Assembly: GCA_020831775.1 (NCBI GenBank)
Contig: JAFIFZ010000028.1
Coordinates: 43,753 to 107,752 of the forward strand
DNA length: 64,000 bases
Direction of reading: 5' to 3'
Origin: Phycisphaerales bacterium
GTDB taxonomy: Bacteria > Planctomycetota > Phycisphaerae > Phycisphaerales > UBA1924
Part shown: positions 1 through 64,000 of the stretch, one piece after another
How positions within the stretch are numbered: the first letter of the stretch is position 1
How the letters are laid out: each line of letters starts with the position of its first letter
The notes under the pieces: model-generated
Databases searched by the model: none
Told to the model about the DNA's origin: nothing
The model's input: the letters and a program-made list of their open reading frames with translations, nothing else
Translations under genes and position numbers: made by a program

Positions 1-79
1 GCTCGACCGCTCGCTGCAGCGTGAAACGGCGCTCGCGCCGGGCAGCCCTGCTTCGGCGCCCCATTCGCCGCAGGAGTAG
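1..79 (+). CDS. C-terminal end of a gene that starts before the window
   Basis: An open frame enters at base 2 and ends at a TAG at 77-79. The 25 visible residues finish in SASAPHSPQE-like low-complexity sequence (Ala, Pro, Ser, His). No domain can be recognised from so short a tail. It is co-directional with the LysM gene that starts 46 bases later, so the two could share a transcript. It could also be a chance open frame. Confidence 0.35.
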   Translation, partial: LDRSLQRETALAPGSPASAPHSPQE

Positions 80-124
80 CCCGCCAGAGGTCCCCCGATG
101 GGCCGCGAAGGAAGGGCGTGAGCG

Positions 125-616
125 ATGAACCCCAGGCTGCGAAACCCGGGCGTCGGGCTCTTGGCCCTCGGCCTGCTCTGGGTGACGCTGTACTGGGCCG
201 CCTCGCCGAACGCGTCGAGGTCGCCGATCGACGAGTTCGACGATCACGGCCCGGTGCTGGTGCGTCAGACCGATCGCGAGCGGGCGCAGGAGCAGTCGCG
301 CGAACGGCCCGAACGCCCACGAGAACATCACCAAGCGGAGCGATCGCCCGCGGCGCCCCCTCCCGTGGGCCACCAGCCCGGCGACGCGGGCTCTGAAGCA
401 GCCGCGGAGGTCGCCGAGCCGGACCCGCCAGAGCCGGCAGAGCGGACCTATACGGTCCGCAGCGGCGATTCGCTCTCGGTCATCAGCCAGCGTGTCTACG
501 GGAGCGCCCGCCACTGGCGCGTGCTTTACGAGGCCAACCGCGACCGCATCCCCGATCCGGACCGATTGCGCGTGGGCGCAGAACTCCGCGTGCCCCCGCT
601 CCCCGACGGGCGGTAG
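125..616 (+). CDS. Membrane-anchored LysM-domain protein
   Basis: 163 residues. Residues about 10-28 form one hydrophobic segment (GLLALGLLWVTLYWAA) that acts as an N-terminal anchor or uncleaved signal. It is followed by a charged, Pro/Glu/Arg-rich linker of about 75 residues. The C-terminus (about 109-157) is a LysM domain: YTVRSGDSLSVISQRVYG, then an Asn-containing stretch and a GAELRVPP ending. LysM domains bind N-acetylglucosamine polymers such as peptidoglycan, so the protein probably tethers the inner membrane to the wall. No catalytic domain is visible, so a structural role is inferred. ATG 125 is used because the frame covers both anchor and LysM; an AAGG-type ribosome site lies about 10 bases upstream. 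Confidence 0.8.
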   Translation: MNPRLRNPGVGLLALGLLWVTLYWAASPNASRSPIDEFDDHGPVLVRQTDRERAQEQSRERPERPREHHQAERSPAAPPPVGHQPGDAGSEAAAEVAEPDPPEPAERTYTVRSGDSLSVISQRVYGSARHWRVLYEANRDRIPDPDRLRVGAELRVPPLPDGR

Positions 617-625
617 CTTCACTGC

Positions 626-631
626 TACGCT
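626..631 (+). promoter_or_regulatory. -10 box (TACGCT) six bases before the start codon
   Basis: TACGCT is followed by six bases and then the GTG start at 638. A transcript starting 6-8 bases after the -10 would begin at the start codon, so the mRNA is probably leaderless. No Shine-Dalgarno site and no clear -35 are seen. Confidence 0.5.
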
Positions 632-637
632 TGGCCC

Positions 638-1609
638 GTGAAAGTCAAACGCATTCTCGTTACCGGCGGCGCGGGCTTTTTGGGCTCGCACCTGTGCGAC
701 CGGCTCGTTGAGCAGGGGCACGATGTCATCTGCCTGGACAACTTCTTCACCAGCCAGAAGTCGAATGTCACGCACCTCTTGGGCCTGCCGAACTTCGAGC
801 TGTTGCGCCACGATGTGACGCACCCGATCTGGCTCGAGGTCGACCAGATCTACAACCTCGCCTGCCCGGCCGCCCCGGGCCACTACCAGTACAACCCGAT
901 CAAGACGATGAAGACCTCGGTGATGGGGGCGATCAATGTGCTGGGCATGGCCAAGAGGTGCCGCGCCCGCGTGCTGCAGGCCTCGACCAGCGAGATCTAC
1001 GGCGACCCTGATGTGCACCCCCAGCCCGAGTCGTACCGGGGCAATGTCAACCCCATCGGCCCCCGCGCCTGCTACGACGAGGGCAAGCGTGCGGCCGAGA
1101 CGCTCTTTTTCGACTACCACCGCGCCAACCGCGTCGACATCCGCGTCGTTCGCATCTTCAACACCTATGGGCCGCGCATGCACCCATTCGACGGACGCGT
1201 CGTCTCGAACTTCATCCGACAGGTGCTCGACGGGGAGCCGATCACGATGTTCGGCGACGGGTCGCAGACCCGCTCGTTCTGCTTCGTCGACGATCTGGTC
1301 GAGGGGCTGATCCGGATGATGAACCTCGAAGACGGGTTCATCGGGCCTGTGAACCTGGGCAACCCCGACGAGTTCACCATCCGCGAGCTCGCCGAACTGA
1401 CCTGCGAGATCTTGGGCAAGAAGGCCGATTTCGTCTTCAAGCCCCTGCCCGAGGACGACCCCAAGCAGCGCCGGCCGGACATCACGCTGGCGGGCAAGCA
1501 TCTGGGGTGGAAGCCCCAAATCCCACTGCGCGAAGGGCTGCAGGCGACCGTCGACTGGTTCAGGACGATCGACCAGGGCCAGTACCGGGCCCCGACGCCG
1601 AACTTCTAG
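638..1609 (+). CDS. UDP-glucuronate decarboxylase (UDP-xylose synthase), SDR family
   Basis: 323 residues, a normal length for bacterial UXS. The extended short-chain dehydrogenase fold is clear: an N-terminal NAD-binding [10 protein letters not shown] (residues about 10-19), the STSEIYGDP strand carrying the catalytic Ser/Thr, and the YDEGKRAAE stretch with the Tyr-x-x-x-Lys pair. NPIGPR and the downstream [18 protein letters not shown] are typical of the UXS branch rather than of UDP-glucose epimerases. The enzyme converts UDP-glucuronate to UDP-xylose and CO2 in the cytosol and feeds exopolysaccharide or LPS synthesis. GTG 638 is chosen because it directly precedes the Rossmann strand and sits six bases after a -10 box. 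Confidence 0.9.
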
Positions 1610-1670
1610 ACCCCGATCGAACTCCGATCGACGCCGCCGGGTTTCCCAAGACAGCCGGCCGCAGGTGCTG

Positions 1671-1676
1671 TATTCT
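1671..1676 (+). promoter_or_regulatory. -10 box (TATTCT) six bases before the start codon
   Basis: TATTCT, a six-base spacer (GGGCCG), then ATG 1683. This spacing supports ATG 1683 over an in-frame GTG at 1665, which would place the -10 inside the coding sequence. Confidence 0.5.
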
Positions 1677-1682
1677 GGGCCG

Positions 1683-2912
1683 ATGCAGGAAGCACATTCA
1701 CCAAGCAGGGTCGCGTCACGCCTGGCGCCGTTCGGCACGACCATCTTCGCCGAGATGACGCGCCTGGCCGCGGAGCACAAGGCGATCAATCTCTCCCAGG
1801 GCTTCCCGGATTTCGATGGCCCCGGCTTCATCAAGGACGCGGCGGTCAAGGCGATCCGAGAAAAGCACAACCAGTACGCCAAGCCCACCGGCGAGCCCGA
1901 TCTGGTCGAGGCTCTGGCGTCGTGGTGGGGGCAGGAGACGGGGCGCGACCTCGACCCCTACGCCGAGATCACGGTCACCAGCGGCTGCACCGAGGCGCTC
2001 GCGGCGTCGTTCCTGGGCCTGATCGAGCCGGGCGACGAGGTGATCCTCTTCGAGCCGTTCTACGACTCGTACCGGGCGTGCTGCGCCCTTGCGGGGGCCA
2101 AGCCCCGGTTCGTCGCGCTGCGCCCGCCCGGGCCCGACGCGGGGCCGACCGCCCAGTTCCGTTTCGACGAGGCGGAGCTGCGGGCGGCGTTCGGCCCGCG
2201 CACCAAGGCGATCCTGATCAACACGCCGCACAATCCGACGGGCAAGGTCTTCAGCCGCAAGGAGCTGGACCTGATCGCGTCGCTGTGCGTCGAGCACGAC
2301 GCGATCGCGATCACCGACGAAGTGTACGAGCACCTGGTCTTCGAGCCGGACAAGTCGCACATCCGGATCGCGACGCTGCCCGGCATGGCCGAGCGGACGG
2401 TGACGCTCTCGAGCCTGGGCAAGACCTTCAGCTTCACGGGCTGGAAGATCGGCTGGGCGATCGCGCCGCCCCACCTGACCGCGGGCGTGCGCTCGGCGCA
2501 CCAGTTCCTGACCTTCGCGGTGGCGACGCCCCTGCAGCACGCCGCGGCCGAGGCGATCCGCAACGGCGCCGATTCGATCGCAGATCTGGTGGCGCAGCTC
2601 GCCGGGTCCAGGGCCTTTCTGGCCGACACGCTGCGCGACGCGGGGCTTCGGGTCTACTGGCCCGCGGGCGGGTACTTCATCATGGCCGACCACTCGGCGC
2701 TGGGGTTCGAGGACGATGTCGCCTTCTGCCGCTACCTGACCGAGGAGGTGAAGGTCGCGGCGATCCCGCCGAGTTCGTTTTACTCGCGGGCGGAGCTCGG
2801 GCGTTCGCTCGTGCGATTCGCGTTCTGCAAGAAGCTGTCGACGCTGGAGGAAGCGGCGCGCCGGCTCGGGGCCCTGGGGTCCGCCAGCCGCGCCGGGGCC
2901 GCGGCCAGATGA
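1683..2912 (+). CDS. Class I/II PLP-dependent aminotransferase (methionine / kynurenine aminotransferase-like)
   Basis: 409 residues. Fold type I motifs are present: INLSQGFPDFDGP near residue 36, NPTG at 184-187, DEVYEHL at 212-218 (the Asp that holds the pyridoxal nitrogen, and a Tyr), and SLGKTFSFTGWKIGW with the Schiff-base lysine at Lys247. The opening QGFPDF pattern and overall sequence fit the branch that contains methionine aminotransferase (YbdL) and kynurenine-oxoglutarate transaminase. The amino-acid substrate cannot be settled by eye. Its stop overlaps the next start (ATGA at 2909-2912), so it is translationally coupled to the glycerate kinase and then to the FAD oxidoreductase, which suggests one catabolic operon. 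Confidence 0.85.
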   Translation: MQEAHSPSRVASRLAPFGTTIFAEMTRLAAEHKAINLSQGFPDFDGPGFIKDAAVKAIREKHNQYAKPTGEPDLVEALASWWGQETGRDLDPYAEITVTSGCTEALAASFLGLIEPGDEVILFEPFYDSYRACCALAGAKPRFVALRPPGPDAGPTAQFRFDEAELRAAFGPRTKAILINTPHNPTGKVFSRKELDLIASLCVEHDAIAITDEVYEHLVFEPDKSHIRIATLPGMAERTVTLSSLGKTFSFTGWKIGWAIAPPHLTAGVRSAHQFLTFAVATPLQHAAAEAIRNGADSIADLVAQLAGSRAFLADTLRDAGLRVYWPAGGYFIMADHSALGFEDDVAFCRYLTEEVKVAAIPPSSFYSRAELGRSLVRFAFCKKLSTLEEAARRLGALGSASRAGAAAR

Positions 2913-4213
2913 ACACAGACGAACGGCGCAAGCTCGCCCTGCGTCTGCACCACCAGACGCTCGACGCGATGGACCCCGGCCGCGCTGCGCTGAAGCACTG
3001 GCCCGCGGACCTCGGCGACTCGGGGCGCGTCTTCGTGCTCGCGGTCGGCAAGGCGTCGCCCTCGATGGCGCGTGCGGCGTGCGAGCAACTCGGCTCGCCG
3101 GAGGGCCTGCTGATCGGGCCCGAGTCCTTGCTGGTCGCGGCGAACCTGCCCGCCACGCTCCGGCGCATCCCCGCCGACCACCCGACGCCCACGGAACGGA
3201 ATCTCGACGCGTCGGACGCCGCAGCGCACGCGTTGTCGCGCCTTGGCGAGGGCGACACGCTCTTGCTGCTCCTCTCGGGGGGAGGGTCGGCGTACCTCGC
3301 GTCGCCAGCCAAGGGCGTGGCGCTTGCCGACCTTGCGATCACGACCGAACGCCTGCTCCGCAGCGGCGCGACGATCGTCGAGCTCAACACCGTCCGCAAG
3401 CACATCGAACGCCTCAAGGGTGGGCGTCTGGCCTCGATCGCCCACCCCGCGCGCGTGATCGCGATGGTCGTCTGCGATGTGATCGGCGACCGGCTCGACA
3501 CCGTCTCTTCCGGCCCGGCCTACCCCGACCCGACGACCTTCGCCGAAGCGCTCGACATCGTTCAAACACGCCTCGGCGACGCCTGCCCGGCTTCGGTGCT
3601 CGACCATCTCGAACGGGGCGCCGCCGGCGAACTGCCCGAAACGCCCAAGCCCGGGGATCCGGTGTTCGATCGCGTTTCGCACACGATCATCGCAAGCAAC
3701 CGGCGGGCGGTCGAAGCCGCGACGGACGCCGCACGCAACGCGGGGCTGGGTGTTCACGCCATCAAAGAGCCGCTGTCTGGTGAAGCGTCCGAAGCCGCGG
3801 CGGCGTTTGTCCGCCGGGCCGCCGAACTCGCGTCGAAGCGGACCGAGCCCGTCGCGCTCATCGCCGGCGGGGAAACAACGGTGACGGTCGGGGAGCGGGG
3901 GGGCAAGGGCGGGCGCAACCAGGAGTTCGCCCTCGCCTGCGCCGCCGCGATGCCGAAGGGGGCACGCGTCACGATCGCCTCCCTCGGAACCGACGGGATC
4001 GACGGCCCGACCGACGCCGCGGGCGCCGTCGTCGACGAGACCACGATCGAGCGCGCCGTCAACGCCGGTTTCGATCCGGCCGCCACACTGGAGCGCCACG
4101 ACAGCTATCCATTGCTCGACGCGATCGGCGACCTCGTCCGCACCGGCCCCAGCGGCAACAACATCAACGACCTTGTGATCGCGATCGCCCTCCCGCCGGA
4201 GCAAACCCAATGA
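2909..4213 (+). CDS. Glycerate 2-kinase, GckA/MOFRL family
   Basis: 434 residues. The N-terminal DUF4147-type domain contains LLLLSGGGSAYLASP and a VRKHIERLKGGRLA stretch. The C-terminal MOFRL domain contains GGETTVTVGERGGKGGRNQEFALA and a TDGIDGPTDAAGA loop. This two-domain layout is that of ATP-dependent D-glycerate 2-kinases (glycerate to 2-phosphoglycerate), acting in glyoxylate, serine or sugar-acid catabolism. The start ATG overlaps the aminotransferase stop and the stop overlaps the next ATG, so it is the middle gene of a coupled trio. An upstream aminotransferase could supply hydroxypyruvate or glyoxylate precursors, but that link is inference. Confidence 0.88.
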   Translation: MNTDERRKLALRLHHQTLDAMDPGRAALKHWPADLGDSGRVFVLAVGKASPSMARAACEQLGSPEGLLIGPESLLVAANLPATLRRIPADHPTPTERNLDASDAAAHALSRLGEGDTLLLLLSGGGSAYLASPAKGVALADLAITTERLLRSGATIVELNTVRKHIERLKGGRLASIAHPARVIAMVVCDVIGDRLDTVSSGPAYPDPTTFAEALDIVQTRLGDACPASVLDHLERGAAGELPETPKPGDPVFDRVSHTIIASNRRAVEAATDAARNAGLGVHAIKEPLSGEASEAAAAFVRRAAELASKRTEPVALIAGGETTVTVGERGGKGGRNQEFALACAAAMPKGARVTIASLGTDGIDGPTDAAGAVVDETTIERAVNAGFDPAATLERHDSYPLLDAIGDLVRTGPSGNNINDLVIAIALPPEQTQ

Positions 4214-5376
4214 CCGTCCCCTGGTGGAAGCAGCCCGGACGCGTCGATCGCGTGCGCGCACAGGCGATCGTCGTCGGCGCTGGTGTTACGGGGCTCTCGG
4301 CGGCGATGCACATGGAACGCCGCGGCGTCAGGCCGATCGTGCTGGAGCGACAGCGCGTCGCATCCGGCGCGAGCGGCAGAAACGCGGGCTTTCTCATGCG
4401 GGGCGTCGCCGAGTCATACGCCGCGGCGTGCGACTCGTTGGGGCGCGAACTGACCCAGCACGCATGGCGATTCACCGAAGACAACCTCCGCGCGCTGCGC
4501 GAGCTCGGCGTCGACCACACGCCCGGCTTCGGCGAGCGCCCCTCTTGCCTGCTGGCCCTCAACGACGCAGAGGCGCACGACCTGGAACGCTCCGCATCGC
4601 TCATGGCCGAAGACGGCTTCGAGTCCCCGTTCATCACCGAGGGCGACGACGACGCGTGGAAGAACGCCTCGCCCCTCTGCGGGCTGGTGAACCCCGGCGA
4701 CGCCGTCTGCGATCCGCAGGAAGTGATGGCGTTGCTCGCCTCCAAGCTCGATGCCGAGATCCGTCCCAACGCCGAAGTGACCGCGATCAACGCCTCGCCC
4801 GACCGTATCGAGGTCGTCACGCACGACGCGGTCTACGAGGCCGATCTGGTCCTGCTCTGCGTCAACGCGTGGGCGAGGACGCTCTCGCCGCAGCTCGCGA
4901 GGCTCGTCGAGCCCAACCGCGCGCAGATGCTCGCGCTCGACGCCCCGGGCGCGAAGCTCGACATGGCCTACTACGCCAACGAGGGCGGCGAGTACATCCG
5001 CGCCGGCGAGGGCGGCGTCGTGCTGGTGGGGGGGTGCCGCCGCTTCGACGCCGAGGCCGAACGCACCCTCGCCGACGAAGCCACAGATCCGGTGCAGTCG
5101 GGCATCGAAGCGTTCGCCGAGCGCGTTCTCGGACGGCGCTACCCAGTCCTCCGGCGCTGGTCCGGGCCGATGGGGTTTTCGCCCGACGGCCTGCCGATCG
5201 TCGGACGACTCAGCGAGGTCGGCGGGCCCGACGCGCCCATCCATTTCTGCGGCGGTTTCACCGGGCACGGCATGTCGATGGGGCACCTCACCGCCCGCGA
5301 CTGCGTCGAGCACGCCCTCGACGATCGCCCGACGCCCTGGACGATCTCCCGCTTTTCCGGACGCACAACCGGCTGA
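4210..5376 (+). CDS. FAD-dependent oxidoreductase, DAO (glycine/D-amino acid oxidase) family
   Basis: 388 residues. A dinucleotide-binding motif, IVVGAGVTGLSAAMHMERRG, lies at about residues 20-39, followed by the VLERQ acidic turn and the GASGRNAGFL loop typical of the DAO family. The C-terminus has the second FAD contact (PIHFCGGFTGHGMSMGHLTA). The RRWSGPMGFSPDGLPIVGR stretch matches the family's conserved substrate-side region. It oxidises an amine or amino acid, substrate unknown. The ATGA overlap with the kinase stop shows translational coupling. An unrelated promoter (TACGCT at 5427) for the next gene begins about 50 bases after its end. Confidence 0.82.
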   Translation: MTVPWWKQPGRVDRVRAQAIVVGAGVTGLSAAMHMERRGVRPIVLERQRVASGASGRNAGFLMRGVAESYAAACDSLGRELTQHAWRFTEDNLRALRELGVDHTPGFGERPSCLLALNDAEAHDLERSASLMAEDGFESPFITEGDDDAWKNASPLCGLVNPGDAVCDPQEVMALLASKLDAEIRPNAEVTAINASPDRIEVVTHDAVYEADLVLLCVNAWARTLSPQLARLVEPNRAQMLALDAPGAKLDMAYYANEGGEYIRAGEGGVVLVGGCRRFDAEAERTLADEATDPVQSGIEAFAERVLGRRYPVLRRWSGPMGFSPDGLPIVGRLSEVGGPDAPIHFCGGFTGHGMSMGHLTARDCVEHALDDRPTPWTISRFSGRTTG

Positions 5377-5426
5377 AACCTTTGGCTCAAAGCACGACGC
5401 GCCGTCCGCATGGGGCGAAGGCGTGG

Positions 5427-5432
5427 TACGCT
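5427..5432 (+). promoter_or_regulatory. Probable -10 box (TACGCT) for the secreted endonuclease-like gene
   Basis: TACGCT lies 47 bases before ATG 5480, so this gene would have a leader of about 40 bases, unlike the many leaderless genes in the window. It is the same hexamer found before 638 and 35532. Confidence 0.4.
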
Positions 5433-5479
5433 TTCGCCCAGCGGGCGATGGGGGCCCGCCGAACACGGAGCGCTGTTTC

Positions 5480-6973
5480 ATGCGTCTGACCGCCTGCCTG
5501 GTACTCCTGCTCGCATGCGCCGACCCCGCCTCCGCCCAGATCCGCGTGGCGACCTGGAACATCAGCTACTACGGCGGAGGCCGGATCAGCGACATCCACA
5601 CCTCCATCTACGGGGAGTTCGAGGGCCGCTCGATGCGCCCCGACATCGTCGTGACGCAGGAGTTCTTCGGAACCGGGGCCGCGGTCAACGACTTCCTCTT
5701 CGCCCTCAACACCGCCCCCGGCTCGCCGGGCGACTGGGAGGCGGCGCCGTTCATGCAGAGCCGCGTCTCCAGCAACGCGGCGTTTTACCGCTCAAGCAAA
5801 CTCGAGCTGCTCGGCTGGCATGTCGTCAGCGAGGGCAGCGTGCCGGGCCACCCGCGCGATGTGAACCGCTTCGATTTCCGGCCCGTCGGCTACGAGGCCC
5901 CCGAGACCGTCTTTGCGGTCTATGTCTCGCACATGAAAGCCGGCAGTTCGAGCACGGACCAGCATCGCCGCCTGGACGAGGCGATCCAGATCCGCGCCGA
6001 TGTCGAGACGCTGCCCGAAGGCTGGTCGTTCATGCTCGGGGGAGACTTCAACATCCAGAGCTCGACGCAGACCGCCTACCAGCACCTCGTCGGCCCGAGC
6101 GTGCCCGCCGACATCCGCTTCCACGACCCGATCAAGACGCCCGGGCGCTGGAACAACAACGCCTCGTACCGCTTCGTCCACACCCAGGACCCCATCGGCC
6201 CCGGCGGCATGGACGACCGTTACGACCAGCTCCTCGTCTCAGGGTCGCTCATCGATCACGAGGGCCTGAGCTACATCGGTAACCCCGACATCCCCTACAG
6301 CACCACGACATGGGACGATCCGAACCACTCGTACCGCTCGTGGGGAAACGACGGCAGCACCTACAAGCAGAACCTCCGCGTCGAGGGGAACGCGATGGTC
6401 GGCCCGGTGATCGCGCAGGCGCTGATCGACATGGCCGTGGGTGCGGGGCACTTGCCCGTCTTCCTCGACCTGCGCGTCCCCGCCAAGATCGACGCGGACG
6501 AGACCATCGACTTCGGTCGCGTCGCCCTCGGCTCGCCCGCGGAAATTGAACTGACCGTCGCGCACGCGGGCAATCTGGCGATCTGGATCGCCGCGGGCTT
6601 GGACGATCTGCGCTACACGTTCGACGCCCCGGCGGGGATCGTCGCGCCGTCCGATCCGTTCGAACTCGCCCCGGGCGCCGCCGCCCAGCACACGATCGCA
6701 CTGGACACCTCAGAGCCCGGCGAGGTCGACACCACGCTGCTGATCCTCTCGGGCGATCCGGACAGACCCGCCCTGCCCGTCCGCGTGCTGGCGAGCATCG
6801 GCCCGGCCTGCATCGCCGACATGAACGGCGACGGGGTGGTCGACGCCGATGATTTCTTCCTCTTCCTCACGCTCTTCGCAGCCGGCGACAGCAGGGCGGA
6901 CATCAACGCCGACGGCGTGATCGACGCCGACGATTTCTTCGCCTTCCTCGCCGAGTTCGCCGCGGGCTGCTGA
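5480..6973 (+). CDS. Secreted endonuclease/exonuclease/phosphatase-family protein with dockerin-like C-terminus
   Basis: 497 residues. The signal peptide is MRLTACLVLLLACADPASA. The EEP fold follows: VATWNISYYGG (metal-binding Asn), VTQEFFG (Glu), GGDFNIQSS (Asp/Asn) and HLPVFLDL (catalytic His region). Family members cut nucleic acids or phosphodiesters; the actual substrate is unknown. After the catalytic part comes an Ig-like beta domain (FGRVALGSPAEIEL) and then a paired EF-hand module, DMNGDGVVDADDFF and DINADGVIDADDFFAF, ending FAAGC. The same tail is found on the next gene, so both products are probably handled by the same surface-attachment system. The upstream 19 in-frame codons are excluded because the signal peptide starts at ATG 5480. 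Confidence 0.8.
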   Translation: MRLTACLVLLLACADPASAQIRVATWNISYYGGGRISDIHTSIYGEFEGRSMRPDIVVTQEFFGTGAAVNDFLFALNTAPGSPGDWEAAPFMQSRVSSNAAFYRSSKLELLGWHVVSEGSVPGHPRDVNRFDFRPVGYEAPETVFAVYVSHMKAGSSSTDQHRRLDEAIQIRADVETLPEGWSFMLGGDFNIQSSTQTAYQHLVGPSVPADIRFHDPIKTPGRWNNNASYRFVHTQDPIGPGGMDDRYDQLLVSGSLIDHEGLSYIGNPDIPYSTTTWDDPNHSYRSWGNDGSTYKQNLRVEGNAMVGPVIAQALIDMAVGAGHLPVFLDLRVPAKIDADETIDFGRVALGSPAEIELTVAHAGNLAIWIAAGLDDLRYTFDAPAGIVAPSDPFELAPGAAAQHTIALDTSEPGEVDTTLLILSGDPDRPALPVRVLASIGPACIADMNGDGVVDADDFFLFLTLFAAGDSRADINADGVIDADDFFAFLAEFAAGC

Positions 6974-7150
6974 GCGGGCCAGAAGCTTTCGACGAGACTT
7001 TGCAGATTTCAGCTCCCTCGGCTGTCCGTTATATCCCCAAAACGCTGTTGCATCCGAGCCCTCGCTTCGGGTAGGGTGGTCTCATCCTTTCGGCGCGGGG
7101 GTGGGCCTCACAGCCCGCCGGTGCGGCGAGAACTCACCGGGAGGCGCTCC

Positions 7151-9493
7151 ATGACAGTCAAAACACCCGCGTTCATCGTCGGCCTCGTTCTCATGGCCGG
7201 GATCCTTTCCCAAGCAGCCTCTGGCAGTCCTCAGCACGATCCCGGGGCGGCCCTCTCCTCCCTCCGAGGCGTCCACTTCGTGCCCAACCAAGGGCAGTGG
7301 GAGGATGCGGTCCTCTACGGCTTCAAGAGCCGCGGGGTGGACATCGCCTTCGACGAGTCGTCATTGACCATGCACCTGCACCGGGGCAGCACGCACAGCG
7401 AGCGGCGCGTCGCGGCGGCCGTGGAAGAGTTCGGCCCCTTCTGGTGCGAGAGTCGCCGCCAAGGGTGGAGTTGGCCGCAGGCTCACTGTTGGAGCGGCGC
7501 TTCCATCCTCGACTCGGGCTGGACAGAGGTCGCCTCCGACACCGAAGCAACGGAGACGCTCACGCTCACCGTCTCGTTCCCCAGTTCCAACTCTTCCAGA
7601 CCCCGCGGCATCAACCCTCAGGCCGGCCGCTTCAACTACTTCATCGGCGACGATCAGAGCCGGTGGGCGTCGGATGTACCCTCCTACGGCACGATAGTTT
7701 ACGAGGGCATCTACGACGGGACCGACCTGCATGTGATGGGCTCGGACGGCATTCTGAAGTACGAGTTCCACAGCGCCCCCGGCGCCGACCACGAGCAGAT
7801 CCGCATCCGCTACGACGGGATCGAGAGCCTGAGCATCGATGGCGACGGCGGTCTGCGGATCCAGACGGCCTTCGGAACGCTGCGGGACAACGCCCCGGTC
7901 GTCTGGCAGACGATCGGCGGGCGTCGCGAATACCTCCCCTCCCGTTTCCAGATCCTCGACACCCAGACCTACACCATCGAACTTCTCGCCGAACCCGACC
8001 CCGCGCATCCTGTCATCATCGATCCGGAACTCGACTGGATGATCTACCTCGGCGGAAGCGACTGGGAGGAGGGCGCCGGAGTCGCCGTCGACGGCGATGG
8101 CAACGCGCTGGTGACGGGCAGAACGATATCGACCGACTTCAGTGGGCGAAACAACTCGTTCCATGGATGGAAGGACGCCTTTGTACTCAAGGTCAGCCCG
8201 TCTGGCCAACTCCTGTGGATGACCTACCTCGGCGGGACCGCCGGCGAGTGGGGCCGGGGCATCGCCGTCGACGCCGACGGCAACGCGCTGGTGACGGGCA
8301 GGACTGCGTCGACCGACTTCGCCGGGCGGAACAACGCGTTCCACGGCGGCGACAGAGACGCTTTTGCGCTCAAGGTCAGCTCCACGGGCCAGCTCCAATG
8401 GATGACCTATCTCGGCGGGAGTGCTGAGGAGTGGGGCGAGGGCATCGGCGTCGACGGCGCCGGCAACGCGCTGGTCACGGGCTGGACAGAGTCGACCGAC
8501 TTCGCCGGGCGGAACAACTCGTTTCAGGGCGGCGATAGAGACGCCTTCGCGCTCAAAGTCAGCCCGTCGGGCCAGCTCCAATGGATGACCTACCTCGGCG
8601 GGAGCGCCTGGGACTTGGGCGTGGGCATCGCGGTGGACGGCGACAGCAACGCGCTGGTGACGGGCAGGACGCTCTCGACCGATTTCGCCGGACGGAACAA
8701 TTCGCCCTTCAGCGCGGGACCTCACTACTACTACACGGACGCCTTCGTACTCAAGGTCAGCCCGTCGGGCCAGCTCCAGTGGATGACCTACCTCGGCGGA
8801 AGCGACTCGGACTCGGGCCGCGGCATCGCCATGGACGCCGACGGCAACGCGCTGGTCACGGGCTCGACGGAGTCGACCGACTTCACCGGGCGGAACAACT
8901 CGATCCACGGCCGTCGCGACGCCTTCGCGCTCAAGGTCAGTTCGTCCGGCCAGATCGAGTGGATGACTTACCTCGGCGGGAACGGCAATGACGGAGGCGG
9001 CGGCATTGTCGTCGACGCCGACGGCAACGCGCTGGTGACGGGCTCGACGGGCTCGACCAACTTCACCGGGCGGAACAACCGGCGTCACGGCGGCACGACT
9101 GACGCTTTCGCGCTCAAAGTCAGCTCAACGGGCCAGATCGAGTGGATGACCTATCTCGGCGGAAGCGACCGGGACACCGGCTCAGGCATCGCCCTCGACG
9201 GCGACGGCAACGCACTGGTGACGGGCTGGACGCTCTCGACCAACTTCGTCGGGCGGAACAACTCGTTCCAAGGCGGCCTCATGGATGCCTTCCTTCTCAA
9301 ACTCGCACCCGACCCCGGCTGCCCCGCCGACCTCAACGGCGACGGCGTGGTCGACGCCGACGATTTCTTCCTCTTCCTCCAGCTCTTCGCAGCCGGAGAT
9401 CCCAGAGCCGACTTCAATGGCGACGGCGTGATCGACGCCAATGACTTCTTCGCCTTTCTCGCCGCCTTCGCCGCCTTCGCCCCGGGCTGCTGA
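7151..9493 (+). CDS. Secreted SBBP/beta-propeller repeat protein with dockerin-like C-terminus
   Basis: 780 residues. A signal peptide (VKTPAFIVGLVLMAGILSQAASG) precedes an N-terminal beta-rich domain opening HFVPNQGQWEDAVLYG, the type found before SBBP repeats in gliding- and surface-associated proteins. Seven repeats of about 60 residues follow (bases about 8035-9310), each with W-M-T-Y-L-G-G, a D-G-D-G-N-A-L-V-T-G core and D-F-x-G-R-N-N. Together they would close a beta-propeller. The end is a paired EF-hand module (DLNGDGVVDADDFF, DFNGDGVIDANDFF) finishing APGC. It is probably displayed on the cell surface; ligand and enzyme activity are unknown. ATG 7151 has GGGAGG nine bases upstream; the earlier in-frame GTG-type start at 7076 lacks a signal peptide. 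Confidence 0.82.
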   Translation: MTVKTPAFIVGLVLMAGILSQAASGSPQHDPGAALSSLRGVHFVPNQGQWEDAVLYGFKSRGVDIAFDESSLTMHLHRGSTHSERRVAAAVEEFGPFWCESRRQGWSWPQAHCWSGASILDSGWTEVASDTEATETLTLTVSFPSSNSSRPRGINPQAGRFNYFIGDDQSRWASDVPSYGTIVYEGIYDGTDLHVMGSDGILKYEFHSAPGADHEQIRIRYDGIESLSIDGDGGLRIQTAFGTLRDNAPVVWQTIGGRREYLPSRFQILDTQTYTIELLAEPDPAHPVIIDPELDWMIYLGGSDWEEGAGVAVDGDGNALVTGRTISTDFSGRNNSFHGWKDAFVLKVSPSGQLLWMTYLGGTAGEWGRGIAVDADGNALVTGRTASTDFAGRNNAFHGGDRDAFALKVSSTGQLQWMTYLGGSAEEWGEGIGVDGAGNALVTGWTESTDFAGRNNSFQGGDRDAFALKVSPSGQLQWMTYLGGSAWDLGVGIAVDGDSNALVTGRTLSTDFAGRNNSPFSAGPHYYYTDAFVLKVSPSGQLQWMTYLGGSDSDSGRGIAMDADGNALVTGSTESTDFTGRNNSIHGRRDAFALKVSSSGQIEWMTYLGGNGNDGGGGIVVDADGNALVTGSTGSTNFTGRNNRRHGGTTDAFALKVSSTGQIEWMTYLGGSDRDTGSGIALDGDGNALVTGWTLSTNFVGRNNSFQGGLMDAFLLKLAPDPGCPADLNGDGVVDADDFFLFLQLFAAGDPRADFNGDGVIDANDFFAFLAAFAAFAPGC
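8035..9310 (+). repeat. Seven tandem 178-198 bp coding repeats
   Basis: The Trp-Met-(Ile/Thr)-Tyr-Leu-Gly-Gly segment recurs at about 8035, 8215, 8397, 8579, 8778, 8957 and 9141. Long stretches are nearly identical at the nucleotide level between units, for example around GGCAACGCGCTGGTGACGGG. The array encodes the propeller blades of the surrounding gene. Confidence 0.85.
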
Positions 9494-9554
9494 AATGAGC
9501 CCCGAAGCGGCGGCCGACGCTCGGCGGGGGGCCAGAGCGGGCGCTGGCGGGGCC

Positions 9555-9560
9555 TAAACT
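9555..9560 (+). promoter_or_regulatory. -10 box (TAAACT) six bases before the start codon
   Basis: TAAACT, spacer CGCTCC, then ATG 9567 of proS. Probable leaderless transcript. Confidence 0.5.
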
Positions 9561-9566
9561 CGCTCC

Positions 9567-11396
9567 ATGACCCAGGCCACACAGCTCCCCCTCATCTCCA
9601 CCGCCCGCCGCGGCGTCGTCAAGCGCTGGACGCAGACCCTCATCCCGACCACCCGCGACGCGCCCTCCGACGCGGAAACGCCCAGCCATATCTTCCTCGT
9701 CCGGGCCGGGTACATCCGGCGTGTCGGGGCGGGGATCTACGACTACCTCCCCCTCGCCCTGCGGTCGTTGATGAAGATCGCCGACATCGTCCGCGAGGAG
9801 ATGGAGGCCGCGGGCGCCTCGGAGATGCTCATGCCCGCCCTCGAGCCGATCGAGCTCTTCGAGGGCACCAAGCGCAACATCGAGTACGGCGACCTGCTCT
9901 TCCAGCTCGAAGACCGGCACGGGCGGAAAGTCGCCCTCGGCCCGACCCACGAAGAGGTCATCACCGAGCTCATGCGCCTGTCGGTCTCAAGCTACAAGCA
10001 GCTCCCGCTGAATCTGTACCAGATCCAGACCAAGTTCCGCGACGAGTTCCGCCCGCGTGCGGGCCTGCTGCGCTGCCGCGAGTTCATCATGAAGGACGCC
10101 TACTCGTTCCACACCGCACTGGACGGGGACGGCGGGCTCGACGACGCGTACCAGGCGATGTACCGCGCGTATGTCAACGTCTTCACCCGCTGCGGGTTGC
10201 GATTCACCGTCGTCGAGGCCGAGAGCGGGCCGATCGGCGGCTCGGCCAGCCACGAGTTCATGGTCGACGCGCCCACCGGCGAGGACACCATCCTCCGCTG
10301 CCCGGCCAGCGGCTACGCCGCCAATGTCGAGAAGTGCGAGATCGGGCCCCGCGAATCCTCCTTCGAAGGCGACCCCGCCGGCCACCTCGAAGAGGCACAC
10401 ACGCCCAGCATGCCCGGCATCCACGGCGTCGCCGAACACCTCGGCGTCACGCCCGCCCAGATGCTCAAGACCATCGTCTTCCAGGTCATCGGGACCGGCG
10501 GCGACAGCGGCTCGCCTCCCAGGTGGATTCTCGCCTGCGTCCGGGGCGACCACGAGGTCAACGAAGGCAAGGTCCGCGACGCCTGCGGCGAGAAGGTCAT
10601 CCTCGCCGACGAAAAACTCGCCAATCAGGCGGGCTTCGCCATCGGCTATGTCAGCCCGAAGATCATCGACCGCGTGCAGAATACGACGCTCCTGATCGAC
10701 CCGGACGCGGGGCAGGGAACTTTCGCTTGGGCCACCGGCGCCGACAAGCCCGACTTCCATGTCAAGAACTTCAACTGGCGAAGGGAGATGGGGGCCCTGC
10801 TGGAAGATCAGAGCCGCGTCCGCGTCGCCGACATCCGCAACGCCGAGGCGGGCGATCCATCGCCCAAGGACCCCTCGGCGAAGCTCGAAGAAGGGCGCGG
10901 CATCGAGGTCGGGCACATCTTCAAGCTCGGCGACAAGTACTCCAAGGCCATGGGTTTCGAGGTCATGGGGGAGAACCAGAAGCGCACGCCCGTCATCATG
11001 GGCTGCTACGGCATCGGCGTCAGCCGCACGCTCGCGGCCTCGGTCGAGCAGAACCACGACGACAACGGCATCGTCTGGCCCGCGCCGATCGCGCCGTACC
11101 ACGCGCACATCGTTGTGATGAAGCCCGACGACGAGGCGCAGGCCAAGGCGGCGCACGACATCGCCGAACGCCTCGCGGGCGCCGGGGTCGATGTCTTCAT
11201 CGACGACCGGGCCGAACGCCCGGGCGTGAAGTTCAAGGACGCCGACCTCATCGGCTTGCCCATCCGCCTGACCGTCGCCGACAAGGCGCTGGCCGAGGGA
11301 GCGGTGGAGTTCAAGCGGAGAACCGATGAAGGCAAGGGCGAACTCGTCCCGCTCGACGCGGTGGTGGAACGCTCCGTCGAGGCCCTCAACACGTAG
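9567..11396 (+). CDS. proS: Prolyl-tRNA synthetase
   Basis: 609 residues, slightly longer than the usual bacterial (about 570) form. Class II motifs are in order: GAGIYDYLPLALR near residue 51, motif 2 FRDEFRPRAGLLRCREF, the KDAYSFH stretch, and motif 3 GCYGIGVSRTLAASVEQN. Between motifs 2 and 3 sits the editing (INS/YbaK-like) domain, with GVTPAQMLKTIVF and a VRGDHEVNEGKV loop. The C-terminal anticodon-binding domain has APYHAHIVVM and GVDVFIDDRAERPGVKFKDADLIG. It charges tRNA-Pro with proline in the cytosol. The start is set by the -10 box six bases upstream. Confidence 0.96.
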   Translation: MTQATQLPLISTARRGVVKRWTQTLIPTTRDAPSDAETPSHIFLVRAGYIRRVGAGIYDYLPLALRSLMKIADIVREEMEAAGASEMLMPALEPIELFEGTKRNIEYGDLLFQLEDRHGRKVALGPTHEEVITELMRLSVSSYKQLPLNLYQIQTKFRDEFRPRAGLLRCREFIMKDAYSFHTALDGDGGLDDAYQAMYRAYVNVFTRCGLRFTVVEAESGPIGGSASHEFMVDAPTGEDTILRCPASGYAANVEKCEIGPRESSFEGDPAGHLEEAHTPSMPGIHGVAEHLGVTPAQMLKTIVFQVIGTGGDSGSPPRWILACVRGDHEVNEGKVRDACGEKVILADEKLANQAGFAIGYVSPKIIDRVQNTTLLIDPDAGQGTFAWATGADKPDFHVKNFNWRREMGALLEDQSRVRVADIRNAEAGDPSPKDPSAKLEEGRGIEVGHIFKLGDKYSKAMGFEVMGENQKRTPVIMGCYGIGVSRTLAASVEQNHDDNGIVWPAPIAPYHAHIVVMKPDDEAQAKAAHDIAERLAGAGVDVFIDDRAERPGVKFKDADLIGLPIRLTVADKALAEGAVEFKRRTDEGKGELVPLDAVVERSVEALNT

Positions 11397-11412
11397 AGAG
11401 CTCAAAGTTCAA

Positions 11413-11428
11413 ATCTGAGATCTCAGAT
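11413..11428. repeat. Perfect 16-bp palindrome
   Basis: ATCTGAGATCTCAGAT is self-complementary and lies in the 50 bases between the proS stop and the acetyltransferase start. It sits in AT-rich sequence unlike its GC-rich surroundings. It has no following T-run, so it is not a classical terminator. Confidence 0.6.
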
Positions 11429-11446
11429 CTGACCCCCCTTCCAGCC

Positions 11447-12004
11447 GTGACCGCCTCCCGCATCATCCCCGCCCACACCCCCGAGCACCTGGACACCGTC
11501 CGCGAGCTCTTCCGCGAGTACCAGGACGACATCGGGCTCAACCTGTGTTTCCAGGGCTTCAAGGAGGAACTGGCCACCCTGCCGGGCAAGTACGCCCCGA
11601 CGGCGGGCGGGCTGTTTCTGGGCGTGGGTCCGCAAGGGCAGGCCGCCGGCTGCATCGCCTTCCGCCCGCTCGATCTCCCTGGCCCCAAGCCGTGCGAGAT
11701 GAAACGACTCTTCGTCCGCCCGGCCTACCGCGGGAGCGGCCTCGGAGCCGCCCTCGTCGACCACATCGTCGCCCAGGCGACCAAGGCCGGCTACGCCCGG
11801 ATGCTGCTGGACACCGACCCGCACCTGACCAGCGCGCTCAAGCTCTACCTAAGCCGCGGCTTCGTCCCGACCGAACGCTACAACACCGACCCGCACCCCG
11901 AGACGATGTTCTTCACCCTCGACCTGCCCCAGCCCGCAAGCCAGAACACCAACCAGCCCGCCCCGAACCCCTCGCCCGCTGGCTCGGATGGCTCCGAGGG
12001 CTGA
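11447..12004 (+). CDS. GNAT-family N-acetyltransferase
   Basis: 185 residues. The acetyl-CoA pyrophosphate loop is clear at about residues 88-97 (RPAYRGSGLGAAL), preceded by the beta-4 strand CEMKRLFV. A C-terminal LYLSRGFVPTERY stretch is typical of the family. The substrate is unknown. The N-terminus contains TVRELFREYQDDIG and a Leu/Lys-rich helix often seen in small-molecule GNATs. The last 25 residues are Asn/Pro/Ser-rich and probably disordered. GTG 11447 is chosen because the fold begins immediately after it; no strong ribosome site is visible. It lies between proS and hutH without obvious functional linkage. Confidence 0.8.
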   Translation: MTASRIIPAHTPEHLDTVRELFREYQDDIGLNLCFQGFKEELATLPGKYAPTAGGLFLGVGPQGQAAGCIAFRPLDLPGPKPCEMKRLFVRPAYRGSGLGAALVDHIVAQATKAGYARMLLDTDPHLTSALKLYLSRGFVPTERYNTDPHPETMFFTLDLPQPASQNTNQPAPNPSPAGSDGSEG

Positions 12005-12135
12005 TTGGCCGGAAGAAATCGAATTCTACATAACATGTATTATCGGGCCTTGGGCCATCCGGCGTTCCCCTTCCGTTCATCGACCCTCAGCCGCAACTCC
12101 GGCAGATCCCGCTGACGATCCCGATCCCTCCGGGC

Positions 12136-12141
12136 TAACCT
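12136..12141 (+). promoter_or_regulatory. -10 box (TAACCT) seven bases before hutH
   Basis: TAACCT, seven bases, then ATG 12149. Probable leaderless transcript. About 95 bases upstream, in the AT-rich stretch at 12027-12039, is a short inverted repeat (TACAT-AAC-ATGTA) that could be an operator, but no regulator is known. Confidence 0.45.
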
Positions 12142-12148
12142 CGCCCCA

Positions 12149-13669
12149 ATGGACACGATCATCCTCGACGGCTCGCCGCTCACCATCGGACAGGTCGAAT
12201 CCGTCGCCCGGCGCGGCGCTCCCGTCCGCCTCAGCGACGACGCCGCACGACGCATGGCAGAGACCCGCGCCGGCGTCGAGAAAATCCTCGGCGACGGGCG
12301 GGCCTACTACGGCATCAACACCGGGTTCGGCTCCCTCGCCCGGACGCGGATCGACACGGACAAACTCCGCGACCTGCAGCAGAACCTGATCAGGTCCCAC
12401 GCCGCGGGCGTCGGCGAGGACCTGCCGAGCGACATCGTCCGGGCGATGATGCTGCTGCTCGCGGCGTCGCTGGCCCGGGGCGTTTCCGGGGCCCGGCCGG
12501 TCGTCGCCGAGACCCTCGCGGCCATGCTCAACGCCGGGGTGACCCCCTGCGTCCCGTCGGTCGGTTCGGTCGGGGCCTCGGGTGACTTGGCCCCCCTGGC
12601 CCACCTCTCGCTGGCCCTGCTTGGCGAGGGCGAGGCACTGGTCGGTGGGCGGCGCTGCCCGGCCGCAGAAGCCCTCAAGAGCGCCGGCCTCACCCCCCTT
12701 CAGCTGGAGGCGAAGGAAGGCCTCTCACTGATCAACGGCACGCACCTGATGGCCGCCGAGGGCGCCCTGCTCCTCGCCGACACCGGCCGCCTGCTCGACG
12801 GCGCGTTCAGCGCGTGCGCCATGTCGATCGACGCAATGAAGGGGACCGACTGCCATCTTGACCCTCGCGTGCACGAGGTGCGTCGTCAGCCGGGCCAGAT
12901 CGAAGCCGCGGCACGCCTGCAGGACCTGCTCGCTGGCAGCGAGATCTTACCATCGCACGCGACTGACGACCCGCGCGTGCAGGACGCGTACTCGCTCCGG
13001 TGCGCGGCGCCGGTGCTGGGGGCCGCGATGGACGCCACGGATTATGTCAAACTCGCCATCGAGCGCGAGCTCGGCGCCGTCACCGACAACCCGCTCGTGT
13101 TCTCCAGCGGCGACACGCTCGATGTGATCTCCGCCGGCAACTTCCACGGCATCCCGCTGGCGATCCCGCTCGATGTGCTCTCGATCGCGCTCTCGCACAT
13201 CGCGGGCATCGCCGAGCGCCGCGTCTATCTCATGCTCGCTGCACGCGACCCCGAGGCGGGGCTGAACCCCTACCTCGCCTCGCACCCGGGCCTGCAGTCG
13301 GGGCTGATGATCGCGCAGTACACCGCCGCGGCGTGCTGCAACGAGATGATCGGCCTGGCGACCCCCGCCAGCGTCGCGAACATCCCCACCAGCGCGGGCA
13401 TCGAGGATTACAACAGCTTCGGACCCAGAGCCGCGGCCAAAGCCCGGCGCTCGCTGGAACTCGCCCGCTCGGTCGTGGCGATCGAGCTGCTGTGCGCCGC
13501 CCAGGCGATCGAGCACCACCGCCCGCTGCGTTCGGGGACGGGCGTCGAGCGTGCGCACGAAGTCGTCCGCGGGATCGTCCCGCCCCTGGAACACGACCGC
13601 CCCCCATCACCGGACATCCGCGCGATCGCGCAGAAGATCGCCGAAGGCGCGTTCTCACCCGGCGCGTGA
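12149..13669 (+). CDS. hutH: Histidine ammonia-lyase (histidase)
   Basis: 506 residues, the family length. The Ala-Ser-Gly triad that cyclises to the MIO prosthetic group is at 143-145 within SVGASGDLAPLAHL. Other family signatures are YYGINTGFGSLA near residue 53, NGTHLMAAEGALL, and the C-terminal TPASVANIPTSAGIEDYNS. It converts L-histidine to urocanate and ammonia, the first step of histidine degradation. The next three pathway genes (hutU, hutG, hutI) lie within 5 kb, with one unrelated gene between. The start is supported by the -10 box seven bases upstream. Confidence 0.95.
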   Translation: MDTIILDGSPLTIGQVESVARRGAPVRLSDDAARRMAETRAGVEKILGDGRAYYGINTGFGSLARTRIDTDKLRDLQQNLIRSHAAGVGEDLPSDIVRAMMLLLAASLARGVSGARPVVAETLAAMLNAGVTPCVPSVGSVGASGDLAPLAHLSLALLGEGEALVGGRRCPAAEALKSAGLTPLQLEAKEGLSLINGTHLMAAEGALLLADTGRLLDGAFSACAMSIDAMKGTDCHLDPRVHEVRRQPGQIEAAARLQDLLAGSEILPSHATDDPRVQDAYSLRCAAPVLGAAMDATDYVKLAIERELGAVTDNPLVFSSGDTLDVISAGNFHGIPLAIPLDVLSIALSHIAGIAERRVYLMLAARDPEAGLNPYLASHPGLQSGLMIAQYTAAACCNEMIGLATPASVANIPTSAGIEDYNSFGPRAAAKARRSLELARSVVAIELLCAAQAIEHHRPLRSGTGVERAHEVVRGIVPPLEHDRPPSPDIRAIAQKIAEGAFSPGA

Positions 13670-13709
13670 ACCGGCATCCGAGCAACGCCTTCCGTCGATA
13701 CCCCCAGCT

Positions 13710-14423
13710 ATGGCGAAGACATTTCTCACAGCCCGCTGGGTGAACCTCGCGCTGCTGCAGTACCGCGTCGAGGCAACGGCGTTGGCCCCCTACCTGCCCG
13801 AGGGTCTGGAACTTGACCTGTACGAGGGCTCACCCTTTGTCAGCCTCGTCGCCTTCGACTTTCTTGATACGAGGGTCAAGGGCGTTCGCTGGCCCGGGCA
13901 TGTGCACTTCCCCGAGGTCAACCTGCGCTTCTATGTCCGCGATCCGAAGACCGGCGATCGGGGCGTCTCGTTTGTCCGCGAGCTTGTCCCCAAAGGCATG
14001 ATCGCCTGGACCGCCAGGGCGCTCTACAACGAGCCGTACGCCAGGGCCCGCATGTCAAGCACAACCACAGAAGACGAAGCCTCGATCCGCATCGAGCACG
14101 ACTGGACTTTCCGGGGCGTGGACCACGCCCTGACCGTCCGCGCCGCCAAGCCCCCCACGACCCCGCCGGAAGATTCGCTCGAACACTTCTTCAAGGAGCA
14201 CTCGCGAGGCTACGGGCGCAGCCGCTCGGGCCGGACGATCCGCTACCGCGTCGAGCACCCGGTCTGGAGCGTGTACTCCGAGCCGCGTGCGGAAATCCGC
14301 GTCGACTTTGGCTCGCTCTACGGCGATGCCTGGGCCCCACTGACGGACCGCGAGCCGGATTCCGTCGTGGTCGCCGTTGGCTCGGAGGTACGGGTCGAGC
14401 CGCTGGCGAAGGATGCTGTCTGA
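13710..14423 (+). CDS. DUF2071 (YqjF-like) family protein
   Basis: 237 residues. It opens AKTFLTARWVNLALLQYRV and contains PYLPEGLELDLYEG, FLDTRVKGVRWPGHVHFPEVN and YVRDPKTGDRGVSFVRE, a pattern of the DUF2071 family whose biochemical role is not established. There is no signal peptide or membrane segment, so it is probably cytosolic. It begins 40 bases after hutH and could be co-transcribed with it. Its end is only three bases from the convergent hutU stop. ATG 13710 is the first Met at the conserved N-terminus; upstream in-frame sequence is the antisense-like shadow of hutH. Confidence 0.75.
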   Translation: MAKTFLTARWVNLALLQYRVEATALAPYLPEGLELDLYEGSPFVSLVAFDFLDTRVKGVRWPGHVHFPEVNLRFYVRDPKTGDRGVSFVRELVPKGMIAWTARALYNEPYARARMSSTTTEDEASIRIEHDWTFRGVDHALTVRAAKPPTTPPEDSLEHFFKEHSRGYGRSRSGRTIRYRVEHPVWSVYSEPRAEIRVDFGSLYGDAWAPLTDREPDSVVVAVGSEVRVEPLAKDAV

Positions 14424-14426
14424 ACT

Positions 14427-16184
<1,758 letters not shown>

Positions 16185-16313
16185 CTGGTTGACCTCTTTG
16201 CGTTTGCCTGCGGCGATTCGTCGTTGCCCGTTCATCCCAAAGCTATGTGCTCCGAAGCCCCGACACAAGCGCCGCGTCGGAAAGTCTTTGCATCGGCCCC
16301 TCCCGGCGTCTTG

Positions 16314-16319
16314 TACACT
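16314..16319 (+). promoter_or_regulatory. -10 box (TACACT) seven bases before hutG
   Basis: TACACT, seven bases, then ATG 16327. The 142-base hutU-hutG intergenic region must hold promoters for both divergent genes, a natural place for hut pathway control, although no operator palindrome stands out. Confidence 0.5.
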
Positions 16320-16326
16320 GTCTGGC

Positions 16327-17220
16327 ATGATCCCCTACTGCACGCCCGCCCCGTGGCCGCAAGGCATCCCATCGACCCGCATGGCGGCATCGATCGCCCG
16401 CGGGGTCGATCCCGCAGAGGCGACCGTCGCGTTGATCGGCCTGGCCGATGACGAGGGCGTCCGCCTCAACCACGGTCGTATCGGCGCTCGGGACGGCCCG
16501 GACGCGTTCCGGCACGCCCTTTCTCGCCTGGGCGCCGCCGAGGCGGATGCGCCCGCGTGGCCCCGCGTCTTCGACGCGGGCAATATCGGGCCCGGCACGG
16601 ACCTGCAGGACACGCACGACCGCGTCACAGAGGCGGTGGCGGCGGTGGTCGAGCTCGGCCTGCTGCCCGTCGCGATCGGGGGCGGGCACGACCTGACCTT
16701 CCCGTTTGTGCGCGCCGTCGCGGACCGTCACGGCCCCATGACCGGTGTGTACTTCGACCCGCACCTGGATGTCCGCGACACACCCGGATCGGGGATGTCT
16801 TTCCGCAGACTCGTCGAGACCGGCGCCGCGACGGGGCTGTTCGTCCATGGCTACGACCCGTTCGTGAACACCCGCGAGGCCAAGCGCTGGTTCGATGCGC
16901 ACAACGGGCATGTCGAGGCGTTCGGGCCCGGCGACCCGTGGCCCGCGGGCGATCGCTTCTTTGTCAGCTTCGATCTGGACGCGGTCGATCAGGCGTACGC
17001 ACCGGGCGTCAGCGCGCCCAACCCCAGCGGGATGGACCCGAAGGAAGCCGCGGCGTGGGCGCGGGCGGCCGGCAAGAACCCGCGCGTGATGTGCTTCGAC
17101 ATCATGGAGCTCTCGCCCCAGCACGACCAGCCCCCGGGCGACGGGAGCACCGCCAGACTCGCGGCGTACCTCTTCCTCTCGTTCCTGCGGGGGCTGACCG
17201 AGCGCCCGGCGCACGACTGA
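16327..17220 (+). CDS. hutG: Formimidoylglutamase (arginase/ureohydrolase family)
   Basis: 297 residues. The ureohydrolase metal motifs are present: [19 protein letters not shown] (Asp-x-His-x-Asp; usually DAHFD, here with Pro and Leu substituted), and [29 protein letters not shown] matches the SG-x-(P/S)FR substrate loop of formimidoylglutamases. It hydrolyses N-formimidoyl-L-glutamate to glutamate and formamide, the last step of the pathway. The gene is followed after 25 bases by hutI and both are probably co-transcribed. ATG 16327 is supported by the -10 box seven bases upstream; the longer upstream frame is antisense to hutU. Confidence 0.9.
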
Positions 17221-17245
17221 CCCGAGCCGGGGCGAACAATCAGCC

Positions 17246-18484
17246 ATGACCGACCTCCTCATCCGACGCGCCAGGCTCTGGGACGCGGCGCACGACGCGC
17301 CGCTCGTCTCGATCATGATCCGGGGCGGATCGATCGAGTCCATCGATGTTGAACGGAGTGACGGGAAGAATGCGCGCGCAGCCGGCGAGTCCGGAAGCAA
17401 CGATCGGAAACCGCCCCGCGAGTTGGACGCCGCGGGGCGTGTGCTGATGCCGGCGTTCGTCGACTGCCATACGCACGCGTGCTGGGCGGGCGACCGGCTG
17501 GACGAATGGGATCGCAAGCAGGCCGGGGCGTCGTACCTGGAGATCCTCGAATCGGGCGGGGGGATCATGTCAACGGTGCGCAGCGTGCGCAACGCGTCGC
17601 GGGAGGAACTCGCCGAGGGCCTGCTCGCACGCCTCGGCGTGATGCTGCGCGAGGGGACGCTGGCGGTCGAGGTTAAGTCCGGCTACGGGCTGAGCACCGA
17701 GGACGAGCTGAAGATGCTCCGGGCGATCGCCGAAGCCGGGTCGCGCTGGCCCGGCACGCTCGTCGCCACAGCGTGCATCGGGCACGCCAAAGACCCCGAT
17801 CGGCCCGACTTTGTGCGCACGACGATCGACGAAACACTCCCCGCTGTGCACGCGGAGTTCCCGGGTGTCGCGATCGACGCCTACTGCGAACGGGGCGCGT
17901 GGTCGCTGGAAGAGACGGTCGAGTTGCTCGACAGGGCGCTGGAGCTCGGGCACCCGGTGCGTGTGCACGCCGACCAGTTCAACAGCCTCGGCGTGATCCC
18001 TTGGGCGGTCCGCAGGGAGATCCTCAGCGTCGATCATCTGGAGGCGAGCACGCCCGAGGAACTCCACCTGCTCGCCGAGTCGGAGACCTTCGGCGTGATG
18101 CTCCCCTGCTCGGGGCTGCATGTGGACCAGCGGTACGCCGACGGGCGATCGTTCCTCGATCACGGCGGGCGTCTCGCCATCGCCAGCAACTGCAACCCGG
18201 GCAGCGCCCCCACCTCTTCGATCCCGCTGACGGTTGCGCTCGCGAGTCGGTTCAACCGGATCACGGCGCAGGAGGCGATTCTGGCCTGCACGGCGAACGC
18301 CGCGGCTTTGCTCGGGCTGAGCGATCGCGGACGGGTCGAGCCGGGGCTGCGCGCCGATCTTGTCGTGCTGCGCCACAGCGATGCGCGGATGCTCGCCTAC
18401 GAGTTCGGCGGGGACCCGGTCGACTGTGTGGTGCTGGGCGGCGAGGTGGTCTGCGAGGGGAGCGGGCGGGGCCGCGTTTCTTGA
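17246..18484 (+). CDS. hutI: Imidazolonepropionase
   Basis: 412 residues, amidohydrolase superfamily. The metal-binding DCHTHACWAGDR is at about residues 72-83. Downstream are KSGYGLSTEDELKML, VHADQFNSLG, VDHLEAST, ASNCNPGSAPTSS and the C-terminal ACTANAAALLGL, all family-typical. It hydrolyses 4-imidazolone-5-propionate to N-formimidoyl-L-glutamate, linking hutU to hutG. The last 88 bases overlap the 3' end of a minus-strand membrane protein gene. The residues after EVVCEGS are poorly conserved, so the true stop context is the only oddity. Confidence 0.93.
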   Translation: MTDLLIRRARLWDAAHDAPLVSIMIRGGSIESIDVERSDGKNARAAGESGSNDRKPPRELDAAGRVLMPAFVDCHTHACWAGDRLDEWDRKQAGASYLEILESGGGIMSTVRSVRNASREELAEGLLARLGVMLREGTLAVEVKSGYGLSTEDELKMLRAIAEAGSRWPGTLVATACIGHAKDPDRPDFVRTTIDETLPAVHAEFPGVAIDAYCERGAWSLEETVELLDRALELGHPVRVHADQFNSLGVIPWAVRREILSVDHLEASTPEELHLLAESETFGVMLPCSGLHVDQRYADGRSFLDHGGRLAIASNCNPGSAPTSSIPLTVALASRFNRITAQEAILACTANAAALLGLSDRGRVEPGLRADLVVLRHSDARMLAYEFGGDPVDCVVLGGEVVCEGSGRGRVS

Positions 18485-19008
18485 TCGACGGCTCTGTAGT
18501 CGGTCCAACGCACAACCTTGGGCTTGATGGGTCGGTCGATCGGGGCGCCGAGTTTGGCCGCGTCCCATCGGGCGGCGCACTCGGGGCAGCGGACGCGGGG
18601 CCTGCCGTCGTCCTGGGGATCGGGGCCGATCCCTTCGAGGCTGTAGAGGCAGGCGGGGCAGCGTCGGCGTTCGATGAGCACCGCCCGGAGCCGGGCGAGG
18701 TAGGCCGAGCCGGCCCAGAGGGCGCCGCGGGCGACGAGCAGGAACGAGCCGGCGATTGCCGCGGCGACGGGGGCGTGGACGATCAGGCCGAGGATCTCCA
18801 TGCCGATCAGGAGTACGACGCCGATCAACGCGGCGATGTAGAGCACCACCAGCAGCACCACCCCGACAAAGAACGGAGAGCAGAGGGGGCCGAGCACCCG
18901 GGAGGAGATCGCTCGTCGCTCGTCGGGGGGGAGCCTTCGGGCCGACCCGAGGCCGAGGGGCATGAGCTTGCCCGCTGCGTGGGTGCGTTGGTCTGCGTCG
19001 TCGAGCAT
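18397..19008 (-). CDS. Membrane protein with C-terminal zinc-ribbon-like motif
   Basis: 203 residues, family not recognised. Two strongly hydrophobic segments (about 45-70 and 78-100) are followed by RCPACLYSLEGIG and RVRCPECAARW, a C-x2-C...C-x2-C pair that should bind zinc on the cytosolic side. The CPxCxYxLxG wording is common in planctomycete small membrane proteins. The tail is Pro/Ser/Thr-rich and overlaps hutI by 88 bases on the other strand, so the last residues may be variable. ATG 19008 is the first Met before the hydrophobic region; a much longer upstream frame is antisense to map and trpA. Confidence 0.65.
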   Translation of the reverse strand: MLDDADQRTHAAGKLMPLGLGSARRLPPDERRAISSRVLGPLCSPFFVGVVLLVVLYIAALIGVVLLIGMEILGLIVHAPVAAAIAGSFLLVARGALWAGSAYLARLRAVLIERRRCPACLYSLEGIGPDPQDDGRPRVRCPECAARWDAAKLGAPIDRPIKPKVVRWTDYRAVDQETRPRPLPSQTTSPPSTTQSTGSPPNS

Positions 19009-19122
19009 GGGCTTGGAAGGGAGCTGGAGCGGCCGGATCGCTCGTGTTTGTGCGCTGATTGTGGTTCGGCGGGTGTCGCGAGCGGATGCCCCGGCGGATC
19101 GGGCGGATACGATGCCCCCCAC

Positions 19123-19947
19123 ATGGCCCGGATCCCCTTTGTTCCAGAGTCGGAATACCCCAGAGCCTACGAGGCGGCCCAGTGCGTGGTCGAGACGCAC
19201 CGCAGGCTGTCGGCGTGGCTCGAGCCGGGTCAGACCCTTGCGCACATCGACGCCTTTGTCGGGCGGACGCTCGACGAGCTGGGGTGCAAGTCGTGCTTCC
19301 GGGGGTACTCGCCCGGCAGGATGCCCGCGTTCCCCAGCCACGCGTGCCTGAGCGTCAACGAGTGCATCGTCCACGGGACAGCGGGGTACTACGAGGCCCC
19401 GATGAAGCTCGGCGATGTGCTGAAGATCGATGTCGGGGTCTGGAAGCAGGGCTGGGTAGGCGACGCGGCGTGGACTTATGTCTTCGGCCCCCCCACCCCC
19501 GAGATCAAGCACCTCTGCGACGCGGGCAAGGACTCGATCCGCGAGGGCGTCAAGACCCTCCGTCCGGGCAACACCTACAGGGCGTGGGCGGAGACTGTGC
19601 AGCGGATCGTCGAGCACGAGCGGGGCCTGCACCTGGTCCGCGGGCTCGGCGGACACGGGTATCACAAGAAGCGGCTGCACTGCGAGCCGTTCGTCGCCAA
19701 TGTGCTGGCGAGTTTCCCCGGCGAATGGCCCGACGCGGACCGGGAGATCCGCCCTGGCACGATCGTGGCGGTCGAGCCGATGATCGCGATCGGGACCAAC
19801 AAGACGGTGCAGAAGTCCGGGCAGTGGCCGATCTTCACCGCCGACGGCTCGGCGAGCGTCCACTACGAGCACGATGTGCTCATCACCGAGGAAGGGCCCC
19901 GGGTGCTGACCGAGGGCCTTGAAGACATCAGGGATGTGATCGAGTGA
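19123..19947 (+). CDS. map: Methionine aminopeptidase, type I-like
   Basis: 274 residues. The five metal ligands of the pita-bread fold can be placed: the Asp in KIDVGVWKQG, the Asp in VGDAAWTYVFG, the His in GLGGHGYHK, the Glu in VAVEPMIAIG and the Glu in VHYEHDVLI. The CLSVNECIVHG loop carries the conserved substrate-side residues. It removes the initiator Met from new proteins. The stop overlaps the trpA start (GTGA at 19944-19947). A TACGAT hexamer at 19108-19113 is a possible -10, nine bases before ATG 19123. Confidence 0.93.
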   Translation: MARIPFVPESEYPRAYEAAQCVVETHRRLSAWLEPGQTLAHIDAFVGRTLDELGCKSCFRGYSPGRMPAFPSHACLSVNECIVHGTAGYYEAPMKLGDVLKIDVGVWKQGWVGDAAWTYVFGPPTPEIKHLCDAGKDSIREGVKTLRPGNTYRAWAETVQRIVEHERGLHLVRGLGGHGYHKKRLHCEPFVANVLASFPGEWPDADREIRPGTIVAVEPMIAIGTNKTVQKSGQWPIFTADGSASVHYEHDVLITEEGPRVLTEGLEDIRDVIE

Positions 19948-20786
19948 GCGGGCGGATCGATCAGATCTTTTCGGAGCTGCGCTCGGGCGGCCGACGGGCG
20001 GTGATGCCGTTCGTCTGCGGGCAGCACCCCCGACCGGGCGCGACCGGCGAGATTCTGCGAGCGCTGGAGCGGGCCGGGGCGCCCATCGTCGAGATCGGCG
20101 TGCCGTTCTCCGACCCGATCGCCGACGGGCCGACGATCGCCGGGGCGATGCACAGCGCTCTTGAGGCGGGTGCGAACCCCCGGGGGCTGCTGGAAGAGAT
20201 CGCGGCGGTGCGGGGGGAGCTCTCGATCGGGCTGGTGGCGATGGTGAGCGTCTCCATCGCTCATCGCCTGGGCGGGGCGGATGGCTTTGTCGATCTAGCG
20301 GCCGACTGCGGGCTGGACGGGCTGATTGTCCCTGACCTGCCGCTGGAGGCCTCGGGGGGCTTTCTGAAGGCCTGCGAGCGGCGTGGGCTTTCGTTGTCGC
20401 TGCTGGTGGCCCCGACGACTCCCGAGGAGCGTGTGCGGGAGATCGCGGCGTCATGCCGCGGGTTCGTGTACCTGCTGGCCCGGGCGGGGATCACGGGGGA
20501 GCGGGAAGGTGCGGTGGACCTGGCCGGTCCGGTTGGGCGCGTGCGGGCGGTGACGGACCTGCCGATCGCGGCGGGCTTTGGGATCTCGTCGCCGGCGCAG
20601 GTCGCCGAGGCTGTGCGTCACGCCGATGCGGCGATCGTGGGCAGCGCTCTGGTCCGGCGGATCAGCGAGTCTGACGATCCGGCCGGGGAGGCGGAACGGT
20701 TTGTGCGGTCGCTGGTGGAGGCGGCCGGCCCCGGTGCTTCGGAGGGGCCAACCGCATCTGCGGGGCCGGAAATATCGAGGGGCTAA
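19944..20786 (+). CDS. trpA: Tryptophan synthase alpha chain
   Basis: 280 residues. The catalytic Glu and Asp lie in VEIGVPFSDPIADGPTI (residues about 50-66). IVPDLPLEAS and YLLARAGITGER (loop 6) follow, and GFGISSPAQVAE is near the C-terminus. It cleaves indole-3-glycerol phosphate to indole for the beta subunit. It is an isolated trp gene here: no trpB is visible, so the partner must be elsewhere. The GTG start overlaps the map stop by four bases, so translation is coupled to map. Confidence 0.93.
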   Translation: MSGRIDQIFSELRSGGRRAVMPFVCGQHPRPGATGEILRALERAGAPIVEIGVPFSDPIADGPTIAGAMHSALEAGANPRGLLEEIAAVRGELSIGLVAMVSVSIAHRLGGADGFVDLAADCGLDGLIVPDLPLEASGGFLKACERRGLSLSLLVAPTTPEERVREIAASCRGFVYLLARAGITGEREGAVDLAGPVGRVRAVTDLPIAAGFGISSPAQVAEAVRHADAAIVGSALVRRISESDDPAGEAERFVRSLVEAAGPGASEGPTASAGPEISRG

Positions 20787-20857
20787 GGTGTAAGTGGCGG
20801 GGGCTGCTGTCGTCTGCGGCTTGCTTGCGTGGGGGTCCCTGTCACAATGCTGTACCC

Positions 20858-20890
20858 GGCGTGGAAAGGCCACGCCGCTGTTTTCTTCTT
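20858..20890 (+). terminator. Hairpin followed by T-rich tract between trpA and glnN
   Basis: GGCGTGG (20858-20864) pairs with CCACGCC (20870-20876) around a five-base loop. The downstream GCTGTTTTCTTCTT is T-rich. This fits a Rho-independent terminator for map-trpA. If glnN is transcribed from the CACAAT-like box near 20844, the hairpin would instead lie in the glnN leader and could attenuate it. Confidence 0.5.
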
Positions 20891-20928
20891 CCTAGCCCGA
20901 CCGGACAAAACCGGAGGGAGCCACGGGC

Positions 20929-23124
<2,196 letters not shown>

Positions 23125-23172
23125 GCGGCGGGTTGCCGTCGTTCGCCGAGATCGATCGGCGCAGATACAACA

Positions 23173-23200
23173 CGGGGCGTGGGCGGAAGCCTGCGCCCCG
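23173..23200 (+). terminator. Strong GC hairpin after glnN
   Basis: CGGGGCGTGGGC (23173-23184) can pair over its full 12 bases with GCCTGCGCCCCG (23189-23200), including two G-U pairs, closed by a GGAA loop. Only CATTTG follows, so the T-tract is weak. It lies between glnN and the tRNA. Confidence 0.5.
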
Positions 23201-23211
23201 CATTTGATCCG

Positions 23212-23284
23212 GGCCCCGTAGCTCAGCGGTTAGAGCAGACGACTCATAATCGTTTGGTCCTCGGTTCGAATCCGAGCGGGGCTA
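23212..23284 (+). tRNA. tRNA with CAU anticodon, probably tRNA-Ile2
   Basis: The cloverleaf closes fully. Acceptor GGCCCCG pairs with CGGGGCT (G1-U72 wobble). The D-arm stem is GCTC/GAGC. The anticodon arm GACGA-CTCATAA-TCGTT gives anticodon CAT, and the T-arm is CTCGG-TTCGAAT-CCGAG. The discriminator is A73 and CCA is not encoded. The initiator's GGG/CCC anticodon stem is missing. The acceptor GGCCCC and the sequence around the anticodon loop (GACGACTCATAATCG) resemble the lysidine-modified tRNA-Ile that reads AUA, rather than elongator tRNA-Met. Confidence 0.9.
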
Positions 23285-23414
23285 CTTGGTGTTTGTGCGG
23301 GGCATCGCCAGGCACTGCCACATCTTCGAGCATTGGAGCACCCAGCGCGCCAGGGGTATGTTCAAGGGAGCGCTGCGTGGCTTGGTCTGCGTGCGGTCGA
23401 GGAGGTTTGTGGCG

Positions 23415-24524
23415 ATGCTGAGAATCGGTGTGATCGGATGCGGCATGATCGCGGAGCTTGGGCACCTGCCGGCCATCGCTGAGGTGCCCGGCCTTCAGGT
23501 CTACGCCCTGTACGACCGGGACTTCGAGCGGGCGCGGGAGCTTCAGCGGCGGTTCCACGCGGCCCACGCCTATCCGACGGAGGAAGAGTTCTACCGGTCC
23601 AACATCGATGCCGTGGTGGTGTGCACGCCTGCGCCGATCCATCACAAGAATGTCTGCGACGCGGCCGAGCACGGCAAGCCGGTGTTGTGCGAGAAGCCCC
23701 TGGGGACGGACGAGGCGCAGATGCGCGAGATGAAGCGGATCATGGAGGAGGCGGGCCTCCCGCTGTACACCGGGTTCAACTACCGCTTCAGCGAGAGCGC
23801 GCGAACAATCCGGAATCTGGTGCGCGAGAAAGCCGTCGGCGAGGTGCGTCTGCTGAGGCTCGTGTACAACTGGGGGCTGCATGGCAGGTGGCGGTGGGAC
23901 GAGAACGGTGTGCGGATCAACTCGCCCCTTCGCACGGGGCGGATGGAGGAAGGCGGTCCGCTGGTCGATTGCGGCGTGCACCAGATCGACCTGGCTCGCT
24001 GGTGGCTCGGCTCGGAAGTGGAATGGCAGCGGGGCATCGGCGTCTGGCTGGACGACTACGAGGCGCCCGACCATGTGTACCTGCACATGGGCCACGGCTG
24101 CGGCGCACACACGATGGTGGAGGTCAGCTTTTCTTACAACGCGACTTCCCGCGAGCCGCGCAGTCATTTCATGTACGAGATCATCGGGACCGACGGCGTG
24201 ATCCGCTACAACCGCGAGGAGCATTCGTTCGAGGTGCGCAACTCTCACGGGACGCAGCACCTGCCGTGGCATCCGGAGAAGAGCTTCGCCGGCATGTACC
24301 ACGAGTTCGCCCGCTCGCTGCGTGACGGGACCGCGGGCGACATGCCGACCGCCGACGACGGGATCGCGGCGACGCGCATCGCCTGGGAGGCGACCGAGCA
24401 GGCGGTGCGGGATCGCGACAGGCCGAGCGAGGAGCACGCGTGCACGCTGATCCGCGGGGAGAGGGTCGATGCGATGCTGCACCGCGTGCCGATGGACACA
24501 CTGGACCCGGTGAGGCCGGAGTAA
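23415..24524 (+). CDS. Gfo/Idh/MocA-family NAD(P)-dependent oxidoreductase
   Basis: 369 residues. The Rossmann motif is at the N-terminus (IGVIGCGMIAELGHL). DAVVVCTPAPIHH and the family hallmark CEKPLGT (Glu-Lys-Pro) lie at about residues 95-101. The catalytic region DCGVHQIDLARWWLG contains the conserved His. Family members oxidise or reduce sugars, inositol or related polyols; the substrate cannot be read from sequence. ATG 23415 has GGAGG about ten bases upstream and begins directly at the Rossmann strand; an in-frame start at 23286 would overlap the tRNA end and adds no conserved sequence. Confidence 0.87.
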   Translation: MLRIGVIGCGMIAELGHLPAIAEVPGLQVYALYDRDFERARELQRRFHAAHAYPTEEEFYRSNIDAVVVCTPAPIHHKNVCDAAEHGKPVLCEKPLGTDEAQMREMKRIMEEAGLPLYTGFNYRFSESARTIRNLVREKAVGEVRLLRLVYNWGLHGRWRWDENGVRINSPLRTGRMEEGGPLVDCGVHQIDLARWWLGSEVEWQRGIGVWLDDYEAPDHVYLHMGHGCGAHTMVEVSFSYNATSREPRSHFMYEIIGTDGVIRYNREEHSFEVRNSHGTQHLPWHPEKSFAGMYHEFARSLRDGTAGDMPTADDGIAATRIAWEATEQAVRDRDRPSEEHACTLIRGERVDAMLHRVPMDTLDPVRPE

Positions 24525-24537
24525 GCCGGGGCCGGCT

Positions 24538-25878
24538 CTACGGGGTATCGGCCTGGGGCAGCATGCGCACCGAGAGTTCTCGATTGGCGTCGCCGGCGAG
24601 GTACAGCGTCTGCGTCGGGAACGCGAAGTCGATGCCGGCCTCGTTGAAGGCGGTGAGCAGGCGTGTGTTGAAGGTCTCGGCGTGCGCCTGGTAGTGCCAC
24701 CAGTCGTGGCCCTTGGCCGAGTCGAGGAAGTACCAGTAGCTGACCGCGATATTCAGCGAGTCGGCGTTGAAGTCGTTGAAGAACACGCGCGGCGGGCGCT
24801 CCTCGATGCGGAACGGCGCGGCCATGTCCTCCGTCGCGAGGATGTCCTTGATGATCTGCACCGCTCGGTTCACCTCTTCCGGCGGCGTGTCGTAGGTGAT
24901 CGTCACATTCAGCGAGCGGCGGATGAACGACCGTTTGGACACATTCTCGACGCTGCCGTCGATGAACCTCATGTTCGGCATGGTGACGAGGTGCCCGGCG
25001 AAGGTCCGGATCCGGGTGGAACGCAGGCCGATCTCCTCCACGAAGCCCTCCGTGCCGGCGAAGACGATGCGGTCGCCGAGCGCGAACGGCTTGTCGAGCA
25101 TGACGGTGATCGACCCGAAGAGGTTGCGGATCGAGTCCTGGGAGGCGAGGGAGATGGCCAGGCCGGCGATGCCCAGGCCCGCGATCCACGCCGTGATGTT
25201 GACCCCGAAGACATTCTGGGCGATGAACAGGACGAAGACGATGACAACGAAGATGCGGAAGGCCTTGCGGATCAGCGGCACGAGCTGCGCCGCGAGCTTG
25301 CTCTGTGACTTCTCAAGGTGCCGCGTCAGGGCGATGTCGATCAGATCGACGAAGTTGTAAACGAACCAGCCGAGCGCGAGGATGAAGAGGAACTTGATCA
25401 CACTGGCGGCGAACGCGAAGAGTTCCGGTGGAAGCGCGAGCCCGTACAGACCGAGCTTGATGCCGAGGGTGAGCAGGGCCAGTGAGGCCGGCCCGGCCAG
25501 GGCGTCGAAGACCACGCTTCGGGCCGACTCGCCGCGTTCTCGCAGCCTGCCGGCGAGACGCCTGAGCAGGCCCTGGACGAACTTGCCAGCGACGAGGCCG
25601 CCCAGGATGCCGATGAAGAGGACGAGCCATGCCCACGCGGGTGTGTCTTCGAAGACCGAGCCGAGAGCGGCCAGGGGGTCGGCCTGGTTTTCGGTCTGGG
25701 TTTCGGGTTCTTCCACCGTCGGCGCGAGTGCGGCGGCGGCGTCGGTCGACTCGCCGTCCTGGGCCCGCGCTCCGGCTGCGAGCAGGAGGAGCGTTGCCAC
25801 CGCGACCAGCACGAGACAGGCGACGCGATGCGCGGCGATGCGTGTGAGTACCTCGAACACCTGAGCTGGGCGCACCAT
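24538..25878 (-). CDS. Mechanosensitive ion channel, MscS family
   Basis: 446 residues. A signal-peptide-like segment (CLVLVAVATLLLLAAGARAQ) is followed by an acidic linker and about four membrane helices. The MscS pore helix and beta domain follow: GLGIAGLAISLASQDSIRNLFGSITVMLDKPFALGDRI. The C-terminal region contains TRIRTFAGHLVTMPNMRFID. The channel opens on membrane tension and releases solutes at osmotic downshock. ATG 25878 sits eight bases after a TACCAT box; a longer upstream frame to 26154 runs into degenerate sequence. It is convergent with the Gfo/Idh gene (13 bases between stops). Confidence 0.88.
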   Translation of the reverse strand: MVRPAQVFEVLTRIAAHRVACLVLVAVATLLLLAAGARAQDGESTDAAAALAPTVEEPETQTENQADPLAALGSVFEDTPAWAWLVLFIGILGGLVAGKFVQGLLRRLAGRLRERGESARSVVFDALAGPASLALLTLGIKLGLYGLALPPELFAFAASVIKFLFILALGWFVYNFVDLIDIALTRHLEKSQSKLAAQLVPLIRKAFRIFVVIVFVLFIAQNVFGVNITAWIAGLGIAGLAISLASQDSIRNLFGSITVMLDKPFALGDRIVFAGTEGFVEEIGLRSTRIRTFAGHLVTMPNMRFIDGSVENVSKRSFIRRSLNVTITYDTPPEEVNRAVQIIKDILATEDMAAPFRIEERPPRVFFNDFNADSLNIAVSYWYFLDSAKGHDWWHYQAHAETFNTRLLTAFNEAGIDFAFPTQTLYLAGDANRELSVRMLPQADTP

Positions 25879-25886
25879 AGGCGGGC

Positions 25887-25892
25887 ATGGTA
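25887..25892 (-). promoter_or_regulatory. -10 box (TACCAT) eight bases before the MscS-family start
   Basis: On the minus strand TACCAT is followed by eight bases and the ATG at 25878. Probable leaderless or near-leaderless transcript. Confidence 0.4.
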
Positions 25893-25940
25893 AGCCGACG
25901 CGTCCGAACGGTCTATGGCTACCCCCAAGCGGCCCCGGGC

Positions 25941-26154
25941 CTAAAACCGGCCGTCCATGTTGTCGATGATGTTGAGCGCAACCGGGTTGTCGTCGCCCAA
26001 GCGAGGCGGCTCCGAACGGGACACAGAGTGTGCCGCCGGCCAACTCGAAGGGTTTGGGCTGCTGCTGGAAAACGGATCGCATGATGACCGACGGGTCGAC
26101 GCTGAACATCTGATGGAGGACAGTTCGGGTCGATCGGGATGCAAATTGGGACAA
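25941..26154 (-). pseudogene. Possible degenerate gene end, two frames
   Basis: One minus-strand frame reads DPSVIMRSVFQQQPKPFE then LAGGTLCVPFGAASLG. A neighbouring frame continues GDDNPVALNIIDNMDGRF and stops at 25941. The two halves meet near 26000, as if one base had been gained or lost. The residue composition is protein-like in both halves. The family is not recognised and the upstream part is missing, so this is tentative. Confidence 0.3.
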
Positions 26155-26457
26155 CGCTCAATCTGTTCGCGATCGAGGCTGCCGTGAACGGCGTATCACT
26201 ACCGTTGACACTCGGCCAAGCGGTCGAGATCGAGCGTGTGAACGGGTCGCTGATCACCGCGAATCTCGCCGACGGCGGCGCGTTCAGTTTTCAGATGAAC
26301 ATGCTCTCGTCAGCGCCGGGCCAAGACTTCCTGTCGTCGCTCAACACCAAGATCATAGCGACGCTCGTGCCTTCGCCGGGGTTCGCTGTTGGTGTTTGCA
26401 ATCGGCCTCGCGGCTCTGCCAAGGCGTCGGCGGCACATGCGTTGCCGGAGCGGTTGA
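26106..26457 (+). pseudogene. Frameshifted remnant of a PEP-CTERM-like surface protein
   Basis: The frame open from 26106 reads a beta-rich segment (MQIGTTLNLFAIEAAVNG, then LGQAVEIERVNGSLITANLADGG) and reaches ATLVPSPGFAV at about 26390. There the +1 frame continues as LVFAIGLAALPRRRRHMR and stops at 26457. VPxPG, a hydrophobic helix and an Arg cluster form the tripartite sorting signal of PEP-CTERM-like proteins. One base change would restore it. There is also a stop directly upstream (26103) and no start or signal peptide, so both ends are damaged. Confidence 0.65.
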
Positions 26458-26798
26458 CCGGCGATCTCTCAGGAAAATCCGATAAAATTCGCCTGAACCC
26501 CCTTGCACACCCGTGCGGTTTCTGACATGCTCTCGATATGGTCGCCGTTCGCGCTAACGAGCGGTGATCGGAGAAGCCAGAAGGGGAATGGCATGCATGG
26601 GTGAGGTTCTGTAATTATTTTCAGCGGATGGTGGCATCGGGTTTTCCGTCGTCGTCGTCGCAGATTCGTTCTGACACGGGATCTGAGTGGTTGAGCCTGA
26701 GGAGATACAGGCCGGGCGGTGTCGTTGCCTCGTGGCTGCGGCGGCGCCCGGCGGAAGTGGGCCGTGGGCCCCGGTTGTAACGACTGAGGAGTCTGGTG

Positions 26799-27659
26799 AT
26801 GAAGAAGATCCTGCAGAGTTCGGTGTTGTGCGCGCTGGTGGGCATTGGCGCGGCGAGCGGCGCGGCGACGGCGCAGAACGAATTCCTGTTGTACGAGTGC
26901 GACGCGACCGTGCGCGGGGTCGGCATGGTCGAGGCGAGGATCCGGGCGGAGGGCGGTTTCTTCGCCGAGGATCGCGACCGCGTCAACTTCGGCGCCACGC
27001 ACTCGCCCGGGCTGATCGATCCGTTCACCTTCAACGGCGGCGGGCGGATGCTCGCGGAGGTGGCGTTGCGGTTCAACCAGGAGCGCTGCATCACGCGGGC
27101 GTGGAACTCGGTCTACGGGGAAACCTTCTATAACTTCACCGGCAATCTGCACGACATGCGCTACAGGATCGGCTCGGGGCAGGAGCACCGGCACGAGATC
27201 GATCGCGATCCGTCCTCGCTCGGGATCGGCGGGGTTGTCGTTTCCGACACGGCCTTCTTCCAGGCGCCGCCCGCGACGATCGTCACCGAGATCCCGTTCG
27301 TGGTCGGGGGCGGCAACAACGGCGTGCTGTCGGTCAGCGAGTTCCGCCTCGACCGGATCGACACCGGGCCGACGCAGGGGCTGACCTCGATGATGTGGGA
27401 GGTCTACGCGGACCTGAACAGCAACTGCGTGATCGACCGGGGCGACCGGTTGATCGCGTCGGGCTTCGCGTCCGTCGGTCCCAACGAGAGCTTCATCGAT
27501 CGGCCGACGGGGTTCCGTGTGCCCCGCGGTTACTATGTGCTCCGCCTGACTTACGCCAGCTACGCGTCGATGCGCGTGGTGTCGGACGACTGCCGCGACC
27601 CGGTCCGCGACGAGTCTGTCGTGCGTGACGGCGTGACGGTGCACTTCGACCTGAACTGA
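26799..27659 (+). CDS. Secreted protein of unknown function
   Basis: 286 residues, with an N-terminal signal peptide (KKILQSSVLCALVGIGAASGAATAQ). The mature part is beta-rich and has no catalytic motif that I recognise. Near residue 205 is DLNSNCVIDRGD, a short EF-hand-like loop resembling the Ca-binding loops of dockerins, but only one copy is present. The C-terminus reads RGYYVLRLTYASYASM and VTVHFDLN. GAGGAG lies eight bases before ATG 26799; an overlapping GTG one codon upstream is less likely. It is flanked by a degenerate region and by 229 bases with nothing recognisable. Confidence 0.7.
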   Translation: MKKILQSSVLCALVGIGAASGAATAQNEFLLYECDATVRGVGMVEARIRAEGGFFAEDRDRVNFGATHSPGLIDPFTFNGGGRMLAEVALRFNQERCITRAWNSVYGETFYNFTGNLHDMRYRIGSGQEHRHEIDRDPSSLGIGGVVVSDTAFFQAPPATIVTEIPFVVGGGNNGVLSVSEFRLDRIDTGPTQGLTSMMWEVYADLNSNCVIDRGDRLIASGFASVGPNESFIDRPTGFRVPRGYYVLRLTYASYASMRVVSDDCRDPVRDESVVRDGVTVHFDLN

Positions 27660-27888
27660 CCACTCTCATCCCGTTGTGGTCGGCGCGTCGAAGGGCGCGT
27701 CGGCCGCATTGCATCGCATGGCAATAACTCGCATGTTAGCATCGCAGGATGCCGACCTCGGTGAGTCGGTCTGACCGGTGCGGTTCATTGTCGCCGGGAA
27801 GCCGTTGACAAACCGCATGCTTCGATGTAGTTTCGCTCTGCGTCCGCGGTGATCGACGCGTCGAACCCTGAACCCCCGAGCGGATCGC

Positions 27889-29160
27889 GTGGCGAGAGAC
27901 GACAGGCAGCCCGACCGAGGCGTTGCTGCGCCCACACCGATGATCGGCGCCGAGCGGGCGCTTGCGCCCGACCTCGCGCGCGGGCTGATGCTGCTGTTGA
28001 TCGTGCTGTCGAACACGGGGTTTCACCTCTACGCGGCGCAGCACGGGCCGACGGGATGGCATCCAACAGACGGCGGGCCGCTGGACCGTGCGGCGCAGTT
28101 TCTGATGATCGTCGGGCTCGATCTCCGCGTGTACCCGCTGTTCTCGTTCCTGCTCGGGTACGGGATGATGCAGTTCTTTCTGCGACAGACGGAGGGGGGC
28201 GTCGAGCCGAAGCGTGCTTCGAGGATGCTCCGAATGCGGAGCCTGTGGTTTGTCGTGTTCGGGTTTCTGCACGCGGCGCTGCTGATGGCGGGCGACATCC
28301 TCGGCGCTTACGGCGTCATGACTTTTATCCTGGGCTGGCTCTTCATCCGCAGGTCGGGCAAGACGCAGTTCATCGCGGCGTGCGTCTTTGCAGTGCTGCT
28401 CTGGGCGTTGTTTGCGCTGGTGGTGCTGACGCACCTGTCGGGCGAGTTGGGGGTTGAGCACGAGATCGGCGCCGAGGCGTATGCGTCGGGCGTGTCGGAT
28501 CCGCTCGAAGCGGCGAAGCTTCGGCTTGAGATGTGGGTGTATGTGACGCTTGTCGGCGGGCTCTTTGGCTTTGCGTCGCACGCGAGCATTCTGCTGGGGT
28601 TCTGGGCGGCGCGCCGGCGGGTGCTGGAATCGCCCGGCGAGCAACTCCGCATGCTCTGGTCGGTCGCGGTGATCGGGATCGCGATCGGCTGGCTGGGCGG
28701 CCTGCCGACGGCGCTCGGACACTTCGGCGTGATCGAGGTTTCTGACGAAGCGTTGTACATGGAGGGTCCGTTCTACATGGTGCAGGCGCTGACGGGTTTG
28801 TTCGGCGGGCTGGGGTACGCCGCGGCGATCACGCTCGCGGCGCACCGGCTGAGCAAGCGGGGCGCGTCGGGGCCGCTGGTTTCGATGGCAACGGCGGTCG
28901 GGAAGCGGTCGCTTTCGAGCTACCTGGCGTTCTCGGTGGTGTTTGCCCCGCTGCTCGCCGCATGGGGGCTCGGGCTCGGGGGTCGGCTGAGCAGCTTTAC
29001 GATGGTGCTGTTCGGCCTGGGCGTCTGGCTGGTGGTGGCGGCGGGGTGCGTGTATCTCGAACGCCGGGGCATGCGGGGGCCGGCGGAGGTGCTGCTGCGT
29101 CGGCTGGTCTACGGGCGGGGGGCAAGACCGGCAGCCGCGACTCCCCAGAGCGTGCTCTGA
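27889..29160 (+). CDS. DUF418 (YeiB-like) multi-pass membrane protein
   Basis: 423 residues with eight or more hydrophobic segments. The N-terminal GAERALAPDLARGLMLLLIVLSN corresponds to the R-x-x-x-x-D-x-x-R-G opening of YeiB/DUF418 proteins. The C-terminal third has GKRSLSSYLAFSVVF and a Gly-rich helix matching the DUF418 domain. The function is not established; related proteins are proposed transporters or acyl-group handlers. The annotated GTG 27889 gives a short Arg-rich lead; ATG 27940, at MIGAERAL, is an alternative start. No ribosome site decides between them. Confidence 0.75.
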   Translation: MARDDRQPDRGVAAPTPMIGAERALAPDLARGLMLLLIVLSNTGFHLYAAQHGPTGWHPTDGGPLDRAAQFLMIVGLDLRVYPLFSFLLGYGMMQFFLRQTEGGVEPKRASRMLRMRSLWFVVFGFLHAALLMAGDILGAYGVMTFILGWLFIRRSGKTQFIAACVFAVLLWALFALVVLTHLSGELGVEHEIGAEAYASGVSDPLEAAKLRLEMWVYVTLVGGLFGFASHASILLGFWAARRRVLESPGEQLRMLWSVAVIGIAIGWLGGLPTALGHFGVIEVSDEALYMEGPFYMVQALTGLFGGLGYAAAITLAAHRLSKRGASGPLVSMATAVGKRSLSSYLAFSVVFAPLLAAWGLGLGGRLSSFTMVLFGLGVWLVVAAGCVYLERRGMRGPAEVLLRRLVYGRGARPAAATPQSVL

Positions 29161-29249
29161 CCGTACGGCGGTTCCTCGGGGCGTTACGATGGCGTCGGGC
29201 CCGGTTTCGTCGGGCGCCTTGTGACGCTTTCCAGCCGGGGACGGTGCCG

Positions 29250-32200
29250 ATGGAGCCGGAGCAGGACAGAAGGGATGAGGAGGGCCTTCCCGCACCGGCC
29301 GACGGTACGGCGGACGACCTCGCTTCGGCCCCGATCGAAGACGACCCAGCTGAACAGAACGGCGTGCCCGCCGAGCGGCCGGCGCAGGAGCCGGACGAGA
29401 CCGATGGTGCGTCGCCCAAGATCCCGGAGCCTGCGACGGAAGCGGCCTCGCCTCCCGCCGAGCCTTTGCCGATCGACATCAAGGTCGAGCTTGAGTACAG
29501 CGACCGGGTGAACTTCGCGATGCAGCAGCACGGCGTGCCGCTGGTCGACGCGGTGCTCGTGACTTCGCGGGAGGTTTCGCCGGTCGAGGGGGTGTCGGTC
29601 ACGCTGCGGCTGGAGAACGGGGAGGCCTCGGCGTGGACGGGGCGGATCGACCGGCTCGACCCTGAAGCCACGGTGCGGCTGGAACCGGGCGGGGCGTTCT
29701 CGCTCTCGGCGCGGGCGATGGCCGGGCGGACGGAGGCTGAGCGGAGCGAGATCCTCGTCGACGGGGCGTGCAAGGCCTTCGCTCCGGGGGCGGGGGTGTT
29801 TGCGGCGAAGTTCCCAGTCGAGCTGCTGGCGTTCGACCAGTGGCCGGGCGTCGGGCACTACCCGGAGCTGACGGGGGCGTTTGTGACGCCCAACCACCCG
29901 AAGGTCGCCGAGCTGTTGCGCACGGCGAGGGCGGCGCTGCGGGAGTTGTCTGAGAGCGAGGCGCTGGACGGGTATCAGTCCGGCAGCCGCAGGAAGGCGA
30001 CGCAGATCGCCGAGGCGTGCTTCAACGCGCTGGCGAACTCGGGCGTGGGGTACATCAACCCGCCGGCGAGTTTCGGGTCGGTCGGGCAACGGGTGCGGCT
30101 GGCGGACCGGCTGACGCGCGAGGGGATGGGGACCTGCCTGGATCTCTCGCTGCTCTTGATGGCGATGTGGGAGCAGTGCGGCTTGCACCCCCTGCTGCTC
30201 ATGCCCGAGGGGCACGCGATGCCCGCGGTCTGGACGCACGAGGCGCATCTGCCCGAGGCGACGATCGACGAGCCGTCGCGGATCCGCAATCTGATCGAGC
30301 TCGGGGAGATCGTGGCGGTGGAGTCGACGGCGGCGACGGATCGCGGGGCGGGGTTCGCCTCGGCGGTGGATGCCGCGAAGAAGCGGATGGCCGAGCCCGG
30401 GGCGTCGTTCTGCGCGATCGACCTGCGGTCGGCGCGGAAACTCGGTGTGCGCCCGCTGCCCTTGCGGGCCGACGAGGAAGGGATCGATTTCGACGCGCTG
30501 CGGCCTGAGGGCGGAGCAGCGCCCGCGACGGGGCGGCTCGATGCGGTTGAACTCGCAGAGCGGGCCGAGCGTCTGGGCGGAGTGACGGCCGAGCAGGAAG
30601 AGGCCGAGACGGCGTCGGACCGCATCTCGCGCTGGCAGACAAAGCTGCTGGATCTTTCGCTGCGCAACCGGCTGCTGAATTTCAGGGAGACGGGGCGGAC
30701 GCTGCCCTTCAGCGTGCCGGACCTCGGCGTGCTCGAGGACGGGCTGGCCTCGGGCGTTCGCTTTGCGATCACCAGTAAGCAGGGTCTGGACGAGGCGTAC
30801 CTGCGCGAGCAGCTCGACAACGGCCGGCTCTACACGCCGACGGGCGATGCGGAGACGCAGAAGCGGCTGCTGACGATCTTCCGTACCGCCAAGTCGAGCA
30901 TCGAAGAGACCGGCGCCAACATGCTCTACCTGACGCTGGGCATGTTGAAGTGGTTCGAGACCGAGTCGTCCGAACGCGAACGCCTCTCGCCGCTGATTCT
31001 GCTGCCTGTGAAGCTGCATCGCTCGACGCAAGGATCCGGGTACGCGTACTCGGTCGAGCTCCTCGACGAGCCGGTGCGGGCGAATGTCACGCTGCTGGAG
31101 AAGCTGCGGACGGAGTTCGGTCTGGAGACGCAGGGGCTCGAGAAGCTGCCCGAGGACGAGTCGGGCGTGGATGTGCCGCTGATCCTGCGGAACTTCCGCG
31201 GCGCGATCCGGGATGTGAAGCGTTGGGAGGTGGTCGAGACGGCGCACCTGGGGCTGTTCAGCTTCAACAAGTTCCTGATGTGGCGTGATCTCCAGGAGAA
31301 CATGGAGAAGCTGCGGGCGAACCGGCTCGTCGAGCATCTGGTCGAGCGCCCGGGGCAGGACTTCGACCCGAACCCGTTCCCCGCCCCCGAGGCGCTCGAC
31401 GACGAGCTCGCGCCGGACGACCTGCTCTGCACGCGCGACGCGGATTCGTCGCAGCTCGCGGCTGTCCGCGCGGCGTCGGACGGTAGGACCTTCGTGCTCG
31501 AAGGGCCGCCCGGAACGGGCAAGAGCCAGACGATCGCGAACATGATCGCCAACTCGCTGGCGAGCGGGAAGCGGGTGCTGTTTGTGGCCGAGAAGATGGC
31601 GGCGCTCAGCGTGGTCCGCAAGCGTCTGGAGGAGGACGGGCTCGGGCCGTTCTGCCTGGAATTGCACTCGGCGAAGGCATCGAAGAAGGAAGTGCTCTCG
31701 CAGCTCGCAGAGGCGCTTAGCGCCTCGGTCGGTTCGGAGCCGGGGGAGTGGTCGAAGCTCTGCCGCGAGCTCGGGGCGACGCGGGATCAGCTCAATGCGT
31801 ATGTGCGCGAGATGCACCGGCCCCGCGACACAGGCGAGAGTCTGTACCGTGTGCTCGGGCGGCTGAGCATCCTCGGCGATGGACCGACCGTCGCCCCGCC
31901 GATGGACGACATCGCCGCCGCGACGGCGGAGGACCTCGACGCGTGGCGAACACTCGTGACAGACATGCAGGCCAAGGGGCGGCCGGTTGATCCGCCGGGG
32001 CAGCACCCGCTGCGGGGGATCGGACGTTCGGCGTGGAGTTTTTCGCTGCCAGACGAGACCGCTAGGGTGCTCGACAGTGGGATCGGCGCGATGGAGACGC
32101 TCGGGCGCACGGCGAGCGCGTACCTCAATGCGATCGGCGCCGACAGCGACGCGGCTTCGCTGCAGCGCACGACGGTCGAGACGCTCGTGAAGCTCGCCGA

Positions 32201-35200
32201 GCACCTGCGTGCGACGCCCGGGCCCGACCGGCGGCTGATCGCGGGCGCCGACGCCGCAGACCTTCGCCGCGCGATGCTGGAGCTGTGCGCGAAGGGTCGC
32301 GAGCGGGACGCGATACGCGCGGATCTGCTCGGGCGGTACCGCGAGGAGTTGTTGGAGCTCGACCTGCTCGGGCACATCGACGCAGCGAAGCGGGCGACGG
32401 AGCGGCCGGCGATCCTGCGAACGCTGGCGTCGATGAATGTGCGCCGGGGGCTGCGGGTGTACTGCCGCGGCAAGGTTCCGGCGCTGGAGGCGTTGCTCGC
32501 TGATCTTGAGCGAGCGAGATCGTTGTCGAGGCTGCAGGCGGAGCTCGGGGGGCGGGCGGACGCGGCGTCGCTCTTGGGGCGGCTGTGGAACAACACCGAG
32601 GCGGACTGGGGCGAGGTCGAGGCGATGCTCGGCTGGTGCGAGCGGTTCGCCGAGCTGCTGGCCTCGATCAACGCGGATTCGTTGGCGAGGGGCGCAGCCG
32701 ACGCCCTGACCAACGCCGCGACGGAACGCGCCTCGGCCCAGCGTGCTGACGGGGCGGCGATCGACCTGCAGGAGACGTGGGCTGCATGGGGCGGGTCGTG
32801 GTCGAAGCTCCAGAGCGTGCTTACTGCGGACGAGCGGGCGCTTGAGGAAGGCGGCGCCGGCTGGCTCGCGTCGGCTTCGGGCGTTCTGATGCGCTGGAGG
32901 GGCGCGCTGGGGGAGCTGAACACCTGGTGCGTGTGGCGGGCGTCGCGGGACGCCGCGGCGGAGCGGGGGCTTGCGCCGCTCGTCGAGCTGTACGAGAAAG
33001 GCGGGTGCGGGCTCGGCGAGCTCGGGAGCGTGTTCGAGCGGAGCTTCGGGGGGCCATGGTTCAACGCCACTGCTGATCGTGTGGAGGCGGTGCGTCGGTT
33101 CAACGCCTCGGCCCACACCGACGCGATCGCCCGCTTCCGCGAGCTGGACGCCCGGTGCATCCGGATGACGAGGGATGTGGTCGCGGCGAGGCTAAGAGCG
33201 AGGTCGCCGAGCGTCAGCGCCCAGGCGTCGGACAAGTCGGAGGTCGGGATCCTGCGGCGGGAGCTCGAAAAGCAACGCCGTCACATGCCGACGCGACGGC
33301 TGATCGAGGCGATCCCCAACCTGCTGCCGAGCCTGAAGCCGTGCTTCCTGATGAGTCCGCTCTCTGTGGCGCAGTTCCTTGACGCGAAGCTGCCGGCGTT
33401 CGATCTTGTGGTCTTCGACGAGGCGTCGCAGATCCCGGTGTGGGACTCGATCGGTGCGATCGCGCGGGGGGATGAGGTCGTGGTGGTCGGCGACTCGAAG
33501 CAGCTCCCCCCCACCAACTTCTTCAGCACGCTCGACGGCGGCGACGAGGAAGAGCTCGAAGACCACGCGGTCGACGACATGGAGTCGATTCTGAAAGAGT
33601 GCAACGCGTCGGGCGTGCCGGGGATGCGGCTTCGCTGGCACTACCGCAGCCGCCACGAGACGCTGATCGCGTTCTCCAACCACCACTATTACCACAACGA
33701 GCTGCACACCTTCCCCTCGCCAGATGAGCAATCCGACGAGCTCGGTGTGAGCTTCCGGCTTGTCGAGGGCGGGATGTACGACCGCGGCGGGTCTCGGACC
33801 AACCGCGTCGAGGCGGAGCGCGTGGTCGACGAGGTGGTGAAGATGCTGCTCGATCCGGTCTGCCGCGACTCGATCGGCGTGGTGACCTTCAGCCAGGCGC
33901 AGCAGAACCTGATCGAGGACCTGCTCGACACCAAGCGTCGGGAGTTGCCCGAGATCGAGCATCACTTCACTTCGGAGTCTCAGGAGCCGGTCTTCGTCAA
34001 AAACCTCGAGAATGTGCAGGGCGACGAGCGGGATGCGATCATCTTCTCGGTCGGGTACGGGCCCGACCAGGCGGGCAAAGTCTCGATGAACTTCGGCCCG
34101 CTGAACAAGGATGGCGGGGAACGCCGGCTGAATGTGGCGGTGACGCGGGCGCGGCGGCGGCTGATGGTCTTCGCCTCGATGCGGAGCGACCAGATCGACC
34201 TGCGCCGGACGCGGGCGCTCGGCGTGCGGCACTTCAAGACCTTCCTCGATTACGCCGAACGCGGGCCCCGCGCGATCGCCGAGGCGGTGACGCTCAGCGG
34301 CACGCGCGAGTTCGACTCGGGCTTCGAGCACGCGGTCTGGAAGGCGCTGACAGAGAAGGGGTACGAGGTCGACACGCAGGTCGGGTGCGCCGGGTACCGG
34401 ATCGACCTCGCGGTGCGCCACCCCGAGCGGCCAGGGCGGTACCTGCTCGGCATCGAGTGCGACGGCGCGGCGTACCACAGCGCCAAGACCGCCCGCGACC
34501 GCGACCGCCTCCGCCAGAGCGTGCTCGAAGGGCTCGGCTGGCGGATCGCGCGGGTCTGGTCGACCGAGTGGCGGGTGAACCCCGGCGGGTGTCTCGCGAG
34601 GCTGAGCGCCGCGATCGAGGAAGCGTTGCACTCGCCTCCGGACACGCCCGGCCCGCTTGTTCCTGATGACTCGGAGAACAGCGGCAGGGAAATCGGCTCA
34701 GAGTCGCCCCAGACCGAGCCCGAAACCCGGGCCGACGACAGCAACGGAGAACCGACGCTCCGCGCGGGGCTCTTCAATGCGGCCGCCCCTGATGCGGGCG
34801 AACCGATTGTGAACGAACCGGCCACCGAAGACGCCGCGACGCCCGAGCCCGCAAGCGTCCCGGACGCATCGGAAACCGGCAGCGCACCGCCGGCCTACCG
34901 GCCTTACGCCGGCGACGAACGGACGCGGGCGGTGGACATCCATGACACAGGGGCGAAGCAGAAGGCCGTGGAGGTGCTCGGCGCGATCGTTGGGGCCGAG
35001 TCGCCCGTTGTCGAGGCGTTGGCGGTGCGTCGGCTGGCCTCGGCGTTCGGCGTCCAGCGACTGAACGAACGCTTCCGCACGCGTGCGGCCGAGATCGTCT
35101 CGTCGTGCATCCGGTCGGGCAAGTGTGTCCGCCGCGACGGTGTGCTCTGGGCCCCGGGTGTGGATCCGGCGGCGTGCCGTACGCTGCGGGTCGCGTCGGA

Positions 35201-35450
35201 CGAGCCTGACTCAAAGCGCGACATCGAGGAGATCGCGCTGGTCGAGCTAAGCAACGGCGCCGCGCATGTGCTGGGCGTGCAGTTCGGGATGCCGCGTGAG
35301 GAGCTCGTGCGCGAGACGGCGAAACTGTTCGGGATGCAGCGTGTCACGGCGAGGGTGAGCGAGCGGGTCGGCGAGGCAATCGACCTGGCGGTTCAGCGGG
35401 GGCTGGCGGTCGAGGTTGACGGACGGATGACGCCGGGATATATGAGCTAG
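29250..35450 (+). CDS. hheA: DUF4011-helicase-Vsr-like-DUF3320 protein (Hhe-type defence protein)
   Basis: 2066 residues. After an acidic disordered lead (1-75) and an Ig-like segment comes a transglutaminase-like patch (GTCLDLSLLLMAMWE near 293). DUF4011 begins near 458 (WQTKLLDLSLRNRLLNFRE). The superfamily I helicase has Walker A GPPGTGKS at about 752, Walker B VVFDEAS near 1387, GDSKQLPPTNFF, VQGDERDAIIFSVGYG and VAVTRARRRL near 1630. A Vsr/DUF559-like PD-(D/E)XK nuclease spans about 1687-1780 (GYRIDLAVRHP, GIECDGAAYHS). After a Pro/Glu-rich linker, DUF3320 occupies about 1894-2066. This is the order described for the one-gene Hhe anti-phage system. Defence function here is inferred. ATG 29250 follows a 90-base gap after DUF418. 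Confidence 0.85.
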   Translation: MEPEQDRRDEEGLPAPADGTADDLASAPIEDDPAEQNGVPAERPAQEPDETDGASPKIPEPATEAASPPAEPLPIDIKVELEYSDRVNFAMQQHGVPLVDAVLVTSREVSPVEGVSVTLRLENGEASAWTGRIDRLDPEATVRLEPGGAFSLSARAMAGRTEAERSEILVDGACKAFAPGAGVFAAKFPVELLAFDQWPGVGHYPELTGAFVTPNHPKVAELLRTARAALRELSESEALDGYQSGSRRKATQIAEACFNALANSGVGYINPPASFGSVGQRVRLADRLTREGMGTCLDLSLLLMAMWEQCGLHPLLLMPEGHAMPAVWTHEAHLPEATIDEPSRIRNLIELGEIVAVESTAATDRGAGFASAVDAAKKRMAEPGASFCAIDLRSARKLGVRPLPLRADEEGIDFDALRPEGGAAPATGRLDAVELAERAERLGGVTAEQEEAETASDRISRWQTKLLDLSLRNRLLNFRETGRTLPFSVPDLGVLEDGLASGVRFAITSKQGLDEAYLREQLDNGRLYTPTGDAETQKRLLTIFRTAKSSIEETGANMLYLTLGMLKWFETESSERERLSPLILLPVKLHRSTQGSGYAYSVELLDEPVRANVTLLEKLRTEFGLETQGLEKLPEDESGVDVPLILRNFRGAIRDVKRWEVVETAHLGLFSFNKFLMWRDLQENMEKLRANRLVEHLVERPGQDFDPNPFPAPEALDDELAPDDLLCTRDADSSQLAAVRAASDGRTFVLEGPPGTGKSQTIANMIANSLASGKRVLFVAEKMAALSVVRKRLEEDGLGPFCLELHSAKASKKEVLSQLAEALSASVGSEPGEWSKLCRELGATRDQLNAYVREMHRPRDTGESLYRVLGRLSILGDGPTVAPPMDDIAAATAEDLDAWRTLVTDMQAKGRPVDPPGQHPLRGIGRSAWSFSLPDETARVLDSGIGAMETLGRTASAYLNAIGADSDAASLQRTTVETLVKLAEHLRATPGPDRRLIAGADAADLRRAMLELCAKGRERDAIRADLLGRYREELLELDLLGHIDAAKRATERPAILRTLASMNVRRGLRVYCRGKVPALEALLADLERARSLSRLQAELGGRADAASLLGRLWNNTEADWGEVEAMLGWCERFAELLASINADSLARGAADALTNAATERASAQRADGAAIDLQETWAAWGGSWSKLQSVLTADERALEEGGAGWLASASGVLMRWRGALGELNTWCVWRASRDAAAERGLAPLVELYEKGGCGLGELGSVFERSFGGPWFNATADRVEAVRRFNASAHTDAIARFRELDARCIRMTRDVVAARLRARSPSVSAQASDKSEVGILRRELEKQRRHMPTRRLIEAIPNLLPSLKPCFLMSPLSVAQFLDAKLPAFDLVVFDEASQIPVWDSIGAIARGDEVVVVGDSKQLPPTNFFSTLDGGDEEELEDHAVDDMESILKECNASGVPGMRLRWHYRSRHETLIAFSNHHYYHNELHTFPSPDEQSDELGVSFRLVEGGMYDRGGSRTNRVEAERVVDEVVKMLLDPVCRDSIGVVTFSQAQQNLIEDLLDTKRRELPEIEHHFTSESQEPVFVKNLENVQGDERDAIIFSVGYGPDQAGKVSMNFGPLNKDGGERRLNVAVTRARRRLMVFASMRSDQIDLRRTRALGVRHFKTFLDYAERGPRAIAEAVTLSGTREFDSGFEHAVWKALTEKGYEVDTQVGCAGYRIDLAVRHPERPGRYLLGIECDGAAYHSAKTARDRDRLRQSVLEGLGWRIARVWSTEWRVNPGGCLARLSAAIEEALHSPPDTPGPLVPDDSENSGREIGSESPQTEPETRADDSNGEPTLRAGLFNAAAPDAGEPIVNEPATEDAATPEPASVPDASETGSAPPAYRPYAGDERTRAVDIHDTGAKQKAVEVLGAIVGAESPVVEALAVRRLASAFGVQRLNERFRTRAAEIVSSCIRSGKCVRRDGVLWAPGVDPAACRTLRVASDEPDSKRDIEEIALVELSNGAAHVLGVQFGMPREELVRETAKLFGMQRVTARVSERVGEAIDLAVQRGLAVEVDGRMTPGYMS

Positions 35451-35517
35451 CGTGAACGCGGGGTTCAGATCGCCTCTGCGGAGTCGTCGCGTTCGGGCAG
35501 CGAAAAGAGAATTGCTG

Positions 35518-35523
35518 TACGCT
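35518..35523 (+). promoter_or_regulatory. -10 box (TACGCT) eight bases before the permease start
   Basis: TACGCT, eight bases, then ATG 35532. Same hexamer as before 638. Confidence 0.45.
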
Positions 35524-35531
35524 TTCGGCCC

Positions 35532-36869
35532 ATGACCTCCCCGCTGCCTCCTCCAGCCAAGCACGAGCCGCTCGTCCGGCGTCTGGGCCCTTGGGCCCTC
35601 TGGCTGCTGGTGATCAACGGGATGATCGGGGCGGGGATCTTCGGGATTCCTGCGAGGCTTGAGCGAGAGGCCGGTGAATTCGGGCCCTGGGTGTTCGCGC
35701 TGTGCGCCCTGCTCATCGCGCCGATCATGCTCTCCTTCGCGAGGCTGAGCAGCGCGTTCAGCGGGACGGGCGGGCCGGTGCTCTACGCGAGGGCCGCGTT
35801 CGGCGCCTTCGCGGGGTTCCAGGTCGGGTGGGCGTTCTACATCGCGCGGCTGACCGCGTTCGCCGCGAACCTGAACCTGCTGGTGACGTCGATCGCGTAC
35901 TTCGCGCCCGGACCTGTCGGGCCGGGCGTCCGGATCGGCTTGCTGCTGGGGATGAGCTCGCTCTTGGTCTGGATCAATCTCGTCGGCGTCAAGGCGGCGA
36001 TGCGTTCGCTCGGCGTGCTGACGGTGCTCAAGCTGCTGCCCCTGGTGGCGCTGGCGGGCTACGGGCTGTTCCGGCTGGACGCGGAGGTGTTCGCCTCGGC
36101 CGCCTCGCCTCCCGCGGCGATCGACTTCGGGGCGGCGGTGCTGCTGGCGATCTACGCGTATGTGGGGTTCGAGTCCGGGCTCGTTCCCGGGGGCGAGTCG
36201 AAAAACCCCAAGCGCGACATGCCGCGGGCCATCGTGCTGGCGCTCGTCGTGGCGGGCGTGGTCTATGTGCTGGTGCAGATCGCGACGCGGAAGCTGCTGC
36301 CCGGGCTGGCCGATTCGGAGCGCCCGGTGGTCGACGCGGGTGAGGTGTTGCTCGGCCCCGCGGGAGCGTTGATCGTGGTGCTGGCGATCATCGCGTCGGT
36401 GGGCGGGAATCTGCTCGGCTCGATGTTCTCGACGCCCCGGATCACCTACCGCCTCGCCCTGGACCGCCAGCTCCCCCCGCTGCTGGCGGATGTCGACCCG
36501 AAGCACAACACGCCGTGGGTCTCGGTCGTGGTTTACGGCACGGCGGCGTTCCTGCTCGCAGTGACGGGGAGCTTCGTGTTTCTGGCGGTGCTGAGCGTGC
36601 TGACGCGGCTGTTGATCTACATCACCTGCATCGCGGGGATGCCGCGGATCGCTCGCCAGAGCGATGCGGAGTCGCTGCTCAAGCTCCCTGGCGGGCCGGT
36701 GATCCCCGTGCTGGCCCTCTTGGTCTGTGTCGGCCTGCTGAGGCAGGTGAGCATCGAGTCGGTGCTGGCGACGGCGGCGCTGCTCGGCGCCGGCAGCGTC
36801 CTGTTCGCGATCGCGATCGTCATGAACCGGCGGACGGCGAAGCGGACTCCCGACGACCCCGTGGCCTGA
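35532..36869 (+). CDS. APC-family amino acid permease
   Basis: 445 residues with about 12 membrane helices. The first helix carries the APC signature LWLLVINGMIGAGIFGIP, with the broken-helix Gly-x-Gly substrate site. FSGTGGPVLYARAAFG, YAYVGFESGLVPGGESKNPKRDMPRAI and a SMFSTPRITYRLALDRQLPP stretch follow, all characteristic of the family. It imports amino acids or exchanges them at the inner membrane; specificity is unknown. It converges on a metallopeptidase gene 14 bases downstream. Confidence 0.9.
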   Translation: MTSPLPPPAKHEPLVRRLGPWALWLLVINGMIGAGIFGIPARLEREAGEFGPWVFALCALLIAPIMLSFARLSSAFSGTGGPVLYARAAFGAFAGFQVGWAFYIARLTAFAANLNLLVTSIAYFAPGPVGPGVRIGLLLGMSSLLVWINLVGVKAAMRSLGVLTVLKLLPLVALAGYGLFRLDAEVFASAASPPAAIDFGAAVLLAIYAYVGFESGLVPGGESKNPKRDMPRAIVLALVVAGVVYVLVQIATRKLLPGLADSERPVVDAGEVLLGPAGALIVVLAIIASVGGNLLGSMFSTPRITYRLALDRQLPPLLADVDPKHNTPWVSVVVYGTAAFLLAVTGSFVFLAVLSVLTRLLIYITCIAGMPRIARQSDAESLLKLPGGPVIPVLALLVCVGLLRQVSIESVLATAALLGAGSVLFAIAIVMNRRTAKRTPDDPVA

Positions 36870-36883
36870 CCGCGCCATCTGCA

Positions 36884-37933
36884 TCAGCCGACAGACGGTG
36901 CGCCTCGCACGACCCTGTGCACAAAGCCAAGCTTCTCGATCACGGGTGTCGCGAGGGCGAACGGGTAGACCGCCTCGTGCCCCATGCTGCGGCTCAGGCT
37001 GTTGAGCGCGACGGTCAGCGGCATCCACTGGCTGATCAGCGTCTGAAACTCCGTGAATTCGTACGGATCGGCCGCCGGCTCCGTCGCGAGTACTTCCCCG
37101 CCCGTGTGCCGCGGCTCGAGCGTCAGTCCGTAGACCCACGCGGTTTCAAGCGTGTCGATCATGTGCAGGTAGTGGCTCCAGGTCTCGGCCCAGTCCTCCC
37201 AGGGGTGGACGGAGGCATAGGCGGAAACATGACGCTCTCGCCAGTCCGGAGCCGGACCGGACTGGTAGTGCCTCTGCAAGGCTTGTGCGTAATCGGCACT
37301 CTCGTTGCCGAACAGTTCGCGGAAAGGCGTAAGCCAATCGGTGCCGCGCACGAGGCGATCCCAGAAGTAATGGCCCGACTCATGGCGGAAATGGCCAAGA
37401 ATCGTCCGGTAGGGCTCGTTCATTTCGAAGCGGTTTCGCTCGCGCGCGACCGGGTCCGCCTCGGCGATGTTGAGCGTGATCAACCCTCCGGCGTGCCCCG
37501 TCATCACCCGCTCGCCGCCTCCCGGGGCCGGGTCGGAGAGGAAATCGAACGCGAGCCCGGCGACGCCGCCCGGCGCCGCCTCAAACGGCAGACCCAGGCG
37601 CAGCAGGGAGTAGATCAGGCGGCGTTTCCCATCCTCCAGGCGTTGCCACAGCCGCGTGTTCCCCGGCGTCGACAGGTCCGGGATGGTGCGGTTCAACCGG
37701 CACGAGACGCAGAAATGCGCGCCTTCACGCTGGTTGACCAGCCAGTTGCAGCCGCTCGACCGATGACCGCACTGGATGTAACGCTCCTGGCCCGCCGCGG
37801 CGCCGCCGTCGGTGCTCAACGCGACCATCGTGATGGTCTCGGGGACGAAGCCGAGCACCGCGCCGCACCGTTCGCAGGCGATGCTGTCGAAGTACACGGT
37901 CTGGCCGCAGGATGTACAAGCGAAGAGCCTCAT
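36884..37933 (-). CDS. Putative zinc-binding metallopeptidase with N-terminal zinc ribbon
   Basis: 349 residues. The N-terminus has two Cys-x2-Cys pairs (FACTSCGQTVYFD, ACERCGAVLG) and a second set (CNWLV, CVSCRLN), giving a zinc-ribbon head. The peptidase core has HESGHYFWDRL, an HExxH motif (here H-E-S-G-H), and downstream HPWEDWAETWSHYLHM, which probably supplies the third metal ligand. This is the pattern of the 'putative zinc-binding metallopeptidase' family (DUF2248-like), whose substrates are unknown. No signal peptide is seen, so it is probably cytosolic. It appears monocistronic. Confidence 0.82.
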   Translation of the reverse strand: MRLFACTSCGQTVYFDSIACERCGAVLGFVPETITMVALSTDGGAAAGQERYIQCGHRSSGCNWLVNQREGAHFCVSCRLNRTIPDLSTPGNTRLWQRLEDGKRRLIYSLLRLGLPFEAAPGGVAGLAFDFLSDPAPGGGERVMTGHAGGLITLNIAEADPVARERNRFEMNEPYRTILGHFRHESGHYFWDRLVRGTDWLTPFRELFGNESADYAQALQRHYQSGPAPDWRERHVSAYASVHPWEDWAETWSHYLHMIDTLETAWVYGLTLEPRHTGGEVLATEPAADPYEFTEFQTLISQWMPLTVALNSLSRSMGHEAVYPFALATPVIEKLGFVHRVVRGAPSVG

Positions 37934-38188
37934 TGGGCCGCCTTACCCGGAGCGGCATGTACCAGCCGTCCGTGCGCACAGCGTATTCCCTGCCGGAACG
38001 CCGGAGCGCCAGACTCGGGAGCCGAACCCGGCATCGCTGTCGGTGAACCGGTTCTCGTTGGGTCCGCGCCCGGTTGTAGCCAATGTTGACATCGGCGCCT
38101 CGACTCGGATCAAAGACGTGGGCTCGCGAGAGCACCGGAGACACCCAATTCCGGATCTCCAGAACTAGATTTCTCCGCGAGCCCATGA

Positions 38189-38194
38189 TAGCGT
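38189..38194 (+). promoter_or_regulatory. -10 box (TAGCGT) six bases before the start codon
   Basis: TAGCGT, six bases, then ATG 38201. Supports the longer start that includes the lipoprotein signal. Confidence 0.4.
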
Positions 38195-38200
38195 CGATGT

Positions 38201-38701
38201 ATGAGAATCACCGCATTTCTGCTGATGTCGGCCGCCCTGCTCGCGGCGGCCGGGTGCCAAACCACGCAAAGCTCCAACCCACAGGGAGAGGCCATGACCA
38301 AGCGTGTCACGCCGTTTCTGATGTTCCAGGACGGGCGCGCCGAGGAAGCGATCAACCGCTATGTCGAGGTCTTCGGTGACGCGAGAGTCGTCTTCATCAC
38401 CAAGTACGGGTCCAACCCTGTCGGCGCTCCGGAGGATTCGATCCAGCAGGCCGTCTTCGAGATCTACGGCCAGCAGATCATGGTGACCGAGAGCCCGATG
38501 AAGCACCCGTTCGACTTCACACCGGCCGTGTCACTCTTTGTCGATTTCGACTCCGAGCAGGAGCTTGATCGTGTGTTCGCCGCGTTGTCCGAGGATGGTT
38601 TCGTGATGATGCCGCCGGACAATTACGGCTTCAGCGAGAAGTTCGCCTTCATCCAGGACCGCTTCGGAGTCTCGTGGCAGCTCAACCTGCCGTCGGATTG
38701 A
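38201..38701 (+). CDS. VOC-fold (PhnB/3-demethylubiquinone methyltransferase-like) protein with lipoprotein signal
   Basis: 166 residues. Residues 1-19 form a lipoprotein signal with lipobox LAAAGC (Cys19). From about residue 33 the protein is a PhnB-like glyoxalase fold (TPFLMFQDGRAEEAINRYVEVFGDA, QQAVFEIYGQQIMVTES, FSEKFAFIQDRFGVSWQLN). Such proteins are normally cytosolic, so the lipobox is unusual. A second start, ATG 38294, sits just before the VOC fold with AGGGAGAGG upstream and would give a 135-residue cytosolic form. Both products may be made. The role is unknown. Its 3' end overlaps the convergent MscS gene by 20 bases. Confidence 0.75.
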   Translation: MRITAFLLMSAALLAAAGCQTTQSSNPQGEAMTKRVTPFLMFQDGRAEEAINRYVEVFGDARVVFITKYGSNPVGAPEDSIQQAVFEIYGQQIMVTESPMKHPFDFTPAVSLFVDFDSEQELDRVFAALSEDGFVMMPPDNYGFSEKFAFIQDRFGVSWQLNLPSD

Positions 38702-40100
38702 CCGCCGACTTCGCCGAATCCTGACCGCCCCCGCGCCGACGGAGGCTGACCAGGTCGTGTCCGGTTGGCTCCTGGAAGACGCGCAGGCCGAACTCGGGGG
38801 CGATGGACAGGATGTGGTCGAAGATGTCCGACTGCACGCCCTCGTACACGGTCCAGCGTGTGTCCTTGACGAAGGTCCATACCTGCAGCGGCAGGCCGTG
38901 CGGGCCCGGCTCGAGCTGGCGGACCATGGTCGTGTACTCGGGGTGCACCATCGGGTGGTTCTTGAGGTACTCGTAGATGTAGGCCCTGAAGGTCCCGATA
39001 TTGGTCAGGTGGCGGGCGTTTGCGACGATCTCCGCGTCCTCCTCGGCGCAGTACTCGCGGTTGTACTCGTCGAGCTCTTTGACCTTTCCCTCAATGTACT
39101 CGCGGAGCAGGCGGAAACGGCTGAACTTCTTGACCTCGTCCTCGGTGAGGAAGCGGATGGTGGTCATGTCGATGTTGACCGGGCGGCTGATGCGTCGGCC
39201 GCCGAGGTCGAACATGCCCCGCCAGTTCTTGAATGAGTGATCGAGGAACTTGTGGGTGGGGATGGCGGTGATCGTCTTGTCCCAGTTGCGGACCTGCACG
39301 ACATTGAGAGAGATGTCGATGACATCGCCGTCGGCGTTGAACTGGGGCATCTCGATCCAGTCGCCGACACGGACGAGGTCGTTGTTGACGAGCTGGATCC
39401 CCGCCACCAATGAGAGCAGCGTGTCGCGGAAGATCAGCAGGATGACCGCCATCATGGCGCCCAGGCCGGTCAGGAAGACCCAGGGCGATTCGGCCATCAG
39501 CGCGCTGACGACCAAGATGCCCGCGACGATGTAGATGACAAGCTTGGCGGCCTGGAGGTAGCCTTTGATCGGCCTGCCGCTGGCGATCGGGTAGCGGTTG
39601 TAGATGATGTTGACAACATTCAGCGCCGCACCGATCGCCAGCGCGATGAGCAGCACAACGAGGGACTGGGCGAGGCGCTGAACGAGCTCGACCAGCCCCG
39701 GGGGCATGTGGGGCACCAGCGCGATCCCGCGCCCGATGATGATGACGGGCACGAGGGGCACGAGGCGGTAGAGCACCTTGTTCTCGACCGCCGTCTGGGC
39801 CCACCAGTTCGGGAGCCGCTTCATCGCCGCGCCGAGCATGCGCACGATGTATCGCTTGGCGATGAGGTGGAAGAGCCAGGCGACGCCCAGCAGCATGACG
39901 AGCGCCATCAGCGTCCTGACCCATGGCTCGTCGGGGAGCCAGTCCAGCCACGACGACATCACCTGTTCCAGGGCCCGGTCGAGCAGGTCCGAGGTGTCGG
40001 GCGCAGCCTCTTCGCCGGTCTGCTCGGCAAGCTGCGTCTCTTCGCCGGCTTCCGCCTCCGCGGCGGGCTGGGTGTTGTCGCCAGGACCATCTGTCTGCAT
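38682..40100 (-). CDS. Mechanosensitive channel, MscS family (YbdG/miniconductance-like)
   Basis: 472 residues. An acidic, probably disordered N-terminus of about 45 residues precedes five membrane helices. The pore and beta domain read GLGAMMAVILLIFRDTLLSLVAGIQL and VRVGDWIEMPQFNADGDVIDISL. A long C-terminal domain with NWDKTITAIPTHKFLDHSFKNWRGM is characteristic of the YbdG-like (larger) branch. It gates on tension at the inner membrane. It is the second MscS-type gene in the window. ATG 40100 follows GAGGAG by 12 bases; GTG 40109 is an alternative. Confidence 0.87.
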   Translation of the reverse strand: MQTDGPGDNTQPAAEAEAGEETQLAEQTGEEAAPDTSDLLDRALEQVMSSWLDWLPDEPWVRTLMALVMLLGVAWLFHLIAKRYIVRMLGAAMKRLPNWWAQTAVENKVLYRLVPLVPVIIIGRGIALVPHMPPGLVELVQRLAQSLVVLLIALAIGAALNVVNIIYNRYPIASGRPIKGYLQAAKLVIYIVAGILVVSALMAESPWVFLTGLGAMMAVILLIFRDTLLSLVAGIQLVNNDLVRVGDWIEMPQFNADGDVIDISLNVVQVRNWDKTITAIPTHKFLDHSFKNWRGMFDLGGRRISRPVNIDMTTIRFLTEDEVKKFSRFRLLREYIEGKVKELDEYNREYCAEEDAEIVANARHLTNIGTFRAYIYEYLKNHPMVHPEYTTMVRQLEPGPHGLPLQVWTFVKDTRWTVYEGVQSDIFDHILSIAPEFGLRVFQEPTGHDLVSLRRRGGGQDSAKSAVNPTAG

Positions 40101-40154
40101 GTCGGTCACGCGCTCCTCTGCGGGTCCAAAGCCCAACCGGCCGGATCGGGGTGA

Positions 40155-40160
40155 AATATA
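40155..40160 (-). promoter_or_regulatory. Probable -10 box (TATATT) for the YbdG-like channel
   Basis: TATATT on the minus strand lies 54 bases before ATG 40100, giving a leader with a GAGGAG ribosome site. Confidence 0.4.
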
Positions 40161-40209
40161 CCGGGGCCGGGTGGGTGGCACGCCGCTGCACAGGATCCCG
40201 TCCGCCCGG

Positions 40210-40215
40210 TACACT
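40210..40215 (+). promoter_or_regulatory. Probable -10 box (TACACT) for the OPT transporter gene
   Basis: TACACT is 42 bases before ATG 40258. A GGAGGA ribosome site at 40243-40248 shows that this mRNA has a normal leader. Confidence 0.45.
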
Positions 40216-40257
40216 GCCTCCCGCGAGAGCCAGACCCGCCCCGGAGGACACTGACCA

Positions 40258-42837
40258 ATGGCGGAGCCGACGACACCCGGCGTGCCCGACGACGAACCCC
40301 GCAGCAGCGCGGGGGGCGAACCCGAGCCGACAGCGCAGCCGGCCTCCTACCGGGAGGTGACGCTCGCCGCGATCGTGCTCGGGCTGATCATCGGCGCGAT
40401 CATGAACGCGGCGATCACGTACGCGGGGCTGAAGATCGGCTTCACGATCGGCGGCTCGGCGATCGCGGCCGTGATCGGTTTCGGCGTGCTGCGGGGGGTG
40501 CTCCGCAGGGGATCGATCCTCGAAACGAACATCGTCCAGACCATCGCCTCGGCGGTGAACACCCCCAACTCCGGGGTGATCTTCACGGTGCCGGTGCTGA
40601 TCCTGCTGGGCTTCCAGCTCTCGTTCGGCGAGCTGGACTTCTGGCTGCTGACGCTGGCGTGCGTCTGCGGTGCGATCCTGGGCGGGGCGTTCATCATCCC
40701 GCTGCGGAAGCAGATGCTCGACATCGAGCGGCTGCGGTTCCCGTCGGCGACGGCGGTCGCGGCGATCCTGAAGTCGCCCGGCGCGGGCCCGAAGAAAGCG
40801 GTCGTGCTGGCGGTGGGCATTTTGATCGCGATGCTGATCGGGCTGCCCGCCCAGCTCCCCCAGCTCCAGCGGCCGGCGCAGATCGATGATCTGCAGAATC
40901 TCGTCGAGCGCGAGCGGATCACCCGCGCCGATCTGCTGCTGACCGAGCTGATCGATGGCTGGATCACCGAGCAGGCGGCGCCTGAGGAACTCGTGCGTCA
41001 CGGGCGTCTTCAGGCCGAGCTGATCGAGGCGACCGAGCAGAACCGGCCGGAGAAGCGAGAGGGCTTGTCCCCCGAGCAGGTCGCCGAACGAGCCGAGCGC
41101 GTGCGCGAGCTGCGCCACCAGACCGAGGATGCCGCGGCCATCGCGCTGGCGACCATCCGCAACCTGCTGGACCACCCCGTCGATCGCGCCCGCCTGACGA
41201 GTTACCCGCTTGAGCTCGCCTCGCGGGCCTACCTCGCCTCCGAAGGGCGGGCCCCGTGGTCGGACCTGCGAGACACCAAGGCGGGCTGGGCCGCCGATCG
41301 CCTGTTCGGCTACGCCGACCTGCAGATCCGCATGCCGCGCCAGGTCGTGCCCGACGCCGAACCGGTTGATTTCGCGTTCAACGGCCCCGGCGTCACGAGC
41401 GAGGTGCTGACCGAGCGATCCGACCTGAACCGCAACGGCATCCCTGATTTGCTCGTGACTGACGACACTGTCGATGTCGGGCGCATCCTCGGCCTGCCTC
41501 TGCAGATCCAGTTGCTGTTCGCGATCGCTCCGTTTGCGATCGGGGCGGGGTACCTGACCGGCAAGGCGGGCCTGCTCGTGCTCGCGGGCGGGATCCTCGC
41601 CTATGTCGTGCTCAACCCGCTGGTGTACGCGATGGGGTGGATGCCCGAGACCGTGACCGAGTCGGGCGCCCCCGCATACGGCTTCGGGAGTGTCAACCGA
41701 CCGCTGGGTATCGGGCTGCTGCTCGGTGGGGCGCTCATGGGCGTGCTCGCTTCGCTGCCGGCGATCCGAGAGGCGTTCAAGTCGATCGCCGCGGCGAGCA
41801 AGACCAAGATGGCCTCGGGCGGGAGCGACGAGCTGGGCCTGAAGGTGCTCATCACGGCCGTCGCCGGCGCGCTGCTCTTCCTCTTCATCGCCGCCGACTT
41901 TACAAGCAACCAGCCGATCAACTCGGTGTGTCCGGTGACGGAGCGTGCCGTCGAGACCCATGAGTTCACCACCGAGTACAACGGGTATGTGCTCTCTTTC
42001 GCCGACGCCGAGGCGCTGGAGACCTTCGAGCAAGCGAGCCCCGAGGACCGCCAGACCGTCACCCGCCCGCTGTCGGCCGACCGTCAGGGGTTGCTCTCGG
42101 GCCTGAACCCCCACCTCCGCGCGGCGATCATCGCGCTGATCGGGGCGCTCTGGATCTGGTTTGCGGGCATCATCATCGCCCAGTGCACGGGCATGACCGA
42201 CTGGTCGCCGATCTCGGGCATGGCTCTGCTGACGGTGGTGCTGGTGCTGCTCTTAAGCGGGCCGGGCGGGGTGCTCGGCGCGGTGCTGATCGGCGCGGCG
42301 TTGTGCGTGGCGATCACCTGCGCCGCGGACATGATGGCCGATCTGAAGACCGGCTACCTCGTCGGCGCCAAGCCCAAGAAACAGCAGACCGTCGAGCTGA
42401 TCTTCACCGGCATCGGCCCCATCATCACGATGAGCGTCCTGCTCATCATCGTTGTGGGCAACCAGGCCAAGTTTGGGGTGCCGATCGGCCCGGGCACCGA
42501 CACCTCGGCCCCGCAGGCGCAGGCGCTGCAGGCGGTGATCACCGGCGTGCAGGGCGGGGCGATGCCGTACGCGCTCTACGCTTTCGGCGCCGCGCTGGGC
42601 GCGCTGCTCGGTCTCGGGGCGTTCTCCGGTCTCGGCGTGCTTGTCGGCCTGTCGATGTACCTGCCTTTCGCCTACATCGCGACCTACGGCGTCGGGTGCG
42701 TGATCAACATCGTCGTGTCGAAGATCAGAGGTGCACGCTGGGCGGAGGAATGGGGCGTGCCGCTCGCCGCGGGGTTCATCGTCGGCGACGCCGTGCTCGC
42801 CCTGGGTGTCAACGCCATCGTCCTGCTCGGCGGCTAA
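40258..42837 (+). CDS. OPT-superfamily oligopeptide transporter with inserted YHS-like and EF-hand-like segments
   Basis: 859 residues, with many membrane helices of the OPT fold (GLKIGFTIGGSAIAAVIGFG, NTPNSGVIFTVPVLILLG, RFPSATAVAAILKSPGAGPKKA). OPT proteins import peptides or metal chelates by proton symport. Two soluble insertions are unusual. One of about 200 residues (near 205-405) is helical and ends in DLNRNGIPDLLVTDD, a single EF-hand-like loop. A second, near 558-610, reads VCPVTERAVETHEFTTEYN then GYVLSFADAEALETFEQ, which resembles a YHS metal-binding domain. The gene is followed after 33 bases by a co-directional membrane protein of unknown function. Confidence 0.85.
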   Translation: MAEPTTPGVPDDEPRSSAGGEPEPTAQPASYREVTLAAIVLGLIIGAIMNAAITYAGLKIGFTIGGSAIAAVIGFGVLRGVLRRGSILETNIVQTIASAVNTPNSGVIFTVPVLILLGFQLSFGELDFWLLTLACVCGAILGGAFIIPLRKQMLDIERLRFPSATAVAAILKSPGAGPKKAVVLAVGILIAMLIGLPAQLPQLQRPAQIDDLQNLVERERITRADLLLTELIDGWITEQAAPEELVRHGRLQAELIEATEQNRPEKREGLSPEQVAERAERVRELRHQTEDAAAIALATIRNLLDHPVDRARLTSYPLELASRAYLASEGRAPWSDLRDTKAGWAADRLFGYADLQIRMPRQVVPDAEPVDFAFNGPGVTSEVLTERSDLNRNGIPDLLVTDDTVDVGRILGLPLQIQLLFAIAPFAIGAGYLTGKAGLLVLAGGILAYVVLNPLVYAMGWMPETVTESGAPAYGFGSVNRPLGIGLLLGGALMGVLASLPAIREAFKSIAAASKTKMASGGSDELGLKVLITAVAGALLFLFIAADFTSNQPINSVCPVTERAVETHEFTTEYNGYVLSFADAEALETFEQASPEDRQTVTRPLSADRQGLLSGLNPHLRAAIIALIGALWIWFAGIIIAQCTGMTDWSPISGMALLTVVLVLLLSGPGGVLGAVLIGAALCVAITCAADMMADLKTGYLVGAKPKKQQTVELIFTGIGPIITMSVLLIIVVGNQAKFGVPIGPGTDTSAPQAQALQAVITGVQGGAMPYALYAFGAALGALLGLGAFSGLGVLVGLSMYLPFAYIATYGVGCVINIVVSKIRGARWAEEWGVPLAAGFIVGDAVLALGVNAIVLLGG

Positions 42838-42870
42838 GCCCGCAGCCTCGACCGCCGGGAGAAACGCCGA

Positions 42871-43785
42871 ATGAAACTCATCGCGTTCCTGATCATCACG
42901 CTCTCGATCATCGCCGGCTCGATGGCCAGTTCGACGGCGTACCTCGCCCCGCTGGGCTCGACCTCCCGCGAGACGCTCTCGACGCTCCGCCTGACATCGC
43001 CCGCGGGCGCCTACGACCCCGACGAGGTCGACGACGCGTTCCGTCGGCGCCTCGAAGAGGTCCGCGCCACCCTCGACGCCGAGCGGGCGGTCGAAGCGAA
43101 CCCGCTCAAGCCCCCGGCCGCGCCCCGCACACCGGCGCCCGTACCCGAAGTCGAGACCGAACGGACGGGCGAGCAGGTTCTCCGCGCCCGCGAGTCGGCC
43201 GCACCCATCGGCCGCCCCGGCGACCTGCTGATCCCCGAACTGGTCGATCTGCTTGAAGGGGCCGGCGTGCGCTATGTCAAGGTCGCGTCGTTCAACTTCT
43301 TCCGCTGGCCGCACTGGTGGTTGTTCGTCTTGGCGTGCGCCGGGCTGCTGGGCGGCGCGTGGATGGTCCGCACGGCGCAGAAGCGTGCGCTCGCGGCCGC
43401 GGAAGCCGCCGAAACTCCGGCGGGCGAGGAAGCGACCGATGCAGGATCCGTCTTTGCCCGCATGTCCGGGCGCCTGCACACGCTTGCGGAGGAGATGGAC
43501 AAGGCCGAGACCGAGGAAGACAAGCTCGCCTCGATCGTGCGCCATGTAGGCGAGATCCAGCGCAACGATGTGCCTGCGTTCGCCGCCGACCGCCCGGCCC
43601 TGGTCAACCGGCTCGGCCTCGGGGGCTACGCCGAACTGATGGACAGCTTCGCGGCGATGGAACGCCAGCTCAACCGCGCCTGGTCCGCCGCGGCCGACGG
43701 CCACCTGCCCGAGTCTGAATCCTGCCTCCGCAACGCGCAGCCGCTGCTTGCCGAAACACTGCGCAAGCTCAAGCCGACCCGCTGA
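42871..43785 (+). CDS. Membrane protein of unknown function downstream of the OPT transporter
   Basis: 304 residues. There are two hydrophobic segments, one at the N-terminus (LIAFLIITLSIIAGSMASSTAYLA) and one near residue 150 (WWLFVLACAGLLGGAWMV). Between them is a Pro/Glu-rich, probably extracytoplasmic region. The cytosolic C-terminus (about 190-300) is helical and charged, with LHTLAEEMDKAETEEDKL and ELMDSFAAMERQLNRAWSAA. No known domain is recognised. The spacing of 33 bases and a GGGAGAAA ribosome site suggest co-expression with the OPT transporter, possibly as an accessory subunit. Confidence 0.7.
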   Translation: MKLIAFLIITLSIIAGSMASSTAYLAPLGSTSRETLSTLRLTSPAGAYDPDEVDDAFRRRLEEVRATLDAERAVEANPLKPPAAPRTPAPVPEVETERTGEQVLRARESAAPIGRPGDLLIPELVDLLEGAGVRYVKVASFNFFRWPHWWLFVLACAGLLGGAWMVRTAQKRALAAAEAAETPAGEEATDAGSVFARMSGRLHTLAEEMDKAETEEDKLASIVRHVGEIQRNDVPAFAADRPALVNRLGLGGYAELMDSFAAMERQLNRAWSAAADGHLPESESCLRNAQPLLAETLRKLKPTR

Positions 43786-43856
43786 CGCGGATCGGCGCGC
43801 CGCATCGACACCAGTGACTCGGCCGCGGCCTCCATGGTCTCACCATCGGCTACGCA

Positions 43857-43862
43857 TACAAT
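43857..43862 (+). promoter_or_regulatory. -10 box (TACAAT) seven bases before a short open frame
   Basis: A near-consensus TACAAT is followed by seven bases and ATG 43870. It may also drive the carbonic anhydrase gene 200 bases downstream. Confidence 0.45.
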
Positions 43863-43869
43863 TTGCGCC

Positions 43870-44034
43870 ATGGAACCGCTCGAGCACTACGAGTTTCTCA
43901 TCCTCTCGCGCAACAAAGTCTTTGGCCGGCTTCGCCCGCCCGGTGCTCGAGCGGTACACCCAGATCTTCCCGATCGTTCCTTGAACTTCCGGTTGCCGAC
44001 TACTCACGCCGGGCCGCGAGAGACTTTGTCATAA
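43870..44034 (+). pseudogene. Short open frame, possible truncated and frameshifted gene start
   Basis: The frame starts convincingly (MEPLEHYEFLILSRNKVFG) after a -10 box but then turns Pro/Arg-rich. A neighbouring frame at the same point continues AGFARPVLERYTQIFPIVP and stops near 43984. This looks like the start of a gene that lost its frame and most of its length. No family is recognised. It could also be a real 54-residue peptide. Confidence 0.3.
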
Positions 44035-44069
44035 GCGATCACTGTCACACAGAACCAGAGGAGACCCAC

Positions 44070-44681
44070 ATGCGTGAACTCAAACCCGAGATGAGCCCCG
44101 ACGAGATTCTGGACACATTCAAGATCGGGAACCGGAGGTTTCTGGAAGGGAAGCTGCAGTTTCGAGATCAGCTGGTTGATGTCAAGCGCACCGCGTTGGG
44201 GCAAACCCCCCACGCCATCGTGGTGGGCTGCATCGACTCACGCAAGCCGGCCGAGGTCATCTTCGACAAGGGCCTTGGCGACATGTTCAATGCCCGTGTT
44301 GCCGGCAACTTCGTCAACACCGACATTCTCGGCGGCATCGAGTTCGCCTGCAAGGTGTCCGGTGCCAAGCTGATTCTGATCATGGGCCACAGCGACTGCG
44401 GCGCAGTTAAGGCGGCGGTGGACGATGTCAAGCTGGGCAATATCACGCCCATGCTTGCGAACATCAGACCCGCAGTCGATGCGGTCGCGGAGCGCAGGGG
44501 CAAGGCGACTTCGGAGGACAAAGCGTTTGTCGCCGCAGTGGCCAAGCAGAATGTGCTGCTCAATGCGGACAAGATCCTGCAGAACAGTCCCATCATCGCC
44601 GAGATGGTGGAGAACGGCGAGGTCAAGATCGCCGGCTGCATGTACGACCTCGAGTCGGGTGTGGTCGACTTCTATGACTGA
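44070..44681 (+). CDS. Beta-class carbonic anhydrase
   Basis: 203 residues. The zinc ligands are Cys54, His107 and Cys110 (VVGCIDSRKP and MGHSDCGAVKAA), with the Asp56-Arg58 catalytic dyad. VRVAGNFVN-like sequence (here ARVAGNFVNTD) and GGIEFACKVSGAKLILI complete the family core. It interconverts CO2 and bicarbonate in the cytosol. GAGGAG lies seven bases before ATG 44070; the longer in-frame start at 43863 has no conserved residues. It may share the TACAAT promoter at 43857. Confidence 0.93.
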   Translation: MRELKPEMSPDEILDTFKIGNRRFLEGKLQFRDQLVDVKRTALGQTPHAIVVGCIDSRKPAEVIFDKGLGDMFNARVAGNFVNTDILGGIEFACKVSGAKLILIMGHSDCGAVKAAVDDVKLGNITPMLANIRPAVDAVAERRGKATSEDKAFVAAVAKQNVLLNADKILQNSPIIAEMVENGEVKIAGCMYDLESGVVDFYD

Positions 44682-44848
44682 CGCCCGGCGGGGATAGACA
44701 TCGGCGAGGTCCGCACGCAGTTGCTCCCACCAGCCCCGTCAATAGGAGCGCTGCTCCAATTGCTGTCGCAGCCCCGCCATTGCGGCTTGCCCAGATCAGG
44801 GTGCGGCGGGACCGACGGCTGCTGATCTGCTGCATGGTCACATTGCGG

Positions 44849-44854
44849 TAAGAT
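44849..44854 (+). promoter_or_regulatory. -10 box (TAAGAT) six bases before the start codon
   Basis: TAAGAT, spacer GTCGAC, ATG 44861. Probable leaderless transcript. Confidence 0.5.
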
Positions 44855-44860
44855 GTCGAC

Positions 44861-46180
44861 ATGCCCGACAGGTTGCCAGTCAAACGGATTGTGTACGGCT
44901 ACTCCGTGGTGTTCGGCACCGTGTTGCTGAGCATCGGGCTGTGGCTGCTTGAGATGGCGCGGGCCGGGGAGATGCACACCGACCCGTGGATCTACCCGGC
45001 GAAAGTGGGCAGCCACGGCACGCTGATCCTCATGTGCTGGGCGTTCATCCTCGCCACGCGGTTCGGCCCGATCGAGCGGCTGTTCGGCGGGCTCGATCAG
45101 GTCTACAAGGCCCATCGGATCATCGGCGAGACGGCCTTCTTCCTGATCTTTCTCCACCCGATCTTTCTGGCCGTTTCTTTCAGCGACTCGCTGTCTGGGT
45201 TTGCTCGTTACCTGTGGTTTTCTGACGACTGGGCCCGCAACACCGGCATTCTGGCGCTCGCGGCCTTTGCGGTGCTGGTGGTGCTGTCGATCTACTGGAA
45301 AATCCCCTACAAGAAGTGGAAGCGCACGCACGACCTCTTCGGGCTCGTGCTCGTTCTGGTGGCGGTGCACGCACTGCTGGGGCGCGGGGAAATGGTGAAG
45401 TATCCGGTGCTGACCGCCTGGTACGCGTCGTGGACTGCGGTCGGACTGACGGCGTACATCTATATCCGGGTGCTGTATCGCTTCGTCGGGCCGCAGTACG
45501 ACTTCGTGACCACGGACGTCCAGAAGCGGAAGGCAGAAGTTACCGAGGTCTATCTGGAGCCCGTGGGCAGGCCGATGCGCTTCGAGGCCGGACAGTTTTT
45601 GTATGTGTCGTTCGACTCCGATGCGGTGACGCGCGAGCCGCACCCGTTCAGCATTTCGAGCCCGCCCGAGGCGCCGACGCTTCGGCTGTCGATCAAGAGG
45701 CTGGGCGACTGGACGAGCGATGTCCACCACATCCGTCCCGGCGAACGCGCTCGCGTGTGGGGACCCTACGGGCACTTCGGCAGGGTGCTTCAGGAACAGC
45801 CGGACCTTCCGGCGGTCATGATCGGCGGCGGGATCGGCATCACGCCGATGCTGAGCATCATCGGTTCGGAGGCCTTCGCACAGCGGAAGGAATCGAGTGT
45901 GGTGATCTACTCCGTGCCGTACGAGGCCAAGCAGGTCTACGCGGACGAGATTACGACGCGGGCGGAGCAACTGCCCAACCTCCGGGCGGTGACGCACCTG
46001 TCAGACGAAACCGGCTACATCGACCTCGACTACCTGCGCGAGACGCTCGAACGGCCCCTGCGAGACTATGTCTGGATGCTCTGCGGCCCGACCGCGATGA
46101 CACGATCGATCGAAGCACAGCTGAAAGCGGAAGGCGTGCGGATCAAACAGATCCTGATTGAGGCGTTCGACATCCGCTGA
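44861..46180 (+). CDS. Ferric-reductase-like transmembrane flavocytochrome / FAD-NAD(P)H oxidoreductase
   Basis: 439 residues. The N-terminal half has six membrane helices with histidines suited to heme binding (KAHRIIGETAFFLIFLHPIF and HDLFGLVLVLVAVHALLG). The C-terminal half is a ferredoxin-reductase-type module. It has HPFSISSPPEAP for FAD, then WGPYGHFGRV and MIGGGIGITPMLSII for the nicotinamide nucleotide, and WMLCGPTAM near the end. It should pass electrons from NAD(P)H through FAD and heme to an acceptor outside the cytosol. The acceptor is unknown. It appears to be a single-gene transcript. Confidence 0.87.
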   Translation: MPDRLPVKRIVYGYSVVFGTVLLSIGLWLLEMARAGEMHTDPWIYPAKVGSHGTLILMCWAFILATRFGPIERLFGGLDQVYKAHRIIGETAFFLIFLHPIFLAVSFSDSLSGFARYLWFSDDWARNTGILALAAFAVLVVLSIYWKIPYKKWKRTHDLFGLVLVLVAVHALLGRGEMVKYPVLTAWYASWTAVGLTAYIYIRVLYRFVGPQYDFVTTDVQKRKAEVTEVYLEPVGRPMRFEAGQFLYVSFDSDAVTREPHPFSISSPPEAPTLRLSIKRLGDWTSDVHHIRPGERARVWGPYGHFGRVLQEQPDLPAVMIGGGIGITPMLSIIGSEAFAQRKESSVVIYSVPYEAKQVYADEITTRAEQLPNLRAVTHLSDETGYIDLDYLRETLERPLRDYVWMLCGPTAMTRSIEAQLKAEGVRIKQILIEAFDIR

Positions 46181-46374
46181 GCACGACCTGTCGCACACTC
46201 GATACCAAAGCCATCGGCCGAACCGAGTCCCCGTTTGTCATTCACCGCATGCGGACAATGAGTCGGCGAAACGAGGTAAGGGGAATACAGTGATATCAGG
46301 AACAAGAACCACCTAGTCCGCGCGATCGACACCGACGCGGTGGGTTCCGCGGGAGCCCTACGCACCCCGCGCGC

Positions 46375-46380
46375 TACGCT
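46375..46380 (+). promoter_or_regulatory. Probable -10 box (TACGCT) for the YihY-family gene
   Basis: TACGCT is 22 bases before GTG 46403, leaving a short leader that includes GGGAG. Confidence 0.45.
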
Positions 46381-46402
46381 TTCTTGTTCACGGGAGCTTT
46401 TC

Positions 46403-47293
46403 GTGTCTCATTCCACCGCAACCAAGACGAAGGCCCCGCCTCAGCCCGGCGTCTGGGGCGCCTTCAAGCAAACCATCAGAGAGTTCATCGAGGATGATGT
46501 CCTCACGCTAGCCGGCGCGCTGGCCTTCTACGCCGCCCTCTCGTTTGCCCCGCTGGTCATCCTCCTCATGTGGGCGGCCAGCTTCTTCGGCGAGGAGATG
46601 CAGCAGCAGATTGTCACCGAGATCGGCCAGATCGTCGGCGCGGCCGGCGCTGACACCATCAAGATAGTCATGCAGAGCGGCGAAGCCAACCCGAGGGCGG
46701 GCACCGTGGCCGGGCTGATCTCGCTTGGGGTCCTGCTGTTCTCCGCAACCATCGTCTTCGCTCAGCTTCAGAAATCCCTCAACCGCACCTGGAATGTCAG
46801 AGTCAGCGCCAGGGCCGGTGTATGGAACTGGCTGCGCAAACGCGTCCTGTCCCTGGGCTTGATCATCGTCATCGCCTTTCTGCTCGTCATCTCCATGGTG
46901 GCGGACATGGTTGTCGCTATGCTCGTGGGCCCGATCATCGACCACGGCTGGGTGTGGAAGACACTCAGCCTCGTCGTTTCGCTGTGCATTTTCACGCTGC
47001 TCTTCGCGGTGATGTTCAAGTTTCTGCCGGATGTCGAGGTCGCCTGGCATGTCGTCTGGGTCGGAGCCGTCATCACCGCGGCGCTCTTCACCGTCGGCAA
47101 GTTCCTGATCGGCCTGTACCTGGGGCAGGGCGCAGTGGGCTCGGCGTACGGGGCGGCAGGATCGGTGATCGCGCTCCTGGTCTGGGTGTACTACACCTCG
47201 CTGGTGGTTCTATACGGGGCGGAGGTCACGCAGGTGTACGCCCGGCGCACCGGCAAACGGTTCAATCACAGAACGAAGGCGCCGAGCCGCTGA
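46403..47293 (+). CDS. YihY/BrkB-family inner-membrane protein
   Basis: 296 residues with six membrane helices. The family signature TLAGALAFYAALSFAPLVILL is near the N-terminus, followed by LQKSLNRTWNV, and in the C-terminal half GAVGSAYGAAGSVIALLVWVYYTSLVVLYGAEVTQVYA. The YihY family was once called RNase BN in error; its true role is unknown. GTG 46403 is preceded by GGGAG seven bases upstream and a TACGCT box at 46375-46380; the earlier in-frame ATG 46340 lies upstream of that -10. Confidence 0.85.
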   Translation: MSHSTATKTKAPPQPGVWGAFKQTIREFIEDDVLTLAGALAFYAALSFAPLVILLMWAASFFGEEMQQQIVTEIGQIVGAAGADTIKIVMQSGEANPRAGTVAGLISLGVLLFSATIVFAQLQKSLNRTWNVRVSARAGVWNWLRKRVLSLGLIIVIAFLLVISMVADMVVAMLVGPIIDHGWVWKTLSLVVSLCIFTLLFAVMFKFLPDVEVAWHVVWVGAVITAALFTVGKFLIGLYLGQGAVGSAYGAAGSVIALLVWVYYTSLVVLYGAEVTQVYARRTGKRFNHRTKAPSR

Positions 47294-47455
47294 CCGCGCG
47301 AGGGCGAGAGGCCGCGAGCTCTGCCGGCCACCCTCTTGGCGGACCATCAGCAGTATCGAACGACGATGTCGTTTTGCGGATGGGATGGCGGGACGGCGGC
47401 AAAACGCGAGCCGGCTTCAGTGTTTGGAGGGCGGGAGTACTCGTGGAGGTGAAGC

Positions 47456-48508
47456 GTGCCAGCGCGGGAAGTCTCATCTGTGTTTGTATCCCGCGTTCTG
47501 GTGACCATCGGTCTGGTGGTGCTGGCGGTCTTGACAGTCTTCTTTCTCAGCAAGCTGATCGATGTGATTTTGTTGATCTTTGCATCGGTGCTCCTGGCCG
47601 TCGCGATCACCGGTGTGCGCTCCCTCATCCGACGTCTTACGCCCCTGTCGGAGGGCTGGTCGCTGGCAGCAACCTACCTGCTGCTTGCCGCGTTGATTGG
47701 AGGGGCCGTCGCCGTGATCTGGCCCCAGCTCGCCGAGCAGCTTCCGAAGTTCATCGACAAGGTTCCACAAGCGATCGACAAGCTCCGCGACTTCGTCGAC
47801 AAGTTGCCATGGCTCAAGGAAGCGATTGAGGGTGCGGAGGACGACGCCAGCGATCACGGGTTGGACATACCGGATCACCTGCTCGGTGTCTTCTCGACAA
47901 CGATCGGCGCCCTCGCCAGTATTTCACTCATTGCGCTGATTGCCCTCTACCTTACCCTGTCGCCCAAGGTCTATGTCAAGAACCTGTTGATCCTGATCCC
48001 TCGAGCCAAGCGCAAGCGTGCCGACGCGCTGATGCAGGCCCAGACCAAGAGCCTGCGCTACTGGCTGCTGGGGCGCCTGGCATCCATGCTGTTCGTCGGT
48101 GTGTTCGCCTGGATCGGGCTCATGGTGCTCGGCGTGCCGATGGCCTTCACCCTGGGTCTGATTGCCGGTGTGGCGACCTTCATTCCCTACATCGGTCCGA
48201 TACTCGGCGCGATCCCCGCTCTGATGGTCGCGCTGGTCCAAGGCCCGCTGGTCGTGCTCTATGTGGCCATCCTTTATTTTCTGGTCGAGACCGCCGAAAG
48301 CAGCCTGATCTACCCCTTGGCGACCAAGAAAGCAGTCCACATCGCACCGGCCTACACCGTCATCATCCAACTGGCCGGCGGTGTCGTCGCCGGTATCCCC
48401 GGCGTCATCCTGGCAACGCCCCTGGCGGTGATCGGCGCGGTAGCCATCCAGATGCTCTATGTCGAGGATGTTCTGGGAGAGGAAGTCGAAATACTAGGAG
48501 ACCGTTGA
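47456..48508 (+). CDS. AI-2E family (PerM/YdiK-like) membrane protein
   Basis: 350 residues. Family layout: two N-terminal helices (LVTIGLVVLAVLTVFFLS and ILLIFASVLLAVAI), a third helix, then a soluble helical domain rich in Lys/Asp (QLPKFIDKVPQAIDKLRDFV). Four or more C-terminal helices follow, with FIPYIGPILGAIPALMVAL and GGVVAGIPGVILATPLAV. The family includes the AI-2 exporter TqsA and sodium/proton antiporters, so the substrate is open. GTG 47456 has GGAGGTG about eight bases upstream. Confidence 0.87.
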   Translation: MPAREVSSVFVSRVLVTIGLVVLAVLTVFFLSKLIDVILLIFASVLLAVAITGVRSLIRRLTPLSEGWSLAATYLLLAALIGGAVAVIWPQLAEQLPKFIDKVPQAIDKLRDFVDKLPWLKEAIEGAEDDASDHGLDIPDHLLGVFSTTIGALASISLIALIALYLTLSPKVYVKNLLILIPRAKRKRADALMQAQTKSLRYWLLGRLASMLFVGVFAWIGLMVLGVPMAFTLGLIAGVATFIPYIGPILGAIPALMVALVQGPLVVLYVAILYFLVETAESSLIYPLATKKAVHIAPAYTVIIQLAGGVVAGIPGVILATPLAVIGAVAIQMLYVEDVLGEEVEILGDR

Positions 48509-48941
48509 ATCGAGTCGGAGGCTGCGCAATGCAGCCGAAACCTGATTTTGTGACCGCGTCTCTCGATCGCGTTACCGCCCGACGAGTGCGGCGGCAGCTA
48601 TCACACCCGTGTGCCCACTTCGTCACTCACACACTCGACGCCATTGACCATGTGCGCGCAGAGGCTGTCCTTCACCACAGCGCCGCCGGGGAGGAACGAC
48701 AGCACCAGGCAACGCTCAATACAGCCGAATTGCGTCCCGTGGCTGTCAGTGCCCATGGCGATCGAGGCGCTCCACGACCGCTCGACGATCACAAGTTTCT
48801 GCTTTGAATCTCCACCGGGATCCGCATGTCATGATCTGCACGCCATGGCAGCAGGTGTGACAAACAGAATGCGAGCGAACAAGCCGCTCTATCTGCGACA
48901 TTCTGATCGCATCAGCGCCGCTGATCGCGTAGCATCAGTCG
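48509..48941. other. 433-base region without a convincing gene
   Basis: The only candidate is a minus-strand frame of 63 residues (48601-48792). It reads SASIAMGTDSHGTQFGCIE and later DSLCAHMVNGVECVSDE, and has protein-like composition but no recognisable family or ribosome site. A plus-strand frame at 48505-48807 is Arg/His-rich and looks like its shadow. A TAGCAT promoter for the next gene lies at 48930. Confidence 0.45.
48930..48935 (+). promoter_or_regulatory. -10 box (TAGCAT) six bases before a TTG start
   Basis: TAGCAT, spacer CAGTCG, TTG 48942. The usual six-base spacing supports TTG as the start of the DUF502 gene. Confidence 0.4.
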
Positions 48942-49709
48942 TTGACCAACAATGCGACATCTCGCGTTCCCCGATCTCGGGCGGCCAGACTCTGGCCGCG
49001 GAGTGTGAGCGGTCTGCTTCGCCGCATTGCCGCCATCTTCACCCAGGGGCTTGTCGGGCTCCTGCCGCTGATCGTCACGGTTGTCGTGCTCGGCTGGCTC
49101 GCTTCTGTCGCCGAGCGTGTGCTCGGCACGGCGATCCAGTATGTGATTCCTGACAATTGGTACATCCGGGGCATGGGTTTGGCGGCTGGCGTGATCGTCG
49201 TCTTCATCTTCGGCCTGCTCATCAATGTCTACGGCGTTCCGCAGCTCATCAATATCACCGAGCGCAGGATCGGCCGCGTGCCGCTCGTGAAGACCATCTA
49301 CGGCGCCGTGCGAGATCTGCTCAGCTTTTTCACGCGAAAAGGCGAAGAGGGCGGGGTGAACCAGGTCGTCGTGGTCACCTTCGGTGACTCTGGCATCAAG
49401 GCCGTCGGCCTGCTGATGCGCGACACATACGAAGGCCTTCCCGAAGGTCTTGGAGGGGACGATTACATCGTCGTCTACTTCCCACAGTCGTACCAGCTCG
49501 GCGGCATGCTGCTGCTGGTGCCCCGTGAGAATGTCACGCCGCTGGACATGAAACTTGAAGATGCATTGCGCTTCATCATCACCGCCGGCGCGAAGACCAC
49601 GACATCTAAGACGGCGCCTCCGGCTCGGGTCGATGAAGAACCCGCCGGCCCGCCCACGAAAGAGCGATTCCAAGACTCTGATACGCAGCCTTCAGCGTCC
49701 GAATACTGA
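48942..49709 (+). CDS. DUF502 membrane protein
   Basis: 255 residues. It contains RIAAIFTQGLVGLLPLIVTVVVLGWLA and GLAAGVIVVFIFGLLINVYG as two membrane hairpins. Then come the DUF502 core ERRIGRVPLVKTIYGAVRDLLSFF, VVVVTFGDSGIKAVGLLM and YIVVYFPQSYQLGGMLLLV. The function is unknown. TTG 48942 follows a -10 box by six bases; GTG 49005 (SGLLRRIAA) is the alternative and would remove 21 Arg/Ser-rich residues. The C-terminal 40 residues are Thr/Pro/Ser-rich and probably disordered. Confidence 0.82.
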   Translation: MTNNATSRVPRSRAARLWPRSVSGLLRRIAAIFTQGLVGLLPLIVTVVVLGWLASVAERVLGTAIQYVIPDNWYIRGMGLAAGVIVVFIFGLLINVYGVPQLINITERRIGRVPLVKTIYGAVRDLLSFFTRKGEEGGVNQVVVVTFGDSGIKAVGLLMRDTYEGLPEGLGGDDYIVVYFPQSYQLGGMLLLVPRENVTPLDMKLEDALRFIITAGAKTTTSKTAPPARVDEEPAGPPTKERFQDSDTQPSASEY

Positions 49710-49781
49710 ACGGTGCAGAGCTTCCGTTCCTCCGCAGCCCGGCAGATCCACGCTTGGCAGAGCGATTGGCAGAGCGATTGG

Positions 49782-50327
49782 CTATTGATGGCCGTACCGC
49801 TCGAGCGCCTCGCGCACCCACTTCCGCCGAGATTGCACATCAAGCTCGCCCGCCCGGTCGATCACTTTTAGGATCTCATCATCGAGCGCGTACGACGCCT
49901 CCCACTCCTTCACCCGCCGATCCACTTCTTCCAGCACTTCTAGCGCGGCTTCGAGCCACGCGAGCTGCTGGCTGCGGCTCAGCGCCCCGAGGAACCTCGC
50001 CCTGGAGCGCAGCGGGTCGTAGGTCACCGTCACCACCCCATCGCCCATCGGCGGGCCGATCCATTCCTTGAGCACCTTCAGCCCGGCCGGGGTGATGGCG
50101 TATGTCTTGTGTTTGCGCTGACCGGTCGCCTCACGCTTGACGCTCAGGTAGGCGTAGTCCTCGAGCCGGCGCATCAACGGATAGATCGACCCGGCGCTGC
50201 CGCTCCACTGCGTCGAGGGCGAGTCGAGCATGCACTTGCGTACAACATACGGCGTGCACGGCCCGATCTGCCAGACCAGGCCGAGCACGAAGCACTCCAG
50301 CTCGCTGAGTTCTCTGGGCGTGGGCAT
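49782..50327 (-). CDS. PadR-family transcriptional regulator
   Basis: 181 residues. The N-terminal winged helix reads ELECFVLGLVWQIGPCTPYVV and SGSAGSIYPLMRRLEDYAYL, with the family's GxIYPxLxRLE pattern and a KTYAITPAGLKVLKEW wing. The C-terminal dimerisation helices (WLEAALEVLEEVDRRVKEWE) follow. PadR proteins repress neighbouring genes and themselves, releasing DNA on binding a small molecule. It is divergent from the S41 peptidase gene and a 23-bp palindrome lies between them (50385-50407). ATG 50327 is the usual start position; ATG 50345 is six codons longer. Confidence 0.88.
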   Translation of the reverse strand: MPTPRELSELECFVLGLVWQIGPCTPYVVRKCMLDSPSTQWSGSAGSIYPLMRRLEDYAYLSVKREATGQRKHKTYAITPAGLKVLKEWIGPPMGDGVVTVTYDPLRSRARFLGALSRSQQLAWLEAALEVLEEVDRRVKEWEASYALDDEILKVIDRAGELDVQSRRKWVREALERYGHQ

Positions 50328-50384
50328 ACAGAACGGGCCTCGCATCGCTGGCGCAAAGCCCTGCAACCCGGCGGCAGGGCTCCG

Positions 50385-50407
50385 GTATAGTACGAGTCGT
50401 ACTATAC
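50385..50407. promoter_or_regulatory. 23-bp palindromic operator between padR-like gene and S41 peptidase gene
   Basis: GTATAGTACGA and TCGTACTATAC form perfect 11-base arms around a single G. TATAGT and TACTAT hexamers that could serve as -10 boxes are contained within it, in both orientations, so a bound regulator would block both promoters. The PadR-type protein encoded 58 bases away is the natural ligand. Confidence 0.75.
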
Positions 50408-50424
50408 ACCCAAGGAGCCCACAA

Positions 50425-51774
50425 GTGAACCCCCGAGCGAAGCTTTGCCCCCTCGCCCTCATCGCCGTGCTCTTCGGAGCCGCAGACGCCCCTCCCGCCC
50501 AAGGACAAGGGGAGGCGCGCCACACCGAGCCGAACGCGCCGTTGGCCGACGATCTCGTTGCGACAGTTGGTTCCATCGCATCGATCCTGCGCGACGAGTA
50601 TGTCTTTCCCGATCTCGGCGAACAGATGGCGGCTGACATTCTCAACCGCCTGGAACGAGGCGAGTACAACGCGCTCAGCGACCACCGAGCCCTGGCAGAA
50701 CGCCTGACCACCGACCTGCGTGCCGTCAGCAACGACAGACACCTCGGCGTGGTTCACTCCCCCCGAGCCCAAGGCGCCGCGGCGGCAGCCTATCCACGGA
50801 GCGCTGACGACATCCGCCGTGAGAACTACTACTTCCGCAAGGTTGAACTGCTCCGGGGCAACATCGGCTACCTGCGCTTCGACCAGTTCATCGCCGGTGA
50901 CGAGGCGCAGCAGGTCGCCTCCGCCTCGCTGGCGTTCCTCGCCAACGCCGATGCGCTCATCTTCGACCTCCGCCGCAACAGCGGCGGCAGCCCGGACATG
51001 ATCCGGTACATCACCAGCTATTTTTTCGACGAACCCACGCTGCTCAATGTCATGCTCGACCGCAACGGCGAAACTGTCGACGAGTACCGCACGCTGGAGT
51101 CGGTGCCGGGCAGACGATTCCGCTCTGACCTTCCGATCTACGTGCTCACGAGCGGCTACACCTTCTCCGGCGCAGAGGAGTTCGCCTACAACCTCAAGCA
51201 CCTTGATCGAGCCATGCTCATCGGCGAGACAACCGGCGGAGGCGCACACCCCACACGTTCTCGGCGCGTCAACGACCATTTCATCATGGGCGTTCCGTTC
51301 CTCCGTGCCCGCAATCCGATCTCCGGGACCAACTGGGAAGGCACGGGCGTCAAGCCGCACATCGAGGTCAGCGCCGACAAAGCCCTCGAACGCGCACTGC
51401 GGCTGGCGCGAGAGTCCACCCTGGGAGAAATGCACGTTGGGGACGCAGGATGGCCAGAGACCAGGGCCGGAGCCGCGGCTTCGGCGTTCTTCAAGGCGTT
51501 CGGCGACAACGACGCGATGGCGAGATTCTCGAACAGATTTCGTTCCGAGTCGGCACGCCAAGGGCGATCGGACGCGTCCTACGCGGCGTTCTGGCGAGAG
51601 TTCGCCGAGGCGGCCGCACCGATCGCCTATGTCTCGCGCGGCGATCGAGAAATGACCGTCACCGCACACCTCACGCGCCGCGACGGCCGCGAGGAAACAG
51701 CAGCCTTCCGTTTCGAGTTCGAGCTTGAGCCGCCGCACGGGCTCCGAGCGATCAGCGTGTCGACGATACCCTGA
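50425..51774 (+). CDS. Secreted S41-family peptidase (IRBP/tricorn-like branch)
   Basis: 449 residues. The signal peptide is LCPLALIAVLFGAADAPPAQG. An N-terminal helical region with a DLRAVSNDRHLGV stretch precedes the protease core: GYLRFDQFI, ALIFDLRRNSGGSPDMI and TSGYTFSGAEEFAYNLKH, with the nucleophile at Ser248. The lysine of the CtpA dyad is replaced (LIGETTGGGAHP), as in the IRBP/tricorn-like members that are thought to use Ser-His-Glu. A C-terminal extension of about 100 residues has no recognised domain. GTG 50425 has AAGGAG eight bases upstream. Probably controlled by the adjacent PadR-like repressor. Confidence 0.82.
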   Translation: MNPRAKLCPLALIAVLFGAADAPPAQGQGEARHTEPNAPLADDLVATVGSIASILRDEYVFPDLGEQMAADILNRLERGEYNALSDHRALAERLTTDLRAVSNDRHLGVVHSPRAQGAAAAAYPRSADDIRRENYYFRKVELLRGNIGYLRFDQFIAGDEAQQVASASLAFLANADALIFDLRRNSGGSPDMIRYITSYFFDEPTLLNVMLDRNGETVDEYRTLESVPGRRFRSDLPIYVLTSGYTFSGAEEFAYNLKHLDRAMLIGETTGGGAHPTRSRRVNDHFIMGVPFLRARNPISGTNWEGTGVKPHIEVSADKALERALRLARESTLGEMHVGDAGWPETRAGAAASAFFKAFGDNDAMARFSNRFRSESARQGRSDASYAAFWREFAEAAAPIAYVSRGDREMTVTAHLTRRDGREETAAFRFEFELEPPHGLRAISVSTIP

Positions 51775-51831
51775 AGGCTTGGGCGTGCTCTCCGAGAAGC
51801 ACCGGATCGCGCGGGTGGCGCCCTCGACTGG

Positions 51832-51837
51832 TAGCAT
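51832..51837 (+). promoter_or_regulatory. -10 box (TAGCAT) six bases before the start codon
   Basis: TAGCAT, spacer GGGCCC, ATG 51844. Probable leaderless transcript. Confidence 0.5.
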
Positions 51838-51843
51838 GGGCCC

Positions 51844-52290
51844 ATGGCCACCCACCCCTTCGCCGACACCCTCGCACAGATCCGGGCCTGCGTGGATGAG
51901 CCGTGGGAATCTGTCGCGATGACCCTGACCGAGCACCCCGCCGAGACCCTCGGCGATCCCGCCGAGCCCGGCACAGCCGCCTGGCACCTGCACCACACAG
52001 CCGAGGTCTTCCGGCTGCACGCCCGCCACCTCATCGGGCCCGAGACCGACGCGTGGCCCCCGATCCCGCCGGACCCGACCGGCGCCATCGGCACGCTCCG
52101 AGCTGACATAGATCGCATGGAAGCGTGGGCCGCGACCCACCTCCGACCCGACACAGTGATCGACTACGGCGGGCCCCGGTCCGCGTCGGAGATGCTCGGC
52201 GCCATGCTCCGCCACATCGTGTGGCACGCGGCGGCGGCCCACTACTGGTGCTGCTGGAAGCGACCCCGGCCGTCTGAACCCGCCGACTAA
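51844..52290 (+). CDS. DinB-like four-helix protein
   Basis: 148 residues. The fold is predicted to be a four-helix bundle with three histidines suited to a metal site: His in AAWHLHHTAEVFRLHARHL and the pair in MLRHIVWHAAAAHYW. This is the DinB/YfiT pattern, which includes thiol-S-transferases and metal-dependent hydrolases, but the activity here is unknown. There is no signal peptide. The gene stands alone, and its -10 box places transcription at the start codon. Confidence 0.75.
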   Translation: MATHPFADTLAQIRACVDEPWESVAMTLTEHPAETLGDPAEPGTAAWHLHHTAEVFRLHARHLIGPETDAWPPIPPDPTGAIGTLRADIDRMEAWAATHLRPDTVIDYGGPRSASEMLGAMLRHIVWHAAAAHYWCCWKRPRPSEPAD

Positions 52291-52628
52291 CGATTGTTCC
52301 CCGCGGGACATTGCCTCCATTGCATCGCGAACATTCAGCCAGCCGAGCCGTCCAGCATCTCGCGCCAGATCTCGTCGAAGCCCCACAATCCCGTCGCTTC
52401 ATGACCAGCGGCACTTGGGTAGCGCGATATCCTCCACTCCAATTATGTACTGCCGACACCTTGGCGAAAGGCGCAGCATTCATTTCAAGCCGGCACCGAG
52501 TCCCGGCGCGGCCACAACCTCACCCGCAAGCCCCTGACAGGCTCTCACTTGGAACCAATGTCCCATCGCTCGTTTTCGAGTATGCTCTCGTGCCGTTCTG
52601 GGCATGATCGCCATCCCGACAGGAGTCA
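52291..52628. other. 338-base region with no gene seen
   Basis: Reading frames here are short and have the composition of shadows. The only sites noted are a TATGCT box at 52581-52586 and an AGGAGT ribosome site near 52619, both serving the serine hydrolase gene. Confidence 0.5.
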
Positions 52629-54038
52629 ATGCCAATGACCCTTTTACCCCTCGTTGCTGTCATCACAGCTCTGCTCATCAATACCACCGCGACACCCGCG
52701 GCGATCGCATCCCCGGATCATGCGATGCTGATCGAGCGCATCGACAAGATCGCAAAGCAATCACTTCATCAGCCAGGCGCAGCCGGCCTCTCGATTGCGG
52801 TTGCAAGAGGCGATGAGCTCATTATCGCTAAGGGATACGGCCTTGCGGATGTTGCACACGATGTGCCCATGACAGAGCACACCATGCTGCGCATCGGCTC
52901 AGTGACGAAGCAGTACACTGCCGCTCTCATCCTGAAGCTTGTCGAACAGGACAGACTCGGACTGGACGACCCGCTCACCAAGTACATCGAGTACCCAACA
53001 GGCGATCACATCGTCACCATTCGCCATCTACTGAATCACACGTCTGGAATTTATATTTACACCGATGTCGATGGGTTCTGGCAAGAACATGCGTCTCGCG
53101 AACTGACGCCCGAAGAGCTGCTGGACCTGTTTCGCGACAAGCCGCTCGGCTTTCCGCCGGGCCAGCGGTTCGCCTACACCAATACCGCGTATTACCTTCT
53201 CGGCATGGTCATCGAAGAGATCACAGGACAGACATACGCCGAGGCGCTGCACGATGTGTTGCTTGAACCCCTTGCCCTGAAGAGCACCCGATACGATGTG
53301 TCCGCCGACATCGTGAAACACAGAGCACGGGGCTATTCACTGGGAAACAGCGGCATCACCAATGCGCAACCGATCGACATGCGCAATCCCGGAGCGGCCG
53401 GCGGCCTCATGGCCACGGCATCCGACCTCGTGCGATGGAAGCAGCGACTCGTTGCCGGGACCGTGGTAGATGCAGCACTGTTCCAGATGATGATTACGCC
53501 GACTACGCTTACTCACTGCTCAACTCACAGTTACGGCTTTGGTCTTGATACGAGGGATGTACACGATCGCGTGTGCATCTCTCACGACGGGAATATCAAT
53601 GGCTTCAGTTCGACGCTGATGTACTTCCCCGAGGACGACTGGCACATCGCAGTCATCGCCAACAGCCAGACCGTGAACGCTTCGATGACCGCAACACGCA
53701 TCGCTGCTGCTGTGCTCGGGGTCGAGGAGCATGCCGACGAGACGCCTCTGAAGGACCTTCCGGTTCCGGACGAGCTGATCGATCGAATCACAGGTACATA
53801 CCGGCTTGAGGTCATCAACCTTGACATCCGACTCTGGGGGGTTGGCGACCGCCTCTTCGCAGACGCACCCGGATACCCGCACCTCAGACTCATGTACCAG
53901 GGCGGCGGCATGTTCAGAACGACGATTGATCCGACACTTCGCATGAGTGTCTTGATCGCCAGCGACGAGCCCACAATGGCTTCGTTTACGCTGGAGCAAG
54001 GGGGATTCATGCTGCATGTGATCCGAGTAGATGACTAG
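52629..54038 (+). CDS. Secreted serine hydrolase, beta-lactamase (class C/PBP4*-like) family
   Basis: 469 residues. A signal peptide (LLPLVAVITALLINTTATPAAIA) precedes the catalytic domain. Ser91-Val-Thr-Lys94 is the SxxK nucleophile, Tyr183-Thr-Asn is the YxN motif, and His319-Asp-Gly is the KTG-equivalent (HxG). The family contains esterases, D-aminopeptidases and carboxypeptidases as well as beta-lactamases, so substrate is not inferred. The C-terminal 110 residues form a beta-rich lipocalin-like extension. Two candidate ATGs (52629, 52635) follow AGGAGT. The gene has lower GC than the genes to its left but shares their scarcity of ACGT. Confidence 0.85.
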   Translation: MPMTLLPLVAVITALLINTTATPAAIASPDHAMLIERIDKIAKQSLHQPGAAGLSIAVARGDELIIAKGYGLADVAHDVPMTEHTMLRIGSVTKQYTAALILKLVEQDRLGLDDPLTKYIEYPTGDHIVTIRHLLNHTSGIYIYTDVDGFWQEHASRELTPEELLDLFRDKPLGFPPGQRFAYTNTAYYLLGMVIEEITGQTYAEALHDVLLEPLALKSTRYDVSADIVKHRARGYSLGNSGITNAQPIDMRNPGAAGGLMATASDLVRWKQRLVAGTVVDAALFQMMITPTTLTHCSTHSYGFGLDTRDVHDRVCISHDGNINGFSSTLMYFPEDDWHIAVIANSQTVNASMTATRIAAAVLGVEEHADETPLKDLPVPDELIDRITGTYRLEVINLDIRLWGVGDRLFADAPGYPHLRLMYQGGGMFRTTIDPTLRMSVLIASDEPTMASFTLEQGGFMLHVIRVDD

Positions 54039-54147
54039 AGCCAGAGAACTCGGCAATCGATTGTCGACTGAGGTGATCAGGCACACATTCTCCTATGCCC
54101 ATGTGCTGATCTCACACGGTCAGGCGGTCGCGCAGGCGAGCATCCGG

Positions 54148-55533
54148 TCAGCTCCGTGCCGGGCTAGATGACACTCTACGCACGAGCACGAGTGAGATGA
54201 GTCGATACATAACGAGCACGACGAACAGTGCACCAATCGCGATGTAGACACGAAGGAACAAGCCGTCTATCACTAACTTGCTCTGGTCGGCCGCCGTTAT
54301 GATCCGACCATCCATTGCGCTTTTCCATTCGTCGATCCGGTCGCTCCAATCCGGCGAAGCCAATAGGTCCGCCGACGATTCAAGCACCTGATCCAGATCG
54401 TGCGCCGTGGCCCCCGTCTCTTTCACCATCTCGGTGTACTCGCGTATGTCAAATTGTCGCTTCCCTTGCGCGACGGACCATCGGTTCGATGCGTCGTATC
54501 TCGCGAACAGGGCATAGGCCGTTGTGAGCAATGGGTCGAGCGATTCGCCGGCACCTTGGATCGCGACCACAAGCGACTCTATCTCGGCAACAACATCTCT
54601 GGCATGGGCGACCGTCATGTCTACCCGCTCCATGCGAGAATCGACAGCCGCGAGAATGGCCTCGCGCTCGGCCGCGACATCCTCTGGCAAGCGCTCAACC
54701 TGACGGGCGACCCGATCCAGGTTGTTAAGCGCCAGGGATGCTTCGGGGGTTGCGAGCAGGTCGTACTTCGCCGCCTCGAGCTGCCAGCGCAGCAGCATGG
54801 GTTCCCGCTTGAGTCGATAAAACACCCGCTCGCCCAAGAGGCGCACCTCGTCAACCGCCTGGCTCGCATCCCCGAGTTCCCTGAAGAGGCCACTAGACGG
54901 AGCCACTTCGGACGCTTTGGATTGCCCCCGCCCGATGGAAAAATTGGAGAAGCGCACATACGAGGCGTGGATCATCTCTGGATTCTCGCTTCGCCAGTCC
55001 AACAGCAGCGATTCGAGCACGGCGAGGTGCTCCTCGGTCAGCACCCGCGCCGCCAGCTCGAACGCTTCTTGACGCGAGTGGACCAAGGCGCGAACCAGCG
55101 GCGAGGCGCGATCACCGAAGATCTGCTCGGCCCGACCGTCGTCAACCCACACCTGGCTCATCAATCGCGTGACCACGACCAGATCGAGCACGCGAGTGAA
55201 CGGATCGGCATTGCTGGCGATGTCGTACACATTGGTCGCGACATCCAGCAGCAGCGACTGCGCCTCCCGCAGCTGCACCGGATCAGCGTTATCTTTTTTC
55301 AGAGCTTCACAGGCGGAAAACAGAAGACCGACATATCGATCGGCAAACGCGCGGGTAAGTTCATCGAGCTCCGCCGCGGTCACGAACTCGCCGGCCTCCG
55401 CGCCCTCCACCTCGCGCGGCGTCTCCGGCTCTTGCCGCGGCGATGTCGCACAGCCCACGCACAACAGCACGCTTCCCATCACCCCCAGAGCGGCGCCGAA
55501 TCGCTCAGTGACAACGCGCCGTCCGGTGTTCAT
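54148..55533 (-). CDS. Lipoprotein with C-terminal membrane helix, function unknown
   Basis: 461 residues. The N-terminus is a lipoprotein signal ending VLLCVGC. The body is helical with Glu-rich segments (VARQVERLPEDVAAEREAIL, AHARDVVAEIESLVVAIQG). Near the C-terminus is one membrane helix (LRVYIAIGALFVVLVMYRL) and then a short Arg-rich tail. A protein tied to the membrane at both ends is unusual. No family is recognised. ATG 55533 is chosen because it starts the lipoprotein signal and has GGGAGCGGAG upstream; a further 34 in-frame codons are unlike a signal. Confidence 0.65.
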   Translation of the reverse strand: MNTGRRVVTERFGAALGVMGSVLLCVGCATSPRQEPETPREVEGAEAGEFVTAAELDELTRAFADRYVGLLFSACEALKKDNADPVQLREAQSLLLDVATNVYDIASNADPFTRVLDLVVVTRLMSQVWVDDGRAEQIFGDRASPLVRALVHSRQEAFELAARVLTEEHLAVLESLLLDWRSENPEMIHASYVRFSNFSIGRGQSKASEVAPSSGLFRELGDASQAVDEVRLLGERVFYRLKREPMLLRWQLEAAKYDLLATPEASLALNNLDRVARQVERLPEDVAAEREAILAAVDSRMERVDMTVAHARDVVAEIESLVVAIQGAGESLDPLLTTAYALFARYDASNRWSVAQGKRQFDIREYTEMVKETGATAHDLDQVLESSADLLASPDWSDRIDEWKSAMDGRIITAADQSKLVIDGLFLRVYIAIGALFVVLVMYRLISLVLVRRVSSSPARS

Positions 55534-55844
55534 GATGCTCCGCTCCCATTGCTCGGCCACAGGCGACGGGCCCACGACAACACGCACCGGCTCAGCCGGC
55601 GGCGGCCGCCCCAGCGATCGGGCGGTCGCCAGCACGGTACCGAACGGTATGAACGGAAAGATGGAGTCGAACTCAGGGCGTCCCCGAGGGACCGCGTTGG
55701 AAACCCACTACGAAACAACCCTCCCGTTTCGAGGAGGGTTGCGCGTAGTGAGAATAGTGCTGGCTGGACTCTGATCGGGGCGGAGATCTCGCGGAGATCG
55801 TCTGGGTCTTCAAGAGCGACGTGGCGGCACGCTCAACCGTCGAC
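55534..55844. other. 311-base intergenic region holding a long hairpin at the island border
   Basis: Between two minus-strand genes. It contains the inverted repeat at 55706-55750 and the first ACGT site of the island (55817). No gene is seen. Confidence 0.6.
55706..55750. repeat. Two-part inverted repeat (16 paired bases)
   Basis: CACTACG (55706-55712) pairs with CGTAGTG (55744-55750). Inside it CAACCCTCC (55716-55724) pairs with GGAGGGTTG (55733-55741), separated by 3- and 2-base internal gaps and an 8-base loop. No T-run follows on either strand. It lies at the left border of the ACGT-rich island and could be a terminator, a REP-like element or a recombination site. Confidence 0.65.
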
Positions 55845-57149
55845 TCAGGTTCCATCCGTAGATCTCTGTGACTCTGATGCTTGCGCTTCTCGGATGGCCC
55901 GTTCGTGTGACTTGATACCTGGATGAGTGCATTCAGGGAGGTCTCCGACTGACCGGGTGAAGGGATCGCATTCGTCTGCCACCCTGTCCGCCCAACAGAG
56001 CCAACGCTCCATCAAGTCCTTGTCGTCTGCCGTGAGAGTCTCCTCGGTGAGGCGTCGACGCACCTCCGCGATGAAGAGTCGGACGGAGCCCGCCATATGC
56101 CAGTCCTCCGCCAGCCCGGCCAAGCGGTCGCGACATGCTTGCTCTGCCTTCAACCGTTCTTCCTCGATTCGCCGGCGCTCTGCTTCCTGTGCGGCCAACT
56201 GTCGTCGCTCCCGCTCCCGCTCCGCTGCAAGCTTCTGCTGGTACGCCCGCTCAAGGTCTCTATCCGCTTCCTGGAGCACCGCCATGGCGATCTCGGCGAT
56301 GCGATCCTCAATCAGTCCAGCTCGCTTGCCATCCTTGATCTTGAAAAAGTCGTGAGACCATCCGGCTCGGTTGAGCTCCACGAAGAGCTCTCCTGTGTGC
56401 ACGTAATCGTACTTCGGCGCGAAGCTGTAGCTGTATCGTTCCTTGTTACGCTTCTCATCAGGTGTGAGGACGTGGTCGGTCCTCCTGGTACGTTCGCGGA
56501 TTCGAAGCTGAAACCTGTAGCCGCCGAGACCGAGGATGGCCGTTCGATTCCACTCGTCCTTCGGCGGGTGCTCCTCACAGCCCAGGCCGTGAAGCGTCTT
56601 CACTATCGCGTCCACCAGGAGCAAGGCACGCTGGCGTAGCTCCTTGGAGGCAGATACGGCAATGTACGGTTCCATGTATCGCGGCTCGCTGATCAGGGTT
56701 CCGCGGCTGTCTCTCCTAGGCTTGCGATCCGCTGCAGCGAGCGCTTCACGTGTCATCCTTGTGAGAGCTGTGCAACCGCGCAGATTCGTGCCGACCTGAT
56801 GCACGAGTTCTCCACGCTGCACGCGGGCCGCAACTGCCCCCAGTGCTTCGTCGAAAAAGACCCGGGCGTTCTGTGTCGCCCTCTCGTCCTGCAGAGGCTT
56901 TGGCGTAAACGAGATGACTTCCCCGACGCCTTCGGGAGCAGGGGGTAGCTGCGGCTGCTTGACCTTCTTGCCATGCTCCACCTTCGCCCAGTATCCGACA
57001 GGCGGTCGGGGGATGGCGTACTTCTTGCAGACCTTGGCCAGGCCGACATCCGACAGGCTGTACTCCGATGCCAACACCCGCAACGGGGTCGCCCACACCT
57101 GTTCGTACAGTTGCTGGCGCGTGATCTCTGATCGTCCGGACGTGTCCAT
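55845..57149 (-). CDS. HTH-like / coiled-coil protein of unknown function, at the edge of the island
   Basis: 434 residues. The N-terminus has a conserved-looking, HTH-like segment: ITRQQLYEQVWATPLRVLA then YSLSDVGLAKVCKKYAIPRPPVGYWAK. I recognise this opening from uncharacterised proteins scattered in bacterial genomes. The middle is mixed alpha/beta (SYSFAPKYDYVHTGELFVEL). Residues about 300-350 form a charged coiled coil (AAERERERRQLAAQEAERRR). The function is unknown. It is divergent from the SMC/nuclease operon and shares its ACGT-rich, lower-GC composition, so the two probably arrived together. It may be a regulator or an accessory factor. Confidence 0.7.
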   Translation of the reverse strand: MDTSGRSEITRQQLYEQVWATPLRVLASEYSLSDVGLAKVCKKYAIPRPPVGYWAKVEHGKKVKQPQLPPAPEGVGEVISFTPKPLQDERATQNARVFFDEALGAVAARVQRGELVHQVGTNLRGCTALTRMTREALAAADRKPRRDSRGTLISEPRYMEPYIAVSASKELRQRALLLVDAIVKTLHGLGCEEHPPKDEWNRTAILGLGGYRFQLRIRERTRRTDHVLTPDEKRNKERYSYSFAPKYDYVHTGELFVELNRAGWSHDFFKIKDGKRAGLIEDRIAEIAMAVLQEADRDLERAYQQKLAAERERERRQLAAQEAERRRIEEERLKAEQACRDRLAGLAEDWHMAGSVRLFIAEVRRRLTEETLTADDKDLMERWLCWADRVADECDPFTRSVGDLPECTHPGIKSHERAIREAQASESQRSTDGT

Positions 57150-57219
57150 GTCGTATTATCGGACATTTCCGATCACAACGGGCCTCGCCCCTCCTAGTCT
57201 GGGGCATGGGGCTGTGAAC

Positions 57220-57260
57220 GGTTAGAATAACCCTAACAGCCAGGCCACGTTGCGCCTGGC
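57220..57260. promoter_or_regulatory. Inverted repeats in the divergent intergenic region
   Basis: GGTTA-GAA-TAACC (57220-57232) is a small perfect inverted repeat of operator size. Directly after it, GCCAGGC (57239-57245) pairs with GCCTGGC (57254-57260) around an 8-base loop. Both lie between the divergent HTH gene and the SMC operon (167 bases apart), a natural control point for both. Confidence 0.45.
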
Positions 57261-57316
57261 AGAGCACCAATAGGGGAAGTATTTGCTTCCTCGGCCCAAA
57301 TCGCTCCCTCTTGCCA

Positions 57317-58555
57317 ATGGCCCGCCACCCAACTGATTTCATCCGCTTCCTCGCGAAGCACTATCAGATACTCTCGGCGATGTGCCGTGAGAACCGACGG
57401 TTCACATCCGAATCGGAGCTGGAAGTTTTCTGCGGCACCCACAGTCCGCCAGACGCGAACGCGGGAGCCATCGCGCGACGCCTTCGAGAACTCGGCGCGG
57501 TCACGCAAGCGACCGGGGACTGGGCACCTCCGCCGTACCTCCGAGCATTCCTGGCAGAGCTCGAGCAGCGGCACGCTCTTGCAAGCCCCGGGGTAGTCCG
57601 CGGGTGGGTCGAGAAGCTGATCGACCTCGCTTCGCGCCTTGAATCTTCAACTAGCTCGCTGACCGGCGGTGATGACCGGTATGACATCGCGGTGGTCGAT
57701 CTCTTTGACGAGATAACCGACACTCTCGCGAGCATCGCGGGTGCCGTCGGAGCCAACTGCGACCGCATCGGCAACGAGGTGTCAAAATACCGCTCGGAGG
57801 AGGATGCGACTCAGATACGAAAGAGGCTCTCGAGACTTGTTGATCTTCATGCAAGCTACTTGGAGCCGGTACTTGGCCTCGTCGACATCGGTGGCGACTT
57901 CCACATGGTTTGCGAGCGTATTGCCTCAGACTGCGAATCAATAGCGCAGGATACGATCGGCATTCGCGATGACTCACTCAGACAAGCCGCGATAACGGCA
58001 AGCCGGGATGTCGTTTGGCTCCGTCGCAGTACGCTTCGCCGAGCTCACGAGGCCAATCGAGAGCTCGGACCACTCTGCGAAGCCGCTGCTCGAGAGTCCA
58101 CCATTACACGCGGCGTCAACCGTGCACTCGAGGCCATGGCGAACGATCGATGGGATCGACTCGGCCTTCACCGACACCTTCAAGTGGTCATTGATCAAGA
58201 CGGCCCGATCATCAGTGATCGGGGCGCGAAGACGGTCGTGTCTGGCGCACGTAGCTACAGAGTCGAGCCACCACCGCTGTTGGGGACTGGCAGCCAATCC
58301 GAAATGGACGTCCCATGGGGCGCAGGGGCGCTCCTCGCAGCACTTGAAGCTTCCTCACATGTTCCGGATGTACTGGAATGGATTTGCGACAGGGTTGGCT
58401 GGGAGGCTGCGGACGGGCCGGCCGGTCTGCTCTATGACCTCTTGGAGTTAGAGGCAGATGGATTCGCCGCTGGTGCAGGGACTCGCACCTATGTCTTCCG
58501 CGGTGTCGATATGGATGCACACATCTGGGCATGGAGGGCTCCAGCTCATGACTGA
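57317..58555 (+). CDS. jetA: JetA/MksF-like (kleisin-type) subunit of a Wadjet-like system
   Basis: 412 residues, close to MksF/JetA size. The N-terminus looks like a winged helix (FIRFLAKHYQILSAMC and NAGAIARRLRELGAVTQ), followed by a helical middle. Sequence identity to known kleisins cannot be judged by eye; the call rests on position, size and helical character at the head of a four-gene SMC operon in jetA-B-C-D order. In Wadjet/MksBEFG the kleisin bridges the SMC heads and holds the kite subunit. It ends in ATGACTGA, overlapping the next gene by eight bases. ATG 57317 is preferred over TTG 57311. Confidence 0.65.
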   Translation: MARHPTDFIRFLAKHYQILSAMCRENRRFTSESELEVFCGTHSPPDANAGAIARRLRELGAVTQATGDWAPPPYLRAFLAELEQRHALASPGVVRGWVEKLIDLASRLESSTSSLTGGDDRYDIAVVDLFDEITDTLASIAGAVGANCDRIGNEVSKYRSEEDATQIRKRLSRLVDLHASYLEPVLGLVDIGGDFHMVCERIASDCESIAQDTIGIRDDSLRQAAITASRDVVWLRRSTLRRAHEANRELGPLCEAAARESTITRGVNRALEAMANDRWDRLGLHRHLQVVIDQDGPIISDRGAKTVVSGARSYRVEPPPLLGTGSQSEMDVPWGAGALLAALEASSHVPDVLEWICDRVGWEAADGPAGLLYDLLELEADGFAAGAGTRTYVFRGVDMDAHIWAWRAPAHD

Positions 58556-59174
58556 CGTGATCTCCAACTCGGCACTCATTCCGCTCCCGGCACGCCTGTC
58601 GTCGGTCTTCCGCTCCTTGCGGAGCGGGCGTCATCTCAGCCGAGAGGACGGAGCCGACTTTCTCGACTTAGATCGACACGCCCCTCAGTACGCTCACATA
58701 TTGGCGGGTCTTGGGTACGACCTCCAGAGGCACCCCCAGGGCTTCTACTACCTCCAGGGCCGAGGTTCGATCCGCTCTGAGCGAATGCGTGCGGCCCTGC
58801 TGTTCATGTTGATCTTGTTTCAGGCTCTCGACGAGACAAAGTTCCAGACCGATGACCGTTCGTGGGAGCGGTCACTGCTGAGGCGATCGTTTCGAGTCGC
58901 GGAGCTCCCACACTTTCAGACGGCTCAGAGACGCTCCATGATGTCCGCTGTCGGCGTCGACGAGGCGGGGCTCGCTCGTGTGCTTCAACTTCTGGATCGC
59001 CTTGGAGTCGTTCGAATGCTTCCCGAGGCCCAGTTCGAATTCTTGCCACCCGTGCATCGCTTCATCGATCTTTGTGTTCACTTTGCTGAGGACGATCAAT
59101 GGTCCGAGTCCTCCGAGCCAACGGACGGAGTCTCGGATCTTGATGATGATGAGAGCGAAGGGGAGGGCAAGTGA
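58548..59174 (+). CDS. jetB: JetB/MksE-like (kite-type) subunit of a Wadjet-like system
   Basis: 208 residues, as expected for kite proteins (about 200). Two predicted winged-helix segments are visible (LDLDRHAPQYAHILAGLGYD and VGVDEAGLARVLQLLDRLGV), separated by a helical part (MRAALLFMLILFQALDE). The C-terminal 25 residues are strongly acidic. The role would be to bind the kleisin and DNA. It overlaps the upstream gene by eight bases and the SMC gene by four (GTGA at 59171-59174), which keeps the subunits in fixed ratio. The call is based mainly on position and size. Confidence 0.65.
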   Translation: MTDVISNSALIPLPARLSSVFRSLRSGRHLSREDGADFLDLDRHAPQYAHILAGLGYDLQRHPQGFYYLQGRGSIRSERMRAALLFMLILFQALDETKFQTDDRSWERSLLRRSFRVAELPHFQTAQRRSMMSAVGVDEAGLARVLQLLDRLGVVRMLPEAQFEFLPPVHRFIDLCVHFAEDDQWSESSEPTDGVSDLDDDESEGEGK

Positions 59175-61999
59175 CTGAGTTTGGCGTTCAGCGTCTCGTG
59201 GTGATCAACAGCGGTGGCTATCATTTTGCCGATGTGGCGATGGATGGTCCTATCCACCTCGTGGCTCCCAACAATCGTGGGAAGTCAACGTTGGTGAACG
59301 CACTGCAGTTCCTGTATGTCGACGACATCCGCAAAATGCGCTTTCCACGCTCTCCCGATGAGACACGCGAGCATTATTTCGGGAGCGCCCCGTCCTACCT
59401 GCTATTTGAGTGCGTCACCGCCCTTGGCCCTCAGACTCTGCTGGTCGTCGGCCGGGGTCGCCTGGCCGGCTCGGCCTTTGCCAGGTATATGTTTGCCGGA
59501 GGCTTTCAGCAGGAGGATTTTCGAGATACCGACGGTCGCGTCGCCGCATTCGACTTGGTGCAGGCTCGCCTGGCCGATCGATCGCTCCTGGAGGTCAAGC
59601 AATCGCAGCTGTGGGAGGTCCTTTGCACCGCTTCACGACGTGCCCGAACCGCGCAGAACACGGGCCATCTTCCACAGCTCGGGCTTCTCCCGATACGAAC
59701 GCGCGAGGATTACCGATCCTTCCGAGAGGCGTATGTACGACTGCTGTCGCTGAGCGACATGAGTGCGGCAGAACTCCGCCAGCTACTCATTGACTGCCAT
59801 GCTTCTGAAGTCGGGGAACTCAAGCTCGACGTAGCGGCTGAGTACCGCGATGAGTTTGAACGCGCAGAGCGTACGGAATCGCAACTCGCATTTCTCGAAG
59901 CCATAGGACCCATGATCGATGATGGGGAACAACGGCGTGAGCGCCTGAGCGTTTATCGATCTCGCATCGCCGATGAACTCCCAATGAGTCTGTCAGAACT
60001 CGCCGAGCTACTGCAGGCATGCCGTACTCACGAGGTGGCAGCGCAGGATGCGACTGTCGTTATGGATGAATCCTTGGTTCAGTTAGACAGCCAGCGAGGC
60101 GACCTCCATACTGCAAAGGGCAGTCTGCGGACCGAGCTTGAACATGTGCAGCGCAATCTTGCTGAACTTGATGCCGCGCACTCGAGATGGCGCTCCGTTA
60201 CACCGCAGATGCTCGACACCATGCGAGACAATGCCGCCACGACACGAGATGCCATTGCCGCCAAGAAGGAGTTGCTTCGACAAGCAGGCACGTTCGATCA
60301 TGGTGCTATGCGGCGATCCGTCCGTAGCCTTCAGCGCGAAGCTGAATCCCAAGAGCGTTCACTGGAGCATTGGGAACGCCAAGTTCGTGGCTGGCTGGTC
60401 GAGCAGGGTGTGGCGTGGGAAACAATCGACAAAGCATTCCGGGTGCTCAATCCTGGGCTGCTTCGGCTCGCCATTGGCGATGATGTCACTGTCGCCAGGC
60501 CTGAAGAGCTTCTCGCGCGGATAGCGGCTCTTGCCGAGCATGTCGAAAGCGACACATATGATGACGGACGTGTTCTGGTGCGTCTTACTTCTCTCGCAGG
60601 TCCAGATCTTTCAGAGCACGACGACCCCCAAGCCGCCAGGGCATTGCTGCGAATTACCAAAGCACGGCTAGAGGACGATCTCAAACGATTGCACGTGGCC
60701 GAGGACATCGAACGAGCGCACGCAGAGCTTGCCGAGATAGAGCAACGCCATGCCGAGCAAGCGGATCGGCTCGCCGAGTACGACGACTATCGCCGGCGAT
60801 GGGATCGAAGGCCGGAGCGAGTCAGCGAACAAGTCCAGCTGTCACAGAAACTTAATGAGATCGACACGCGACTGGATGCACTCCGTGCAAGGGAAGTCGA
60901 GATCGGGCAGAAGCGGGACCAGATCAACCAGAACGCGAAGGCGATCCGGGACCGCCAGGACCAGCTGCGAGAAGCCAAACGCGATGTTGAAGTAGCGCTC
61001 GAGGTGGTTGGTATGGCCGATCTCTGCACATTGTCGAATGCGGACGACGTGGAAGATGCCCCCACGGACCTCTTTCGCAGATGCGACGAATGCGTCGCTA
61101 CCCTTAAGGTCATCGCCAAGCAGGCTGCGGACTGCAAGCACGAGCGTGACAGGCTCTCGACCATCCAGCGCAGGATCGCCGAGATCGCTCGGGAACATTC
61201 ACGTGGCCCATACTTCGTTGGAGACGAAGAGCAGGATTGGCGCGAGCTCATCGGCACTCGCCGCGCGATGTCCGAGCTGTATCAGGCGAACCAGCAGAGC
61301 TGGGATGCGCTGTTTACGACCATCCGAGCACGCCTCGACGCCCTCATGCGAGGGGTGCGAGCAATTTCCAACGCAGCCACGCGAGTCAACAGCGCGATGA
61401 AGCATCACCGCGTCAGCAACCTGAAAGAAGTGCAGCTTAGTGTGACACGGCAGCATGAGGCCTGCGACCTCCTGGAGAGCCTGACCGGTCCAGACGGACT
61501 CTTCGCTGATCGAGAGACCCTTGATAGGGCTCGCGACCGACTGCGGCGCTGGATCAAGGACGGCAAGGTCATTCGCCTTCAGGATCTGTTCGCGATCCGC
61601 ATCCGCGTCCAAGGGATGGATGGGCATTGGACCGAAGCCAAGTCACTTGACGAGATTGGAAGCACTGGTACCGGAATGACCGCCAAGGCGATGATCTTCA
61701 TTCAGCTCGTTCGGGCGGTCGTTGCCGACAAGAGGTACCGGCTGCACTTCTACCTCGACGAGACCGGCCAGCTCGACGATAAGAACTTGCACGCGACTAC
61801 CGCGATGGCGGTCGAACGTGGCGTTGTGCCCATCACTGCCGAACCCCGAGTGCGGGCCGAGCCTCTCGCCCATCCGTCCGTGACCGTGTACAGCCTCGGC
61901 CAAGACCGCCAGGGCCGATTCTTCATTGACGCGCGTCGAACACTGCGAGCGACCCAGCGAGCATCCACCAAGGAGCCGGCGAAAGATGTCGCAGACTGA
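59171..61999 (+). CDS. jetC: JetC/MksB-like SMC-type ATPase of a Wadjet-like system
   Basis: 942 residues, near MksB length (about 950) and shorter than typical JetC. The Walker A motif at 32-40 is APNNRGKST (Lys38), with Ala for the first Gly. Long charged coiled-coil arms run from about 225 to 780. The Walker B is HFYLDETG, with Asp863-Glu864. The ABC signature LSGGx is not visible; GSTGTGMT at 830-837 occupies that position. These heads should dimerise on ATP and extrude DNA loops, bringing circular DNA to the nuclease. The gene overlaps both neighbours. The last 25 residues are basic and may be disordered. Confidence 0.8.
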   Translation: MTEFGVQRLVVINSGGYHFADVAMDGPIHLVAPNNRGKSTLVNALQFLYVDDIRKMRFPRSPDETREHYFGSAPSYLLFECVTALGPQTLLVVGRGRLAGSAFARYMFAGGFQQEDFRDTDGRVAAFDLVQARLADRSLLEVKQSQLWEVLCTASRRARTAQNTGHLPQLGLLPIRTREDYRSFREAYVRLLSLSDMSAAELRQLLIDCHASEVGELKLDVAAEYRDEFERAERTESQLAFLEAIGPMIDDGEQRRERLSVYRSRIADELPMSLSELAELLQACRTHEVAAQDATVVMDESLVQLDSQRGDLHTAKGSLRTELEHVQRNLAELDAAHSRWRSVTPQMLDTMRDNAATTRDAIAAKKELLRQAGTFDHGAMRRSVRSLQREAESQERSLEHWERQVRGWLVEQGVAWETIDKAFRVLNPGLLRLAIGDDVTVARPEELLARIAALAEHVESDTYDDGRVLVRLTSLAGPDLSEHDDPQAARALLRITKARLEDDLKRLHVAEDIERAHAELAEIEQRHAEQADRLAEYDDYRRRWDRRPERVSEQVQLSQKLNEIDTRLDALRAREVEIGQKRDQINQNAKAIRDRQDQLREAKRDVEVALEVVGMADLCTLSNADDVEDAPTDLFRRCDECVATLKVIAKQAADCKHERDRLSTIQRRIAEIAREHSRGPYFVGDEEQDWRELIGTRRAMSELYQANQQSWDALFTTIRARLDALMRGVRAISNAATRVNSAMKHHRVSNLKEVQLSVTRQHEACDLLESLTGPDGLFADRETLDRARDRLRRWIKDGKVIRLQDLFAIRIRVQGMDGHWTEAKSLDEIGSTGTGMTAKAMIFIQLVRAVVADKRYRLHFYLDETGQLDDKNLHATTAMAVERGVVPITAEPRVRAEPLAHPSVTVYSLGQDRQGRFFIDARRTLRATQRASTKEPAKDVAD

Positions 62000-62840
62000 G
62001 CGAAGGTTTCTTCGAGCCTTGCGAGCGCAAATGGAGCAGGGCTTTCCCATGTCTGCTGTGCCTGCGACATGCAAGCCCATGGTCATGGCCCTTGAGACTT
62101 GCGGCGCTGTCGAGTGTCGCCGGTCAGGGCGAGGCGAGACGATCCGAGTCAAAAACCTAGACGCATTTGAACTCTTTGTATCGTCGCGTTATCCGATCGG
62201 ATTGGAAGAGCCTGAGGAGCTGCCTCGCGATCGAATCGACGCTGTTAGACTGCTCGGCAACGCCAAGACGGCGCTTCGCGGTCGCTACGAGGGCCTGTTG
62301 CTGCGTTCTGTGAAACCAGGAGTGGCGATTGTGAATCAATCAGGAAACGTGATTCAGATCGCCGAGCTGACAGAGCTGTGCGGTGCTGCAGCGATCACAC
62401 TTGAGGACTCTCGACGCTACCGGTTTGCTGGGCGTGTTGTCGTTGTTGAGAATGCCGAGCCTTTCTGGCAGTTTGAGCAGGAAGTTCCGGAGGGCGATCT
62501 GGCGATATACGCAGCCGGGCGTTTGTCGGAGCGTGTTCTTTCTTGGCTTGCTTCGGAAGAGATGGCCGAGTGCGATATCGTCCAATGGGGGGACTACGAC
62601 CCGGTTGGTTGTACCGAGTACCTGAGGCTCAAAGGTCGGTGTGGCGATCGGGTTTCACTTCATGCGCCGTCTCGGGTGGACGCGCTCTTGCCGGTACATG
62701 GCAAGACGACTTTGCTCACAGAACAGACGACCGCTCTGACACAACTCCGTCGGCTAGCGCTCCCTCCCGAGGTGACACGGCTCATGGAATTGTTCGACAG
62801 ACACCAGCGTGCCTTGGAGCAGGAGGCACTGTTGATGTAA
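61986..62840 (+). CDS. jetD: JetD/MksG-like Toprim nuclease of a Wadjet-like system
   Basis: 284 residues, about 100 fewer than usual JetD. The N-terminal 60 residues look like a winged helix (ERRFLRALRAQMEQGFPMSAV). The Toprim acidic residues are Glu155 (VVVVENAEPFWQF) and Asp203-x-Asp205 (WGDYDPVG). In Wadjet this subunit cleaves plasmid DNA once the SMC complex has detected a small circle. The long N-terminal arm of known JetD proteins seems to be missing. It starts at ATG 61986, inside the SMC gene (14-base overlap). The stop is TAA 62838-62840. Confidence 0.75.
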   Translation: MSQTERRFLRALRAQMEQGFPMSAVPATCKPMVMALETCGAVECRRSGRGETIRVKNLDAFELFVSSRYPIGLEEPEELPRDRIDAVRLLGNAKTALRGRYEGLLLRSVKPGVAIVNQSGNVIQIAELTELCGAAAITLEDSRRYRFAGRVVVVENAEPFWQFEQEVPEGDLAIYAAGRLSERVLSWLASEEMAECDIVQWGDYDPVGCTEYLRLKGRCGDRVSLHAPSRVDALLPVHGKTTLLTEQTTALTQLRRLALPPEVTRLMELFDRHQRALEQEALLM

Positions 62841-62858
62841 CTCTGGAGCGTAGCTTGG

Positions 62859-62905
62859 GGTCTCAAAACGGTCTTTGGGCGATCCCTAGATGATTGTCTG
62901 AGACC
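62859..62905. repeat. Inverted repeat downstream of the Wadjet-like operon
   Basis: GGTCTCA (62859-62865) and TGAGACC (62899-62905) are perfect inverted copies separated by 33 bases. They lie in the 74-base gap between the converging nuclease gene and the Ser/Gly-rich operon. They may form a weak bidirectional terminator or mark the island border. Confidence 0.4.
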
Positions 62906-62914
62906 GGTGTTGCC

Positions 62915-63133
62915 TTACTTCTTCACAAACTGCTCCGGCCCTGTCCCGAAGGTCACGATCCCGCTCATGATGTTGCCCATCCCTGGGCCGGTCGCTGAGA
63001 TGCCGGGGCTGCTGCCAGAGCCGGACTCGGACCCCGAGGCGGTCGCGCCAGCCATGTCGTTGTGGACCCACACGCCCTCGACCACCCGGCCGCAAGGAAT
63101 CGGTTCGACATACCGCTTGCTCCACCTCAGCAC
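62915..63133 (-). CDS. Small Ser/Gly-rich protein of unknown function
   Basis: 72 residues. After a basic start (LRWSKRYVEPIPCGRVVEG) it reads VWVHNDMAGATASGSESGSG and then a Gly/Ser/Met-rich part ending FGTGPEQFVKK. There is no known domain. It begins nine bases after the upstream Ser/Gly-rich gene ends, with GGAG just before its GTG, so the two form an operon. An antisense frame on the plus strand (62907-63908) is Pro/Glu-rich and is taken as the shadow. Confidence 0.5.
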   Translation of the reverse strand: MLRWSKRYVEPIPCGRVVEGVWVHNDMAGATASGSESGSGSSPGISATGPGMGNIMSGIVTFGTGPEQFVKK

Positions 63134-63142
63134 TCACTCCGA

Positions 63143-63937
63143 TCACTCCCCCTCCTCCTCGTCATCATCAACATCCGTCTCTTCGTCCGTCGAGGCCGAC
63201 GGCTCGCCTCCGCTTTCGCTGGTGGAGCTGAGGGGAGGCTCGCCGGAGGTGGCCGATGAGCCGGAGGAGGAACTCGACGACGAGCTCGAGGAGGAAGACC
63301 CGCTCGACGAGCTTTCCGATGAGCCGCTGGTCGAGCCGCTGGGACCCGTCGAGCCGGAGGTCGCGCCGGGCGATCCCGACGACGGCCCGGCGGAGCTCGA
63401 TGCGGGGCCGCCGCTGGAACCGGACGCGCCCGAAGACACGGGTCCCGAGGATGCGGGTCCGGAGGAACCGGATGATCCATGGCCGGAGGAGTGCGGCCCG
63501 CCGCTGGAGCCGGTCCCGCCCGAGCCCGGCTGCGAGCCCTGCGATGACCCGGACCCGGTGGCGCCTGTGGTGCCGCCCGTCGTGCCGCCGCTCGAGGCGC
63601 TGGGCGTGCTCGGTGTCGGGTCGGTGAAGGTGCTGTCGGAGATCGAGACCGAGGGCGTCGAGGTCTGGGATCCCCCACCGCTGCTGCCGCCGGGCGGGGT
63701 TGTTCCGCCGCCTGAGCTGCCGCTGGAGATCATCCAACTGGGCGTCGAGAACGAGGCCGTGTCGGTCATGGTGCTCGACATCGATTCGCTCATCGACTCT
63801 GAGCTCTCGCTCGACGACCCGCCGCCGCCACCGGGGCCGGACCCGGATGAAAGTCCGCTCGATCCGCCGCCCTGCGGCGGGGTGCCCGTCGCCCAGACGG
63901 GGATGTAGAGGTAGTACCGGGTCGGGCCGTCGCTCAT
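63143..63937 (-). CDS. Ser/Gly-rich low-complexity protein
   Basis: 264 residues. It opens with a short ordered segment (SDGPTRYYLYIPVWATGTPP) and is then almost entirely Ser, Gly, Thr and Pro, with a poly-Ser run near residues 220-235 and an acidic tail (DEETDVDDDEEEGE). No signal peptide is present. The composition suggests a flexible spacer or a surface or virion-like structural protein; the function is unknown. The start is well supported: GAAGGAGG lies seven bases upstream, and its ATG overlaps the stop of the preceding gene (ATGA). Confidence 0.6.
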   Translation of the reverse strand: MSDGPTRYYLYIPVWATGTPPQGGGSSGLSSGSGPGGGGGSSSESSESMSESMSSTMTDTASFSTPSWMISSGSSGGGTTPPGGSSGGGSQTSTPSVSISDSTFTDPTPSTPSASSGGTTGGTTGATGSGSSQGSQPGSGGTGSSGGPHSSGHGSSGSSGPASSGPVSSGASGSSGGPASSSAGPSSGSPGATSGSTGPSGSTSGSSESSSSGSSSSSSSSSSSSGSSATSGEPPLSSTSESGGEPSASTDEETDVDDDEEEGE

Positions 63938-64000
63938 CGGACGGCCTCCTTCGGCGAGGGCTTCTTGGACTGGGGATTCGGCTCGTACCAGCCCTGCGAG
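63934..64000 (-). CDS. C-terminal end of a gene continuing beyond the window
   Basis: Only the last 21 residues are visible, reading SQGWYEPNPQSKKPSPKEAVR before a TGA at 63934-63936. The stop overlaps the start of the Ser/Gly-rich gene (ATGA), so it belongs to the same operon. No domain can be named. Confidence 0.5.
   Translation of the reverse strand, partial: SQGWYEPNPQSKKPSPKEAVR

Follow-up and report, generated by a model that had tools for sequence, protein, structure and literature searches.

A nuclease-armed operon of the short-armed Mks branch, probably a Wadjet-like plasmid-restriction system, in a Phycisphaerales bacterium

The window analyzed here is a 64,000-nucleotide stretch of a Phycisphaerales genome (contig JAFIFZ010000028.1). 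Four of its genes raise the question of whether they encode a plasmid-defence machine of the Wadjet (MksBEFG) kind, and to which branch of that group such a machine would belong. A one-strand operon with overlaps of 4-14 bases and proteins of 412, 208, 942 and 284 residues had been proposed in an earlier sequence-only reading, and the ORF coordinates bear this out: four co-directional ORFs of 412, 208, 942 and 284 aa occupy positions 57317-62840 of the + strand, and neighboring ORFs overlap by 8, 4 and 14 bases from gene 1 to gene 4. A TTG at 57311 is an alternative start for the first gene and gives 414 aa. By the PF21980, JetD_C and SMC profile scores, and by a gene order shared with many relatives, the homology of the operon is beyond chance. 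The features are listed in Table 1.

Table 1. Features of the operon, in coordinates of the window
Feature	Position	Strand	Evidence
Kleisin subunit (MksF/JetA position), 412 aa from ATG	57317..58555	+	NF040857, 22 bits; AlphaFold match to MukF
KITE subunit (MksE/JetB position), 208 aa	58548..59174	+	PF21980 MksE; NCBIfam MksE
SMC ATPase (MksB/JetC position), 942 aa, GTG start, short arms	59171..61999	+	NF040859; head profiles
P-loop APNNRGKST, SMC residues 32-40, NN before xGK	59264..59290	+	Sequence, alignment
ABC signature region GSTGTGMT, SMC residues 830-837	61658..61681	+	Sequence, alignment
Walker B Asp863-Glu864 of the SMC	61757..61762	+	Glu in 27/31 rows of alignment A1
Putative MksG/JetD-type nuclease, 284 aa; winged helix ~1-90, Toprim ~98-284	61986..62840	+	
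Toprim Glu155 codon	62448..62450	+	Invariant, 33/33 and 27/27 rows
Toprim DYD: Asp203, Tyr204, Asp205	62592..62600	+	Both Asp invariant, 33/33 and 27/27 rows
EQE of the C-terminal LEQE motif, nuclease residues 278-280	62817..62825	+	Alignment

The third protein scored 152 bits with the NCBIfam model of the Mks SMC, NF040859, over residues 2-894 (cut-off 1900), and 30.7 bits with Pfam DUF3584, just short of the cut-off of 31. Its heads, of the MukB/MksB type as in the Mks/Wadjet group, carry the signature and both the SMC-type Walker A and the Walker B Asp-Glu pair noticed in the sequence-only reading. The second protein matches Pfam PF21980 MksE with 80.5 bits (cut-off 27) and the NCBIfam MksE model with 50 bits, below its cut-off of 400. 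The first protein gave a weak score of 22 bits with NF040857 (cut-off 750) and matched no Pfam family and no PADLOC model. None of the three thus reaches the NCBIfam equivalog cut-off for MksBEF. The names of the NCBIfam Mks models appear to be swapped relative to the literature, the 926-position SMC model bearing the name MksF and the kleisin model of 412 positions the name MksB.

An AlphaFold model of the first protein (pLDDT 79.5, pTM 0.47) matched MukF in a fold search. The TM values of these matches are low (0.24 for 7nz2) and the rmsd is at least 11.4 Å because the domain positions differ. The first gene is accordingly predicted, from its modelled structure, to encode a kleisin with a MukF-like fold. 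The kleisin and KITE on which the sequence-only reading had depended are represented by the predicted fold of protein 1 and the MksE family match of protein 2. With the kleisin assigned by its predicted fold, the kleisin, KITE and SMC genes are co-directional, as in the Mks/Wadjet group.

The fourth protein matches Pfam JetD_C (32.5 bits, cut-off 22), and its predicted fold matches structures 8b7f and 7til. It is predicted to be an MksG/JetD-like nuclease built of a winged helix and a Toprim domain, and its catalytic residues are conserved. Two alignments were used, A2 with 33 rows and a second set of 27 locus-derived rows, the window being counted in both. Glu155, Asp203 and Asp205, the Toprim acidic residues named in the sequence-only reading, are invariant in both sets, which points to the Toprim domain with Glu and DxD that marks the nucleases of the Mks/Wadjet group. 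Changing either Glu236 or Asp279 drastically weakened cutting by the Corynebacterium glutamicum enzyme (PMC10123090). Gln279 and Glu280 are likewise invariant in 33/33 and 27/27 rows, and Glu278 is kept in 33/33 rows of A2 and 25/27 of the locus-derived set. The N-terminal part is much shorter than that of JetD, so that activation could differ.

The branch to which the operon belongs was assessed with the SMC. The NCBIfam Mks condensin (NF040857/58/59), which we take to be the Pseudomonas aeruginosa type, is represented by reference locus L077, whose SMC scored 1991 bits, above the NCBIfam cut-off. A short-armed Mks branch was defined here by two properties: NN before xGK in the P-loop, and grouping with L077 instead of JetC1, JetC2 or MukB. 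The window SMC has both, as judged by the motif, head profiles and a quick head tree. The NN pair is found in 31/31 rows of alignment A1 and in L077, and NG stands at the same site in JetC1, JetC2, MukB and canonical SMC. Built from 25 SMC heads of the subgroup to which the window belongs, a profile matched L077 with probabilities of 99.7% (N head) and 98.5% (C head), MukB with 88% and 90%, JetC1 with 94% (N head only) and the canonical SMC of the same genome with 79% (N head only). No head similarity to JetC2 was found (1.4% and 0.2%). In the quick head tree of 62 rows the window falls into a group of 56 with the Mks SMCs (SH-aLRT 92), apart from JetC1, JetC2 and MukB; the tree carried long-branch warnings, and the profile and motif results were therefore weighed as well.

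The sequence-only reading had also held that motifs and sizes fit none of the common Wadjet types, and the PADLOC scores agree. The window SMC reached at best 24 bits (JetC1) and its nuclease 29 bits (JetD1), against 1047 and 388 bits for JetC1 and JetD1 in the type I control, L086, and 1408 bits for JetC2 in the type II control, L090. The JetA and JetB models did not match the operon. Type I was rejected on these subunit scores and the missing JetA/JetB match; type II was rejected at 20.5 bits for JetC2, with 13.6 bits for JetD2. For type III, JetC3 models only gave 6-9 bits, with no positive control among 274 genomes. Other SMCs of the branch (L018, L055, L077) stayed at or below 30 bits with every PADLOC model, and two further nucleases of the branch had no PADLOC match. 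With scores this near chance PADLOC would miss the operon. On sequence evidence the operon belongs, as a nuclease-armed member, to the short-armed Mks branch, which also includes the nuclease-free Mks condensin of NCBIfam, and is neither a type I nor a type II Wadjet.

The Mks SMC model was found in 1/61 relatives, namely the window's own genome, and JetD_C in 4/61, among them G028, in which PADLOC identifies a type I Wadjet. Across the phylum, the SMC alignment found members in 3/294 genomes, the own genome included, when the two best candidates per genome were scored. A canonical SMC (858 bits) is encoded in the window's own genome, separately from the operon. The four genes have a GC3 of 0.62-0.68; in 25/28 ORFs of the first 43.8 kb, chosen by a rule that itself favors high GC3, it is 0.83-0.92. 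The G+C content is 0.595 in the operon versus 0.678 in bases 1-44000. Three genes upstream (52629-57149) also have low GC3 (0.68-0.73), so an import may extend beyond the operon. Kleisin, SMC and nuclease genes with a KITE-sized gene between them are borne on Salinibacter ruber plasmid pSR76 (76 kb), a Neptuniibacter plasmid (172 kb) and two Pseudomonas megaplasmids (0.90 and 0.97 Mb). Rarity, low GC3, a separate canonical SMC and plasmid-borne relatives are typical of a mobile defence system. No other defence genes were found beside the operon, the eight neighboring proteins and the upstream gene being without a PADLOC match.

The operon is probably a Wadjet-like plasmid-restriction machine. 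What is observed is the order of the genes, the homology of the subunits, the intactness of the ATPase and nuclease motifs, rarity and a nuclease divergence that tracks that of the SMC; the folds of kleisin and nuclease are predicted from models. The sequence-only reading of a Wadjet/MksBEFG-like system atypical for the common types is upheld to the extent that sequence and predicted structure allow. By analogy with the Wadjet systems studied (PMC10586767, PMC12647877), from which the loop extrusion, trigger and cut by the window's complex are inferred, kleisin, KITE and SMC would form a dimer joined via the kleisin N-termini, which would extrude DNA loops at the expense of ATP. If the DNA is a small circle, the two motors would reel in all of it and run into each other; their encounter would release the nuclease, which would cut the circle. 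The chromosome and linear DNA would be spared. Mechanistically this branch could differ at two points, its short nuclease N-terminus and its short SMC arms. The presence of related sets on plasmids of 76-172 kb, 0.90 and 0.97 Mb implies that not every plasmid is excluded.

Four other explanations were weighed against plasmid restriction. Defence aimed mainly at phages or other invading DNA, with the same SMC-plus-nuclease design, is unlikely: targets are indistinguishable from sequence, and Wadjet and the SMC-like Lamassu have been treated jointly as anti-plasmid/phage systems (PMC10586767), but the nuclease-armed systems described in the available text of PMC10586767, PMC10123090 and PMC12647877 restrict plasmids. 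That the operon is mainly a second chromosome condensin, its Toprim protein helping to resolve or repair chromosomal DNA, is quite improbable. P. aeruginosa MksBEF does work in chromosome segregation (PMC7485682), and the window SMC shares one branch with NCBIfam's nuclease-free Mks condensin; against this, the operon occurs in a single relative of the 61 and has low GC3, the genome already has a canonical SMC, and Glu155, Asp203 and Asp205 are kept in all 27 locus-derived nucleases. An imported but inactive remnant is very unlikely, for the low GC3 and the absence from 60/61 genomes suggest import and say nothing on activity, and the four overlapping frames, Walker A/B and Toprim residues are intact. 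A Rad50/RecN/Lamassu-type ATPase operon resembling Wadjet by gene order only is already contradicted and hardly credible: the sequence-only placement of the ATPase with Mks holds, as the heads match L077 and MukB and give only 28.5% and 0.6% with SbcC and below 1% with RecN, the KITE is of the MksE family and the kleisin predicted to be MukF-like. In its favor are weak matches to the PADLOC LmuB model, with 22.5 bits over residues 222-595 and 20 bits over residues 500-675, mostly in coiled coil; the Lamassu models, run without a positive control, gave no LmuA or LmuC match.

The main value of the operon is evolutionary. A scan of genome contigs gave 49 named loci of the branch, of which 39 were decidable; in the other 10 a decision was prevented by a contig end within 1500 bases or by an SMC that is absent or present only as a short fragment. 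With widened profiles, applied at the locus only, a nuclease gene was found directly downstream in 21/39 and not found in 18/39. By record title, all 15 judged Bacteroidota loci lack it, as do 3/13 judged Verrucomicrobiota loci, one of which (L059) has a broken SMC. It is present in all judged loci of Planctomycetota (3), Acidobacteria (4), Gammaproteobacteria (2), Desulfobulbaceae (1) and Anaerolineae (1). Beyond the 49, L077, L078 and L079 have no nuclease gene downstream, and L080 and L081 have one. When the genes that follow L077-L079, and those that follow 13 among the 18 nuclease-free loci, were inspected by eye, no substitute was recognized.

In a careful tree of 54 rows the presence of the nuclease changes at least four times, counted over 27 nuclease-bearing and 11 nuclease-free rows, with L082 and L083 left out. 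Nuclease and SMC head are correlated in their pairwise distances (r 0.941, 27 loci), and 0/2000 permutations gave a value as high. From the tree alone, gain and loss of the nuclease are indistinguishable. Because presence changes at least four times and the divergence of the nuclease tracks that of the SMC, an armed ancestor with repeated nuclease loss is likely. P. aeruginosa MksBEF has been proposed to derive from JetABCD through loss of JetD, in a paper that calls the relationships unresolved (PMC10586767). As armed and nuclease-free members stand side by side in this branch, the proposal becomes testable by arming or disarming relatives.

Canonical SMC was checked at 1e-60 in 31 genomes. 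It was found in 0/10 genomes with the nuclease-free Bacteroidota form and in 21/21 of the others, in 19 of them above the cut-off. Two nuclease-free Verrucomicrobiota (L050, L061) keep SMC, so nuclease loss alone is not tied to SMC loss, and the ten SMC-less Bacteroidota genomes are draft assemblies of one clade and thus represent one event at most. In a wider Bacteroidota sample searched at 1e-40, SMC was present in 247/296 genomes and missing in 49/296, and the Mks family of the window SMC occurred in 2/296, one without SMC (G064) and one with it (G929); Mks therefore cannot be a general answer to the absence of SMC. According to the part of PMC10197239 available, no known condensin was found in the two Bacteroidetes studied, and SMC-less genomes with a nuclease-free Mks bear on the condensin question left open there. 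Through its nuclease-free relatives the operon could help to trace how chromosome organizers might arise from defence machines. Tentatively, and as a possibility with the balance somewhat against it, the operon may represent a further Wadjet type, an armed form of the MksBEF lineage that was disarmed at least four times and whose disarmed Bacteroidota motor took over the chromosome from the lost SMC. If the branch was indeed disarmed by repeated nuclease loss, MksBEF condensins would be retired immune systems.

PMC7485682 mentions several distantly related MksBEF families. In a literature search whose scope was titles and abstract openings, none named a short-armed Mks branch, and the available text of PMC10512200 and PMC12153180 holds nothing specific on it. 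A published Mks/Wadjet survey (PMC7617805, Cell 2025) gives, in its available part, limits of SMC >890 aa, kleisin 400-1200 and KITE 150-800, with MksG optional; these would admit the window operon, and the survey may already include such operons. Type I Wadjet or JetABCD (Escherichia coli GF4-3, P. aeruginosa PA14) and C. glutamicum MksBEFG have the same order of kleisin, KITE, SMC and nuclease and share the Toprim Glu and DxD with the window nuclease. They differ in a longer SMC (1131 aa in the type I control and 1111 in C. glutamicum, versus 942 aa), in NG instead of NN in the P-loop of the type I control, and in a longer nuclease (402 aa in the control and 368-374 residues in solved structures, versus 284 aa). 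Type II Wadjet (Neobacillus vireti, PDB 9qe0; control L090) has an SMC of 1377 aa and no head similarity. E. coli MukBEF resembles the operon in its kleisin fold, heads and gene order mukF-mukE-mukB, but MukB has 1486 aa and an NG P-loop, and mukB is followed by ldtD, not by a nuclease gene. NCBIfam MksBEF (L077) shares the short SMC (943 aa), the NN P-loop and matches of both heads, and differs in that no MksG gene lies downstream, whereas one is present in the window.

Among the 31 SMC sequences of the alignment, a glycine takes the place of the Walker B glutamate (motif IDGLGELDD) in four rows (P0161, P0171, P0174 and P0179). In the tree, the related locus L017 and three of these four rows form a single clade, and the nuclease of L017 is intact. 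The pairing is odd, as an intact Toprim nuclease is combined with an SMC that should be poor at ATP hydrolysis.

The nuclease-free form of the operon is represented in Bacteroidota by loci L026-L030, L032, L036, L038, L039, L056 and L060 and the 10 genomes that carry them. At a threshold of 1e-60, a canonical SMC was detected in none of these 10 genomes, whereas it was detected in all 21 of the other genomes checked. Distant SMCs within the short-armed Mks branch include those of L082, L083 and L084; in the latter two, the kleisin-sized and KITE-sized genes are located 3' of the SMC gene instead of at the usual 5' position. A relative from the same order as the window, L014 (genome G048), has an additional match to the nuclease family JetD_C, next to which an SMC hit scores weakly, at 28 bits. 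The NCBIfam names are inverted relative to common usage, the kleisin model NF040857 being designated "MksB" and the SMC model NF040859 "MksF".

The G+C content of the window drops from about 0.68 to about 0.61 over positions 44001-62000. The part of this low-GC stretch 5' of the operon contains ordinary genes, whose products include an S41 peptidase and a hydrolase with a beta-lactamase fold. The 434-residue gene next to the operon had no matches in Pfam or PADLOC and nothing convincing in NCBIfam, and a homologue was absent from the related loci retrieved.

Features neighboring the operon in the window
Feature	Coordinates	Strand	Remarks
434-aa gene	55845-57149	-	directly upstream of the operon, opposite direction
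Low-complexity ORF	63143-63937	-	Ser/Gly/Thr/Pro-rich, acidic C-terminus

Related nuclease-containing sets, namely L092 (Salinibacter ruber pSR76) and L093-L095, also occur on plasmids, whose sizes range from 76 kb to 0.97 Mb. These four sets are likely to represent plasmid defense that is itself borne on plasmids.
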